Source of the DNA: Ianthella basta
Lineage: Eukaryota; Porifera; Demospongiae; Verongiida; Ianthellidae
Reading direction: 5' to 3'
DNA: 64,000 bases
NCBI GenBank assembly: GCA_964019415.1
Contig: OZ025871.1
Location: 8,852,213-8,916,212, forward strand
Positions 1-64,000 of the stretch are shown piece after piece. The position numbers were made by a program, and so were the translations under genes. Every line of letters begins with the position of its first letter. Position 1 is the first letter of the stretch. Below the pieces are notes generated by a model, which saw only the letters and a list, made by a program, of their open reading frames with translations, did no database searches and had not been told where the DNA came from.

Positions 1-58
1 GCAGTCATGTGTCTGTGCTGGTGGAGATTTCTCTGTGCTTGTGCGTGGTGTGTGCGTG

Positions 59-60
<2 letters not shown>

Positions 61-100
<40 letters not shown>

Positions 101-131
101 TGTGTGTGTGCGTGTGTGTGTGTGTGTGCTG
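61..131. repeat. (TG)n microsatellite
   Basis: Nearly pure TG dinucleotides with a few interruptions (TA, CG). Simple sequence in the left-most part of the window; no coding signal. Confidence 0.95.
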
Positions 132-1316
132 AGGTCACAAAGGTGTATGACACAATGTCATGTTTATTGTGAGTGACAGAGCAGCGACCGAAGAGAGCAA
201 GTATTGCGAGTTGGGGTGGCAGCCTCACAAGTTTTTAACTCGAAATACATGTTAATATTTACACTGTATTATCAACTTTATTGGCTTTGGTTTGTTGTAC
301 TGCACTTGGTACATGGCTACCATGCGAAGTCTTGCATGGTGCCTAACACCAGCACAAAAAATGGCGGACTCACCTCGCAATATCGCTAAAAAAGTCGCTT
401 GGGGTGCACACATTGTATCACCTGCGCTTGCGCCGTCTTTTTACCGTATCCTCAAGTTGGCTGAACGAGACACCATGGTGTCTGTCTTCATAGGGTGTAC
501 GATACCGTATTCGCATCGTTTTCATAAGAATACGGTAACACATTTATACGAAAGTGGTCCCGCGGTCTCGGCGCGAGTCCCTTGTGCTTGTTGCTTGTCT
601 CATAGTCCCTATCCTTTCTGTAGCAACATATCTTGTTGGTATGTGCATACCAAATTTTTCCCTGGCAAATGCGGTCAATGAGAAAAGATCTCCAAGGAGA
701 ATGATTGCTCTTCTGCTCTGCACTTGCATCGCACGAAGCTGATTTTGTTCGGCAGTTGTGCCAATTCAATCGCTGAACTTGGGAGGCCTTTCGCACCATG
801 GTTGACAACATACAAAATGGCTTTGGTATCCGAGAAAAATGGCCACTTTCCGGTAGCTCCTTCCCTTTCTTCTCCATGCTAGAGCCGAACATGGTCGTTT
901 TCACGATCCCATTGTTCTGAACTAAAGTAGGGCACAGTGCAGACGAACGGAGTTGGCAGAATGTGCAGCGCAAATCCCTAAACGCTGCTGAGAATACGGA
1001 ACGCAGCCAAGTTAATGGAACGCCCTAAGAATACGAAATGCCTTAAGAATACGGAATGGTGCCAAGAATACGGAACACGAATACTCGGGCTTGGCTCCAA
1101 TATAATAGGATACAGTAGCTATTGCAACTAATTTTGTGTAATTCATCAACACACTTGTGAACACAATTCATAGGCAAGAATGAACACAAATGATTGAAGC
1201 AAACATGAGTAAAGTCAGAAATATTTCGACACGTGTACAGCGACACAGTGGAATTGACTTACATACCATACACAGTTTGCACATTCTCAGAGTTGTCAAA
1301 AACACAATCAAGAACA
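132..1316. other. Non-coding, repeat-derived stretch
   Basis: No convincing gene. Between about 985 and 1085 there are four degenerate copies of a ~22 bp unit around AAGAATACGGAA. The same kind of sequence, followed by a similar GGCTTAGCTCCATTATA stretch, recurs at about 14,955-15,030, so this is an interspersed repeat family rather than unique DNA. Open frames on both strands here have no recognisable domain. Confidence 0.5.
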
Positions 1317-1470
<154 letters not shown>

Positions 1471-2012
1471 TGAAAAGCAGTGGACCACATGCTTTAACCC
1501 ATTATAGACAAATTCATGTTACGAGCGAAACCAGTGGTGCCCAAATAAAATGGTGCAAGTATGTGGCAAAGTTGCATAGTCGGCTTACGCACGTTTTGAA
1601 GCTTTCCCAGTTCCAGATAGCAACGTTAGAAGTTAGGATCGGTGAAGAAGTCCCTGTGCAAGGCTCTGAATGGGTTTCTGGGCCGATTTGAAGATCTGTG
1701 CAAACGGGCTTGCAGAAGGAGGCCGAAAATGGTAAGTATTGCCGTTGTTCACCTGTGGTCTCGCATGCAGCTGACCCAGCATCAATTTATGCAGTGAATA
1801 CAGTCCTGAAGTCAGTCCTGAAGCAAGCTTTGCAGCTCAAAGTTTGCGCTTTCAAAAGCTTCTCTTTGGTGGTAGTCTTGTAAAAATGGCGTCGATTGCC
1901 TCGCAATTTCACATGCTTCGCTCTTTGCTTATGCCCGATTTTCATCCATATACAGCGCCCTACCACTAGACATTGCATTGACGACATTAAAACAACAGCG
2001 TCTATCTTGTGG

Positions 2013-2455
2013 GCAGCACCTACCAATCCGATTCACTAGACGCGACTAACGCTACGCTCACGAGAAGTAGCACGCACACAAAAAACCGGTCATTGGGCAC
2101 TTGGGGGTTGTGTAATGCTGACCGGTTTTCCAGTCATTGGGCATTAATGGGTTAAATGATACAAATATAGACATTTCCAAAATGTGAGGTGATCTTACAC
2201 CTTCCACAAATGCAGAAAGGCATTCCCAGACAAGTTGCTATGTTACTATGGGCATACATTCAAAATGCAAACAGCCTCACCGAGCATCTGCAAAATGTAG
2301 GGTGTGCCTGAAAACATAAGGAAGAAGATAAAGTACAGTGCATTGTGAGAAATAGACAAGTTGCCCCGCTGTTGGAAAGCCGTTATCACCACGCGTGCTA
2401 CTTCTCGTGAGCGTAGCGTTAATCGCGTCTAGTGAATCGGATTGGTAGGTGCTGG
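2013..2455. mobile_element. Foldback/MITE-like element, 61 bp inverted repeats
   Basis: Left arm 2013-2073 and right arm 2395-2455 are reverse complements with about one mismatch (GCACCTACCAATCCGATTCA near the outer end). The ~320 bp core has no coding capacity and contains a short repeated CCGGT...CATTGGGCA motif. The size and structure fit a non-autonomous DNA transposon. The target duplication was not resolved. Confidence 0.75.
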
Positions 2456-2481
2456 GCGACATAGTAGTGTGAACATGGCTC

Positions 2482-2784
2482 TTGGTGTATATAGTGGCTA
2501 GACATTTGGCAAGTGCGAATCACATGGCTGAGTGCAAGAAGTATTCGGCAGGCCTCTTTGAAGGTGGCATCACCCTCAAGCACGAGTTCAAGTGTGCGAA
2601 GGTGCCCGGAATCGTAGCGTATTTGTCACCCAGGAAAGACAATTCATCTGGGAGTGGCAGGTATTTCGATGGCCAACTTACGGATAGGAAGACGTCTTGC
2701 AGGGTAGTGGGCTTTGCATTTGCCCTTAGCATAGTGCACCAGTGCTGCAGTGAGAAGTGTTTAAGCAGCCAAAAGGTAAAATAA
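2482..2784 (+). CDS. Hypothetical protein or exon, possibly mobile-element associated
   Basis: A 100-codon open frame immediately right of the 2013-2455 inverted-repeat element. Its middle reads like a compact beta-rich domain (G-I-V-A-Y-L-S-P, then Y-F-D-G-Q-L-T-D and R-V-V-G-F). That pattern resembles anonymous repeated proteins of invertebrate genomes that may be single-strand-binding folds; this is recalled and uncertain. The end (CAAAAGGTAAAA) could be a splice donor rather than a real C-terminus. It is the only plus-strand frame in this intron that looks protein-like. Confidence 0.35.
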   Translation: MVYIVARHLASANHMAECKKYSAGLFEGGITLKHEFKCAKVPGIVAYLSPRKDNSSGSGRYFDGQLTDRKTSCRVVGFAFALSIVHQCCSEKCLSSQKVK

Positions 2785-2870
2785 CTTGAAATTATCACTT
2801 GCTCTGCCTCCAGACAGCGTGTAGTTGTCTCCCTGGGGCACATTTTGGTGCAAGCATTGCAGAAATGTCA

Positions 2871-2975
2871 CAGATATACATACACGAGCATAGGGTTGTA
2901 CTGCACAAGCAATGTGGATATACATACACGAGCATAGCATTTCATTGCGCAAGCTGGAGATATACATACATACGG
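2871..2975. repeat. Short tandem repeat, unit ~45 bp
   Basis: Three imperfect copies of a unit beginning GATATACATACACGAGCATA are spaced about 45-55 bp apart, the third being degenerate. Lies downstream of the last NLR-1 exon visible in the window. Confidence 0.6.
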
Positions 2976-3086
2976 GTACGACAAAGCATCACGATTATTT
3001 CCACTGTCCACATTCAAACACAGTGATTGGCATAAAAGACTATATACTGCATCTCAAGCCACACTGTATATGTGCACACACTGCAC

Positions 3087-3211
3087 CTCTCGTGGGGGAT
3101 AGATGGACTGACACTTCAGTTCTTTCACTTCACTAAAGAAGGACAACCATTTTGTGAGGACATCAACTGGAACACTACCCAGAGTAAGATGTTGTACACT
3201 CCCTTGATCAC
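3087..3211 (-). CDS. NLR gene 1: leucine-rich repeat exon (left-most visible)
   Basis: 125 bp exon between an acceptor (CCTGCAG) and a donor (GTGCAG). It reads G-D-Q-G-S-V-Q-H-L-T-L ... E-V-K-E-L-K-C, typical of one NLR leucine-rich repeat. It starts in phase 1 and ends in phase 0, and has exactly the length and phase of the paralogous exon at 49,538-49,662. The paralogue continues with two or more further exons. Their counterparts here must lie left of the window edge, so NLR gene 1 is cut off. Function by family: the LRR region is the sensor and autoinhibitory part of NLRs. Confidence 0.75.
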
Positions 3212-3378
3212 CTGCAGGCACTGGGTAGGGAAACAGGTAAACAGTTTAACATATAAATACAAATGTACGTATACATATACGCTTAAGTTCACATTACAGT
3301 TCTCACTATTGCTTGTTACACACTATACACTACATCTAACTACGTCACACAGTATGTTACTGACATACACCAACTTAC

Positions 3379-3583
3379 CATCATCAGGACTATACCAGGA
3401 CTCTGGGTTAAAGTTCAGGTCCACTTCTGATAACGTTCTGATTCCTCTGATTCCAAGGATAAGGTGACGACAGAACTGCTTGGGCAGAGTTGCACCATGA
3501 GCACCGCTCAGTGTCAGTTTGTTCATGGTCTTGTTTCGTGAGAGTGACCTTTTCATCTCTATCAGGACCTCATTGTCCATTGC
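3379..3583 (-). CDS. NLR gene 1: leucine-rich repeat exon
   Basis: 205 bp exon with acceptor TTTTACAG and donor GTAAGT. It encodes about 68 residues with LRR spacing (M-N-K-L-T-L-S-G; L-I-L-G-I-R; L-S-E-V-D-L-N-F-N-P). It begins in phase 0 and ends in phase 1, as does the paralogous exon 50,180-50,384 of identical length. Replacements between copies cluster in the presumed variable positions (for example R-G-I-R-T-L-S versus R-R-N-K-S-L-L), as expected of a ligand-facing LRR, though this was not tested. Confidence 0.8.
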
Positions 3584-4469
3584 CTGTAAAATAAGACATC
3601 AACACAGTCCATAATGCAATGGGATGAGGACGAACACCTTTTGACACTAGCTGTCACTACTGTTTGCCATAATTGGACATTATCTAAGCATCATATGTGC
3701 ATAAATATACCACACTTGAGCTAGTGCATGTATTAGGGGAAACTTCCCAAGGTTGAAAGCTGAGGAATATACCATACACCAATACATCACATAAATATGA
3801 GGTAAGTATGAATGTAGTTTCTTTTACCATGGAAACCATGCTCTGATACTTCAAGCCTGAAAACGTTGTTCCCATGGTAACAATACAGTTACATATCTGT
3901 GCATATCTACTGTATGCGCTCAAACTATTCGCGGATGGAGGATTGCCTAAAATTTTCACAGTTTTATTTTCGCGAATGCTATATAGGCTCACCAATATTC
4001 GATTATTATTATTATTCTCACCTTCTGCCACCTTAGACAACTTTTAATGATATTCATATATGCCATGAATATCATTATGTGCATTATGAATACAATTATA
4101 TAGCATAATTTATATGCTTGGACCTGTGACCATGTACATGTAGATAACATTTTTGCTAGACATTTTACCATTATACACTCTTTAGATGAACGTTTGGGTA
4201 GTAGCCACGAAAATATGGTCAGCTGACAGGTATGTGCGCAAATCTACATATCGGATAGTGGATCACTTGAAGTATGGCTTTGCCACGAGCAAGCGAGGTC
4301 TGGAATTTGCCGTTTCAGCCGATTCTAAGCACTTTAACTGGTATTCTCTTTACTCAATTCATTAACGAATACGTAACTTTGCAGGTGAGTGCAAACCTAA
4401 TCGCATATGGCTTTAAACCCACTGATTTCCTAACTTTCTGAGTAGGAAATGCATAAAGCGTAGTTGAAA
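3584..4469. other. Intron sequence
   Basis: AT-rich intron of NLR gene 1 with no coding signal. The first ~300 bp are recognisably similar to 50,385-50,690, downstream of the paralogous exon, so the duplication included intron DNA. Confidence 0.6.
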
Positions 4470-4494
4470 TTGCTCTAACTCCGTCGTTAGAACT

Positions 4495-5435
4495 GGAAAA
4501 CTCCACTTTCGCATGTGGGTTATGGCACCTATGTAAACAATGTGGCTTCGCGCGGCCGATTTTTGACCTTCGTATTCTCCCTTTTTCTCCTAGAGTTAAG
4601 ACCAGAACAAGCTAAGCTATACATGAAACTGTAGCCGCATTATAGTACTTCACGTCTGTATAACAATTATTTCAGTGACAGTTTTCTAGACGGAGAATCG
4701 CGGCCGAGGACAGTACATCTAAAAACGCACTCAATCGCTGTGTGGGAGTCGATGGAGAGACTGAGAGCGGATTAGAGGGCATAGAACAGTACGCAGTCAC
4801 ACGATCTAACTTTTCCATGTGTCCGCAGTTGAAAAACAAATCCATTGGAGAGTTATGTTGGGAAAACCACTTTCCTTCTTCGCGGTCGAAGCTTTCGCAC
4901 ATAATAACTCGCGATAGAAAACTGGTATCAAAAGCGGACACATGGAAAAGTTAGAAAACATCTTTACCATCACACCTCTACCTTCGTTGTGAAACATTCG
5001 GCTGTTCTGAGGTCCCACACGGCGGTTTACTGAAGAAACTCATTTTGCCTCCTCCAACAGCTAGAGTCACATGACGCTCTCGTGACTTCCTGTCTCAGTG
5101 GGTAGGCGTAACCATACGTCACGGAAATGGCGACCGTGGGATACTCAACTTACCGTGATGTCTTGCGCCGCGCGTGGCCTACTTCGTCTTCCATATATAC
5201 GAGAAATGGACTCCTGCTTACCTGCTCCGGTATCTAACTTGTCGTTTCACTTCTACGTCTTGTACCAGATGTGACATTCCTAGACGATGGCATGACGTAA
5301 TCAATTGAGGCAGCCCTGGCACGCGCGCATCACGCGGTGTCACATGCGTAACTAGGGTAACGTAGAAGAATGCGCTGAAACCGCACGGTCCAAGGTTGTG
5401 TAAACAAAGCTGCCATAACCCACATGCGTGGCTGT
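4495..5435. mobile_element. Probable non-autonomous DNA transposon
   Basis: Imperfect inverted repeats lie near both ends: GCATGTGGGTTATGGCA at about 4514 and its reverse complement at about 5412, each next to a GTAAACA motif. Inside, a smaller 25 bp inverted repeat (4805-4829 with 4931-4956, around TTTTCCATGTGTCCGC) can form a hairpin. No transposase frame is visible. Exact termini are not resolved. Confidence 0.5.
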
Positions 5436-5439
5436 ACAG

Positions 5440-6300
5440 TGTAGATTACTACCATTTAACACCATTTTGCAATGACATTATATGACATCACTACCCAGCA
5501 CAGTGCATAAGCTTACAAATTGAGTCAGTATTTCCCTTAACAATGGCTTGTCATCCAGAACAAATCACAAATACGAGAAGCATGCATTTGTTCAAAGATT
5601 GCATTTTAAAAACTGTGCAAACTAGCAGTATCACTCGAAATTGACACCAAACACGCACCAGTATCAGGAAAGCGGCGTTAAAGTTACTGAACTCACCTTA
5701 CACCTTGATCCATCCTATCACATGCTTAGTAGAATTGATATCTGAGCCACTTCAGGTCACAGTGGATGACGTGATCACACCATAAGTAGCTTTTCAGCTC
5801 TTATTACACTTCAATCGCCAGCAGCAGCCATTTTAAGAAGTACATTATTGCACAATGGGAAGTGAATGTCTGGACAATGGCTGTTTTCGCTACTGGAGGA
5901 TGTGTATTAAAAATGGCATTATAAGAGCACATTGATGGCAGGGGAGTTCTGCATAATTACACTTAGTTGACTTTATACTTACATATTTTCCTTAGTGGCT
6001 TAAAGAATTGCAATCCATTGCAAAGAATATAACGTTTCAAGTGTGAAATTGCACTGTAATTGGAGTATGGAAATGTGTTTATAATCATTTTCTTCATAAC
6101 GGATAGTATTTCTTAAAACCCCAAAGAAGATTGTTAGTTTACCTTGTTCTGCACCTTACGTAAGCACACTAATTTGTCTCTAAGGCAGCTCGATATAATA
6201 CCACTTTTTCGTTGAAAGTCGCCAAGTATGCCATCTTCAAAGGCACACATTATTAATTAATAGTAATATATTAACGACAAAAGCACTCATGCTCGTCTAC
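5440..6300. other. Intron sequence, no gene seen
   Basis: AT-rich, without convincing open frames, inverted repeats or RNA genes. Confidence 0.5.
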
Positions 6301-6307
6301 TAGCGGT

Positions 6308-6897
6308 GGCGACAAAGGAATCTGGAGCATGGTTAGATGCCTTACCAGTGTCATCCCTTGGTCTGTGCACGGACAACAAGGTCATTCAGGTTGCAGTGGG
6401 ACTATGACTCAGCCTGCCTCTTTGCGAACCCCATCACTGCCGACATTGTGGAAGTGAGGTGGACTGCCAGAGAACCCATGGCGTCAGTTGCCACTACAGC
6501 AGGGGTCGCCACCCTCGTCATGCTGAGATCAATGGGATCATCCAGAGATCCCTTGGATCTGCAAAGATCTGGAGCCAACAGGCTTATAATTATAGGTCAG
6601 ATGGCAAGAGGCCAGACAGGGCTTCCATCGTGGCTTGGAGAGCGGGTAAAGTACTAGTATGGGATGTTACTTGCCCGGACACCCATCTGGAGCCCAGTCA
6701 CCACTTTGTGCCCGTAGCAGTGGAGACCCTTGGTGCATATGGCCCAGAAAGCCCACAGTTTCATCCAAGACCTCCGACAACGCATCATGGAAGCCACCCA
6801 GGAGCCCCTCTCTCACCACCATCTCCGACAAAGAATCCCCGTGGCTGTTCAGCAATGGAACGCGGCGACCATACTGGGCTCCATGGGGGGTGTTGAC
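6308..6897 (+). pseudogene. RT-associated retroelement ORF, C-terminal fragment (decayed)
   Basis: Frame-by-frame reading gives a cysteine/histidine-rich segment and then the signature R-S-D-G-K-R-P-D and V-L-V-W-D-V-T-C-P-D-T. These are typical of the region after reverse transcriptase in a widespread family of invertebrate retroelement proteins. The first part (E-S-G-A-W-L-D-A-L-P) ends at an in-frame TGA near 6406, and the tail changes frame after about 6760. The RT domain itself is absent. A dead fragment in an NLR-1 intron. Confidence 0.7.
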
Positions 6898-7025
6898 ATG
6901 GGACTGTAGACTAGATTGTATAGTAGTGCATGCAGCAATATACATGATCTGTGTAGCTGTTTCTTTTCGCTTGTCCATTTGTAGGATATCAGATTATAAT
7001 TGCTTCTAATATTATTCATGTTTAA

Positions 7026-8458
7026 AGGTCCACTGTTGCATTTCTTTTTAATTTTCATATTGATAGTGCTATGTGAAACATCTTCAATGATACCCATTTC
7101 AGTGTGCTCTGCCTCACGATGGGGGAGTTACAAGGGCGCAAAGTTGCAAAAAAGACCAATTATGCGTGGGCATTTCCAGTGTTCCGGTCCTAACAATGCT
7201 AAACGTCATGACGTCACAGTAGGCTCCGGAATGTTTGCGCAAGTATGGAGGAGAGTAGGCCAGTCAACGGACTGAACAAGAAATCGTTATCTCCTGCGAG
7301 TCTTTATCTCACGATGAAGGCGAAACTTCTTGAGACAATGAAGGAGATACCCCTGCTGCTTCTGAAGTAGAGCTGGGCATACGGGTTGCGCAGCCATACG
7401 GCACGACATCAATTTTGCGACACGACCAATAATAGGGTGACGCCCGTTCTCAGCCCTACAAACGCCGATTCGCACCATTCTTGGACTGTTACAAGAGCAT
7501 ACGAAACAGAGATGGTACACTAGCCTAGATATGATTTGTCACCTCCTACAAGGCGTAACAGCTGAAATACGAAGTGCATCGAAGACATATTTCGGAGCAC
7601 TCGGCACGTATTTCAGGTCACTGGCTCGCACATCGTGAGACGCAAGCATCTCTCCACTCCTACTTGCTAGGTAGTAGGGCATGCACAAGCTCTGGTCACA
7701 GCAAATATTCAGAAAACCGTCCCCTGCTCTCTACCGAGAACGGCTGCGCAGAACACCAGGAGGCGGGGGCATCGAAATGGCTGGGACGCCTTTTTCGTCA
7801 TCCTAAAGCTACTACTCACCCTTTCGTCCTTTGTAGCAATTCGTCGTCTTCTCGATTGGCTTTCTCTGTGCTAGGAAAGACTCTCCTGTAAGTTAAAGCG
7901 CCATTCGGATTCTGACGGATGTACTAGAGTGAGCAAAGTGGTTGTTGCTAGAATATTTACACCAAGAAACAGCAAAATGGTAGGTTGGGCATCAGTCGCA
8001 ATCCGAAAGGCGCTCTAACTTACAGGAGAGTCTTACCAAGCACAGAAAGACCCTGCCAACAGCTGCTGGCCACCGCTTCTTCAGACTATCGCTCTTCGTG
8101 AAATGAAACAGCGACCGTTGCCTCCACCATAGATCTATGCCTCCACTGGACCTACTACATCCTCCAGCAACGCATTTGTGATGCATCGGGGCGAGTTCAT
8201 CAGCAAGAGGGACGTGAATAGCCAGTCGGCGATTGTCTTCCCACACAGCGTGTGACACGTTCAAGCATAGACACAAGTGTACGGCAAGCCTACCGTGACG
8301 TCACAGCAAAATGGCGGATTTCTTCGGCCGATTTTCCGGAAGTGAGCCATTATCCCTCTACCAGGGAAAATTTCGAAGCGCTCTAACAGCGATTTTCGGT
8401 GGTTTTAGACGATAATCTATCATATAAGAGCAACTTGTATAACCGTGACAGTGGACCT
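7026..8458. mobile_element. TTAA-flanked DNA transposon (piggyBac-like target site)
   Basis: Inverted terminal repeats AGGTCCACTGT ... ACAGTGGACCT are directly flanked by TTAA on both sides (7022-7025 and 8459-8462). TTAA duplication is characteristic of piggyBac-type integration. Two subterminal arms (about 7862-7915 and 7985-8048, around ACTCTCCTGTAAGTTA) are reverse complements. No intact transposase is visible; frames at 7574-7891 (+) and 7992-8276 (-) have no recognised domain. Likely non-autonomous. Confidence 0.65.
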
Positions 8459-8540
8459 TTAAGTAATTCTTCAAAGGTGTTACATTTCTTCCTCGAATGG
8501 ATTGTCAATCGTTTTTTCTGATAAAGCAACGAACGTACTT

Positions 8541-8980
8541 CACCATTTGTGAGCGGATTTGAGAAAAGGGACCACTTCGCACTATGTATACAGTATCACT
8601 ACGGGCTAAAACACGCAAACGAGTAATGTTTCCAGTAAAGACGGATTACTGGACCATACGCACCTGTGGTATATAGTCCCAACATCCTGGCCAAGTTTGA
8701 AACCCATAGTCCTTTCCAGCGCTTCAAACCAGGAAGACTAGTTACGCCATCACTATGTTTACGGATATATATAACAGAAAGTTTACAGGCTGTTTTCTCA
8801 TAATTGCACCGAGCGTATTTTCGTACTTTGAGCGAGCGTATCTCGGGAACGGGAGCAGCTATTGAATCGCAACAAAGTGTAACAGAGAGCCCATCAACTG
8901 TGTTGTGACTCAGTACCACTAACTCAAAAACCAACCTCTAGCGCGAAATGGTCCCTTTTCTCAGATCCATTCACATTTGA
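8541..8980. mobile_element. MITE with inverted repeats related to those at 53.3/58.9 kb
   Basis: The left end (CACCATTTGTGAGCGGATTT, then GAGAAAAGGGACCACTTCGC) is repeated in reverse complement at 8940-8979 with a few mismatches. The motif GATTTG(A/C)GAAAA..GG.CCACTT is shared with the ends of the large insertion at 53.28-58.98 kb, suggesting one transposase family. Core of ~360 bp without coding potential. Confidence 0.6.
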
Positions 8981-9295
8981 TTAGTCAAACTTTGTACAAC
9001 CATACACAGAATGAGTATATAAAGTTTTAAAAAGGTGCAAAATAGCGGCCGTATTAGAGGTTTCCAGTTATTACTACCCTGTGCTAATTGTATGGCGATC
9101 TTTTGCGTTCGTAGGTTTTTAGCATTCCTTTGCAGAAGTATTGCCTTCTGTCTTGCCATCAGAACCACTAATTAGACAGCATGTCGCTTATGACTGGCAG
9201 GAGGAACAGTTTTGTACGTACCAATGGTGTTATTCTAAGGTAGACCTGCCCTCTTAAATGCATGCACCATCAATAAATCTCCCACTGGTGCTTAC

Positions 9296-9420
9296 CTCAC
9301 ATCGTCGTATGCCGCTACACTCAACCTCTATCACATGTTGTAGACACAGCAACTTCACTACTGTCCTAAGGGGGGGTCTCTCCAAGTACACCTTGCCAAA
9401 GTGTCCTTTGAAGGCACAGT
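9296..9420 (-). CDS. NLR gene 1: leucine-rich/C-terminal exon
   Basis: 125 bp exon with acceptor TTTCACAG and donor GTAAGC. It encodes about 42 residues with F-K-G-H-F-G-K-V-Y-L followed by V-V-K-L-L-C-L-Q-H-V, an LRR-like amphipathic pattern. Entry phase 1, exit phase 0. The paralogue at 50,760-50,884 has identical length, phases and core motif. It follows the linker exon at 10,033-10,116 and precedes the LRR exon at 3379-3583. Confidence 0.75.
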
Positions 9421-10032
9421 CTGTGAAAGTAAAACATACCATATACGCTTTACACAATTTTGTCACAAAATTGCAAAATAGCGGTGATTCGCAGCAGCAA
9501 CTTTGATTGTGCCACTAAGAGCTGCCCTCCACCGAGGCAATGGAGTACACCAATAGGACCAGAATTCAGAGGACACAAAGAATCAACATCATCAAGATTC
9601 CTCTTCACTAGCACTGCAAATATCATTGGATGCGATGATTTGCACGACATAGCTACGTACGGCGAATATTCATTGGTGAGTATCTATAATGCCCTGAAGT
9701 GACATCAGCAGTACTGGATTGTTTCTTCATGTGTATTGGGGAGGGTATAGCTAGCCAGGCTAAGACCCTACAACTGCGAAAATAAGAATGCAAACATCCT
9801 GAAAAATCGCGAACCGTGAAAGTTTAACCCCGCAAAAGTTAAAGCGTATATGATAACATGTCACGAACTCAGTGAACTCTAAACATAGCAGATTGATACA
9901 ATCCGCAGATCGTAATGACATTCATTGTCCACCATCACATCACAACAATAGTTAGGTGGTACAGTGTCAGAGCTGCTACTGTATACACCCATGCACTCTC
10001 TACATGCACAAAATGGAAATTATTGTGGATAC

Positions 10033-10116
10033 CTTTCCAACTGCCATCTGTAGAAGCTTCCCTCTCCAGTGATACAAGTCTGTCCAAGGCAACTTCTAGT
10101 TCTCTCCAATCAGTCT
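10033..10116 (-). CDS. NLR gene 1: short linker exon between NACHT and LRR
   Basis: The acceptor is TACTTTAG. The reading begins with T-D-W-R-E-L-E-V-A-L-D and L-E-R-E-A-S-T, a charged helical segment. The paralogous exon (53,086-53,154) ends at a GTAATA donor. Here that site reads ATGGCA and cannot be used. The next usable donor, AAAG|GTATCC, lies 15 bp downstream, preserves phase 1 and would add five residues (about D-G-S-W-K). The end given is that inferred donor. Confidence 0.65.
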
Positions 10117-10400
10117 CTAAAGTACAGCACAACATATAGTTAGTTCAGGCCATGGAGATGTGTAAAGTGAGGCAACATACTGCTTTGCAACAAACTGTCG
10201 TGCAATGAAATGCTATACATCTGTAGCTTGCATATATACACTGGGCAGCAGTTATGCACAAGGTTTATAAATCAGATGGAAAATTTGAACTCATGTAACA
10301 CATCAGTGAGGCAGTGCTTTGTAAAAATAACTGTATGATATGCTAGCTTAAATTAAATCCAATCCCATATTCAAATGCAATAAAGCAAGAAGTAGAGAAC

Positions 10401-10770
10401 ATTTTCTGCAAAATAGTAAGGATGGCATCAAAATGATAGAAACAAGTGAAGGTTGTTACACAGTGGAGTATTAACCATGGTGCATAAATGCAAGAATGTC
10501 ATACCTTACAGTCCTACATCCTTGAATGTAGGCACCATGGTCAATGTTCCTTTGTGTAACAGCCTCCACTAGTTTCTGTCCTTTTTATGCCATCCCTACA
10601 TCCTTACTATTTTGCAGAATATTAATATTTCTTGTTTCTGTACTTTTTATAGTGTGCAGCTGTAGCTACATACTAACCCACAACCACAGGACGTTGATAA
10701 GGCTCTTGGAACTTATTTCAGTAACCCAGGGGATCGAGGTTTCAGCTAGCTACGTACCTAGGTTCCATGC
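10401..10770. mobile_element. Foldback MITE, family member 1
   Basis: Left and right arms (about 10,401-10,500 and 10,530-10,621) are imperfect reverse complements around AGTAAGGATG..AGAAACAAGTGAAGG. The same structure, and the ~140 bp that follow it, recur at 37,490-37,862. Non-coding. Confidence 0.7.
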
Positions 10771-11446
10771 AATTGAAGGGTCCAGTTGAAGAAGTGGCAT
10801 AATCTCAGGATTTTGAAATGTGCGTTAAGTTATACTATAGTTTACCTGGAGGTTATCTTCATTAGCAGAATTTTACTTCATAACATGGTCAAAATTGGCG
10901 AGAATCTGATGGTCTTTCATGAAACGCAATTATTCCTAGGCAATACGCATAAGAAAGTAGAAACCGCATGACCATGTGGTAAAAATGGCACCACTTACCA
11001 AGCCGAGTTCTGCCATGGCATGTCCAGCTCCATTAAACCAAAGAAAAGAGCTCAGAATGAGTCCAGTTGAACTAAAACTAAAACGAAGAGTAAGAAAGCG
11101 AAAGGATTAGAGCATCAACGCCACTATTCGAAGACCACAGTACCCGCTCGTAAGACACGACCAGCTTGTGGATGTTGGCCGGCAATGTTTCTCTAAGCTG
11201 ACCATGGAGGAGATCCAACAAATCCTCAAAAGCTTCAATGAACTTGGGGACAAAGGCCTGCAAGATGCGTACCTCCATGAACTTATAATTATTAGCCATC
11301 GCCCTGTCAGAAGACACAGACCATCAAAGTCTGCAAGCATACAGTGAAATCAAAAACCCATTCCTTCTTCTACAAGGTAACTTTAAGCCGATGTTTTGTA
11401 GTTTGGTGGATAATTGTTCATGTACATTTGCCAGTGCAAGAATGTT

Positions 11447-11454
<8 letters not shown>

Positions 11455-11482
<28 letters not shown>
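11455..11482. repeat. (GT)n microsatellite
   Basis: Short pure GT run, immediately followed by GACGTCATCGCC, a sequence type that recurs at the ends of other repeats in the window. Confidence 0.85.
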
Positions 11483-12080
11483 ACGTCATCGCCAAAATGG
11501 CTGCCGTGAGGTATCGAGTGTTGGAAGACAGTCAGTTTCGCTAGAGGTTTGTGACTGAAAGACGCCCAGTCTGTGCCTACAACTCTAGAACGTTCGTTTA
11601 GGCAGCACTGAAAGAGAAAATCTGAGCCTCACAAAGGACGAAGCAGAGAATGGCACCCCATCTGAGGTGCTAACTTTTGGCTATCTATCCTAACGGCGAA
11701 CGGCCTCCTCGACGATCACTGGAACAGGCGACTATCACAATGCATCGGTCTGTCAGGCGTACCACAACCCTGACTCGGAGCTGGCAGGGCTCCGACAGGC
11801 GAATGAGGGACGCGAGTATCCCCACCGGCTGGCGGTTGGAAGGGAATCATCCCCAACGGCCCCCTGCTACTACCCCACGACAGAATAAACTGGCCATGGA
11901 GAGCAGAGCTGAAGCAGTGCTACCACGGTTGGTAAGATGGCCTGGCTCAAAAGTCCCAGCAACAGCAGCACAGTGGATCTGTCAGTGACACACAACCATG
12001 GAGCAGCACCTCAAGATCAAGAAGCTTTGTCTCACCAGTTGACACTGTCACATGCACACAGACACACACTACTCATTATT
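11483..12080. other. Repeat-derived, no gene recognised
   Basis: An open plus-strand frame (11,677-11,988) is arginine/proline-rich without a recognisable domain and is probably chance. It may belong to the 5' side of the transposase-like relic that starts near 12,510, but no boundary is visible. Confidence 0.35.
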
Positions 12081-12082
12081 CC

Positions 12083-12260
12083 ATATGCATACACATGCAT
12101 ACACCGTCCATATGCATACAGACAACCCACGCCTCATATGCATACACACAACCTCCATATACATGTACACAACCTCCATATGCATACACACAACCCATGC
12201 CTCATTTGCATACACACAACCTCCATATGCATACACATGATCCCCATATGCATACACTCT
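12083..12260. repeat. Minisatellite, unit ~20 bp (CATATGCATACACACAACCTC)
   Basis: About eight imperfect tandem copies, with variants CCTC, CCCACGCCTC and ATGTACAC. His-Thr-rich frames on both strands are artefacts of the repeat. Confidence 0.8.
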
Positions 12261-12509
12261 TGCCATTACTAAAAACCCAACCAAGAGTCATTTAACAGTT
12301 TTAATTTGTGCCATGTGTCCCTTAACATGTAGACAATAACTGTTATTCCGATGACTCCATTTCCTTATTTTTGTACTGTTGTCTTATAATAAGGAGATGT
12401 TTTGCCCCGTGTGTGTGTGTGTGTGTGTATGTGCGTATATACATCTGTATCTATACTTGGTACTGTATTTACCTATGCTATATCACTGACACCTGCTCGT
12501 TATTTACAG

Positions 12510-13985
12510 GTACGAACACTCAGCCAGGAGGTGGTGGTCTGCCAGAAGGCATTCATTGCCTTACATGGGGTAACGGCAGGTGTGTGAAGGGAATCACAAG
12601 TCGAAGCACCAAATCGATAACCTCCATGCAAGATATGCGTGGTAGGCATTTGAATCGCTCACATCAAGTTTCCGAGTCAAATCTTGCTACTGTGAAAGTA
12701 CACATCAAATCCTTTCTCGCAAGAGAATCACACTATTCTCGGAAGGATACCACACGTAAATACGTGGCCCCAGAGCTGAGTGTGGCAACAATGTACGATA
12801 ATTGTATCTTCAGAAATACGAAGTGGATGTATACCAAAGAAAGTTACTTGGGGAGAAACCGAAGCCAAAGATCAGTTGAAATTTATTGCCACACATACAA
12901 CACATGTTTCAACCTGTCATTTGGGACACCACGAAGTGACACATGTTCTGCTTGTGATGAGCTGAAAATCAAGATGCAGGCAGCAGAATCTAAAGAAGAA
13001 AATAAGTAACTTCAAACCAAACTGGAGCTACATCAACGCTTAGCTGAAAGGTTCCATGCTGAAATCAAAGATGATACGAAACGTTCGAAGGAGGATCCAA
13101 CAGTTGAAGTGGTCACGTTTGACTTCCAACAAAATCTCCCATTGACCCATCTACCAGTTAATGATATTTTCTACCTCAGGCAACTTTAGCTCTATGCTTT
13201 CGGTGTATATGCAACAAGCAGCAATGATGCTACTAAGTACTGTTGGACAGAAACCACTGCTAGACGTGTATGCAATGAAGTCATAGCCTGCCTTGAGCAC
13301 TACATACTACACCATCTTGCTGATACTGTCACAATCTTACATGTGTACAGTGATGGTTGTGCTGGTCAGAACAAACACCGAATTGTCGTGGCCTACCTGT
13401 ACTACCTAGTACAGACAGACAAGTTCAAGGAGATACGCCATACATTTCAGACATGTGGCCACAGCTTCTTGCGAAATGACTGCAATTTTTTAACAGAGAA
13501 AAAAGAAAGTGGATACTGCCTACAATGCCCAAGGCTGGATGGAATTTATATCTTCAGCTCGAAAACAGAAGCAATTCACTGTGAACCCTCTTACCCAGTC
13601 AATGGTGAATACTTTCAAGAAAGACCTAAACAGTGCCCTACTTGCCAATTTTGAAGACTCCACATAAGCGAAAGTAGTGTTCAAGGATGTAAAAATATTC
13701 CAAGGATCACAAAGGTGAAGTTTGAGCCAAGTTTTCACTGTCATCAGTTGAACTGTGGAAACGATTCAAAATACTCAAACGGGGCCATCAGATTTCCCTT
13801 CTCATGCAGCGAGCCTACCTTAGGTCTCTTCCCATCAAGAAAGCGAAGGCACTTGACCTGCAAAGGGTTGGTGAGAAGTACCTACCAGATGAATACAAGA
13901 GCCTGTACTGCAATCTGGATACCACAGAACAGCAGTACAACTCTGAGGATGAAGAGGATTGAGTATTTGAGAGATTACACATGGT
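12510..13985 (+). pseudogene. Transposase-like protein with S-D-G-C-A-G-Q-N-K motif, broken
   Basis: A frame running from about 12,510 to 13,007 and onward to about 13,654 shows a C-x2-C pair (S-D-T-C-S-A-C-D), a coiled-coil stretch, and then V-Y-S-D-G-C-A-G-Q-N-K-H. That last motif belongs to a large, poorly characterised family of invertebrate proteins believed to be RNase-H-fold transposase derivatives. It is interrupted by TAA at about 13,007 and TAG at about 13,187, and ends at a C-x2-C tail (Q-C-P-T-C-Q-F). The last ~300 bp carry further coding-like sequence in other frames. Dead copy inside the NLR-1 intron. Confidence 0.6.
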
Positions 13986-14599
13986 GGTAGCCCGTTATCA
14001 TTAAGATTATTTATTATTACTACCCGGCGCCGGCATATCCACGCCAGCACATCACCAATAGCTATTTGGGAGGCAACACATTGGCAACAGCTGTGTGGGT
14101 CCCAGTAGTCATCAATGGCCTATCTGACATCATGTACATGTGAAAATGTCAGTGCATCACACAGACTGACAATGAATGAGTATTCAAATATCATACGACT
14201 ATAATATAGTGCAAGTCAAGAAAAGGAGGAAACAGATAGACTGTAAATATTGTCATAAAGTTTTCAGGATAATGATACAACATTGTCCGAGTAGCTAACG
14301 TGTGCCATGGTCATTGGTTTGTTGTCTTTAACTTTAAGATGCTGTAGTGCACCTACACGACTGAGTGCAATATCCAGTTGGCCATGAGAAAACAGGGGCC
14401 TGTGTAAGTAAATACCAATGATGTGTCCGGTCCTGGCTTTAGCTAGCTACATGATGAGCAAGCACGTAAAATTGCTGAGGTTGGGCAAGATAAACACTAG
14501 GGAGCTAACCACAGGCAGTCTTGTTCCTGACAGCTGTCTAGAGGATCCTCTGTAAGGACAGGCTCATCCACTGTAGCCGCTCCTGGAAAGCACCCATAG

Positions 14600-15060
14600 T
14601 GGTGGAGAGCGCAAAGTCATCAGGAAGCACGGACGTTTAGCGGGATATGCCTGAGGGCAGCGCGGTCCCTGTCTCTTGGGTATATGATTGGCTTTGCCAG
14701 TTACTGGCATCCGTGCGCTGAGTTTCTCCTATAAAGACCATTGCGTTCGGTTGCGCTGCCACCACATGCTCCTTGGCAACCTTCGCCAAAGATGGCATCA
14801 TTATCCAGAAAACATGGCTGCCGCAATGGTAGTTCTCCGATTTACTCTGCAGTGGCGTCGCGCGTGGCTGTTTTCGCGTCACGGCTGAATTGAATGGAGG
14901 TAGATCAAAGTGCTGTATGAGAAAGCTCGTCATTTTCGCGTCGCAAAACGCTAAACGCTTCTAAGAATGCGGAACACAGATAATCAGGCTTAGCTCCATT
15001 ATATATAGGATTATACTATATTTATATCTGAACAATGTAATTATTCTTTGATATGTATTC
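14600..15060. repeat. Interspersed repeat, related to 700-1120
   Basis: Contains AAACGCTTCTAAGAATGCGGAACACAG and a following GGCTTAGCTCCATTATATA stretch that match the repeat at about 960-1120. A minus-strand open frame (14,637-14,933) has no recognised domain. The Gypsy element begins 30 bp later. Confidence 0.5.
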
Positions 15061-15089
15061 ACCTGACAAAACATTTGTGGTTAGTGTAA

Positions 15090-15300
15090 TGTCGTAACGA
15101 GGAAGAGGTGTCAACCACAATGGCCGGGGAACCACGGGAACGCAGGGGAACGGCAGCAATGAACCAAGGCAATAAATGAACAACTCAACAAAGCACTACA
15201 CAAGGTACAAGCCACACTGCGCATGCGTACAAAACACGTGACAGCACTACATCATGCATACAACACATGGAATGAATTAAGCAAATAATAATACACCACA
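15090..15300 (-). repeat. 3' LTR of Gypsy element 1
   Basis: Starts TGTCGTAACGAGG and ends ATACACCACA. About 90% alignable to 20,057-20,251, but carries a ~15 bp extra segment (GGCAGCAATGAACC region). Divergence between LTRs suggests the insertion is not recent. Confidence 0.9.
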
Positions 15301-15717
15301 CTCCTCCCCCTTTACAAGAAAAGAAAGTAACAGCAAAACACAATCAGATGTCAAGTACAAGTAAATCTGTCAACGGAATTCCGCTGACGATGGGGAGAAG
15401 TGCGTACAGGTGTACGGTTAGGCCTTCTGACCACTGAGGACACATCTGGCATTGGAGGAATGCGGAACCTCATTCTGCTCTGACACTTGTATAGTTTAGT
15501 TGAGTTGAGGTTACGTCAAGTGTAGTGCCATTTGTATAGGAGACATCTCAACACCTGACGTACTGTTTGGCTCCTCTGAACTATCGGTGTCTGGTACAAC
15601 TAAACTCAACAGTAGACAAACCTGTATTGTCTGATGCGATCACCGCCGGTGGATCAAAACTTCTCGAATGTGATCTACATGCTTTCGTTGCATCTGGCCC
15701 CCAATCATCTGGACCAA

Positions 15718-16640
15718 CTAGGACACAGGACCTTGGCGCTCTACTATGGTACCAGGCTTCCAAACTGACTTGCCTCGACCCTCTCGTACCATAACTCTGG
15801 CACCGACTGCAAACTGACTGAAACGTGTAACTGTATCATGGTGTTGCTTCTGACGCGCTTGTTCTCTGCATAGTTTCTCACCAACCACAGGACACAACAA
15901 GTCAAAACGTGTACGAAGAGGTCTTCCCAAAAACAATGAGGCAGGTGACTTCCCTGTGGTTGTGTGGGGAGTGCTCCTATGCGACATGAGAAAATTATGC
16001 AACTGATGCTGAAACGACAAACCATTTCCCTCTCCTGCCTTCATGGCCTGCTTAAAGGTCTGAACGAATCTTTCAATTGTGCCATTCGAGGCAGGATAGT
16101 ACGGAGCAGTACGAATGTGTGGAATTCCGTTGGCATTCACAAAGTTAGCGAATTCACGTGCGGTGAACTGTGGACCATTATTGGATACTAATTGATCCGG
16201 CAAGCCAAAAGATGCAAAAATGCATCTACGGACAACAATAGTATCATCTACCGTAGTAGACTTCATTTCAACAATCTCTGGCCACTTAGAATGTGCATCA
16301 ATAACTAAAAATAAAAATAAAATAAAACATCTTGTCCTGAAATGGTCCTGCAAAGTCCACATGTATGCGTTTCCACGGTTCAGCCGGCTACAACCAAGGG
16401 TGCAGCGGAGCTTCACCCTTGGTTGGTGCACTTTTCACCGCTTTACAAGACACACATGACTTGGCAAGGGACTCTATGTCAGCGTCCATACCCGACCACC
16501 ACATATAGCTACGAGCTACGGCTTTCATTCTGACTACACCGCCATGGTCTCGATGCTAATCTTGCAAAATGCTGGGCCTCAACTTTGCAGGCACTACCAC
16601 ACGAACTCCCCAAAGCAAACAATCTCCTACTACAGGCAAC
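15718..16640 (-). pseudogene. Gypsy element 1: integrase region of pol
   Basis: The core is recognisable: V-I-D-A-H-S-K-W-P-E (first catalytic Asp), L-V-S-N-N-G-P-Q-F-T, and Y-P-A-S-N-G-T-I-E-R (catalytic Glu). The second Asp of the D,D-35-E triad, normally S-D-N-G-P-Q-F, is Asn here, so the enzyme would be dead even without other damage. The upstream zinc-binding part is in another frame around 16,430-16,640. The C-terminal part (R-V-M-V-R-E-G-R-G) reaches to about 15,718. Confidence 0.85.
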
Positions 16641-16698
16641 TCCTCCCTTCAGGAGTAAAAAGAATTCAACTCCGGAGGAACTTGGCTAGGCCAATTAC

Positions 16699-17330
16699 AA
16701 TGAGTAAAATCAAGAGTAGATAAGAGATGAGAGTATGTAACCACATATCCCTGCATGTATAACAGCATTTTTCTAAAATGACGTAGCAACACGTCCCACG
16801 TGGGCATGGTAACACTACTTAATATTCTGATGTAATGGATGAATACCATTAACTTGATCCTCCAGTCTGTACGTATTCGGCATCGATTGCGCAGCTCTCG
16901 GTTTGTTAGTCGGGAGTTTCAACGATGTCCAGGACCAGCTGGTTGACGCCGGTCTCTTCACTGGATAGATCGAGCCTAGAACTTAATGCGTAGCCACTGT
17001 GAAACTCGGAGGACAGCGCTGCAGAGCTGTGGATGGCAGCGCTGTGGCCCAAATCTACGCTTGCTGTCCTGGTCCTTCCTTGCGGGCGCTGCAGAGGTGT
17101 CCTGGACATTGTTGCAACTCCCGACTAACAAACCGAAGGGCTCGCAATCGTTGCCGAGTACATACAGACTGGTTGATCGAGTTAATAGTATTCATCCATT
17201 ACATCAGAATATTAAGTAGCGTTACCATGCCCACGTGTGACGTGTTGCTGCGTCATTTTAGAAAAATGCTGTTACGGGTGCGTATATGCAGTTGCACACT
17301 CTCATCTCTTATCTACTCTTGGTAAAATGC
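16699..17330. mobile_element. Foldback element nested in Gypsy element 1
   Basis: The arms at about 16,700-16,870 and 17,157-17,325 are reverse complements (ATTACATCAGAATATTAAGTA region). A second inner pair (16,900-16,935 with 17,092-17,125, CGGTTTGTTAGTCGGGAGTT) makes the whole ~630 bp a single large foldback. It interrupts pol exactly between the RNase H tail and the conserved W-P-S-Q-V-P-P-E-L segment. ATTAC occurs at both junctions and may be the target duplication. Confidence 0.75.
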
Positions 17331-17331
17331 A

Positions 17332-18720
17332 TTACCCAACTAACTTGCACGCCGTGCCTTGAATAACTGCCCACTTTCGCGGCAGTAATGGGTAAAGCTT
17401 GAATTTGGCCCAGGTTGTAACAAGCAGCAACCCTGGATGCTTCTGCCCCCAGGGAAGAGTTGAGAGGTAAGCGCGATAATCTATCTGCATTTGCATGTTC
17501 CTTTGTGCTGCGGAACTCGATCTTGTAATGGTAAGCAGATAACTTAATGGCCTATCACTGTAAGCGAGCCGCGGCCAAAGTGGGGATGGCATGATAGGGG
17601 CCAAGAATGGTGGTTAGCGGCTTGTGATCTGTTATCAAGGTAAACTGGTGTCCATACAGATACTGGTGGAAATGTTTCACCCTGAAAACCACCGCTAATG
17701 CTTCTTTCTCCACTTGAGCATACTTCTGTTCTGTAGGAGTCGGTGTCCAGGAAGCATAGGCAATTGGACATCCTCCACCATCTGCATACCTTTGGAAAAT
17801 GACTGCCCCAACACCATAAGCAGAAGCATCCGCCGCGAGACTCAAGGGCAAAGTCGGGTCATAATGCGTAAGAACTTGATCTGAACTCAGCATTCCTTTG
17901 ATAGTCTGAAAGGCTTCATTGCACTTCTTGGATCACACCCACGCAGCTCCTTTTTTCAGCAGACGATTTAGTGGGTATAACATCGTAGAGACCTTGGGGA
18001 GAAAACGGCCATAGTAGTTGACTAAGCCAAGAAAGGATCGCAATTCTGAGACATTGGTTGGGGGTCTGGCTTCCGCAATGGCTTGTTGTTTGGTTGTGTA
18101 TGCCATTGGCATCGATGATGTAGCCCAGTACTCCACCGAAGACTGTACGAAGTGACATTTGTCCTTCTTGAGGCGGAAACCCTCTTGCAGCCGCTCTAGC
18201 ATGTTGGACACATTGTTGAGATGCTCTTCCTTGCTCTTTCCCGTGATGATTATGTCATCCAGGTAGCATCTTACTCTTGTCAACCCATTCAGTAGCTAAT
18301 CCATCGTTCTCTGAAAATAGCCGGGGCAGAGGTGGTTGTAAAGGTACAACCCGAGATGTGTGTTCACCGTGACTAACTCTGCAGACTCTTCATCCAGCAG
18401 CAGTTGTTGGTAGGCTTGGGACAAATTAAGGGTGGTGAACAATTCCCCCTGCCAAACTCTCAAAAATGTCCTCCGGCTTGGGAATGGGATGCTGGTCGAT
18501 CTCTAGGGCAGGATTCAAGGTAACCTTGACATCTCCACAAATTCTGAAAGAGCCATCTCGTTTCGGCACTGGCACTACTGGAGTGGCCCAATGACTGAAC
18601 TCAACCTTCATCAAGATTTCGGCTGACTCCAAGCGTTCAACCTCCTGTGCTCTCTCCGGTCTTTAAGGCCCTTATGGATGTACGGGAACAAACTTGGGCT
18701 GGCTATTCTCCTCAGATTCA
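17332..18720 (-). pseudogene. Gypsy element 1: reverse transcriptase and RNase H
   Basis: Reading leftwards: RT start (P-V-V-P-V-P-K-R-D-G-S-F), then a frame break. The catalytic box Y-L-D-D-I-I-I-T-G is near 18,265, followed by F-L-G-L-V-N-Y-Y-G-R. RNase H follows with L-A-A-D-A-S-A-Y-G-V-G-A-V and T-D-H-K-P-L. At least two frame changes (about 18,290 and 17,900) and one stop separate the blocks. The order is canonical for Ty3/Gypsy. Confidence 0.85.
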
Positions 18721-19989
18721 AATGGACAGTAGGCATTCAAGCAGTTTCAAGCTCTTCTCGAAACAACTCCTTATATTGTTGCAGCACTTCATCCAATCTC
18801 TTATGACCACAGTGTGGAACGCAATGGACTGCCAGGAAAGACAAATCTTGGACAGCCACTCTCGCCCAAAGAGCGCGGGGCCATTTCCTCGCACAATGAT
18901 TAATGCCAAGTTATGCTCCTGGCCCTCATATGCCATTCGCACTTGCAACACCCTTGCGACGTCCACTTTCTCCGAGGTGTAGGTGCGCAATACCACTTGC
19001 GCTGGTTGAAGCTGAGCTTGCGGAAATAGCTTCTGTTGTTGCTGGCGTGACATGACTGATACTGCTGCACCCATATTGACTTCCATTGTCACTGGTACAT
19101 CATTCACGGTGACATCCACAGTAATTGGAGCGGCTTGACCATTCCCTAGCTGTAGCAAGGGCACTTCGGCCTCTATGTTTTCACTTGCTGAAATCAGTTG
19201 ATGCGCCTTTGCATCCACCTTGGCGGACCCTTGCCTACCAGTGGAGGATTTTGAGGAGCGACACACTCGGGCTAGGTGTCCCTTCTTGTGGCACTTGCGG
19301 CACACAAAACTGACAAAACGACAATGTGAAGCCACGTGGTCTTGGCTGCCACACCGGTAACATTCCTGGCCTTGCTGAACTAATGTTTGTGCTTGATGGC
19401 CTTTCTGCGACTTGCTTGATGATGTTGAACGTGACCCGCCTTTAGACAGCTGGTGGATCCCAGACTCAGAACCTCGTAGTGCACATGCATTCACATCCAC
19501 TGTCTCCATGCTCTGAGAGATCTGGAGTGCCTTGTCTAGTGTCAGTTCCCTTTCTGACAGCAGACGCTTCTGGTATGCTTCATCACGTAGCCCACAAACC
19601 AGCCGATCACGCATCTAAAGACTCAGCAAACTCCCATGGCACTGCCAACTTCCTCAATTCAGCCAAATACGTAGCCACAGACTCTCCAGGCTGCTGTTGC
19701 CGTTGATGAAAATGGAATCTCGCCGCCATCATCGGTCGTAATACTCTCTCAAAATGTCCATGAGTTTTATTAGGGGCTTTAAGGACTGCTGTGTGGGTTT
19801 CTGTGGCGATAAGATACTCCGTAGCAGTGTGTAGTTCACTGTCCAATGACGTTCAGGAATACCGCAACCCGCTTGTCTGCCTTGATCTCATTTGCCTCAA
19901 AATACAGTTCCACTCGCTCCAAGTATACTACTATTGATTCGACATCTGGGTCGAATAGGCTCCAGGCGCCCAGCAATCGCGCCCGCCAT
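18721..19989 (-). pseudogene. Gypsy element 1: Gag and protease
   Basis: Gag begins near the ATG at 19,989. It contains a capsid-like region (R-F-H-F-H-Q-R; A-E-L-R-K-L; D-R-L-V-C-G-L) and two CCHC zinc knuckles (C-Y-R-C-G-S-Q-D-H and C-R-K-C-H-K-K-G-H). It is broken into two frames at about 19,610. The protease follows, but its active-site triplet, normally D-T-G-A, reads N-M-G-A (M-E-V-N-M-G-A-A-V-S), removing the catalytic Asp. Confidence 0.85.
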
Positions 19990-20056
19990 GGTCTAGCACT
20001 GAAACAAACTGCGCGACACTTCCCTCAAGGAATCCCACCTTCGTCACCACTTGTAA

Positions 20057-20251
20057 TGTCGTAATGAGGTGTCAAGCGCAATGTCCAGGGAATCACGGGA
20101 ACGCAGGGGAACCAAGGCAATAAATGAACAACTCAACAAAGTACTACACGAGGTACAAGCCACACTGCGCATGCGTACAAAACACACGACAGCACTACAT
20201 CATGCATACAACACATGGAATAAATTAAGCAAATAATAATAATACACCACA
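20057..20251 (-). repeat. 5' LTR of Gypsy element 1
   Basis: TG...CA-ended repeat matching 15,090-15,300. On the minus strand it is followed by TTACAAGTGGTGACGAAGG, where the primer-binding site would lie. A similar GGCGACGAAGGTGGGA follows the LTR of element 2, so the two Gypsy elements are related. Confidence 0.9.
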
Positions 20252-20458
20252 TTTAATTTTATCACTTTGTGTACTACATGTATTGAAAGACTTAGCAGGA
20301 TAAGTAATAGTATGTTGAAGTTACATAAGTTGGACTTTGACTATTATATGCAGCATTGTATACAATACCTAGTATCCATTTCTTCCATTGGACTCTTCAA
20401 GTGCAGCCTGGTTAGGCTTAAAATCGAAGAGTCTGTCTGGTTGCGATATTCTGTATCC

Positions 20459-20524
20459 AACCACATCCTGGGTGTTATTCTTCATAACACCTAGGTATTA
20501 TGAAAAATAACACCCAGGATGTGG
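20459..20524. repeat. Perfect-stem hairpin, 26 bp arms
   Basis: CCACATCCTGGGTGTTATT is followed, after a short CACCTAGG centre, by its reverse complement. Could be the terminus of the Crypton-like relic beside it, or a microMITE. Confidence 0.7.
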
Positions 20525-20839
20525 CCACTGAACAATTGTCACCCCACTAATTGAAACACCATACACTATTATAGCTGTGATGCAATTCCTGGCAAACTGA
20601 TAAAGCCCAGACAACAAGTTGGTGATTGTAGTAGGCGGATACGGATATCCGTCTGCTCGCCTAGACTCCACAACAAAACGAGCAAGCCACAGATTCAAAG
20701 TCTCATCAGCAGGGCGCTCAAGGCAATCTGAGGGGCACCAACAGCGCTTGTTACATTCTTCCTGCCACTCGTTCAGGACGCGAACTGCCCAGTTGTTCAT
20801 TCTCACTGTGGTCAGCGGAACGTAGCCGTTACAAATCAA
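20498..20839 (-). pseudogene. Crypton-type tyrosine recombinase N-terminal fragment
   Basis: About 110 codons. The pattern W-A-V-R-V-L-N-E-W, C-P, L-N-L-W-L-A-R-F-V-x-E-x-R-R-A-D-G, Y-P-P-T-T matches the helical N-terminal domain of Crypton/DUF3504-like recombinases (also in vertebrate ZMYM/QRICH1 relatives), from memory of the family. The catalytic R..H-x-x-R..Y part is missing. A relic, or a single exon of one. Confidence 0.5.
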
Positions 20840-20849
20840 GCGTATATGT

Positions 20850-21300
20850 AGCCAATGTGTTCACTTATGTCATCTGAAAATGGCGTCTCTCACATAGCAA
20901 CGTCTCCCAAAGGCCCAGTAACCCCCATTTGTGAAACTTGCTCATGGAGATTTCTAACCTACCAAGGAATATAGCCAGTAGACAGTGGTGTAGTACTGTG
21001 GCGAAAGCTTTCTCGTGCTCCCTATGGTTCGTGCATTACTGCTGTCAGAGAAGAAGACAAAAAAAACGAAACACTGAAATGTCGAGGTCTTTTTCAGAGG
21101 GACCATGTAGTTTCGCTCAGAAGGAAGGTTAGTCCTGAGTAGTATACAATCAACAGTCATCAGTCATAAGGGTAGCCTTTTCGGCAGATTTTAGCCCTAC
21201 ACTGTAATAACGCTACTTTTCGATTGTATTACAGCATACAAACAACCACTGCCATCCCAACAGATACAGCATACCATTCAGTCTGATTACTATGCAAGTA
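20850..21300. repeat. Interspersed repeat family, copy 1
   Basis: Shares AAAATGGCGTC, TTCTAACCTAC.AAGGAAT and TGTATTACAG.ATACAAACAACCACTGCCATCCC, in the same order and spacing, with 37,990-38,340. The conserved TTACAG/GGTTAGT segments look like splice sites, so the repeat may have carried a small spliced gene. Confidence 0.55.
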
Positions 21301-22025
21301 GAATACTAAGATCTGAAGATCATATACATGTATCTGAAAACCATACAGTTGTCCTAGTATACATCACAACCAACCAGTATTCATATGTGTGAGAGTCACC
21401 AGTAGAAATTGAAGATTAGTAAAAAAAAATCATTATAATCCAAAAATGGCTGGCAAAATTCAGCAACTTTGAAGGGACAGAAAGTGCCACTGAACAATAT
21501 TTTTGGATCCTTTAAGTAAATTCATTTGGATACGGCATGCCTTCTGCATTATAAAAACTACAGTTTGGAGCTTTTGACTGCCAAAGTCGTCATTGGTTTC
21601 ATGTTTTTGAAGACCTCTTGCACAATGCTGACTGGAACATTCAGCCAGTGTAACTCGAGCATTACTCTGCTGACAGCTTCCTTCTTACTTGAGTAGATGA
21701 TTCCCACAGTTATAGCTCTATTAAACATTAATACGGTGCTAAATGAGACCAAATTCGTCAGAGTTAAAGCGGATCAGCCATTTTCAATTGCCATTTTGTA
21801 TCCTGAGTATATAAATAAAACGGTGAGTCGGCTACATTCAACTGACAATTTCTCGGCAACAGAAGCTCAGGTGCACCTCAAACTTGCTAAAGATGTGTGG
21901 CTAGCTACATCCTGGAGAATTGCCAAATCACCAAAATTTGCTTCGATTTCTACTGTCAACTCTCACATGTAATAAAATTTCTTATACAAGCAGAAACACT
22001 AAGATATGTTGACACTACACCTCAC
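21301..22025. other. Intron sequence
   Basis: AT-rich intron of NLR gene 1 with no gene or repeat recognised. It leads into the donor of the NACHT exon. Confidence 0.5.
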
Positions 22026-23702
22026 CATTTGTTTGATGCAATGTCTGCAATGTTCCACCAGCATATACTTGCCACAGCAAGCGATAGATTTCTGCATAAC
22101 CTGCACCTTTTTCAATGGTGAGACGTTTCAATGAAGGTAGTACAGAAAGACAATAGCCGTAGGCTGTGGAGTCATAAGCTGTCTCTGGCCTCACGTTCAC
22201 CTCTTCTCCTACAATACTTGGCATCAGGCGGCGAACTAATGAAATGTCTTGTGTCTCAAACAGGCACTGCATTTGAAAGTCTGTGAGATATGAGTTTATT
22301 TCGTTTTGAAGGCGGTGAAAGTGCTGTAATTTAGTCAATCCACAATAAAAGCGCCACACCTGTGCCATGTGGGGCTCACCAAGATACCTGGCCCAAATCT
22401 CGCACTGCCTCTCTGGTGTCAGGAGTGACACATAAACAGCAGCAAGGAATTCCTGTAAAGTCAAGTGGATGAAGAAGAAGCTATCAATGGCCCCCTTCCT
22501 GGACTTGGGGTCACATCGAATGGGCCTACCTGTTAAAACACCACACCCCCTCTTACGATCTGAGAAGCGCTCACTGAGACCCTGGAGATCGCCTGAATCA
22601 AAGACTATTTTTTGCTTTTGAATGCAGTTATAAGCAATTTCCCCAAGTTTATAGATATCATGGTCTTTTGAAAGATCCATGATGGAATTCAGTTCAGGCA
22701 GTTCTTCTCTGTACTTTAGTACTTTCACACAGAGGTAGTCATTGTAGATTTGTGTCAATGTCGGTGGAAGGTTCTCTCTAAACAGAAACACTTGACAAAT
22801 GATGGACAGAACAACAGGGATTGAACATATGCCTTTAATCTGTGGAAAAGCATCCATCTCCCTGACAAATGGGTCAAGCAGGTCTGGTCGCCCTTGATCA
22901 GTGAAATATTGAATTGCATAAATCTTGATCTGGTCCTGAGTGAAACCAAGCACTTCAATATTAGTTAGACTAACTTGACTACGAGACTTTTGCTCGCTAC
23001 GAGATTTCTGCATTTGGTAGTAGATCTCGCTTGTTACAATGGAGCGAGATGTTAGAATAACATCACAGTGTCGTAGAAGGGATTCACGGCTGTGTGACAG
23101 AAGGTTCACAAGGAAGTCAGACTGTCGAAGGTGAGAAGGCAGCTCATCATATCCATCCAGGATGAAGAGCACACCTCTCCCCAGGTCGCTATATAATGTT
23201 TCAGACAATCTCTCAAGTGACACATCATGTGGCATCATTCCTTGGAACAGCTGCAGAATGTCCATCAATTTGAAGTCTTCCCTAAAGTCTAGCAAGTCTC
23301 TCAATTCGACTAAGATAACCAAAATGTAATCGTGGCAACTGGGAAGTTTACAGATGTCTTGGCAAGTTTTCCGAGCCAATGTACTTTTACCTACGCCAGG
23401 AGCACCACTAATGATTACAAGTTTGTGCTCTTTCACTAATCCTGGGATTGCCTCACACTCTACTTTACCAGTCTGGTAGGTGTACACATTATCAGCACCT
23501 TCCCTCACAGCTTTGACAAACTTCTCCTGGGCACGCTGGGCACTTAAGTGGAAACGAGCAAGGGCTAAGTTAACGAATGGTAAAGCCTGATCGGCAGGGA
23601 GCCACTCATCATCGACTACCTTCATGTTCATATAGAATTCCACAAGGCAACTGGAAAAGGCATCTACCTGCTCTCTTTCTCCTCCTCCCCGTTCCTCCTC
23701 AA
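22026..23702 (-). CDS. NLR gene 1: NACHT exon (STAND NTPase)
   Basis: A single 1677 bp exon, about 559 codons. Walker A G-A-P-G-V-G-K-S-T lies roughly 90 residues in. Walker B is F-I-L-D-G-Y-D-E-L and sensor 1 is V-I-L-T-S-R-S. The winged-helix/HD2 signature F-F-F-I-H-L-T-L-Q-E-F-L-A-A is near residue 410. Members of this family bind ATP and oligomerise as cytosolic immune or stress signalling hubs. The exon is entered in phase 1 (acceptor CTCTGCAG) and left in phase 1 (donor GTGAGG, just before an in-frame TAG). Those phases match the CARD exon upstream and the linker exon downstream. No frameshift. Its paralogue is at 59,149-60,810. Confidence 0.92.
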
Positions 23703-24907
23703 CTGCAGAGTACAATGTGAAGGAGAGAAATGCAAATATGTAATCAACTCAACAACTACTGACACTGCAAATTACAAACATTCAATAGCTATTGCAAATG
23801 TCAGTGCAAGTCTCAACTAGCCACAAAACTTTGCATGGTGTGTGGAAATTGCAAAACTTGAACAGATTAGGCCATCTGCTGACAGCATCAAGTCGGTCAG
23901 AGTTAAGATGAGTCAGTTGACAATTAATGTTTCAGTTCATCTTTGGCTGCTATTAATCAAATTGTGTGGTCAGAAGTGGTATGTGCCGATACTAAATGCA
24001 AACTGTCCACATGAACACTGGTATAATAGTGCTGAATGCATGAGTGTTCGGCTGGACTATGTGGTTCCTTTTTATATTCCACTTCAGTAGCTCAGGTAGT
24101 TATCCCGCCTAGGACAGGTTTATACATGTGGGACATGTCCTATGAAAACAATGCAGAATGCCCGTGGCCAATTTGAGCACAGGCATCAGAACCACATTCT
24201 GTCCAACAAACATGCTACGCCGACTCTTGGTACATCCCAAGGGCCCGGTCGTGTAACGAGAAAGATCATGTGTCGTCTAATGTATTCCTTGCGCAAACTG
24301 CCCAAGAGCTTACATAGAACAAAACAGTAGAACTTTAGCCCACTGAATCAAAGAACATCAAAGGTCAGTACGCAACAGTGACATGGCCACTTCAGCCCTA
24401 GCATTCAATGGAATGAGGCACGTGTTATTGACACCTGTTCCCACACCTTCAGACAGTGCCTCCTAGAATTCTGGGTAATTCACAAGGAGTCCAACCCCTG
24501 CACAGAGAATTAGGCCTACTGCCAACAGCTACAAGACCCACATTAAACATTCATAATTTACACCCCACAACTGCTAATTACAATCATTCACATTTTAATT
24601 TCATTCATCATCATCTGTCACATCATCAGCAGTCACATCATTAGCTATCACCCTCACCTATTTAACCACCACACACTGTAAGCCATTACCACATGAAAAA
24701 GGCAGCAGTCAGCTGCCGAAACATTTGGTAGAGAAATCAATTCTTTGGCCAGTGACTTCTAAGAGAACTACCAGCATTGCAACCTAGCCAGACAAGCTTC
24801 TTCAATAAGGAAATAAACATTAATTTAAGCATGCATTGAATGTAATAAGAGATGTGAACACGACATGGTACATAATGTCCACATCCTACAAGGGCTATAT
24901 CCTTTAC
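23703..24907. other. Intron sequence with repeat remnants
   Basis: About 23,985-24,135 is similar to 26,240-26,400 and to 61,070-61,180, part of the NLR block duplication. A segment at about 24,690-24,760 with GAAAAAGGCAGCAGTCAGCTGCCGAAAC resembles the hairpin tail common near retroelement 3' ends. No gene. Confidence 0.45.
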
Positions 24908-25216
24908 CTCTCTTGAACTGCTTCGCCACCCTCTTCAGCTCATCTGCCCAGACCACTTGGTTGCTGTCGCACAGCATCTTGCAAAAGGTCCTAAAATCTC
25001 CATCTCCTTTCCCACGCAGACTCTCAATGATGCTGTCCACCTGAGCAATGTTGTTGGGTAACTGTCTTACCATCTTTGCCTCATATTCGCTCATAAATCC
25101 ACCCGCTGCTCTCTCTAGTTTATCACTCAGGCCTGTGTTCACTAAAACTTTGAGCTTTAGCTTTTCTCTCAAGAAAAGCAATGCGTCATTGTTCCATGAA
25201 CTCAGTGGAAGACCAC
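24908..25216 (-). CDS. NLR gene 1: CARD-like exon (proximal to NACHT)
   Basis: 309 bp exon, 103 codons, entered and left in phase 1. It encodes a helical death-fold domain: L-L-F-L-R-E-K-L-K, D-K-L-E-R-A-A-G-G-F-M-S, V-R-Q-L-P, F-R-T-F-C-K-M-L, W-A-D-E-L. CARDs recruit adaptor or caspase CARDs by homotypic contact. Close relatives are the exons at 28,597-28,911 and 61,541-61,858. With the preceding 2A exon (25,437-25,593) the frame runs directly from the N-P-G-P motif into this domain, so a 2A product would start a few residues before helix 1. Confidence 0.85.
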
Positions 25217-25436
25217 CTGAGTTGGTATACAGACAAAGAACAGACTCACTAACTGGCAGTCTAGCTATAATAATGGTTTTAAACAAGATATATACACTGG
25301 ATAGTGCCGGCATAGTGATACTAACAAGTCCATGCATGCATGCACCACATTGTTATAAATTATACAAACATCGCATACTACACTTGCTTACACATCACAT
25401 TGTACAACTGCTGACCTGAAGGTGACCTCTCCGTAC

Positions 25437-25593
25437 CCTGGATAGGTCCAGGGTTAACCTCCACATCTCCTGCCCGGAGCAGCAGGCCACACAGAAGGAC
25501 AGAAGGCATAACAGACACTGCTTGAGCCAACAACTCCTTGACAAGGTGTGCAAGGCATCTTAGCAGTGCAAGGCAGAAGATGGGGGGTCTGAA
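25437..25593 (-). CDS. NLR gene 1: second 2A-like exon (C')
   Basis: 157 bp exon, phase 0 to phase 1. It encodes a Leu-rich stretch (M-P-S-V-L-L-C-G-L-L-L) followed at once by A-G-D-V-E-V-N-P-G-P (25,444-25,470). D-x-E-x-N-P-G-P is the invariant core of 2A 'stop-carry on' peptides, at which ribosomes skip the Gly-Pro bond. In sea urchin and sponge NLRs such motifs were reported as combined signal/2A sequences. An internal Met 11 residues before the motif could start such a signal. The exon aligns over its full length with 32,374-32,530. Confidence 0.8.
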
Positions 25594-25713
25594 CTGTGCA
25601 TCCATGGGAGAGTAAGGGAAATACCATTAGAGACACTGACACATGGTAGAGATAAATTTGTTACCCATGACACTGTGGCAGCTGCAGGGTGTGCAGAGCA
25701 GTGTGTGGCTTAC

Positions 25714-25867
25714 CCTAATGCGCATCATACAGGACCTCTGGATGGTGAACGACATCACTAAACAACCATGTATCCTCCTTGCACACTTGAACCCCTTCTT
25801 CAGCTTCAATGAAGGAAACTTCACTAGCAGACTGCAAAGCTTCTTGGACACTGTTCGGCGCTCATAG
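25714..25867 (-). CDS. NLR gene 1: exon B' (basic domain), duplicate cassette
   Basis: 154 bp exon with acceptor TTTTGCAG and donor GTAAGC, phase 2 to 0. Basic and hydrophobic (Y-E-R-R; L-L-V-K-F-P-S-L-K-L-K; C-A-R-R-I-H-G; S-F-T-I-Q-R-S-C). Near-identical to 32,658-32,811, with many differences silent, which argues that the frame is translated. No known domain recognised. Confidence 0.7.
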
Positions 25868-26001
25868 CTGCAAAATGAACAGCATCAGGCAACAAGTTAG
25901 CATTTTCTTATTCATCATAATACCTTTAAACCTGCCTTACAATGCACAGAATCAAGTACAAAATGTTGAGGGAGACATATGACACTTATATCTGGACCTA
26001 C

Positions 26002-26098
26002 CTCTTCACAGCTGCCACACAGATAGTGAATGGACTGGGTATAAAGATGAACTCAAATACACTATTCTTTCGGCATGGAGAAGAGACATCCCTTTTAC
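26002..26098 (-). CDS. NLR gene 1: exon A', duplicate cassette
   Basis: 97 bp exon, phase 1 to 2, reading D-V-S-S-P-C-R-K ... F-I-F-I-P-S-P-F-T-I-C-V. Same length and phases as 32,944-33,040. Homology to the right-hand cassette stops near 26,230, inside the transmembrane exon of that copy. This cassette therefore lacks its own signal peptide and receptor-like exons and must be reached by splicing from upstream or by an internal start. Confidence 0.65.
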
Positions 26099-26399
26099 CT
26101 ACATGCATGTGACATTGAAGAAAGGTTTCAACAAACTGTACTACACTTCAAACAATGACAGGGAATAGATTATCCATAACATCCACCATGCATACCTGGC
26201 AATGAAGCTGCCTTCAGACCTCTCCTTCCTCTAGCTAGTAACGAGACTAAATGCAAACTGCATGTCCACATGAACAATGATATAATGGCTATGAAAATGC
26301 AGGCATTCAGCTGGACAATGTGGTTCCTTTTTATTCGACTTCATGACATAGCTTGGGCAGTTATCCAGCTTAGAACAGGTTTACGCATGTGGGACATGT

Positions 26400-27870
26400 C
26401 CCATGTAAACAATACGGAATATCCGCAGCCAATTATTTTACCCTTGCAAATTGTCTTATGTTGTCTCAACATAGCAGAAATATCTTTCTGGCTGTCAGAT
26501 AAACATCTGAAAGGAAAACGTGAACATAAATCTGTTCACAAACACACGCTCTAACTTTTGTATGCATGCTGCTAAACCAATCCAATCCAAAGTTACAACA
26601 GGAGAACTAACTTATGTCTTTCTCCTGCAACGTTCGAGCCCTGTAACTCGCAGGAATCAAACAACGAACAATGCATGACTGAAAAATCTAGATCATTTCC
26701 TTAGCATGTGCAACGAGCTATTGAAGCCCCTCTACACTGAAAGTTAGGACGTTCTTCTGCTAATTACTCATTGCTAAACCTACCTCAGGAAGCAAGTCTC
26801 ATGACGTCCTCGTGCCTTTCCCAAAAATGGCTGACTGCATTATGGTACATCATGCTATCTCTTTTTTGCGATTTGGTCAAAACTGTGCACTACATGTCTA
26901 GCTACCAGATACAACATGATCTGAGATCCTCTCAGATCACACACACATCACATGACTTTGTGCACTGCAGCAGAGGAATTCACACCTTTGGTGACAATTT
27001 AGTTATGTAAACAAGTATGGATATGCCCCAATGTTGCATGGCTATGTAATGCACTGTCGATTTTGGCCTAAGTATTTTGAATCATATCTCCTACCAGCTT
27101 TGCTGGATCTGAGCGGGACAAGCACCTAACAGAAGACAAGGGACCGCTCTGTAACACTGTGAATAAGCGTCGTTACTAATTCTGTGGTACAGCGAGTTGT
27201 ACCGGCAATCACAAACCCACTGAAAGAGTAGTAAATGTCAATGTCGTAGTCAAGGAAAAGTCGCAGCAAATAAAGAAAGAAGGATATCATTGGATGCGCA
27301 TTCATATTATCTAACTTTTGCGAGAGGGATAAGTTGCTAAAGTGATCCGCTGACAACTTACAGCAAGAAGACTACCACAGCTTGGTGGTCATGAAAATGT
27401 TGGGTCGCATAACTATAGATAGGAAAAATGCAAAGCATTATCCCTCTCGCAAAAGCTAGATAATTTACTTGACTAACCGTTTCAGTCTTGATTTCAGCAA
27501 GAAACCGTCTCAACGACTATGACACAACGTTTTCCTGAAAGGACAAGTCAAAGGCCTAGTAGCACGTGATAACACGTGATATTCTTGTGACATTTCCGAA
27601 AGTTGCTGACAATGTTATGTTACTTCTTGCCATTCGACTGTTCCACGCGAACGATTCCATCAAAGCTCTATGTTTTGGCTTACCCCCATCTTCAAGCACG
27701 TACGCAGCAGCCATAACCTATGTTTTAAGGCAATTTCTTCCAGGACTTCCTGTCAAATCACGCGGATAACACGTGACAATGCTCATGTAGCCATGGCAAC
27801 ACAAGAATTCACACCTTTGAGGTGTCATATTTACTTGTGTAAACAAATCAGACATGTCCCACATGCGGTA
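26400..27870. other. Intron sequence, probable insertion
   Basis: ACATGTCCC(A)CATG motifs at about 26,385 and 27,855, each next to GTAAACAA, are inverted. A hairpin lies inside (27,305-27,331 with 27,437-27,466, TTTTGCGAGAGGGATAA). This suggests a ~1.4 kb non-autonomous element, termini not resolved. No coding region recognised. Confidence 0.35.
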
Positions 27871-28269
27871 TCTGAAAAGGTGAGGTTGAATAATGTACAG
27901 TGCATGATCTTGTATATAGTAGTCGTATTGGCAAATATTAAGAGGTTTAAACAACTGTACATTATTTGGTATATAGATCCTGTTGCCTTGGTAACGGGCA
28001 CCTGAATGATGATTCTAAATCTCTGAGAAGCATACCAATTGCTTCACACGTGATTCTAAATCCCCTAATAGTACGTTGGGGGCAGAGCGAGGATGTTTAT
28101 AAATCCAATATAAACATCTGTGGGCACTCTGCGGAGCATTTATCATTGTAATATGATGTCATTTAAGCATACATGATCAAGAAGCGACAGGAGTGCAAAA
28201 TGAATGGGTGAGCGAATGGATTAGGGTCTATATATCACTTAAATGGTTACCAATCGGTGTCTCTGCGTG

Positions 28270-28366
28270 ATTTACCTATTATGTACAGTGCCTGGGAGAA
28301 TAGCCTATGGCTAAAGGCTCCCCAGTCCAAATAATGATTCCCTGATCCCTGATCCTTAATAATCTG
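28270..28366. repeat. Possible LINE 3' tail
   Basis: GGCTCCCCAGTCCAAATAAT followed by a short ATTCCCTGATCCCTGATCC repeat resembles the 3' end of the LINE at 36,900-36,967 (GGGCTCCCTGG ... tandem ACTGAT tail). Only the tail remains. Confidence 0.35.
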
Positions 28367-28596
28367 CTCAAATACACTATATTGACAAATGAAGTGATAT
28401 TATCATATTTTACTTTAACGATCAATTACTGTGATATTAAGCAGCAAAAATTAGCAGTCGATGTCACATTCAGCCTAACTAGCATAAATGTGTTGCCCAG
28501 ACATTGTACACATTGTACACGGAAATTAAACATTAAGGTATGCATTGAATAACATGGTACATATTGTCCACCTCCTACGAGAGATATTTCCTTTAC

Positions 28597-28911
28597 CTCT
28601 CTTGAACTGCTCTGTCATCTTCTCCAGCTCATCTGCCCAGACCACTTGGTTGCTGTCACGCAGTATCTTGCAGAAGGTCTTAAAGTCTTCATCTCCTTTC
28701 CCACGCAGAGTCTCAATGACCCTGTCCACCTGGGCAGTGCTGCTGGGTAATTCTCTTACTGTCTTTGCCTCAGATTCGCTCATAAATCCACCAGCTGCTA
28801 TTTGTAGTTTATCAATAAAGCCTGTGGTTATTAAAACATGACATTTTAGCTTTTCTCTCAAGAAGAGCAATGCATCATTGTTCCATGAAGTCAGTGGAAA
28901 TGTGCCACCAC
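28597..28911 (-). CDS. NLR gene 1: CARD-like exon (distal)
   Basis: 315 bp, 105 codons, phase 1 to phase 1 (acceptor ATCTCAG, donor GTAAAG). Same death-fold as 24,908-25,216 (F-L-R-E-K-L-K-C; A-A-G-G-F-M-S-E; V-R-E-L-P-S-S; F-K-T-F-C-K-I-L; W-A-D-E-L). It can be spliced in frame to exon A' at 26,098, to the CARD exon at 25,216 or directly to the NACHT exon, since all accept phase 1. Confidence 0.82.
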
Positions 28912-29457
28912 CTGAGATGGTATACAGACAAAGGGAAAGAGGACAGACTCGCTAACTGGTAGTCTAGCTATAATTATGGTTTTCTACAACATACACTGGA
29001 AAGTGCCTGCATAGTGATACTAACAAGTCCATGCATATGCATGCACCACATTATGTATACACACGCACCTGAAAGACAACGTTCGGAACTACACATGGTA
29101 AGGAAAGAGGGGAGAAGGGAAAAATGGCTGGCTCCAGCCCACATCGGTATATAAAGAGGGAATGGATCAGTGGCTGTTGGCAGTGACGAGTGACCCAGCT
29201 GCTAAAGGGTCGGCTAAAGATCTGGATGTTGCCAGTGCTGGTCCAGTTCACTGCCATTTTTGCCTTTGCCCCCTCTTTCCTGACAATGTGTAGCTCTGAA
29301 CGTTGTCTTTCATTCGTGTCACCATGGTACATAGATCATCTTAATACAAACACCTCATATCACAATTGTTTACACATCAAAATTCCAATTTGTTGTTCTA
29401 CTTAACACAACACTAATTATGACAACCTCCCAAGCATTCACTTCCTTTGAAACGAAC

Positions 29458-29739
29458 CTCCTTGTGACAGCTCGTTCATGATCTTCTCTGCCAGTCTCTG
29501 CATGTTTGGATAACCGTCTGCTGCAATGGCCACCTTGCAGAACTTCCTCAGTGTCTCCTCACTGCTGTGCTGCTTCAAGTGGTCATATAATATCTCTTTA
29601 CCCTCATCATCATTAGTAGTTGAAATACGTCTCTCAATGTCCTGTGTGATCACTCCTTTACGCTTCAGTTTGAGCAGGTTGTACTTGGGCACCACTACTT
29701 CAAAAAAATTCTCTTCATATTTCTCAAGAACCTCAGACA
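29458..29739 (-). CDS. NLR gene 1: death-fold (CARD/DEATH-like) exon
   Basis: 282 bp, 94 codons, phase 1 to 1. Helical pattern: Y-N-L-L-K-L-K-R-K-G-V-I-T, D-I-E-R-R-I-S, I-L-Y-D-H-L-K-Q-H, L-R-K-F-C-K-V-A, N-M-Q-R-L-A-E-K-I-M. This reads as a CARD/DEATH-type fold, but a different subtype from the W-N-N-D-A-L-L family. The acceptor TTCTTAG is good. The donor (GGAG|GTTCGT) is weak, but the same GTTCGT donor also fits the signal-peptide exon of this gene. Otherwise the frame would end 6 codons later at a stop. Confidence 0.7.
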
Positions 29740-29819
29740 CTAAGAATGGGATGTACACACATTGCAAAGGAAGAGTTCAATGACCACACTAGGTAAAGGT
29801 ATACATGGAACAACATACA

Positions 29820-30075
29820 CCCAGAATAAGTGCAGTTCTCTATACAGGACATACTGAATAAGGACACCTCTCTATAAGGGCACCCTGAAGAAAGGCATGT
29901 CTCTATAGTGGACACTTGGAATAAGGGCACCTCTTCATAAAGAAACCCAGAATATGGGCACCTCTTTATAAAGGGCACTTCTGCTATGTTCCAATTTCAT
30001 GGACCCAGCTAAAAAAACTGCTTCAAAATTAGGTACACCTCTCTACAAGGGCAGTCAGCTAAGTCCCAGTAGTGT
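29820..30075. repeat. Degenerate tandem repeat, unit ~28-30 bp
   Basis: About eight imperfect copies of (G)GACACCTCT(C/T)TATAAGGGCAC...GAATAAG. Intronic. Confidence 0.65.
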
Positions 30076-30329
30076 CCAGTATGGAAAGGGCCCACTGCAT
30101 GTGACTGGACGAAGGGAGACTAAGCCAATTGTACCAAGTTCGCAGGTCATAATCTATGAATGATTTGCTGTCAGTGTTCGCTAATACAACCATGGACAGA
30201 AATAGAAGGTGCCTTGTTTGTCAGATTCCATTCTTACATCATATTACATATGCACACGAACACACACACACACACACACACACACATCTATACATACTAG
30301 ACAAATGTAGGGCATTATGGGCCGAGCCT

Positions 30330-31740
30330 GAGCAGTGCATGTGCTATTTCTATGGCAATCAGCAGCAAGCGACTGTGCAAAGCACAACACAGCAAAGCAA
30401 AGCTTGAATGTTTGGTAAGCATCGGTGCTGCCAGCCATTTTAAGAAAACATGCCTGGCTTGCATAGGAATCGGGCAAGTCGATGTGTTGCAGGAGATGGA
30501 CAGTTAATGACTGACAGCTGCAATGGTGATGGTTATGAAGACTCAGCAGGATGCCTTCAGCATCGACCAGGGTTGGCAGGGGAACTTTACTGAAGCTGGA
30601 GGGAGAGAAATCGTCGGCATACTCCATGTCTCTTCAGATAACACTGAGCTAGAGTATGAGCGGTAAGCAGCCAACATTCGTTTGCGTAGTCCACCTTGCG
30701 CAGCTTTCTGCAGCGAATATGCACCACTTCCACATAGCCTAATGATGTGCACGATAGCGTAACTACAATGATTCTGGCATGCTAAATGGCCAGTATAAAT
30801 TGAATTCAGAAATAGAACTATACAGTGTAGACACCTTGCAGTCTCCCAGTGTGTCCACAAAATATTACACCGAAACTTTACCCTGTGGCCCAAACGGACG
30901 GCCCGCTATTTATATACACCGTACTGGCACCTCCAGCTACACTACGCACTAAGTGGGGCGAGCCTGAGCAGTGCATATGTAATTTACATGGCTGAAATGA
31001 GCAACACGCAACTGCAATCAAGAACAGCAGCACACAATGTCTAGTTAGCATGGTGAATTCATGTGCAAGGACAGCACTGCAAAATAAAGCTTGAATGTTC
31101 GGTAAGCATAGGTGCTGTGCAGCCATTTTAAAAAGAAATTGTGCCTGGCTTGCATGGGAATTGGGCAAATGGATGTGTTGCAGGAGATGGAGAGTTACTG
31201 ACTAACAGCTGCAGTATTAATGCTTAATATTATGAAGACTCAGCAGGATATGGATGCCTTAGGCATCGACCTGGAGTGGCAGGGGAACTTTATTGAAGCT
31301 GGAGGGAGAGAAATCGTTGGCATACTCCATGTCTCTTCAAATAACATCGAGCTAGAGTACGGGCGGTAAGCAGCAAACGATTGTTCACGTAGTGTACCTT
31401 GTGCAGCTTTCCACAGCTAATATGCTGAAGTACGGGTGGAATGTAATGATGTCACATCCGGCGAAACCTGTAGTATGCAGGGACTAATGATATGCATGAT
31501 AGTGCAACTACAATGCTTGTGGCATGCAAAATGGCTGGTATAAATGTGATTTGGAAATAGAACTATATGGTGTACACACCTTGCAATCCCTGGCCCTGTG
31601 CCCAAATAGTGTTGCAGTCCCCCAGTGTGTCCAAAAAATATTACAACAAAACCGTACCCCGTGGCCCAAACTGACTGCTGGCAATTTATACACATCTTAT
31701 TGGCACTTCCAGCTACACTAAGCACTAAGTGGGGCTCGCT
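30330..31740. repeat. Tandem direct duplication, two ~650-780 bp units
   Basis: Unit 1 (about 30,330-30,960) and unit 2 (about 30,961-31,740) share GCCTGAGCAGTGCAT at the start, ATGAAGACTCAGCAGGAT and GAAGCTGGAGGGAGAGAAAT in the middle, and CAGCTACACTA.GCACTAAGTGGGG at the end. No coding potential recognised. A (CA)n tract at 30,258-30,284 precedes it. Confidence 0.75.
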
Positions 31741-32373
31741 CAGGCTCGCCCCAGTAAAGAGGAGCTGAGCAGAATGGTTGTTTGCGAAACAGCGCATCGA
31801 CACCAAACATTTCCAAATTATGGACGCCACACCCGGTCTCGATCTAAGGGGGGAGACATGTGTGAAGAAGCACCTACCGAGAAGCGTGTGGCGAAAAACT
31901 TCTAAACGACCGTCCACCATCTTGGATTTACAGAGAAAGTACATGGTTTTCCACGGACACTCCTATGCTGCCAATACAAAGGAAGAACCTCAACAGTTGT
32001 TCGTGAACTCCTCCCGCGAGAGTCGAAGAAAGGTGCCCAAACGTTCCCAGCCATCGCACGCTGTACCTTACCTCAATCTACGTGTGCAAATAAGCTGCTG
32101 CCGAGGAGCGTGTGGCAAAAACTAGAACCAACAGCCATCTTGGATCTGTGAAAAACGTACAGGACCCCTCTACAGGACGCACTAGTCCCCCATACAGAAA
32201 GCACTCGACCACTTTACTGTATACACTGGACCCTCCTACAGGGCTTGCCGAAGGCGGGGGCCTTGCAGCTAGTTATATATACACACCTCATACTACAATA
32301 GTACAATTGTTTACATATCACATTGACTGATACCATAACCATAACCACTGAACTAAAGGTGCCTTCTCCTTAC
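31741..32373. other. Intron sequence
   Basis: Repeated degenerate ACGGTCCACCATCTTGGAT-type phrases near 31,910 and 32,130, but no clear element ends. No gene. Confidence 0.35.
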
Positions 32374-32530
32374 CTTGGATAGGTCCAGGGTTGACCTCCA
32401 CATCTCCTGCCTGGAGCAGCAGGCCACACAGAAGGACAGAAGGCATAGCAGAAACTGATTGAGCCAACACTTCCTTGACAAGGTGTGTAGTGCACCTTAG
32501 CAGTGCAAGGCAGAAGCTGGGGGGTCTAAC
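32374..32530 (-). CDS. NLR gene 1: first 2A-like exon (C)
   Basis: 157 bp, phase 0 to 1, acceptor CATGCACAG, donor GTAAGG. It encodes R-P-P-S-F-C-L-A-L-L, then M-P-S-V-L-L-C-G-L-L-L-Q-A-G-D-V-E-V-N-P-G-P (motif at 32,381-32,407). The 2A core is complete and is preceded by a hydrophobic stretch, as in reported dual signal/2A sequences. The upstream exons keep the frame open, so translation could also run through from the signal-peptide exon at 34,374. In that case 2A skipping would release a membrane module from the CARD-bearing module. Confidence 0.82.
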
Positions 32531-32657
32531 CTGTGCATGGGGAGAACAAGGGAAATACCATTTGGAACACTTACACATGGTACAGAGAAATTTATACCCA
32601 TGAGACTCTGACAGCCACAGGGAATGCAGAGCAGTGTGTGTAGTGGAGCTCACTTAC

Positions 32658-32811
32658 CCTAATGAGCATCACACAGGACCTCTGGATGGTGAACGACACC
32701 ACTAAATGGCCATGTATCCTCCTTGCACACTTGAAACCCCTCTTCAGCTTCAGTGAAGGAAACTTCACCAGCAGGCTGCGAAGCTGCTTGGACACTGCTC
32801 GGCGCTCATAC
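32658..32811 (-). CDS. NLR gene 1: exon B (basic domain)
   Basis: 154 bp, phase 2 to 0, acceptor TTTTGCAG, donor GTAAGT. Rich in Arg/Lys and aliphatic residues (L-R-S-L-L-V-K-F-P-S-L-K-L-K-R; C-A-R-R-I-H-G-H-L-V-V). By position it would be cytosolic juxtamembrane sequence if the preceding exon forms a membrane span. No known domain recognised. Confidence 0.7.
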
Positions 32812-32943
32812 CTGCAAAATGAACTGCAGCAGGCAACAAATTAGCATTATCTTATTCAGCATAATACCTTTAAACCTGCCTTACAATGCACAGATACATG
32901 TTTAAAATGTTGACTGACACATTGCATATATAACATGACCCAC

Positions 32944-33040
32944 CTCTTCACAACTGCCACACAGATAGTGAATGGACTGGGTACAAAGATGAACTTGAAT
33001 ACACGTTTCTTTCGGCATGGAGAAGAGACATCTCTCCCAC
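32944..33040 (-). CDS. NLR gene 1: exon A
   Basis: 97 bp, phase 1 to 2. Reads G-R-D-V-S-S-P-C-R-K-K-R, then hydrophobic F-K-F-I-F-V-P-S-P-F-T-I-C-V-A-V-V-K-R. Its acceptor (CATGCATGTAG) contains a TAG that would stop the upstream frame if unspliced. Same length and phases as exon A' at 26,002-26,098. Confidence 0.65.
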
Positions 33041-33159
33041 CTACATGCATGTGATGTCAAAGAAAGGTTCATCAAAATGTACCATACTTGCACCAACGAC
33101 AGGAATACACTTTCCATAGCATCCACCATGCATATCTGGTGATGAAGCTGCCTTCTGAC

Positions 33160-33367
33160 CTCTCCTTCTTCTAGCTGAGGGAGCGAGCATTTCTTCATGG
33201 AGTAAAGATGATAGGCATAGGAATACAACAAGGACAGCCAACGCCGTTTGCCGAAGGAAGGTGTTGATCAGAATAGCCATCCTCCGGATCATGGCATTGA
33301 AGGCTGTGCAGCGCTTCATTGATAGGAGGAGATGGGCTGGACTCACATGTACAGGAGTCATGGTCAC
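33160..33367 (-). CDS. NLR gene 1: transmembrane-like exon
   Basis: 208 bp, phase 0 to 1 (acceptor CTGTACAG, weak donor GAGAG|GTCAGA). It contains about 16 hydrophobic residues (A-L-A-V-L-V-V-F-L-C-L-S-S-L-L) followed by a basic cluster R-R-R-R, the arrangement of a single-pass segment with a cytosolic stop-transfer. A second donor further on (ATG|GTGGAT) would also keep the phase. No family recognised. Confidence 0.55.
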
Positions 33368-33572
33368 CTGTACAGGAAAAGGACAACACAGTGATACATA
33401 TCACCTTCTGACACAGTGGGCGTGTACTTAGAATAGCATGCTGAGTACTACATTAATGAATTCATGACACAGAGTTCATCCAATCACTTGTAGTGACACA
33501 AAATGACTCCTGGTCATGCTGTGACTATATACAGTCTAAAGCATGCAGAGAACATGACGACACACTCCTTAC

Positions 33573-33739
33573 TTCATCATGGAGGGGGCAGTTCAGAAAG
33601 TTGCCTATTCCTGGTACACCTGTCATCCATTCTTCAAAGAGACAGTGGAGGCAGTCATCATTCAGTTCAGTGTAAGGGCAGGCATCATCCATCAGGTAAC
33701 TACCCAGGTGAGGGTTGGGCGGCTTGGACCAGATGGTGT
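33573..33739 (-). CDS. NLR gene 1: cysteine-rich ectodomain-like exon
   Basis: 167 bp, entered in phase 1 (acceptor ACTCATGCAG), left in phase 0 (donor GTAAGG). About 55 residues, acidic, with four Cys (D-A-C-P-Y-T-E-L-N-D-D-C-L-H-C and N-F-L-N-C-P-L). Lying between a signal-peptide exon and a transmembrane-like exon, it is best read as extracellular. No known domain recognised. Confidence 0.6.
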
Positions 33740-33756
33740 CTGCATGAGTACAGAAT

Positions 33757-34131
33757 TGGGGTCGAACGAATAACCGAATAGTCGAATATTCGTTCAGTAG
33801 CCTAATATTCGAAGGATAATTTTATTCGTTTCAATGCCGGTGATGCTTTGTGACGTCATAAAAATGGCCGCCAACCACGTAAAACTCGTTTTGCTCGTGA
33901 ATCAGTCGATATCTACGGAACGAAACACCTCCTATCTTTTATGGATTATGCAGAGACTGCAGAAAGGTTGCCCGTTCTGCTCTTCATCCGACTTTCTCCT
34001 CCCATTTCCGGTAATCGCTCCACAAAAGAAGGCCATATGTGGTCATCACTTCCGGTAGAACGAATATACGAATATTCGTTCATTGGAAGCAACGAAAAGT
34101 CGAACTTAATATAGAGTATTCGTTCGACCCT
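33757..34131. mobile_element. MITE with GGGTCGAACGAATA inverted ends
   Basis: About 375 bp in the intron between the signal-peptide and ectodomain exons. The ends GGGTCGAACGAATA ... TATTCGTTCGACCC are inverted, with further CGAATATTCGTTC palindromes inside. The target duplication is not clear. Confidence 0.6.
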
Positions 34132-34271
34132 TAATACAGAATGTAGTATACAAAAGCCTCTCAATAGCAGCAGGTGCGTAGTAGTTATATACATGTTCTA
34201 TGACTCATTAATGATAGTTTGTATGAAGTATGACACAACTTACACTTGCACTCTATCATCAACCCACGAAC

Positions 34272-34374
34272 CTGATGCTGGTATCTTTACTCCTGATGAT
34301 GGAGGAGTGATGAGTTGTGTTGAGACACACACAGCCGACAGCAGGATTAGATACAGGAAGAACACATGCACCAT
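34272..34374 (-). CDS. NLR gene 1: first coding exon, signal peptide
   Basis: The ATG at 34,374 opens M-V-H-V-F-F-L-Y-L-I-L-L-S-A-V-C-V-S-T-Q, a classical signal peptide with likely cleavage after A/C-V-S, then a Ser/Pro-rich stretch. The end chosen is TCAG|GTTCGT (phase 1), which joins the phase-1 ectodomain exon. A stronger-looking GTAAGT 28 bp further gives the wrong phase. Upstream Met codons in frame exist but add no typical leader. This is taken as the 5' end of NLR gene 1. Confidence 0.6.
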
Positions 34375-36005
34375 TGTTCGCAAAAGGTGAGCAACATGTC
34401 CTGCCGCATTTCTCAGTCCTGCAATGCTATGGATGCTTCGTGGATAGGTTGGGTGTTGAAGACACACTTGATCTTTATACCGATTGTGGGAGTGCCTCAT
34501 GTTCTACCATGGGACAGAAAGAGGGAACTGGTTGAGCAGTGCTTGCATGTTTGTACAACTAGAGGATAAATGGTCAGTAGGAATGATCCCCCAGTAAAGT
34601 ATGCAGTACAGAAGCGAGACGAGCAGCACTCTCAGATGAGGGATGACATGCACTGAGTGACAAACTTGTTTTGCACCAGAATCGTGGCCAACCTCCTGTG
34701 AGATTACCGTGCAAGCTCTAATTTCGCGGTACATCATATATTCTTATCGAATTTCGCAAGGCAGTCGGCACTCTTGAAAATGTAATGCTGTACACTTCCA
34801 GTACATAAATACATTGCATATAATATTACGTTACCAATATAAACAACCAGGTGACCATTCGCGTCCCGCGAAAATTGGAGCTTGCAGGCCTGAGGGTAAC
34901 CTATCCACGCCTCAAAGCCTTTATCAAAAAATGATGGAACAGTACTTTCTAACTTCCGAATTGCCCACTCCACTTGAACACGTGATGGACGGAATCCAGC
35001 CAAAGATCTTACTTTAACCTGATCAGTCTTGCATTCACGAATGAGGACTTTGTCGTTTACTACACTACAAACCGTTTAAACCTCCCTACACGCACGACAG
35101 TTTTGCCAGCTGTGTGAATCATCTCGTACTTCCGTCATCGCACTTGAACGAGTCTCCTAGAGAGTCCCTGTACCGCCACATCCTTCTGCAGCGGCAGTAC
35201 AGCCATCCCATCATTCGCTGTCGGTGATCCAGCCTCAAGTCGGGTCTTCAGTCGCGATGCTTTTCGTAGGGGGTGCTTAGTTAGGTCTTGCACATGACAA
35301 TCGAGGAAAAATCATTGTTCATTTTCGTCGCCAGGGAATGAAGTAGTCGCCTAACCCACAGTGCAGCTAGCAATTTTCAAGGTAATAAAAGCACGAATGG
35401 AACTTGCCGTGTAGCTGGCCGGGTACTCTGAGAGTTGACTAAAGAGGTAACGTAGTTTCAGGCATTATAGTTTAATACAACAGTACGTTCTTTCAGACAC
35501 GGCAGACGACCAACGAACTCACTTAGCTCGCGTATACTGACCCACTAGTGAACTCTGTCGGAGTATAGACGCACACAATAAGGATCAAGGATCAAGGGGC
35601 GGGACGAGGGGGGAGGGGCGCGCGGGTGTGACCATATATGTAGACTCACCCCATGCATTGAAAATGGCGCGCGGCTGTGTGGAACCCCACGTACCTGGCT
35701 AGCTGAACGTCTCGATTATGCCTAGGGCGCTTAGACAGTCTAGCTAGCAGGTTAGCGCTAGGAACCACGTGTACAGATGGAGAGTGCATGCATGCAGACC
35801 TAGCTTAGGTGTGCTATATATCAATCGATCAATCAGCATTAGAGTGCACTGCACCAAACAGTGCTAGGGCACAAAAGGTAGACTATAACACAAGTATAGG
35901 TACTAGGGATAGTTCAATAAAAGTGCTCTTGTAACATTTAATAGGATTAACTCACCTCGTGCAAGCACATAGGTACACTGAACGGATTTGTTGGGAAGAA
36001 ATCAA
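34375..36005. other. Putative 5' flank of NLR gene 1
   Basis: The 34.4-35.6 kb stretch has more CpG than its surroundings (for example around 35,095-35,220 and 35,590-35,690) and no open frame with a domain. This fits a promoter/5' region, but no core promoter motif is convincing. 35,690-36,005 is featureless. Confidence 0.35.
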
Positions 36006-36970
36006 AGTTGTATAATATAATATTATGCATGGTTTGTATATGTATGCACATGTGCACGTGTATGTGTGTGCATTCTCTACAATGGTCAGCCACTACAACA
36101 GGTATCATCTTTTAAGCTCCTAGGAGTTGTCATTGACGAGCATCTGAGATGGAATTCCCACATCAACTTTATACATGGCAAAGTATCACAAAATCTTGCC
36201 CTATTGCGCCGTCTTTCTTGGTTTTTACCAAATCAATCACTCCTTACCTTCTATTATGCTTACATCATGCCCCATTTTAACTATTGTCAATTAGTTTGGG
36301 CAGCCTGCAGCAACCAATCAGACCTACAACGGCTGCAGCGGCTACAGAACTGTGCAGCAAGAATCATCTTGAGGAGAAGTAGACTATCCTCAGCTACGGG
36401 TGCATTGTCAAACCTTGGCTGGAAACGCCTGCAAGACTACCATCGTCTCAACCGGATCAAGTTAGTAAAATCAATATTATTCCAGCCTACGTCATCTGCT
36501 CCTTGTCTATCTTCGTTATTAACATCACTCTCTCATAGCCACAATACCAGAGGGAAATCATGCAACCGTCTAATCCTACCCAAGATTAAATCAGAATTTG
36601 GTAAGAGATCACCTAGTTTCCAGTTAGCATATGCATGGAACTCATCATTGTAACGTCTAGATTCACCATTCATTTTTCTTCTGCATGTATAATTATTATG
36701 CATATGTAAACTTTCACAAGTACCCATAATTCTTTTCTGTAACGTTTGCATATCACATCATTACAGTTTAATTTAATATGTAACTTTTAGTAGTCATGCA
36801 TTATACTTATATTATTACCTATTTCCTGTACCATATTTCATCATTTCATCACTCATCTTTTCTTACCCCCTATCTGTATTTACAATGTTAACTGGGCTCC
36901 CTGGAAAGTAGTCCTGTGGACTAAGTGGAGTGCCAGGATAATAATTACTTATACTGATACTGATACTGCA
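36006..36970 (+). mobile_element. 5'-truncated non-LTR retrotransposon (CR1/Jockey/L2-like)
   Basis: Comprises the C-terminal ORF (36,066-36,653), a ~250 bp 3' UTR and a tail of tandem ACTGAT units at about 36,948-36,967. The 3' end ends in a microsatellite rather than poly(A), as in CR1/L2-type LINEs. Everything upstream of the end of RT is missing, the usual result of incomplete target-primed reverse transcription. Confidence 0.75.
36066..36653 (+). pseudogene. LINE ORF2, post-RT C-terminal fragment
   Basis: 195 codons open, starting inside the protein. S-S-F-K-L-L-G-V-V-I-D-E-H-L-R-W is the standard junction after the RT fingers/palm. H-F-N-Y-C-Q-L-V-W and L-Q-R-L-Q-N-C-A-A-R-I-I, common to Jockey/CR1/RTE-type proteins, follow. 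It ends at a natural stop after W-N-S-S-L. The F/Y-x-D-D catalytic region and endonuclease are absent. Confidence 0.8.
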
Positions 36971-37372
36971 TCTAGTATAGGCCATGGCTGCTAAACACTA
37001 CAACTGAGATTAGCATCCATGCCACTAGATCATGATTGTGAATGTGCAGTTGACAGCTAACTATTGATCGAACTCATGAACACACAATCATTAATGGGAC
37101 ACAATGGAGCTACACTGATTCACACAATTACACAATTACACAGTCCTCAGCACAATGTCATGATGAATGGAAGGTGGCGCTTAGCAACTATACCTCAGTT
37201 GAGTGTGTCAGTGCACAAGTAATATATAAGGTGATGCTGTTCAGTGCATGTAGTGTCAGTTGATTGTACATGTGTCCACTGGTAGGAGTGGTGGGTGTTT
37301 GGGTGGTTAGGAGAGGAGCTGGAGCAAGGCAGTTAGAGCTGGTTCAAGGTCTGCATACAAGTCACTCTCTGA

Positions 37373-37420
37373 CAGGGAGGGGAGGGGAGGAGAGGGGAAG
37401 GGGAGGGGAGGGGAGGGGTC
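37373..37420 (+). repeat. G-rich tract, G-quadruplex candidate
   Basis: At least eight runs of 3-4 G separated by single A or AGA (GGGGAGGGGAGG...). Ample for quadruplex formation on the plus strand. Confidence 0.8.
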
Positions 37421-37489
37421 CATGTACATACAGTATGTTTTTAACATTAGCTTATATTGAAGTACAGTACAACTACAAATAATAAAAAT

Positions 37490-37862
37490 TTTCTACAAAA
37501 ATTGTAAGGATGTAGGGATGGGATAAAAAGGACAGAAACAAGTAAAGGCTGTTACACAGTGGAGCATAAACCATGGTCCCTACATGCAAGAATGTTGCAC
37601 CTTATAGTCCTACATCCTTGAATGTAGGGACGATGGTTAATGCTCCACTGTGTGACAGCCTTTACTTGTTTCTGTCCCTTTCATGCCATCCCTACATCCT
37701 TACAATTTTTGTAGAAAAAATTTATCATTTCTAGTTTCTGTACTTTTATAGTGGGCAGCTCACACAGTCACTTAGTCTCAACCATAGGGCATTGGTGCAG
37801 GCATTATACCTCATTTCTGTAATCCTGGAGCTCAAAGTGTGGGCTAGCACCTAGGTTCCGCG
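37490..37862. mobile_element. Foldback MITE, family member 2
   Basis: Arms 37,490-37,586 and 37,627-37,722 are ~90% reverse complements (TACAAAAATTGTAAGGATGT ...), giving a stable ~230 bp hairpin. Followed by ~140 bp shared with member 1 (10,620-10,770), including CAGGTTCC-like ends. Confidence 0.8.
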
Positions 37863-37989
37863 TTAACCCAGCGAGGAACGGCGACTGGAAGCCAACCGTG
37901 GCTGGGAAATGCACGCACAACCATGAAAGTTCTTGAAACGGCGCAAGTTAACTGCTGCAGCTGCTAACAATGGCACCAGTCACTCTGGT

Positions 37990-38345
37990 TTCATCAGGCT
38001 TAATTACGTAATTTGAAAATGGCGTCCGTCCCGCTTGGCCAAGCAACACGGGAGGAGTTGTGGCAAGCGCTGTCTTCCGCACTAACTTGCGCCGCCTTCT
38101 AACCTACAAAGGAATGCAGCCAGCCAAACTTGATGCAATATGGTGCAAGAAGTATCCTCCTGGTCGAGGGCGCTCTCTACATGTAGGCGCACCTTCGCTG
38201 GAAAGTAAGGTTAGTTATGCGCACTGTTCAGTCCCCGCTTCATCATGGTAAGCTTCGTTTGCCGGTTTTCGGTCCTGTTCAGGAGTAGCGCGACTTTTCG
38301 TTTGTATTACAGTATACAAACAACCACTGCCATCCCTACATAGAC
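37990..38345. repeat. Interspersed repeat family, copy 2
   Basis: Counterpart of 20,850-21,300. Preserves an ATGGCG start context, a short open stretch (38,060-38,251, with R-L-L-T-Y-K-G-M-Q), GGTAAGCTT and TTACAG splice-like sites and the shared CATACAAACAACCACTGCCATCC end. Confidence 0.5.
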
Positions 38346-38628
38346 AGCACTACCGTGCTGTTTGATTAGGTATGAATCTGTATAAGTTACGTAGTACAAG
38401 CAATTTCTATGCATACAGGTGCCCGGCCCGGTCAGTGTGGGTAACCGATCCAAAGATCTGCAAATATACATGCACCCAAACATACACACTCCCCAACTAG
38501 CAGGTGCACTCCCACATTGCCCGGCCCTACCAAACACACCTAGTACTGGTTCAGAGTGAGGTCCCTTCTGTGAGACTGTGGGTGTGGCCACACCTGAGGG
38601 CACATTGAGTGGTAGGGACATCCCCTGC

Positions 38629-39058
38629 TGGGGGGTTTGGTGCACCAACAGCTCATACGTAGACTTGGTCACATCTGGAGGATGGAGAAACACACAGACA
38701 CACAGATGCACAGACATCTCACAAACTCATCACTGGGCTTAACAAACAAGCATACAAAGGCAGCATACTAGCTATTGAATGGACCTACCTTAACAGTCCC
38801 TTCTTCCTCCCACTCTTTCCCCCTTGATCCTTTCTCCTTTGTCCCTCCCCTTCCCACCCCTCCTCTTCCCTGCCCTCCCATCCCCTCTTCCCCCTCCCTT
38901 CCCCCCCCTCCCACCCCTCCCCTCCCCTCCCCTCCTCCTGCCCTCCCTTCCTCTCACCAGGCTGGCTGCTGCTGTGTGCTTGTACAGTCTCCGGGATGGG
39001 CGGAAGCTGGCCCTGTAGGAGGAGTCAAGGTAGGCTGGCCAGTGGACACTAGTAATAC
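38629..39058 (-). CDS. Exon-like Ser/Pro-rich segments, minus-strand unknown gene
   Basis: Two segments with good borders: 38,958-39,012 (G-Q-L-P-P-I-P-E-T-V-Q; acceptor TCCTACAG, donor GTGAGA, phase 0 to 1), and one starting at 38,674 (D-V-T-K-S-T-Y-E-L-L, then a Pro/Thr/Ser-rich stretch) after acceptor CTCCAG in phase 1. They are phase-compatible with each other. They may be the 3' part of the gene described at 39,284-42,079 if its terminal TAG is a mutation, or a separate gene. Not recognised. Confidence 0.35.
38790..38957. repeat. Polypyrimidine (plus-strand) tract
   Basis: About 165 bp dominated by CCCTCCC/CCTCTTCC units. On the transcribed minus strand it is a G-rich intron directly after a splice donor at 38,957. 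Confidence 0.85.
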
Positions 39059-39068
39059 ACATACAGTG

Positions 39069-39179
<111 letters not shown>

Positions 39180-39283
39180 GTCTGTGTCACTGATTGTATA
39201 GATGTGACGTGTCACTAATGTGTGCATTACTACATATGTCTACATGTCCTATGCACACCACACCTAGCTCCCTCCATCCCTAC

Positions 39284-39381
39284 CTAAGCTGTGCTGTAGC
39301 TCCTGTTGACTCCAGAGACACCACGAGAGGAGTGGGCACTGCTGGACAATGACGACTGGTGAGATGTGGGCAGACCCACTT
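39284..39381 (-). CDS. Unknown minus-strand gene: terminal Ser-rich exon
   Basis: 98 bp after acceptor TCATTAG, entered in phase 1. Reads V-G-L-P-T-S-H-Q-S-S-L-S-S-S-A-H, then R-S-Y-S-T-A and TAG. The TAG coincides with a possible donor (TAG|GTAGGG), so the stop could be the natural end or a broken exon. Phase agrees with the exon at 39,758-39,836. Confidence 0.45.
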
Positions 39382-39757
39382 CTAATGACAGGCGGAGACA
39401 GAGAGGGGTACACACACACTAGGAGATAGAGAGGGCTATATGCGTGTAAATTAAGGAGACACACAGAGTGAGGTACACACAAACTGCAATGGAGAGAGCT
39501 GTGGAAGAGGTGAACATGTCCAAGGCATGGAGAGAACTGAGCAAACGACACCACACAATTGCAGATAGGAGCATCCATGAATTCACATATATACACCCAC
39601 CATCTTGTTGGTCTATACTGAAAGACCCTGAATTCAATCTCCTGCTGAGGCATCACGGTCACACACAAGTCTGGTCCCTTCAAATTTCCAGACTCTCCCA
39701 CCTGCTCACTGGAGGGGGATCTCCCCAGCCTGCCCCTCCCCCCCGGTCCTCTCTCAC

Positions 39758-39836
39758 CAGCATACAGTCTCTTGTAGCTGGGGTAGAAAGCAATGGAGAG
39801 GTCACAGACTATCTCACTGAACTCCAGGAAGCAGAC
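39758..39836 (-). CDS. Unknown minus-strand gene: exon
   Basis: 79 bp with acceptor CCTTTCAG and donor GTGAGA, phase 0 to 1. Encodes V-C-F-L-E-F-S-E-I-V-C-D-L, then P-S-Y-K-R-L-Y-A. Clearly protein-like, but the family is not recognised. Confidence 0.55.
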
Positions 39837-40053
39837 CTGAAAGGAGGAGAGGGGAGGGGAATGACTATCATGACAGCTGTGTGGTGGTGATAGTGATGGT
39901 CACATGTGATGGCAATAGTGATATTCATGTGCAATGACAAGAGTGACAGTTGAGTGATGAAAACACTGATAGTCCAGTGTGATGACAATAGTGATTCATG
40001 TGACAGTCATGTGACTAATGTGTGATGGTCATGTGACTGTCATGTGACTTCAC

Positions 40054-40161
40054 CTTGGCCTCCAAGTTATAGTCTCAATCATCCAGTGCAAGAGTGTTAT
40101 CATCCACCAGTATCTGAATGTTCTCCTTACTGGAGAGGTGGGATGGAGTGATGCAGTGATC
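40054..40161 (-). pseudogene. Unknown minus-strand gene: exon with in-frame TGA
   Basis: 108 bp (36 codons), phase 0 to 0, between acceptor CTCCTAG and donor GTGAAG. Reads I-T-P-S-H-L-S-S-K-E-N-I-Q, then V-D-D-N-T-L-A-L-D-D, TGA (40,075-40,077), D-Y-N-L-E-A-K. Borders and phase are intact, and the next exon (39,836) continues in phase 0, so the TGA looks like a nonsense mutation in a once-functional exon. Confidence 0.55.
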
Positions 40162-40429
40162 CTAGGAGAGAGAGAGAGTATCAGCTACGTAGGAATGGGC
40201 CTCTACACCATTTCTAACACCAATACATAACTACTGCCTCTGTACAAAAGCATTCATGGCAGGACAAAACCACACATGCCACAACACATATCAAATCAAA
40301 TTCCAAACACTAACCATTAATAGCAGGAGTATCCTCCTTAGCCTGACTCTGTCCCTTCCACTGGCATCAGGTCCAACAGGGTCATCAGAAAGTGTATTGA
40401 ACAGAGTAAGTAACTAGCTCCCTCTCATG

Positions 40430-40603
40430 AGCAGCAAAGATGTCCTCTGTGTGTGGATGTGACAGTACTATTCCTATGAACAAGGGAGGGGGAGGGGTAA
40501 GGGGGGGACTGCAGTTCTTAATTACAGGGTCTTACATTTGACAGTGATGTTTTGTGTGAGGTGTTCTTGTATCAGTGCATCAAAACACGAGGCAACTCCT
40601 CCA
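40430..40603 (-). CDS. Unknown minus-strand gene: two exon-like segments
   Basis: Segment 40,536-40,603 (acceptor TGGTCAG, donor GTAAGA) reads G-G-V-A-S-C-F-D-A-L-I-Q-E-H-L and leaves in phase 1. After acceptor GGAATAG, a second segment starting near 40,472 reads L-S-H-P-H-T-E-D-I-F-A-A-H-E-R-E-L. Its donor is not clear. Function unknown. Confidence 0.4.
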
Positions 40604-40679
40604 CTGACCAGGGAAAGGTAGAGAGGGAGGGGGTAATACACACAAACACATCACACTTGCACATACGTACACACATGCA

Positions 40680-40761
40680 CACCACACACCACACACACAC
40701 ACACACACACAGACAGACACAAACACACACACACACACATAGACACACAAACACGCACACA

Positions 40762-40837
<76 letters not shown>

Positions 40838-40847
40838 CAGACAGACA

Positions 40848-40890
<43 letters not shown>

Positions 40891-40905
40891 CACACACACA
40901 CACAC
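40680..40905. repeat. Compound (CA)n microsatellite
   Basis: About 225 bp of CA with CAGA and CAAA interruptions. Cys-Val and His-Thr frames here are artefacts. Confidence 0.95.
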
Positions 40906-40959
40906 AATGCTACTAAAGAACACAGAGGCTCACCTCTAGTAGGTGTCCCCTCCATATAT

Positions 40960-41075
40960 CATAAATAGATGAGGCATGCAATGTGCACCAGTAATTGGAT
41001 GAACTCCCTCATGAGGAGAGAGGAGGTGTAGTCCAGAGGATTGCCCAGCTCCAGCACGCTGTTACCATGGCAACT
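40960..41075 (-). CDS. Unknown minus-strand gene: exon-like segment
   Basis: Reads N-S-V-L-E-L-G-N-P-L-D-Y-T-S-S-L, then M-R-E-F-I-Q-L-L-V-H-I-A. Protein-like amphipathic helix. The acceptor (GATCAG) and its phase are not settled, and the frame meets TGA just past I-Y-L near 40,965. Confidence 0.35.
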
Positions 41076-41142
41076 ACTGATCACACACACACACATTACT
41101 ACAGAGTACAGATAGTAACACTGTATACACTTGTGCCCATAC

Positions 41143-41250
41143 CTGCAGCACACTCAAGGCCCCAAATGTACTGTTCACACTGCCTAGCTTTGTGTATAAA
41201 TGGTAGATTCTCTTCAGTAGTGACACTCGTCTCAAAACAACACAGTACAC
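41143..41250 (-). CDS. Unknown minus-strand gene: exon
   Basis: 108 bp, 36 codons, phase 0 to 0, acceptor CATTACAG, donor GTATGG. Encodes V-Y-C-V-V-L-R-R-V-S-L-L-K-R-I-Y-H, then T-K-L-G-S-V-N-S. Strongly helical, basic. Not recognised. Confidence 0.5.
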
Positions 41251-41510
41251 CTGTAATGGCAAGACAGAGTGTCCCCATTCTGAGATCTACAAACATACAT
41301 GTGCCATATTCTATCACATCGAAAGTGATTACAAGTACATTACTTAACAACAGCGAGAACAAGAAAGGACTAATGAAGGGAAACTACTCTTTATTCACTG
41401 CTGTTACAGTTGATGCCAATCACCTAGTCCTGTGGGTGGAGCAGGGGGCGGGGCAGGAGCATTGATCCCTGAAGGACCTGGAGCATCATAAGAGGCACAG
41501 AGGGGTGTAC

Positions 41511-41547
41511 CTGTCAAAAGAGAGGGGTCTTCTGATCTTCTGAGGCC
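41511..41547 (-). CDS. Unknown minus-strand gene: small exon
   Basis: 37 bp with acceptor TTTAACAG and donor GTACAC, reading P-Q-K-I-R-R-P-L-S-F-D. Entered in phase 1, which agrees with the exit phase of 41,883-42,079. Confidence 0.4.
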
Positions 41548-41619
41548 CTGTTAAAAGAGAGGGAAGAAATGTAAAGTGTAACCATGCATGCTGTCCTTCA
41601 AGGAACCGAACACAGATAC

Positions 41620-41649
41620 ACACACGTACACGCACACGCACACACATGC

Positions 41650-41728
<79 letters not shown>
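41620..41728. repeat. (CA)n microsatellite
   Basis: Pure CA for ~75 bp preceded by a CACACG-variant stretch. Confidence 0.95.
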
Positions 41729-41729
<1 letters not shown>

Positions 41730-41882
41730 CACAGGATTCAATGAACACACCACAGGGCACACTGAGGGAGGTCAAGAATTACTAAACAATAAGTGGTCTA
41801 GTAAGAACACTGCTGATACACTGAGGGACACAGTGGAAGAAGACAACCAGGTCAACAACCAAACTAATGGTGCACTGCACAC

Positions 41883-42079
41883 CTTCAGGGTCCAGCAGTT
41901 TCTCCACACTGAGCTCATCCTGTGCAGTGTCCAATGTCTGCTACAAGTTGTCCGGTGACATAGCCTCGTCCACTTGGCTGGTGTAGTGGAGAATGATGGG
42001 ATGGTGGTGATGGAGGATGGAGCAGAGCACAGTGTGGACACTCCAACTGGAGGTGAACTTGGTCACTTCAACCTCATAG
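41883..42079 (-). pseudogene. Unknown minus-strand gene: exon with in-frame TAG
   Basis: 197 bp, phase 2 to 1, acceptor CCTCCACAG, donor GTGTGC. Reads Y-E-V-E-V-T-K-F-T-S-S-W-S-V-H, then D-E-A-M-S-P-D-N-L, TAG (41,941-41,943), Q-T-L-D-T-A-Q-D-E-L-S-V-E-K-L-L. Coding character on both sides of the stop, intact borders and phase agreement with the next exon indicate a nonsense mutation (or a base error) rather than a wrong frame. Confidence 0.5.
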
Positions 42080-42099
42080 CTGTGGAGGGAGCCAACAAG

Positions 42100-43700
42100 A
42101 CACATCACACAATACATTAGAAACTGGTACAACACAACAAGATCATATGGGGAAATTAGGACTACAGTGAAACTTGTCTAATGAGACCACCTTTGGACCA
42201 GAAATGTCTGACCTTACTAAGCATGCATTCACTGTTACAATACGGTGTGATTGTCACTCCAATCACCAAGGATGTGACAGTCACACCATTTCTTTAGTGT
42301 GACAGTCACACTGATGTCAGTATTAACACTGTTGTTGACACATTTCTGGCTGATTAAGAGAAGCAATTACTCACAGACACAAAGATGAGAATTTACTATG
42401 AATTCTACAAGATCTAAGTCCATAGCTACACCTTGGACACAGCTCAGCCTGATGGTATGGTGTGTGTGCAGTGGGAGGACCTCCTCAAACTAAGTATACA
42501 ACTTTATGTAGTTCAGTGTACCATGAGGTAGTTTGCATCACCCACCAGCTATCCCACGTGGAGGTATGCTGTGTACTATGTACCTATACACAAATCCCCA
42601 AAGCAGTGTACCACATATCTGTAGTGAAATGTACTGTGAAGTGATTAGAACTCCCCACAAAGTGTCCCAATCAATGGCATGTGGTGTCTGTACCCATGCA
42701 GTCTCTTGTGATGGTTGGAGTGAACATCACACTGCAAATGGGTGTGCTCACACTGGCAACCAATCCATACCAAGTTTTGGTGTGAGAATCTCACTCCTTA
42801 TTTCTAACAGTGTGAAGGAGGGGCTGCTTTATGAAGATGTAAAACAATGTGTTGTTACCCTTTGGAACAGGGGAGGCCATGTGGTCTTTATAGACAGGTG
42901 GGTGCTGTATACAGTGCCCTCAATAGACAGGTTCTACAGTATGTTACACTTCATAGTACAAACAGATGAGCATGAAGCAAGCTCCATCCCTGTGATGGGT
43001 TGGACCAGATGACTCACTGCACATGTCGGTGGACGGATCCCTCGTTCTTTGGGTCCACCTCACTAAACGCTCGGCAACGTGTCTGTTTGTCTTCTCTTTG
43101 AACAAGTTGGATGTCACAGTGGGACACACCGCCATCCGTCGCTTAGTCTTCCTGCACGGTGACAACACGATCCAACATCTGCCGTAGACTCCATTTTCTT
43201 GACCACGTGCTCTTTGGCGCCAGCTCACACGAGGACGCTGCTGCCCTTCAGATGAGGAGACCTGCACGAGCACTAACTTAGTCCAAGTGACTTGTACGAC
43301 CTTCTTCTACTTGGCTGGGAAGAATCCTCAAGTTGCTGTCAAGTGCGCCACCATGGCGTGACCACTTGGTGAGGTGAGGGTATGGGGGGAGCTGGGCAGT
43401 GTAGTTAGCTGGAACTTTGTAGTAGCTACTCTCTCTTGTCCTAGCTAGTGATGGAGCCTCGTTTGTAGTCCACTGAATTCAGTTTGTGGAGAGGTAGAAT
43501 GCTGTGGGGCAGTTCTGTTGGCACTGCGGAGCCATGTTGAGATAGTGTTTGTACGTATATGTACTGTAGTGTATGTTACTGTGCCCATTGCTGTTCACTG
43601 TCATTCCTTCACTCTCCTCCCTCCCTTTAGCCAGAGTAGTTTGGTAGCATAGTGGTGGACCCAGCCAGTGGTCCTGGAGGGAGGGGAGGGACTTGGGGAA
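42100..43700. other. Probable intergenic region between divergent genes
   Basis: Lies between the first visible minus-strand exon (42,079) and the plus-strand start (43,706). Contains a short palindromic repeat of TGTGACAGTCACA at about 42,245-42,315. The 43.0-43.3 kb part is richer in CpG and may hold promoters or a 5' exon (a basic minus-strand frame R-K-T-K-R-R-M is not otherwise supported). Confidence 0.4.
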
Positions 43701-43705
43701 GCCCC

Positions 43706-43795
43706 ATGGCAACCAGCACCCCTGCTCCTTGGTACTCTGGAAACAACACTGGTGGATTTGGTGGAGGGAGTGGAATGACCCAAATACAACAGATG
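43706..43795 (+). CDS. Unknown plus-strand gene: first coding exon
   Basis: ATG to donor GTGAGT, 30 codons, ending in phase 0. M-A-T-S-T-P-A-P-W-Y-S-G-N-N-T, then G-G-F-G-G-G-S-G. A low-complexity Gly/Ser/Asn N-terminus with one Trp. The start is chosen because it is the first ATG after a CpG-richer stretch and opens straight into the frame. Confidence 0.55.
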
Positions 43796-44128
43796 GTGAG
43801 TGAGAGAGGAAGTGGTGGGAGGTAAGGAATGAGTGACCAAAATACAACATATGGTTAGTGTAAGGAGTGGTGATAGGGGAAGGGGAAGGAGAAGAGAGAG
43901 AGAAGTAACAACTGAGGAGGAGTGGAGAGAGGGAGAGTGGAAGAGAAGAGCAGGAAGTGGGGATGAAGGGGTGTTTGGAGGTGATCGAGGAGGAGAGCCA
44001 AGTTAGAGTTGTATTGGACAGGGAAGATTGTCATTGTACTGTGCATGCAGTGGTAGTAATGATGTAGTTGGTGTAGGTGCATCTCCACACATGTGTTTAC
44101 CCCGCCCCCACTACTCCTCCCCCTTCAG

Positions 44129-44229
44129 GTTCTGAGCACCATATCGGGCTGCACCCTGGACCAAGGTATCAGCATCTATGAGCTGGTCAAGAAAGTGGGA
44201 CAACACAACTTTGGAGAGAAGAACATCAA
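44129..44229 (+). CDS. Unknown plus-strand gene: exon 2
   Basis: 101 bp after acceptor CCCTTCAG, phase 0 to 2. Reads V-L-S-T-I-S-G-C-T-L-D-Q-G-I-S-I, then E-L-V-K-K-V-G-Q-H-N. Well-formed helical sequence; no family recognised. Confidence 0.6.
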
Positions 44230-44239
44230 GTGAGGGAGC

Positions 44240-44490
44240 GGCTGTATGTGTGTGGGTGGGAGGTGGATGCGTGTGTGTGTATCTTAGTGTGTATCTGGGT
44301 GGTTAGATGCTTGTGCATGTGTTTGTGTGTATATGTGTTTGTACACGTGTATTCGTGTGCGTGTGTTTGTATATACACATGTGTGTGTTTATGTGTGTAC
44401 ATGTGTGTTACAGTGAACATGGGTGTATGTATGCTTCAGTGTGTACATGTGTATGTACACACATCTCTGTGTGTACTAGAGTGTGTACAT
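44240..44490. repeat. Degenerate (GT)n-rich intron
   Basis: GTGTGTATGT-type low complexity directly after the donor of exon 2. Open frames across it are artefacts. Confidence 0.8.
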
Positions 44491-44624
44491 AATCATGTGA
44501 TTTGGTGTGTGCAGGATGTGTGAGATGTGTACCAATTCCTCGTACATCTCTTTAAATGTGGTGTACAAGACATAGTCAGTGATTGAGTAACAGATTTACA
44601 ATTTATGAATTGTTCAACCCTTCC

Positions 44625-44770
44625 CTTCCTCCCCTCCCCTCCCCTCTCCCCCTCCCCTTCCCTTCCTCCCCTCCCATCCCCTCTCCCCCTCCCCTTCCCT
44701 CCCTTCCCCTCCCCTCCCCTCTCCCCTCCTCTCCCCTCTCCCCTCCCCTCCACCTCCATCACTCCTCTGT
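44625..44770. repeat. Polypyrimidine tract before a splice acceptor
   Basis: About 145 bp of (CCCCT)n/(CCCTTCC)n ending at CTGTTCAG, the acceptor of the next exon. Much longer than a normal polypyrimidine tract. Confidence 0.85.
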
Positions 44771-44774
44771 TCAG

Positions 44775-44836
44775 CATCGCAACGTTGTCACGTTCTATGA
44801 CTTTTGGTTTGGCAGATGCAGAACACCCAAGACAGG
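44775..44836 (+). CDS. Unknown plus-strand gene: exon 3 (phase uncertain)
   Basis: Between CTGTTCAG and donor GGTGAGC. From exon 2 (phase 2) it reads I-A-T-L-S-R-S-M-T-F-G-L-A-D-A. In phase 0 it reads H-R-N-V-V-T-F-Y-D-F-W, kinase-like by eye but probably chance. The phase does not connect cleanly to all later exons, so a shorter acceptor inside it is possible. Confidence 0.4.
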
Positions 44837-45215
44837 GTGAGCTCATCACATGACAGTCATGTGACCTACATCTGATGGTCATGTGAAGTCATGTGACTTG
44901 CACCTGACAGTCATGTGACCACCCTCCCCTCACAGCTGGTCCAGTGTATAACCTGTTGAGTTTGAGGTTTGTGTGTAGTTACAGGGACAGCCCAAGACCA
45001 TAAAGTGAGTGGGAATGGCTAGTACACACGTACAGACACACACAGACACACACCTCATACACACAACACACATGCAAACACATTGCACGCACACACACAC
45101 ACACGCACATAAGCACGTCCACTAACACACATACGCTCACTCACACACGCAAACAAACACACACATACAGTGAGAAGCAAGTTACACACTAGTACAGAGT
45201 GTGTGTGTGTGCAGA

Positions 45216-45269
45216 TCTCGTGAAAAGTTAGTAGCGGATGTGTCACGATTTGTGGAGGAGATCAGGTGG
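45216..45269 (+). CDS. Unknown plus-strand gene: internal exon
   Basis: Acceptor GTGTGCAG, donor GTGGGT, phase 2 to 2. S-R-E-K-L-V-A-D-V-S-R-F-V-E-E-I. Helical. Joins the next exon (45,390) in frame. Confidence 0.5.
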
Positions 45270-45389
45270 GTGTCATGTGACGTCATCCTGTGGTTGACAT
45301 GTGATGCAACCGGTCTGTCATCTACTGCCCATATATGGTCATGTGATGCAACCAGTCTGTCGTCTATTGCCCTTATATGGTCATGTGTA

Positions 45390-45447
45390 CAGGAGAGATT
45401 TTGCCATGCGTGAATCTGATGACCCTACTGCTCAGCCCCTAGCAGAG
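45390..45447 (+). CDS. Unknown plus-strand gene: internal exon
   Basis: Acceptor TGTACAG, donor GTGAGC, phase 2 to 2. R-D-F-A-M-R-E-S-D-D-P-T-A-Q-P-L. A plausible next acceptor (AAGTGCAG, about 45,550) continues in frame as V-E-E-D-T-D-K-V-Q-P. Confidence 0.45.
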
Positions 45448-45551
45448 TGAGCCATACCCAGAACTAATGAGTAGGATAATACCCTTTGGTACTGCTTTCT
45501 TCTTTACAGTATGTTGCTTGTCTGGTGCAGTGCAACAAGTGAAGTGCAGAA

Positions 45552-45594
45552 GTAGAGGAGGACACAGACAAAGTACAACCCAGAAGCAAGAAGG
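45552..45594 (+). CDS. Unknown plus-strand gene: internal exon (acidic)
   Basis: Following acceptor GTGCAG, the frame set by the preceding exon gives E-V-E-E-D-T-D-K-V-Q-P-R-S-K-K up to a GGTGAAC donor. The short reading is acidic then basic. A further possible exon lies at 45,722-45,763 (T-V-A-C-E-L-R-C-E-R-E-K-K-T), whose phase is not consistent with this donor. Confidence 0.4.
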
Positions 45595-45954
45595 GTGAAC
45601 ACTTTAGTTTGTCGTTTGTGTCTACATTCTCCTCCATCTCTTATTGTTGTGTACACTTGTCACACTGTTCCTCCCATCCCCTCACCTCCTCACTTCTCCA
45701 TCACTGTCTGGTAGGTTCAGACTGTGGCCTGTGAGCTGCGTTGCGAGAGAGAGAAGAAAACGGTGAGTATCTAACACACCTATTTCACTTCCTGCAGCTC
45801 TCACTGGGTATCTATCATGTGTTGTGTGTATGCATGTCTGTGACTTACGTAGTGTGTGTGTCTGTGTCTGTCAACTCTACCAATATTTACACTTCTACGT
45901 AGCTTGTATAGTGAGGTAGAGCCTATTTGGTATTTACACCCAAACCCACCAAGT

Positions 45955-46055
45955 GGACTGGACTGATGTCCTCTTTCCCTCCCTCCCCTCCCTTCCACCT
46001 CGCCCTCTCCCTCCCCCTCCCCCTCTCCCCTCTCCTCCCCCTCCCCTCCCCTCTG
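45955..46055. repeat. Polypyrimidine tract before an exon
   Basis: About 100 bp of CCCTCC/CTCCCC repeats immediately before the next coding segment, like that at 44,625-44,770. Confidence 0.8.
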
Positions 46056-46091
46056 CTCCACATTCATATCCTGTTCGCTGACAAACTCAAG

Positions 46092-46173
46092 AGGAACCTC
46101 ACAACAGAGCTAAAGGAAGGAGACCTCCCAGAGCGGCTGACCAAGGACTTAGTCACTAATGAGCTTGTTAATG
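46092..46173 (+). CDS. Unknown plus-strand gene: penultimate exon
   Basis: After an acceptor at about ACTCAAG it reads R-N-L-T-T-E-L-K-E-G-D-L-P-E-R-L, then T-K-D-L-V-T-N-E-L-V-N-D, to donor GTGGGT in phase 0. A possible longer 5' end includes A-D-K-L-K. Amphipathic coiled-coil character. The final exon continues in phase 0. Confidence 0.5.
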
Positions 46174-46573
46174 ATGTGGGTGGGGCAAGAGTAGGGCGGG
46201 ACAGGAGGTGGGTGGGGCTGAAGTAGGGTGGAGCAAAGGTGGGTGGGGCTGACGACGGGGCAGGAGGTGGGTGTGGCTGAGTAGGGCGGGGCAGGAGATG
46301 GACCTACCAGCACTGCGTCATGCCATTACTGACGTGGAAAAAGGCACTGGTGTTTCTGCTGTTTACTGATTATTATTGCAAAAGAGTGGTGCATGTATAT
46401 AGGAAAGGGAGTGTCATGTGACAGTCACATGATAGTCACATGACAGCCATTTATTGAATATCACTGACCCTCCTCGGTCTCCAGTTACACTCATACATGT
46501 GTAACATATGGGATGTTGTGTACATATAAATATACATAGTTAAAATGACCACTCCCACCTGCCCCTCCCCTTC

Positions 46574-46623
46574 AGAATGACTTGGAAGAGGTGTCCAGTA
46601 AAATTGCTGAGCGTGTCTCCTAG
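46574..46623 (+). CDS. Unknown plus-strand gene: last exon
   Basis: Acceptor CCCTTCAG, then N-D-L-E-E-V-S-S-K-I-A-E-R-V-S and TAG. Phase 0 agrees with the preceding exon. The predicted protein would be ~200 residues with a low-complexity N-terminus and helical remainder. No name can be given from the sequence. Confidence 0.55.
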
Positions 46624-47552
46624 CTCCGCCCCCTCTCTCCTAGCCCCGCCCCCTTTCTCTCCAGTGCAGGCTCATACATCAACACACTTGGCAACATTGA
46701 TTTTACTTTGATTGATTTTGTTTGTAATATTCTATTCCTCCTGATGCTATAAACATGTGTGTGTGCAGTTCAAACTGTTATCATGTGATTATGGGCTCAA
46801 TTATCGGATAAGCCCCTCTCTTCTGGTGTTGTGAAACCAGAAGACACGGTAACCTCATTACTGCTAGTCTCACTAGTCTCATTCCCAGCCCCCCTTTCGG
46901 GCCATTGCAAAATGGTGGCCAGAAGCAGGCTGGGGACGAGACTACATTACTGCTACTGCTAAACAGCACTGCGGCCAAGAGAGTGTTGGATACACATCCA
47001 GGCATTTCCAGCAAGGTCTCAACACTAGCTAGCTGTGTTCCCTGAGAGTCAGCCATCCCTTTTATTACCACCGGCCAGCCACTGTGCAAGCTCCAGTTTG
47101 TTCCACAGTCCATTTCACATTCGTCTGGTATAATGATATAATATTTCATGTGATTGTACATGTGATCGATCATATGACTTTGTGTACATGTGCTTTTAAT
47201 TACATGCACCATTGCCACCACCCATTGCCCAGTTGATCGAGGCTACAGGCACATGCACAATTGCATAATATAGACTACATAGCTATATATATAGCTAGCA
47301 CAGTCAGATCAATGTGTGTTGTTTGTAATTATATATTGTAATTACAAGAGTAGATACAGGATATATATAATTTTAGAATGCAGTAATTAATATGACTGAT
47401 AGTCATTATGTCAGCACTTTCAATGGAATGCATAATCTATACTGTACATTATAGAGGAAAATGCATATAATAATTCTGATCAACTGAAAGTTGTTACAAC
47501 TGCTGAGTCATTGCTAGCTCTTCTCTCCTGTCCAAGTGTGCTCACCACTCCC
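46624..47552. other. Convergent 3' ends, intergenic
   Basis: Between the plus-strand gene stop and the 3' end of NLR gene 2. A 46,862-46,944 hairpin (GTCTCATTCCCAGCC ... GGCTGGGGACGAGAC) resembles short interspersed repeats. The minus-strand frame 46,900-47,130 (M-D-C-G-T-N-W-S-L-H-S-G-W-P) has no clear splice borders. Confidence 0.4.
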
Positions 47553-47594
47553 TCACCCTCTGCTACAGTAGAGTGCAGCTTGGACAATATACTT
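47553..47594 (-). CDS. NLR gene 2: probable terminal exon
   Basis: Acceptor CATACAG, then K-Y-I-V-Q-A-A-L-Y-C-S-R-G and TGA. Phase 0, agreeing with the phase-0 reading of the preceding segment. A GTGAGG at the stop could instead be a donor. Confidence 0.4.
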   Translation of the reverse strand, partial: KYIVQAALYCSRG

Positions 47595-47733
47595 CTGTAT
47601 GGATAGGTAAAGAGACACAACACAGAGAGGTGATGTAGGTGGTGATGGGTAGTTGTGTAAGACTAGCTAGGGCAGTCTCAAATGTGACAGTGATTGGCAT
47701 ACAAGATGGAGTCCAATGTACACTTGAACACAC

Positions 47734-47817
47734 CTGGAGGTTGGTGTTGATGGGGTGGTGGGGGTTGACCTGCAGCTGTTCCCACTTCAAGTGATTGGTG
47801 GATAGTGGGAGGACGTC
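47734..47817 (-). CDS. NLR gene 2: C-terminal exon
   Basis: 84 bp, acceptor CTATCAG, donor GTGTGT. In phase 0: D-V-L-P-L-S-T-N-H-L-K-W-E-Q-L-Q, protein-like. The preceding exon appears to leave in phase 1, which would give a Pro-rich reading instead, so one border is uncertain. Confidence 0.4.
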
Positions 47818-48041
47818 CTGATAGAGGAGGAATCAGAGAACATGTCAATCAGGAGTATATGTAGACACACAACATGAGCACCATGACAACTGGCAACATA
47901 CACCAGACAATACACAGCACGTACAGTAGACACACCAGTGCCTGTAACAAGTGCTGAGTGCAGTACACGTATAATTATACTATTCAACATTACTGCCACG
48001 ACAATGACAATGTGCACACAAACAGAACTGTCAATACTCAC

Positions 48042-48255
48042 TTGATGGAGAGAGGTGGATGCTGGGGTAGGTGTTACCATACTTAGTGTAGTCCCCTGTT
48101 GTGAACATGTCTCTCTCATCAGGTGGTAGTCTTGATAGCATGTCCCAGAGTAGGTGTTTCCTCCTATCCCAGTCGAACAGTACAAACTCTGCTATGTTGT
48201 GCTGCTTTAAAAGACCTTTCAATACTGACATTCCAAATCTCAGTAAGTCTGGCAC
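48042..48255 (-). CDS. NLR gene 2: C-terminal domain exon
   Basis: 214 bp, acceptor GATTGTTAG, donor GTGAGT, entered in phase 0. Reads V-P-D-L-L-R-F-G-M-S-V-L-K-G-L-L-K, then W-D-R-R-K-H-L-L-W-D-M-L-S-R-L-P and D-E-R-D-M-F. Helical, basic then acidic. Continues the NLR after its LRR exons. No domain name assigned. Confidence 0.5.
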
Positions 48256-48474
48256 CTAACAATCAAGGGAGGAGCAATGTACGTAAGTCCAATGTGAATG
48301 GACACAAAACATAAAGCAAATTGATCCAAAACAAATGCACACACACTACACTAACCCTCTACTGTGTATGTACCAGTGTCTGGTCCCCCTCTGCACAATG
48401 CCTTCCTCTGCCCCTCCCTCCATTCCCTTCACTTACCATTTCCTTCCCTCCTCCTCCGACTCTCATCCACACAA

Positions 48475-48479
<5 letters not shown>

Positions 48480-48535
<56 letters not shown>
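48480..48535. repeat. (CA)n microsatellite
   Basis: Pure CA in an NLR-2 intron. A CATG/CACG-rich low-complexity run follows at 48,690-48,780. Confidence 0.95.
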
Positions 48536-48536
<1 letters not shown>

Positions 48537-48809
48537 CCACAGTGCACACTTTTGGTGTATAGTTTTGTCCAAGAACACTAACCAGGTTGACCAATGAAAC
48601 ATGACATTTGGCTTAGCTAGCGCTTTGGAGAAACCTCCATGACTACATACATATATTTCTCTGCCTTCCCGTCCCCCTCATTTCCACACACACACACACA
48701 CGCACGTACACACATGCATGCATGCACGCACGCACGCACGCAGCACACACGCACACATGTATGCACGCATGAATGCATGCAACTAGTCATCCAAGTCACT
48801 TAAACTTAC

Positions 48810-48908
48810 ATCATAATTCATTCCCAGCACCAACTTCTTCAGTCTACTCATCACTGCGAGAGCCTGTTCCATTTCATTCAACTTAAGTTTCTCTTCTCTC
48901 GCTCCATC
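48810..48908 (-). CDS. NLR gene 2: leucine-rich exon
   Basis: 99 bp, phase 0 to 0, acceptor TTCATGCAG, donor GTAAGT. D-G-A-R-E-E-K-L-K-L-N-E-M-E-Q-A-L, then S-R-L-K-K-L-V-L-G-M-N. The last part is a typical LRR. No counterpart is seen in the first 3 kb of the window, so gene 1's copy should lie further left. Confidence 0.65.
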
Positions 48909-48959
48909 CTGCATGAAGAAGCAACTCTGGTCAGAAACACACCAACAAAGTGCATGGCA

Positions 48960-49160
48960 TAGTGCATCGGAGATATAGCTAGCCACCCTCCATCATGACT
49001 CATTTGTCGGGCTAATGTTCAGGAAGGAGGTAGAAAGCCAGGTTAAGTCTGAATTGTGTCAACCATGCAAAGTGCATTGTGGGTGATATAGCTATAGGCA
49101 CACTTTATCATGACTCATTTGTCTGGCTGAGTGAATTGTGTTAACCATGAAAGGCAGTGC
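48960..49160. repeat. Tandem duplication, unit ~115 bp
   Basis: ATCATGACTCATTTGTC(G/T)GGCT and AATTGTGT(C/T)AACCATG each occur twice at the same spacing. Intronic. Confidence 0.55.
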
Positions 49161-49537
49161 ATATCCCCGGCCTGCAGGATTGGTGCACAGGGCCTGGGCC
49201 ACACTGTGCAAATGACATAAAATGGCCGAAGCATACCAGCCATGTATGGCTCAGAACAGTGATACAGCACAAAGTGGTTGTTTTGAGCACAAGGGTGGGG
49301 ACTGCTGACAGTGAAAAGCTCCTAATTCACAAGGCACCCATGCGGCACATGCATACTTGAGGCATTGACCCAATACACATGTACAAACCCACTGTGGCTT
49401 CAGCATCAAGACAACTTGCTTTACTTTAGTTTTCAGCTGGACAAAAACATCCATTATCAAACACTCTTGAACAGTGATTGGTGTATACAAAAGACTAGTG
49501 CATCCCAAGCCACACTGTACATGTGCACGCACTGTAC

Positions 49538-49662
49538 CTCTTGTGGGGGATGGATGAAATGACAATTCAGTTCTTTCACTTCATTAAAGTACGACAACAA
49601 GTTTATGAAGACATCTACTGGAACACCCAACAGTGTAAGATGTTCTACACTTCCTTGATCAC
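49538..49662 (-). CDS. NLR gene 2: leucine-rich exon
   Basis: 125 bp, phase 1 to 0 (acceptor CCTACAG, donor GTACAG). G-D-Q-G-S-V-E-H-L-T-L-L-G-V-P, then E-V-K-E-L-N-C. Orthologous in position to 3087-3211. Confidence 0.75.
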
Positions 49663-50179
49663 CTGTAGGCACTGGGTAATAAAAGAGGTGGAGAGATAAA
49701 CATGTATATACCATACTTACATAATTTATACATACTTAACTTTACACAGATCCTGATGCCATGGTAATGGGCGTCTAAATACAGCATCTGAATGCAATAG
49801 AAGTACAGCTAGCATTTTGCGCAGGCATCCAAAAACCATAGATGCACATGTGGGCACTTCGCAGGGTCAGTGACCATTGCTTCTAAACCCCATAGATGCA
49901 CTGTTAGTCTAGTTCACTAGACCCTTTAGCACCCACGAAGTGCCCGCAAGTGGGCACATGCACACTCATGGTTGTTTGACTTGCATGTTTCGTTGTGAAG
50001 CAGGAAAGAGCGACAATACAGCTACAAGTGCAGTGCAGAGAAGGAACTGACCGCCAGTTGCCGTGCATGGAACAGGCTTTGATTTAACTATTGCATAGAC
50101 GTCCTGACTATTGCTTGTTACACACTATACACTACATCCAACTGAGTCACACAATATGCGACTGACATAACCAGCTTAC

Positions 50180-50384
50180 CATCATCAGGACAATACCAGG
50201 ACTGTGGGTTAAAGGACAGGTCCACTTCCAATAACGATTTGTTTCTTCTGATTCCAAGGAGAAGGTGACGACAGAACTGCTTGGGTAGAGTCACACCATG
50301 ACCACCACTCAATGTCAGCTTGTTCATGGCCTTGTTTCCTGAGAGTGACCTTTCCATCTCCATCAGGACCTCATGGTCCATTGC
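50180..50384 (-). CDS. NLR gene 2: leucine-rich exon
   Basis: 205 bp, phase 0 to 1 (acceptor TTCTACAG, donor GTAAGC). M-D-H-E-V-L-M-E-M-E-R-S-L, then M-N-K-L-T-L-S-G, L-L-E-V-D-L-S-F-N-P. Position, length and phases equal those of 3379-3583. Confidence 0.8.
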
Positions 50385-50759
50385 CTGTAGAATAAGACAT
50401 CAACATAGTCCATCATGCAGTGGGATGAGGACAAACACCATTTCATACTGTCACTACTGTTTGCTATCAGTGGACAATATTTAAGCTATCATATACTACA
50501 CTGAGGGATGTATTAGGGGATATTTCCCAAGGTTGAAGGCTGAGGAATACAGTACATAGCATAAATATGTAGTACAAATGAGTGTGCTTCCTGTTGCCAT
50601 GGCTGTTTCTATGGTAATGGTATAGGTATACATATATGTATACATATCTGTATACATCTGCTACAGTGACCTACTCCCAAAATGTGAGGTGACTTTACAC
50701 ATGTACAAATGCGGTGAAGTTTGGATGCAATCCTCATTACATCTCACACTGACACTTAC

Positions 50760-50884
50760 CTCACATTCTTGTATGTCCACACACTCAACCTCAGTCACAT
50801 GTTGTAGACACAGCAACTTCACTACTGTATTGAGGGAAGGTTTGCTCAAGTACACTTTGCCAAAGTGTCCTTTGAAGGCACCAT
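50760..50884 (-). CDS. NLR gene 2: leucine-rich exon
   Basis: 125 bp, phase 1 to 0 (acceptor CTATCACAG, donor GTAAGT). D-G-A-F-K-G-H-F-G-K-V-Y-L, then V-V-K-L-L-C-L-Q-H-V. Paralogue of 9296-9420, equal length. Confidence 0.78.
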
Positions 50885-51345
50885 CTGTGATAGGCAAACG
50901 TAACAACATGTCATGCACTCAATGAACTCTAAACATGGCAGACACATGCTATACTTAATATAATGACATTCATTGCCCACCATCCACCACAACAGTGGCT
51001 AGTGGTACACAGTGTCAGAGCTACTCATGTAGCCTAAGAGCTCCAAACACCAACACCATCTGTGAATCTTATCATAATAAAATAAATGTAATGCACAAAG
51101 CTTTGTTACCTAATTGTTCCTTCAGTTTTGGATGAATGATCAAGAAACGTGGTAGGAATACAAAGAGGCATAGCGAGAGTAATTTGGTCGAGCCGAAATT
51201 TGGTTTAAAGTCATTCCATAAGAGTTCTTGCCACTTTTACAGCCGTCGCCATATCTAAGAGATAGGGAAAAGACTGCGTTTCGTTGTCCAGAAACTCCTC
51301 CTTCAACTTTTCACCAATCTTCACTAAACTTAGAAGAGTACTTAA

Positions 51346-52635
51346 AGTGCCACTGAAGCGAAATTTTTTATTTCATTTTCAAGTAGTACAAACCTTCCTA
51401 AGACAAACTGCCTATCCTTTGTGTTGACGAAAATGGCTCCTTCATACCGTTTTTGACGATTTACGCTTGCTACCCAGCACCAAAAACTGGCCACCATTCT
51501 TGCGCAATAATCGTGACGTCAGAAAACGTCATTGGGTTTGCAAATGGAAACATTTTACATTGTCAAGATATTGCTGAAAAAGTTGTCAAGCATGGTGTAA
51601 GGTACTGCGTAGTCAGTGGGCCGAATAAAGTTAGCTGCAAGAACACCAGCTATACCCCTGGCATTTCAATGTGCCACTTCCCAAAAGATGTCCGTTTACG
51701 GAGACTGTGGACTCAATTCGTCCGGCGTCATAGGGCCACCTTCGAATCGGAATACTCTGCTCTCTGTTCCGCACATTTCGAGCCAACTTGCTTCCAGCGC
51801 AAGCTATCTTTGGGAGATGAAGCAGCCAATAACACGCCTCGTACCCTTCTGAAGCAGGGATCCGTGCCGAACGTCGACACAGTAGCTCCACCGACAGAAG
51901 ACCAGCTACCTTATACGGATCGCGACCAGAGAGGAGAACGAAGACACACAAAGCAGGTGAGACACAGTGGCAGCCACTCCCACATGTAATAATGACACAG
52001 TGATGTCTTGGCTCTTTCGTATCTGTTCCGCAGGATTCCTGGAGAGAGCCCATCTGCGTCGAGTTCGTCTTGGTTTCCGTGGTATCTTTCCCGGTCAATG
52101 GTTCGTCTTGATAGGGTCTAACGAGCGACGAGTACTCGGCAAGATCTTCTTCACACAACTCTCCATCAGATATATATAACAGAGGAAGAGGAGGAAACAA
52201 CGCTTTCTTCAGCCATAGAGCCCAGAATCCCACGTTGCGCTATGTGCTTCAACATAGCTACACACTTCGGCAGTTTGCACACCAGTAGCGTCACTAAACG
52301 AAGGCCTACGAAGCCGAAACACTCTAGAGTCCGTTGTGATGGGTTATGCTATGTACCTGCCCAATATCAAGTCGCCTCGAGGTTCCACGATTGAACAACG
52401 ATGCAATGAGCTTCCATGATAATACATTGTAAATATACACACCGGGGACCTTTGCAAACCCAGTGACGTCACGGGGGTGTGGCACTGTCGCCAGTTTTTG
52501 GTGCTGGGTAGCAAGCGTAATTCGTCAGAAACGGTATGAAGGAGCCATTTTCGTCAACACAAAGGATAGGCAGTTTGTCCTAGGAAGGTTTGTACTACTT
52601 AAAAATGAAATAAAAAATTTCGCTTCAGTGGCACT
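51346..52635 (+). mobile_element. TTAA-flanked element with ~150 bp inverted repeats and a THAP ORF
   Basis: The ends AGTGCCACTGAAGCGAAATT ... and reverse complement are flanked by TTAA at 51,342-51,345 and 52,636-52,639. The inverted repeats extend about 150 bp each with few mismatches. Inserted in the NLR-2 intron between the LRR exon and the linker exon; absent from the equivalent NLR-1 intron. Confidence 0.8.
51453..51989 (+). CDS. THAP-domain protein of the TTAA element
   Basis: 178 codons. The THAP zinc finger (C2CH) is visible: R-Y-C-V-V, C-K-N-T, M-C-H-F-P-K-D-V-R-L-R-R-L-W, then Y-S-A-L-C-S-A-H-F-E-P-T-C-F. THAP domains bind DNA and occur in P-element-type transposases and host proteins. 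The ORF starts inside the left inverted repeat and no catalytic DDE region follows before the right repeat, so this is a THAP-only derivative or internally deleted element. The start is uncertain; the domain itself begins near residue 50. Confidence 0.7.
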   Translation: MTIYACYPAPKTGHHSCAIIVTSENVIGFANGNILHCQDIAEKVVKHGVRYCVVSGPNKVSCKNTSYTPGISMCHFPKDVRLRRLWTQFVRRHRATFESEYSALCSAHFEPTCFQRKLSLGDEAANNTPRTLLKQGSVPNVDTVAPPTEDQLPYTDRDQRGERRHTKQVRHSGSHSHM

Positions 52636-52639
52636 TTAA

Positions 52640-53085
52640 CGGTAATAAGGGGGGTGACCTAAGGTGGTTAGTGCCTTCGCCTCTGTACTCTTTTACATGA
52701 AATGACTTAACATAAGTAAATTCTGTACACACGGAGTTTTACAGAGCGAGTCTATGGAAGCTCCCAATTAAACAGACATTTTCCATTGGTTCAATGCTCA
52801 AATTTCAAATGATTTGCTAGGAACCCACCCGAAGGGTAAGTATTCAGCTAGTCCATATAATTATGCTTTATTCTGTAAAACACAACACTGACACTCTCAC
52901 TAAAACATGAGGATTACCACTAATGTGAGCACCCCACAAGCTCTCAGCTGAAGGAGCTGTACTACCACTGATCAACTGTGGATGTGTCTATTGCTATTGC
53001 TTCAACTCCACCCCTCCAAGGAGCCATACATCACACTCTACATGGGCAGAATGGAAGTTATTGTGGATACCTTTCTGACTATTAC
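52640..53085. other. Intron sequence
   Basis: No gene seen. Ends at the donor of the linker exon. Confidence 0.5.
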
Positions 53086-53154
53086 CTGTAGAAGCTTCCC
53101 TCTCCAGTGATACAAGTCTGTCTAAGGCAACTTCTAGTTCGCTCCAGTCAGTCT
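53086..53154 (-). CDS. NLR gene 2: linker exon
   Basis: 69 bp, phase 1 to 1 (acceptor TTTTTTAG-like TTTTAG, donor ACAG|GTAATA). T-D-W-S-E-L-E-V-A-L-D-R-L-V-S-L-E. A charged helix between the NACHT and LRR parts. Compare 10,033-10,116, where this donor is lost. Confidence 0.7.
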
Positions 53155-53541
53155 CTAAAACACAGCACAGCACAACATATGGTTAGTTCAATACATGGAG
53201 TTGTGTAATGTGAGGCAACATACTGCTTTGCAACAAACTTTCCTGCAGTGAAATGCTCTACATCTGTAGCTTGCATAATTATATGTGATGGGATTTGCGA
53301 AAATGGTCCACTTGGAGGCTCCTCGCGAATTTGAGTTAAGCACATAGTGTGAAAGTGCACTTGATGAGCTTCCTATTGCGCTTTACTGCGCTTCGCTAGC
53401 GTGTTCCGTTACTGAGATATACGTGCTGGAAGTTCGAAATTACGAGTAGTCTGATCTCAAGAAAATGGCGTTCAAACATTTACTTCCGGTAAAACTGCAA
53501 CATTCCGCATTCTACTGTGTTACGAATGATGTCATCACAGA

Positions 53542-53828
53542 ATGGCGGTGCCACGTGAATGGAGAAAGGAGGTGGAGAAGCTTGCTGAAGTTGCAGTTAG
53601 TCAGCCACAGGCTGCTTATGCAGCGTTTGTGCATGGCACAAAGAACAAATGGAACTACGTGTGTAGAACAGTAGCTAACTGTGGCCATCTCCTGCAACCT
53701 GTGGAAGATGCAATAGAACAGAAGCTCATCCCTACCATCACTGGAAGACCCTTATGCTCAAGGGAGGAGTGGGCACTATTGGCTCTCCCAACAAAGCTGG
53801 GAAAATTAGGTTTGACAGATCCTACTTC
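53542..53828 (+). pseudogene. RT-associated element ORF, N-side part
   Basis: A-V-S-Q-P-Q-A-A-Y-A-A-F-V-H-G, then K-W-N-Y-V-C-R-T, L-L-Q-P-V-E-D-A-I and L-G-K-L-G-L-T-D-P. This belongs to the family of long retroelement proteins in which this stretch directly follows reverse transcriptase. The RT domain upstream is missing. Interrupted at 53,829-53,833 by Gypsy element 2. Confidence 0.75.
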
Positions 53829-53833
53829 CATAG

Positions 53834-54174
53834 TGTAGTGTAGTGTTAACCTATGTTTGTTACTCCATCTTTGTTAAGCCATGGTTGTTAGACATGTATG
53901 AAACATCTTTATCTTATTCATTGTACTATGTCATACTGCATCATCATGGGTCTTAGTCCTGTTTCTGATTGGTCCCCTGTGATTGCCTTGGCAACAAATC
54001 ATTTAGTATTTAAGCTCATGTTTTGCACGCTATTGTCAGTTGTTGCAGCTGTTGTAGATGTGAGCTGGTTGGCTGCCCTATTTGCATGTGTTCATTGAGT
54101 TGTTGAGCTGAGTGCTTTTTCAGTTGTTGTTCGTTGTTGATATCGAAACGCTACCACGCTTACAAGATATCACA
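53834..54174 (+). repeat. 5' LTR of Gypsy element 2
   Basis: TGTAGTGTAG ... GATATCACA, 341 bp. Followed by TTGGCGACGAAGGTGGGA, the presumed primer-binding region. The shared part is almost identical to 57,002-57,243, so insertion is recent relative to element 1. Confidence 0.92.
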
Positions 54175-54217
54175 TTGGCGACGAAGGTGGGATCCAAGAT
54201 TCCACGGATATCCGGAA

Positions 54218-56336
54218 ATGGCAGCGCAACCCATGTTCGGAACACTATCGGAGTATCAGGCCGAGGCCGAATCGTTCTTCACGTATGTAGAGAGAGTCAA
54301 AATCTTCTTCGCGGCAAATGACATCCCCGAAGACAAGCAGCTGCCTGTGTTTCTCAGCGTCATCGGGGCAAAGAACTTCGCGCGGCTTTGTGATTTGATG
54401 GCGCCTGAAAAGCCCAAATCGAAGACTCTCGCTCAAGTCACCGAGGTGCTGGAGAAGCATTATGAGCCCAAGCCACTGGTGACGGCTGAGCGTTTTCATT
54501 TTCATCCACGGAATCAACAGTCAACGGAGACTGTTGCGGAGTATGTTGCCGAGCTCCGACGCCTACCAACGCACTGCGATTTTGGCGATCACCTCAATGA
54601 CGCTCTTCGCGACCGTCTGGTGTGTGGCCTACGCAGTGAAAGTATGCAAAGGCGCTTACTGTCCATGAAGGACCTGACCTTGAAAGATGCGTTGGAAACA
54701 GCTCAGGCAATGGAAGCAGCTGATAAGAGTGCAAAGACCCTGCATGGCTCTGAGCCAACTGCCGTGAATCAGATCAAATCCCAGTCACGGGGTGGAAATT
54801 TTCGCAAGCAACCTGCTAGTCAGGGACCTCTGTCAAGTCAGAAATCACCCTCATCTCAGCCCTGTTATTGTTGTGGAAAGACCAACCACACACCCTCCAA
54901 TTGTCGCTTCCTTGATTCTAACTGCCATTACTGTGGCAAGAAGGGCCACATCAGCTCAGTGTGCCGATCAAAGAAACAGGGTCTACCTCGCAATTCATCA
55001 CGTTCAGTGCCCCGAAGAACTCACTACCTGGATGCCGAAGCTCCCTCCAGCCCACCAGAAGAGGAGTTGCACTTGTTTCCCATTGCAGCACCTACCACCA
55101 AGTCAACCCCCATCAAGTGCTCAGTGGTTGCTGATGATGTAACTCTCGATATGGAAGTTGACACGGGGGCTGAAGTTTCAGTCATATCAGAGCAAATCTA
55201 CAAGCAAATTTTCCCGCACTCGACCCTCAGCAAAACTAGGGTGGTGTTGAAAACCTACACAGATGAGACTATCCCTGTTGTAGGTGAGCTTCATGTTCAA
55301 GTGTGCTATGGTACACAAACAGCTCATCTGAGGTTGGTTGTTGTTGGTGGAAGTGGCCCAACACTCCTAGGACGCGATTGGCTGAAGTCCTTGAAACTGG
55401 ACTGGCACCAGATCTGCCTGGTATCTCGGGGGAAGACAACGGAGCTTAAACCCTTGCTGGAGCGATTCAAGGATGTGTTCAAAGATCAGTTAGGAACTGC
55501 CAGCATCCATGAGGCAAAGCTGCACATCCGCTCTGACGCAGTGCCAAAGTTTTTCAAGCCACGTTCAGTGCCATTCAGCACTAAAGATGTCATTGGAGCT
55601 GAGCTTGATCGACTGGAAGCCGAAGGCATCCTGGAGAAAGTGTCCCACAGCGAGTGGGCCGCACCTATTGTTGCAGTGCCTAAGAAAGACGGAACATTCC
55701 ACATTTGTGGTGATTACAAAGTCACCGTTAATCAAGATCTGGATGTGGACCAGTACCCATTGCCTAAACCGGAAGAGCTTTTCGCTTCTCTGGCTGGGGG
55801 TCAGCACTTCAGCAAGCTGGATCTGTCCCAGGCCTACCAACAACTCGTGTTGGACAAGGAATCGAGAAAGTACACAACCATCAATACCCACAAGGGGCTT
55901 TATCAGTACACTCGTTTGCCTTTTGGCATTGCATCGGCCCCAGCTCTGTTCCAGAAGACAATGGACTTGATTCTGCAAGGTTTGCCACATGTGATCTGCT
56001 ATTTAGACGACATCCTGGTGATGGGTGCAGATGATGCTGAGCACATGCGCAACTTGGAAGAGGTCCTGAGTCGCCTGAAGCACCATGGTCTGAGATTGAA
56101 GCGGTCCAAATGTGAGTTTCTGCAGTCATCTGTTGACTACTTGGGGTACCACGTGGATGCGCAGGGGCTGCACACTGCCTGCAAAGGTAGAGGCCATCAC
56201 CCAAGCTCCCAAACCACAGAATGTAACTCAGCTCCGATCCTTTTTGGGCCTGCTGAATTACTATGGTAAATTTGTCCCAAATTTAGCCACTATCGTTCAT
56301 CCCCTCAACACGCTGCTCCGTCAAGATGTCAAGTGA
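54218..56336 (+). pseudogene. Gypsy element 2: Gag-protease-RT polyprotein
   Basis: Start taken at the first Met after the LTR (M-A-A-Q-P-M-F-G). Capsid-like region, then CCHC knuckles (C-Y-C-C-G-K-T-N-H; C-H-Y-C-G-K-K-G-H). The protease keeps its active site (E-V-D-T-G-A-E-V-S). RT has V-P-K-K-D-G-T-F, L-D-L-S-Q-A-Y and C-Y-L-D-D-I-L-V. A frameshift near 56,185 and a TGA at 56,334-56,336 break the frame before RNase H. Unlike element 1, catalytic residues up to that point are intact. Confidence 0.9.
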
Positions 56337-57001
56337 CACTGGGACGCCAAATGTGCCAAGGCCTTTGCAGAAGCCAAGAAAGTTCTGACGTCATCGGATG
56401 TTCTCGTGCACTATGACCCCAGTTTACCAATCACCCTGGCTGGGGATGCCTCTGCATATGGCGTAGGTGCAGTCATCTCTCACACATTTCCTGATGGTAG
56501 TGAGCGCCCCATCGCTTTTGCCTCCAGAAGCCTGTCCGCCAGTGAAAAGAACTATGCACAGCTAGAAAAGGAGGCACTGTCCTTAGTGTTTGGAGTGAAG
56601 AAATTCCATCAGTACCTTTATGGCAGGAGGTTTACACTTGTGACAGATCACAAGCCACTCACCGCAATTTTGGGTCCCAAGAAGGGAATTCCTCCCTTAG
56701 CTGCAGCCAGACTTCAACGCTGGGCAGTACTCCTGTCAGCATACAAGTACGACATCGCCTTCAAGTCCACTCTGGCACACGCCAATGCTGATGGACTCTC
56801 CAGACTTCCACTTCCTACAGATACCATGGAAGGGCAGTCACCAGAAGCTAGCATCTTCAATGTATCACAGATTGACACACTTCCAGTGACAGCCAAGCAA
56901 ATCCAACAAGCCACTCGCAGTGATCTCTGCCTCAGCAAGGTCCTGCAGTACACCCGCTATGGCTGGCCCCATGATGTTCCACAGAGTATGAAGCCTTACC
57001 T
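56337..57001 (+). pseudogene. Gypsy element 2: RNase H region
   Basis: L-A-G-D-A-S-A-Y-G-V-G-A-V, F-A-S-R-S-L, K-N-Y-A-Q-L-E-K-E-A-L and T-D-H-K-P-L mark RNase H. Reads on to D-V-P-Q-S-M-K-P-Y, the segment that normally precedes integrase, and stops at the deletion junction with the LTR. Confidence 0.85.
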
Positions 57002-57243
57002 CATACTGCATCATCATGGGTCTTAGTCCTGTTTCTGATTGGTCCCCTGTGATTGCCTTGGCAACAAATCATTTAGTATTTAAGCTCATGTTTTGCATGC
57101 TATTGTCAGTTGTTGCAGCTGTTGTAGATGTGAGTTGGTTGGCTGCCCTATTTGCATGTGTTCATTGAGTTGTTGAGCTGAGTGCTTTTCAGTTGTTGTT
57201 CGTTGTTGATATCGAAACGCTACCACGCTTACAAGATATCACA
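57002..57243 (+). repeat. 3' LTR remnant of Gypsy element 2
   Basis: Matches the last ~242 bp of the 5' LTR, beginning at CATACTGCATCATCATGGG. The first ~100 bp are gone. Confidence 0.9.
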
Positions 57244-57248
57244 CATAG

Positions 57249-58208
57249 CTTACCACGAACCAATGCTTCTAGAGAAATCACAGCATCCATGGTTCAATCC
57301 ATCATCAGCCAAGAAACAGTATTCAGTCAGGATCCTACCTCAGCAAACACCTCCATCAATGACATCAAGAGAAGAAAGAAAGAGCAACAGGAGAGCAACT
57401 TTGCAAGGATCTATGATGCCCTGGAGCCACCAAGTAGGAGGCTATTGGACTGTGCTTGTGAGCCGGGCGCCTCTACATGGCTGTCTGCTTTACCTGTGGA
57501 GGAGCATGGCTTTTGTCTCAGCAAGAGCTCATTTAGAGATGCTCCCAGTTTACGGTACGGCTGGCAACTGCCAGACCTGAGCTCAAAGTGCGCCTGCGAC
57601 AAGCCATTCTCTGTGGACCACGCAATGATCTGCCACAAAGGTGGGCTGCCCACCCTGCGGCACAATGAAGTGCGTGACCTGACTGCTGCCCTACTTGGAG
57701 AGACGTGTAAACATGTGTCCGTAGAACCTCCACTGCAAGCCCTTGATGATGAGGAATTCAACTTCCGCTCAAGCAATTGTGATGATGAGGCGCGACTTGA
57801 CATCAAAGTGAGTGACTTTTGGTCAAAAGGAAGGGATGCCTATTTTGATGTAAGTTTTTTTATCCAATTGCCCCATCCTACCGCCAGAAAGAGCTCAAGG
57901 CAATCTACAAGCAGCATGAGAGTGAGAAGAAGAGAAGCTATGGTGAGAGTGCGCCAAGTTGAGAGAACATCATTTACGCCTCTAGTCTAATGGGAGGAAT
58001 GGCAAGAGAATGCACTATATTCTTCAAGAGGCTAGCTGACATCCTGGCTGAGAAGAAGAAGATCTGCTTTTCCAAGATGATGTTTCTGATTCGCTGTAAG
58101 ATTTCATTTGCCCTTCTTAGATCATCCATTCGCGCTATCAGAGGATCAAGATCGCTGCATCACCCGATTGCTCTATTTGATTTCACACTCATGCATGCCG
58201 AAGCCTAA
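57249..58208 (+). pseudogene. RT-associated element ORF, C-side part
   Basis: Continues 53,542-53,828 after the Gypsy insertion. G-A-S-T-W-L-S-A-L-P-V-E-E, then C-A-C-D-K-P-F-S-V-D-H-A-M-I-C (zinc-binding C..C..H..C), L-R-H-N-E-V-R-D, A-R-L-D-I-K, A-Y-F-D-V. The last part (F-F-K-R-L-A-D-I-L-A-E-K-K; I-R-C-K-I-S-F-A-L-L-R) is in another frame from about 57,990. Frame agreement with the left part is off by one at the junction. A related but distinct family gives the fragment at 6308-6897. Confidence 0.75.
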
Positions 58209-58939
58209 GTGATGGGCTAACTATGACTAACTACTAACTATTATATCAACTATGACATTTGATTTGTCTATGCTGTGTTTGTCGTATTTCCTTGGTCCTC
58301 ATTGTGTCTTCTGGAAGGTCATCCAAACCCCGCGTAATCGTGCTAAACTGGAATCCACACAAGAGTATTCGGTCGTACGTGTTGGAGTTGCCCATTGTCA
58401 GCTGCGATGTCTTTGCCGCTGGTAGAGTCTCTTCTATTATCTGGTGAGCCAAAGTAGCCGGATCATGGCTGTTTTAAGTGCCTGCTGCTTGTCCACTGAA
58501 CAAAAGGTATCTGCTGTTTTGCTGTATCCGTAGCCCTTGTAGACATCGCTGAAGGCTAAAAGCGACGCCGCTGTAAATGTACTCGTGTAGAGAGATTGTG
58601 CTGCTAGCACAACAGCACGAACAAGTCTGCAGAGGGGATTTGTAGGCTTGTCTTAACTTCTTTCTGAGAGACATGAATACACTTAACGTAGGGCCTTTCC
58701 CCATTTCACTGTAGATGTTTCGTATACTATCCATATTACATTTCTGGCATACTCCATTCATTAACAATGTGACCGCGGCCGTGGAAATGTCGGTCCTCGT
58801 TTGAGATGCACAAAAGGGCTACAAGTTTCAAACTTGGCCAAAAGGTAGGGAATACATCATAGGTGCTAATGATGCAACAATCCGTGATTGCATAAAATTT
58901 CACCTACGCGCGAGTTTACCCCTGTACTAACTTGTTTAC
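58209..58939. other. Right part of the composite insertion, no gene recognised
   Basis: A minus-strand frame (58,474-58,767) with several Cys has no recognised domain. The segment leads to the right inverted repeat. Confidence 0.4.
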
Positions 58940-59148
58940 ATTGCCCCCAAGTGGCCCCTTTCGCAAATCCTATCACATATACACAAGGTAGCAGTTATAC
59001 ACAAGTATGTCTGCAGTTATGCACAAGGCGTATATACGAGATGGAAATTAGAACTCATGTAACACATCAGTGAGGTAGAACTTTGTAAACATATCTGTTA
59101 TGATATGCTAATTTAAAACAATTCCAATCTGATGAAACTACTCCTCAC

Positions 59149-60810
59149 CCCTATCTGCTTGGCACAATGTCTGCAGTACTCCACTGGCATAGACTGGCTC
59201 CAGCAAGCGATGGACTTCTGCAGAACTTCCACCTTTCTCAATGGTGAGGCATTTCACTGAAGGAAGTACAGAGAGACAATAGCCGTAGGCTGCGGAGTCA
59301 TAAGCTGTCTCTGGCTTCACTTTCACCTCTTCTCCCACAATACGTGGCATCAGGTGGCGAACCAATGAAATGTCTTGTGTTTCGAACAGGCACTGCATTT
59401 GAAAGTCTATGGGATATGAGTTTATTCCCTTTTGAAGGCGATCAAAGTGCTGTAACTTAGTCAATCCACAATAAAAGCGCCACACCTGTGCCATGTGGGG
59501 CTCACCAAGATACCTGGCCCAGATCTCACACTGCCTGTCTGCTGTCAGGAGAGACACATAAACAGCAGCAAGGAATTCCTGTACAGTCAAGTGGATGAAG
59601 AAGAAGCTGTCAATGGCATCTTTCTTGGACTTTGGATCGCATAGAATGGGCCTAGCTGTTAAAACACCACACCCCCTCTTACGATCTGAGAAGCGCTCAC
59701 CGAGACCTTGGAGATCAGCTGAATCAAACACTACTTTTTGCTTTTCAATGCAGTTATAAGCAATTTCCCCGAGCTTATAGATATCATGGTCTTTTGGAAG
59801 ATCCATGATGGAATTCAGTGCAAGCAAGTCTTCGCTATACTTTAGTACTTTCACACAGAGGTAGTCATTATAGATTTGTGTCAATGTTGGTGGAAGGTCC
59901 TCTCTAAATAGAAACACTTGACAAATGATAGACAGAACAACAGGGATTGAACAGAGGCCTCTAATCTGTGGAAAAGTACCTATCTTCCTGACAAACATGT
60001 CAAGCAGGTCTGGTCGCCCTTGATCAGTGAAATATTGCTCTGCATAAATCTTGATCTGGTCCTGAGTGAAGCCAAGCACCTCGATATTAGCTAGACTAAC
60101 TTGGCTACGAGACTTCTGCATTTGGCGGTAGATTTCGCTTGTTACAATGGAGCGAGATGTTAGAATAACATCACAGTGTCGTAGAAGGGAATCACGGTTG
60201 TATGATAGCAGGTTCACAAGGAAGTCAGACTGCCGAAGGTGAGGGGGCAGCTCATCAAACCCATCCAGGATGAAGAGCACACCTCTCCCTCGGTTCTTAT
60301 ATAGTATCACAGACAATTTCTCAAGTGACACGCTTTGTGTCATCATTCCTCGGAACAACTGCAGAATGTCCACTAATTGGAAATCCTTCTTACAGTAGAG
60401 CAAGTCTCGCAATTCAACTAAGATAACTAAAATGTAACCATGGCAACTGGGGGGTTGACAGATGTCTTGGCATATTTTCCGAGCCAATGTACTTTTACCT
60501 ACGCCAGGAGCACCACTAATGATTACAAGTTTATACTTCTTCACTAATCCTGGGATTGCCTCACACTCTACCTTACCAATCTGGTAGGTGTACACATTAT
60601 CAGCACCTTCCCTCACTGCTTCAACAAACATCTCCTGGGCATGCTGAGCACTTAAATGGAAACGAGCAAGGGCTAAGTTAACGAATGGTAAAGACTGATC
60701 GGCAGGAAGCCACTCGTCCTTGACAACCTTCATATTCATATAGAACTCCCGAAGGCAACTGGAAAAGGAGTCTACCTGCTCTCTTTCTCCTCCTCCCCCG
60801 CCTTCCTCAG
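59149..60810 (-). CDS. NLR gene 2: NACHT exon (STAND NTPase)
   Basis: 1662 bp, phase 1 to 1 (acceptor GCTATGCAG, donor GTGAGG). Walker A G-A-P-G-V-G-K-S-T, Walker B F-I-L-D-G-F-D-E-L, sensor 1 V-I-L-T-S-R-S, and H-L-T-V-Q-E-F-L-A-A in the winged-helix region. Colinear with 22,026-23,702 at high identity. It differs by a five-codon gap (the doubled S-R-S-E-Q-K stretch of gene 1). Intact; no frameshift seen. Upstream frame-open sequence before the acceptor (M-V-S-L-L-V-Q-S-I-I-F) is intron. Confidence 0.92.
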
Positions 60811-61540
60811 CTGCATAGCACAATGGTTGAAAGAGAGACAAAAATATAATGGATTGAACAAGTAATGATACCACAAATTACTAACTTAAATGATAATTAT
60901 TGCAATTCTTAATGCAAGTCGCAACTATCCTAAAAGTTTGGCCTCACGTCAACTGTTCACAGCATCAATTATTCTGGGTCAGAGCTTTGGGTGAGTGAAG
61001 TGTCAATAAACAATTCCATCCCATTTCTGGCTGCCATTAATTAAAACCTGGTCAGAAGTGGGCTGTATGTGATGAGACTAAATACTGTCCACATGAACAA
61101 TGATATAGTGCTGACATGCTCAAGTACTCAGCTGCATGGAGACTTCAATAGCTGAGGTAGTTATCCAGTATAGGGGTATATATTTGAAGAGGTGAGGCCT
61201 TATACTGTACACTAATTATATATTATAGTAGCAAATGCATAAATTTTGGAGGCTGAAAGAGCTGTACGGTAATTAGCATGCATATTGTAAACATCCCAAC
61301 CTCAAATGCATGATATTGACAATAGAAGAGATAAAATCACATTTTACTTCAAATATCCAATATAAATGTTGCGATAACACTCAGCACAAATTCACACCCA
61401 GCCAAATCAGCATAAATGTGACACCTGAACATTGTAGGTATTGAACACATAAATATTAAGTACTGAATGTATGAGTAAGAGATGTGAACATGACATGGTT
61501 AACACAATGTCAGCACCTCCTACATGAATATTTCCTTCAC

Positions 61541-61858
61541 CTCTCTTGAACAGCTCAGCCACCATCTCCAGTTCATCTGCCCAGGCTGCATGACCGCTAA
61601 CACACAGCATCTTGCAGAATGTCTGAAAGTCTTTGTCTTCTTTGAAATTCCCTCGCAGAGTCTCAATGACCCTGTTCACTCGGGCAATGTTGCTGGGCAA
61701 CTCTCTTACCTTCCTTGCTTCATATTGGCTCATAAAACCTCCTGCTGCCTTCTCTAGTTTATCAATGAGGCCTGTGTTCATTAAAACATTAATCTTTAAC
61801 TTCTCTCTCAAAAAGAGCAATGCATCATTGTTCCAGAGACTCATTACACTTCTACCAC
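61541..61858 (-). CDS. NLR gene 2: CARD-like exon
   Basis: 318 bp, 106 codons, phase 1 to 1 (acceptor TGTCCCAG, donor GTGAAG). S-L-W-N-N-D-A-L-L-F-L-R-E-K-L-K, D-K-L-E-K-A-A-G-G-F-M-S, F-Q-T-F-C-K-M-L, W-A-D-E-L-E. Joins the NACHT exon in frame. Entry in phase 1 predicts an upstream 2A-type or other phase-1 exon beyond 62 kb, hidden behind the palindrome or outside the window. Confidence 0.82.
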
Positions 61859-62060
61859 CTGGGACAGTAGACAAGGGGACAGGGAGCACACTCTATAACT
61901 GATTGAATATGCATATATACCACATCATACCCCGCAGCGTGTGTCAGGCTCTACATAGTAACACTGCAACATACACCCATGCATAGAGCCCTATGTATGC
62001 CCTATGCCCTACATACATATTTCTCATCACTATCAGCGTGTATAGTATGGTGATTGCGCA

Positions 62061-63871
62061 ACTATAGGGATTTAAGCATTGGCAGGTGGTCCTATATATG
62101 TGATATAGATCTGAAAAGAGGTCTGATATCACAATATCAAAGCTCTGATTGCGCAACAGGTCTGATATCAAGAAGAAGTGTCATGAAACCAGAGCCAAAT
62201 GTGTGTACGAAACAATGTCAGGCGAAGCAGTCTTACCATTTCACTGTGGCCGTGACAATCAGTGCTGCGGAGGATCTTGACGCTCCAAGAAAAAACGCGA
62301 CCGCAAAAAATCGTCACACTAAGGAAAGTCAGTTGGACAAGGTACCAGAATACATGCGTAAAGGGACGTATTCTAGGAACCGAGCACTGTGTCCGGCTCT
62401 GTTGCGCGAAACTATGGCGTGGAAGACGCGCAGACACGGTCAGTTGAGTGACTTCTTCAGATGGCTAAAAACAAAGTCCAGCTGGATATCGTCGAAAGCT
62501 CCCAGATGTGATTAAAATTGCTCCTTCTAGTTCTGAGTCCGCATCGAAGTTGGTGTTCCACCAGAAAAGAAGCGTTTTCAAGATCCTCCGTGCAGCACCC
62601 TGTCACAGCCACAACCAAAACTGCTGACTGTGCATTATTTTGAATTCGGTTCCCTGTAATCTCATTGTTCAGCGTGCTGCCAAAAGGCACGCAGTATTCT
62701 CATTGGTCAGCCCTGAAGCCTGTTGTGATGTCACGGAGGCGTCTACTGAATGGAATGGTGCAGTAGCCCGTTCCCAGAAGGAGCAGTGACGTAATGTAGG
62801 CGCTTATCGAGTGCAAATTGTGTCGTCTCTGGAGAGGTCTGGCCTATATTGCTGCGGAAGGTTGAACCGTTCGTTCCTGTTGCACACTCACCATACTATA
62901 TAAAACATATAGTACGGTAGGTCGGTCTATAGCCTCTATATAGGACCTCGGCGCTCATATTTACCTCGGCACTTTGCGCCTCGGTAAATATGTAAGCGCC
63001 TCGGTCATATATATCGGCTATAGACCTCCCTACCGTACTGTATGTATTACATAGTATGGTGGGTGCGCAACAGGAACTAACCTTCTGCAGCAATATTTAG
63101 CCTAGACCTCTCCGGCGACGACGCCATTTGTATTCCATAAGCGCCTGCATTACGTCACGGATCCTTCTGGAACGGGCTACAGCACCATTGCATTCAGTAG
63201 ATGCCTCAGTGACGTCACAACAGGCCTCAGGGCTGACCAATGAGAATACTGCGCACCTATTGGCAGTACGCTGACCAATGAGATTACCAAATTCAAAATA
63301 ATGCACAGTCAGCAGTTTTGGTTGTGGCGTGACAGGGTGCTGGACGTACGGAGAGTCCGGAAACGCTTCTTTTCTGGCAGAACACCGACTTCAATGCGGA
63401 CTCAGAACTTGAGGGGACTATTTTAACCACATTTGAGAGCTTTCGACGATATCCAGCTGGACTTTGTTTTCGTCATCTGAAGAAGTCGCTCAACAGACCG
63501 TGTCTGCACGTCTTCCACGCCATAGTTTCGCGCAACAGAGCCGGACTCAGTGCTCGGTTCCTAGAATACGTCCCTTTACGCATGTATTCTGGTACCTTGT
63601 CCAACTGACTTTCCTTCGTGCGACGATTTCTAGCAGTCGCGTTTTTTCTTGGAGCGTCAAGATCCTCCGCAGCACTGATTGTCACGGCCACAGTGAAATG
63701 GTAAGACTGCTTTGCCTGACATTGTTTCGTACACACATTTGGCTCTGGTTTCATGACACTTCTTCTTGATATCAGACCTGTTGCGCAATCAGACGCTTGA
63801 TATTGTGATATCAGACCTCTTTTCAGGTCTATATCACATATATAGGACCACCTGCCAATGCTTAACCCTAT
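62061..63871. mobile_element. 1.8 kb near-perfect palindrome (foldback element)
   Basis: The sequence from 62,061 reads almost identically as the reverse complement ending at 63,871. The centre is near 62,966 (around CCTCGGCACTTTGCGCCTCGG). Arms of ~900 bp differ by a few substitutions and small indels. Each arm contains the same ~140-codon open frame in opposite orientation (62,054-62,515 + and 63,473-63,898 -; Q-S-Y-H-F-T-V-A-V-T), with no domain recognised. Confidence 0.85.
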
Positions 63872-64000
63872 AGTGCTCAAGTTTAAAATTCGCGCCATAC
63901 TCTAAATGCCCGAGTTTAAAAATGGCTGCGCACACGAAGATTTTGTGCACTAAATTTTCACGCTTTCTGGTCATGGCTTCTCCCAAACAGCGACATAAGG

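Follow-up and report, generated by a model that had tools for sequence, protein, structure and literature searches.

An apparently fused CARD-NACHT gene of the sponge Ianthella basta with two in-frame 2A-like sites

Introduction

What would be produced from an NLR-type gene that contains two in-frame 2A-like motifs, each placed at the end of an exon? This question is raised by a locus in Ianthella basta, which was analysed here within a window of 64 kb, i.e., the whole stretch of DNA under study. A single message of this kind may encode two or three separate proteins. Viral polyproteins employ StopGo/2A sequences, in some cases at several sites (PMC12846837, PMC11512398), and the use of StopGo in cellular genes is described as only rare in the portion of a 2026 study that is drawn on here (PMC12846837). 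NLRs of the sea urchin Strongylocentrotus purpuratus possess a 2A-like signal at or near the N-terminus, termed SpNLR2A, which appears as a 26-aa N-terminal sequence in 14 entries and otherwise in the N-terminal region, according to the relevant part of that report (PMC4981915). For sponges, an expansion of NACHT genes that also encode CARD or DEATH domains, together with putative membrane-bound NLRs, is reported in the sections of PMC12909245 cited here, and the term "2A-like" has no occurrence in the main text of that paper.

Results

In a six-frame search of the window, the pattern E-x-NPGP had exactly two matches, both on the minus strand, which were located in exon C (32374-32530) and exon C' (25437-25593), as the first-pass annotation had proposed. 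Both sites read DVEVNPGP in frame, fitting the core pattern (D/G/C/N)(V/I)ExNPGP, which occurred twice in the window versus not once in 200 mononucleotide shuffles. The residues preceding the core, LLLQAG at site 1 and LLLRAG at site 2, fit the L-rich (A/S/C)G StopGo class by inspection against the motifs in the cited part of PMC12846837. There, four upstream motifs, one of which is L-rich, were assayed and all were active; the L-rich motifs prefer S at the variable core residue, and V, found at both sites here, is not among the favoured residues listed in that part.

The exon boundaries of the gene model, all on the minus strand, were inferred from the sequence. Exons A (32944-33040) and B (32658-32811) of cassette 1, as well as exons A' (26002-26098) and B' (25714-25867) of cassette 2, were bounded by AG acceptors and GT donors, and the exon sizes were equal in both cassettes (A, 97 bp; B, 154 bp; C, 157 bp), confirming the pairing in length and phase that had been noted earlier. 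The single frame previously described for C, a "death-fold" exon (29458-29739), CARD1 (28597-28911), A', B', C', CARD2 (24908-25216), and NACHT (22015-23702) was likewise borne out, and the chain was found to extend further upstream, with exons U1, U2, and U3 added before A. Exon U1 (34272-34500), which contains the start ATG (34498-34500) and the first hydrophobic segment, was delimited by comparison of its copies, with an inferred donor and further donors possible. Exon U2 (33573-33739) was placed by its splice sites, its phase, and its open frame in paralogues. Exon U3 (33160-33367), which contains the second hydrophobic segment, has an uncertain 3' end, for which the candidates are 33160 (donor GTCAGA) and 33127 (donor GTGGAT), identical in phase. 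Several paralogous copies have the donor CCAG|GTATGC, which reads CCAGATATGC at U3 of cassette 1, where in-frame alternatives remain.

The 13 exons joined without a stop or a frameshift into a single open chain of 1345 codons, or 1334 with the alternative U3 donor, running from the ATG at 34500 through the whole NACHT exon, whose ORF meets its stop at 22015 and which may have a donor after 22026, and all the internal junctions were GT-AG with compatible phases. In this model, the first 2A core begins at residue 339 or 328 and the second at residue 674 or 663, depending on the U3 donor, so that neither lies within ~26 residues of the start Met, as the 2A of SpNLR2A does.

The NACHT exon matched PF05729 with an E value of 8.8e-17 (61.9 bits; cutoff 26.7). 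Of ten aligned CARD exons, eight gave a match to CARD of Pfam with E ≤ 1, the strongest at 1.4e-5, and their best PDB profile matches were to the Apaf-1 CARD (E 0.025); CARD1 and CARD2 of the window scored 20.3 and 14.8 bits, respectively, both short of the cutoff of 23.9. An N-terminal death-fold domain is likely on these grounds. The exon at 29458-29739, earlier called a death fold, is at best weakly CARD-like, its profile matches being weak and mixed, and is referred to as CARD-like hereafter. By regular expression, a search that could miss diverged or more distant LRR exons, no 1-kb bin of the 64-kb window contained three or more LRR pattern matches. The designation "NLR" in the first-pass annotation denotes CARD-NACHT here because no LRR pattern cluster was found in the window.

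The 2A exon is the last of six exons, U1-U2-U3-A-B-C, which form a conserved module of ~330 residues with two TM-like segments, as judged by hydropathy, and which recur in many paralogues. Genome-wide, 62 of 69 B-exon matches had a 2A match within 4 kb, and 61 of the 99 2A-exon matches were preceded by the B exon of this module. DVExNPGP was kept in 33/34 2A matches read and DVE(V/A)NPGP in 25/26 cassettes read, with synonymous variation at 5 of the 8 core codons across the 26 cassettes, and 19 of these 26 then run into CARD-like, CARD, or NACHT exons. A natural variant with NPGS occurs in L014. The 2A is a fixed exon end, since a GT donor lies two codons after the core in 25 of the 26 cassettes, L022 being the one without a donor. 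The 2A-terminated block seems, from these comparisons, to recur across dozens of sister genes. Because the module ends in 2A across many paralogues, the 2A is not merely an N-terminal tag.

The module exons look coding, being open in nearly all copies. For U1, the Met aligns and is closely preceded by an in-frame stop in 17 of 18 copies, whereas the Met of L013 is in another context, and U2 is open in all 20 copies found. In U1, U2, U3, and B, almost every copy has its other frames closed; this test is weak for A and C because other frames there are often open. The median pairwise dN/dS was 0.38 for U2, 0.42 for B, and 0.29 for the 2A segment, the lowest among the module segments, and was moderately below 1 for U1 (0.83), U3 (0.74), A (0.62), and C before the 2A (0.60). 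Two module queries had no Pfam match up to E 10. In a protein search, residues 1-350 of the joined L013 had no match at E ≤ 0.01, a weak test, the database matches elsewhere being single-exon or intron-containing ORFs, and a query of the B-intron-C frame matched 10 ORFs. The module remains an orphan, since neither the Pfam nor the protein searches gave it an identity. A 12-base match at 62959 was rejected as a third cassette in the window, because it stands alone, with no B, C, or 2A match nearby.

How the two cassettes came to lie in one frame is indicated by the DNA between them. Stretches from 28544 to 26242, in the intron DNA of the upstream gene, gene 1 (26243-28596), matched the CARD-to-NACHT intron of L011, L012, and L013, as well as sequence that follows CARD in L009 and L015. 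DNA from 26236 onward matched mid-U3 of cassette 1, which places the breakpoint within a few bases (26236-26242). Before cassette 2, U1 and U2 had no match by tblastn (E 0.01), and only a remnant of U3 was found, with which a possible optional in-frame 51-bp exon (26196-26246) can be read. The tandem looks like a fusion of two neighbouring module-2A-CARD/NACHT genes, and the second cassette would be a 5'-truncated module left by this event. With such a fusion, the start of gene 1 would be joined to the NACHT of gene 2, and cassette 2 would be without a start of its own; because of this origin, both 2A sites could share one unit. The first-pass annotation had captured the two in-frame 2A sites, but missed the module and the truncation of the second cassette. 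A recent internal duplication is not favoured as the origin of the tandem: each cassette lay nearest to L010 and not to the other cassette, in a part of the tree that is unresolved.

Exon C' carries M-PSVLLCGLLLRAG-DVEVNPGP, in which the stretch from the Met to the end of the core, 22 residues, is close in length to the 26-aa SpNLR2A form as given in the cited part of PMC4981915. Together with the missing U1 and U2 matches and the mere remnant of U3, this would fit two transcription units, in which the remnant of gene 1 ends after CARD1 and gene 2 has a new start at the Met of C', with an N-terminal 2A/signal as in sea urchin NLRs. However, the Met 14 residues before the core, present in both window copies and in 16/26 cassettes, is absent in 10/26 and thus is not a family start; for the same reason, the alternative N-termini suggested earlier are weakened as a family rule, although both window copies retain the Met and could use it. 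In addition, A' and B' remain open and in phase with CARD1, and the breakpoint implies that the original NACHT end of gene 1 is gone. We therefore consider two units rather unlikely.

The altered donor of U3, the truncated module, and the faster change in cassette 2 could also be signs of a decaying pseudogene, or of a rare allele, without a functional product. Cassette 2 has the longer branch (0.063 vs 0.038) and the higher dN to L010 (0.080 vs 0.055), which are compatible with relaxed constraint, and only one other close pair, itself degraded, was present among the 2A matches found. Nevertheless, the uninterrupted frame across the 13 exons and the identity between the cassettes, about 90% in exons versus 82.8% in introns, argue against decay, although most of this divergence may predate the fusion. 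We regard such decay as quite unlikely. Finally, non-LTR elements are known to carry 2A (PMC4981915, in the part cited), but an exonised retrotransposon leftover that is not used for skipping is highly improbable and a retroelement origin of the exon is not favoured, given the lowest dN/dS in the module, the fixed exon end, and the recurrence in the same exon order.

Discussion

We propose, with a probability of roughly 60%, that the locus is a single chimeric host gene, derived from fused module-2A-CARD/NACHT genes, whose product is split by StopGo into three chains. Two such genes would have undergone a deletion or an unequal crossover, by which the CARD-NACHT intron of gene 1, with the loss of its NACHT, was joined to mid-U3 of gene 2. 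Gene 1 would supply the promoter side, the start codon, U1-U2-U3-A-B-C with 2A site 1, the CARD-like exon, and CARD1, and gene 2 would supply A'-B'-C' with 2A site 2, CARD2, and NACHT.

If the exons are joined in a single transcript and each DVEVNPGP acts as a StopGo on the ribosome, the splitting into three chains is plausible. Chain 1, the module of about 335-345 aa, would probably be membrane-held via its two hydrophobic segments; chain 2, Pro-CARD-like-CARD1-A'B'C', would be adaptor-like and either soluble or tail-anchored; and chain 3, Pro-CARD2-NACHT, would be a cytosolic receptor. Failure of StopGo would result in longer fusions, some of which would be tethered to the module; 2A may fail behind some ER-targeted upstream chains (PMC2978324). 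More tentatively, with odds a little short of even, dozens of immune genes may make a fixed-ratio pair of a two-TM module and a CARD-NACHT protein via StopGo, which the fusion here would have turned into a trio with a CARD-like/CARD adaptor.

If the motifs are active, the 99 2A-exon matches in one genome would mean that StopGo is used naturally in host genes on a large scale, and models that show one long membrane-NLR protein would actually describe two. The fusion gene provides a natural test of whether two serial StopGo sites can release adaptor and receptor as separate chains, and it shows how a single recombination step could add or remove products of such genes.

A 2A near the N-terminus is known from sea urchin NLRs, whereas the internal 2A layout and the tandem gene look new. 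As in SpNLR2A, to the extent described in the cited text, a 2A-like core preceded by a hydrophobic stretch is found in NACHT-type receptors with many paralogues and possible dual targeting; unlike in SpNLR2A, the 2A here ends a six-exon module with two hydrophobic segments in the inferred model, and one gene has two sites. The locus also resembles the sponge NLRs with predicted transmembrane segments in the cited part of PMC12909245, where NACHT genes are expanded, occur in combination with CARD or DEATH, and include reported putative membrane-bound forms. Should 2A be common, some of the NLRs predicted to be membrane-bound might be split products. With viral polyproteins, as far as the cited portions describe them, it shares the identical core octapeptide, the L-rich upstream class, and, as predicted here, several products per frame, the difference being that the motifs here reside in a spliced host gene with immune-receptor domains.

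Two 2A sites in a single open frame

A six-frame scan of the 64-kb window for E-x-NPGP returned exactly two matches, both on the minus strand, whereas 200 mononucleotide shuffles of the window yielded no core 2A match. The two sites are located in the exons named by the first-pass annotation, C of cassette 1 (32374-32530) and C' of cassette 2 (25437-25593), and the claimed equality of exon length and phase between the cassettes was reproduced (A, 97 bp; B, 154 bp; C, 157 bp; AG acceptors and GT donors). The proposed exon chain is indeed an open frame that includes both 2A sites, except that it does not begin at C but extends further upstream, through U3, U2 and U1 ahead of A, to a start ATG at 34498-34500 (window, minus strand). 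With exon ends inferred from the sequence, the joined window exons encode 1345 codons without a stop, in which the 2A cores begin at residues 339 and 674; an alternative U3 donor, inferred in the same way, gives a 1334-codon chain with cores at 328 and 663. An aligned Met with an in-frame stop just upstream was observed in 17 of the 18 U1 copies, and the U1 of L013, a locus elsewhere in the assembly, has a Met but in a different context. These results confirm what the first-pass annotation observed, and partly support and extend its interpretation of two 2A sites within one NLR gene.

Copies of the module across the assembly

The window corresponds to G000:C4:8852213-8916212 of the 209-Mb assembly that was searched. 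At E<=10, with every match scored, the 2A-exon query gave at least 99 matches (E 2.1e-13 to 1.07) and the B-exon query at least 69; the weak matches in either set may be chance. A 2A match lay downstream within 4 kb for 62 of the 69 B matches, and 61 of the 99 2A matches had an upstream B. Among the 38 without B, 32 are on the plus strand of C4, the contig carrying the window, at about 3.96-9.67 Mb. Two of these 32 were read: the module may be present in diverged form at L031, because this locus has a C exon, a CARD and a weak match to U3, and L040 resembles something other than the module.

DNA was read at 34 of the 99 2A matches (the two window sites plus L009-L033 and L034-L040), which were hand-picked, largely among the highest-ranking; DVExNPGP was found in 33, the exception being L014, with NPGS. 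The cassettes with a B match number 26, from 24 of the loci L009-L033 and the window. Within the DNA fetched, a CARD-like, CARD or NACHT exon followed in 19 of the 26 and was not seen in seven, three of which had <2.5 kb of downstream sequence.

A Met 14 residues upstream of the 2A core is present in 16 of the 26 cassettes, including both window copies, and absent in 10. Given the absence of this Met from 10 cassettes and the start in U1, the comparison places about 330 residues of module ahead of the 2A in this family. The module has no match in Pfam. In the hydropathy plot of the window protein, TM-like stretches were seen at residues 46-64 and about 164-188, with weaker hydrophobic stretches in A and ahead of each 2A; a C-terminus following two helices would be cytosolic.

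Coding constraint on the module exons

The L012 copy of U1, the L011 and window cassette 2 copies of U3 and the L022 copy of B carry in-frame stops, and these rows were omitted from the dN/dS estimates. For the two alternative frames, the number of open copies is 0-1 of 18 in U1, 0 of 20 in U2, 0 of 22 in U3 and 0 of 26 in B; for A (4-5 of 20) and the two parts of C (8-23 of 26), the open-frame test says little. The median pairwise dN/dS (NG86; pairs with dS <=0.05 or >1.5 dropped) was 0.83 for U1, 0.38 for U2, 0.74 for U3, 0.62 for A, 0.42 for B, 0.60 for C before 2A and 0.29 for the 2A segment. The core DVE(V/A)NPGP is present in 25 of the 26 cassettes, with synonymous variation at 5 of its 8 codons. 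In L014, the U3 tail is shifted in addition to the replacement of NPGP by NPGS, and this locus is a possible natural non-skipping control. The database ORF P0122, which likewise has NPGS, probably represents the same locus, because its C exon reads identically to that of L014.

Origin of the tandem arrangement

The interval 28544-26242 contains stretches that match the intron between CARD and NACHT in L011, L012 and L013, as well as DNA 3' of the CARD in L009 and L015, where NACHT is outside the DNA fetched. From 26236 onward, the window matches the middle of the cassette 1 U3, so that the switch from intron to U3 is localised to within a few bases; no match to U1 or U2 was found upstream of cassette 2. 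This switch, together with the lack of U1 and U2 matches before cassette 2, suggests that a single event removed the NACHT end of gene 1 and the start of gene 2. The reading frame survives the fusion because the CARD exon ends in the phase in which the A exon starts. An in-frame mini-exon of 51 bp that carries the U3' remnant could be a further part of the chain.

Among the 99 2A matches, only two pairs lie <17 kb apart on one contig, namely the two window sites (6.8 kb apart) and those at C4:11426191/11436258 (10.0 kb), the B matches of the latter being partial or stop-containing; the next-closest neighbours are >=18 kb apart. Between cassettes 1 and 2, identity is about 90% in exons A, B and C and 82.8% in introns. 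L010 is nearest to each window cassette in the tree, in a part where the branching is weakly defined.

Domains downstream of the module

The NACHT exon gave a clear domain match. Eight of 10 CARD exon copies matched Pfam CARD at E<=1 (best 1.4e-5), with CARD1 of gene 1 (20.3 bits) and CARD2 of gene 2 (14.8 bits) both below the Pfam cutoff of 23.9; the best PDB matches of the CARD profile were Apaf-1 CARDs (E about 0.03), followed by the NOD1 CARD and unrelated proteins. Of 12 copies of the exon previously assigned to the death fold, two matched Pfam CARD (best E 0.009), but three unrelated families matched as many copies; the sole Pfam match of the window copy was HTH_48 (0.017), and PDB gave ENY2 (0.17) ahead of the Bcl10 CARD (0.33-0.44). 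By these profile comparisons, this exon is not well identified. No cluster of the LRR pattern was seen within the 64-kb window.

Predicted products

By inspection, the LLLxAG upstream of DVEVNPGP fits the L-rich StopGo class. PMC12846837 reports that the four upstream motifs assayed in reticulocyte lysate, one of them L-rich, had activities between about 92.7% and nearly 100%, and that its L-rich motifs favour S as the variable residue of the core; the window gene has V at this position. Based on this fit and the assayed activity, three main chains would be expected, but, because 2A failed after some ER-targeted upstream chains (PMC2978324), together with some fusions.

StopGo use in cellular genes is described as rare in PMC12846837, and PMC12909245 describes NLR expansions and putative membrane-bound NLRs in sponges. 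Among sea urchin NLR 2A-like sequences, one was used for recoding and targeting assays (PMC4981915). No tandem-2A NLR appeared among the listed titles and abstract openings of the open-licence literature on sponge NLRs, or on 2A, StopGo or skipping in connection with NLRs, NACHT, sponges, retrotransposons or CATERPILLER.

Other 2A-like sites and neighbouring features

L034-L038 form a second group of 2A-like sites with a common context, VVIAILLLQSGDVETNPGPVERG in L034-L036 and variants of it in L037 and L038; their open frames span 108-222 aa and, by eye, are unlike the A-B-C module. L040 (G000:C4:9624000-9625000) has a short ORF on the plus strand (364-606) with a hydrophobic, Cys-rich, TM-like stretch directly after the 2A core.

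Another CARD-NACHT gene occupies 59138-61859 of the window, with no 2A exon upstream of it inside the window and, at 62000-64000, a putative long inverted-repeat structure upstream (by eye). Retroelement-like ORFs, also named by eye, are located at 15718-19852 (minus), 54107-57026 (plus) and 36021-36653 (plus), and comprise pieces resembling gag, RT and integrase, and a remnant resembling a reverse transcriptase.
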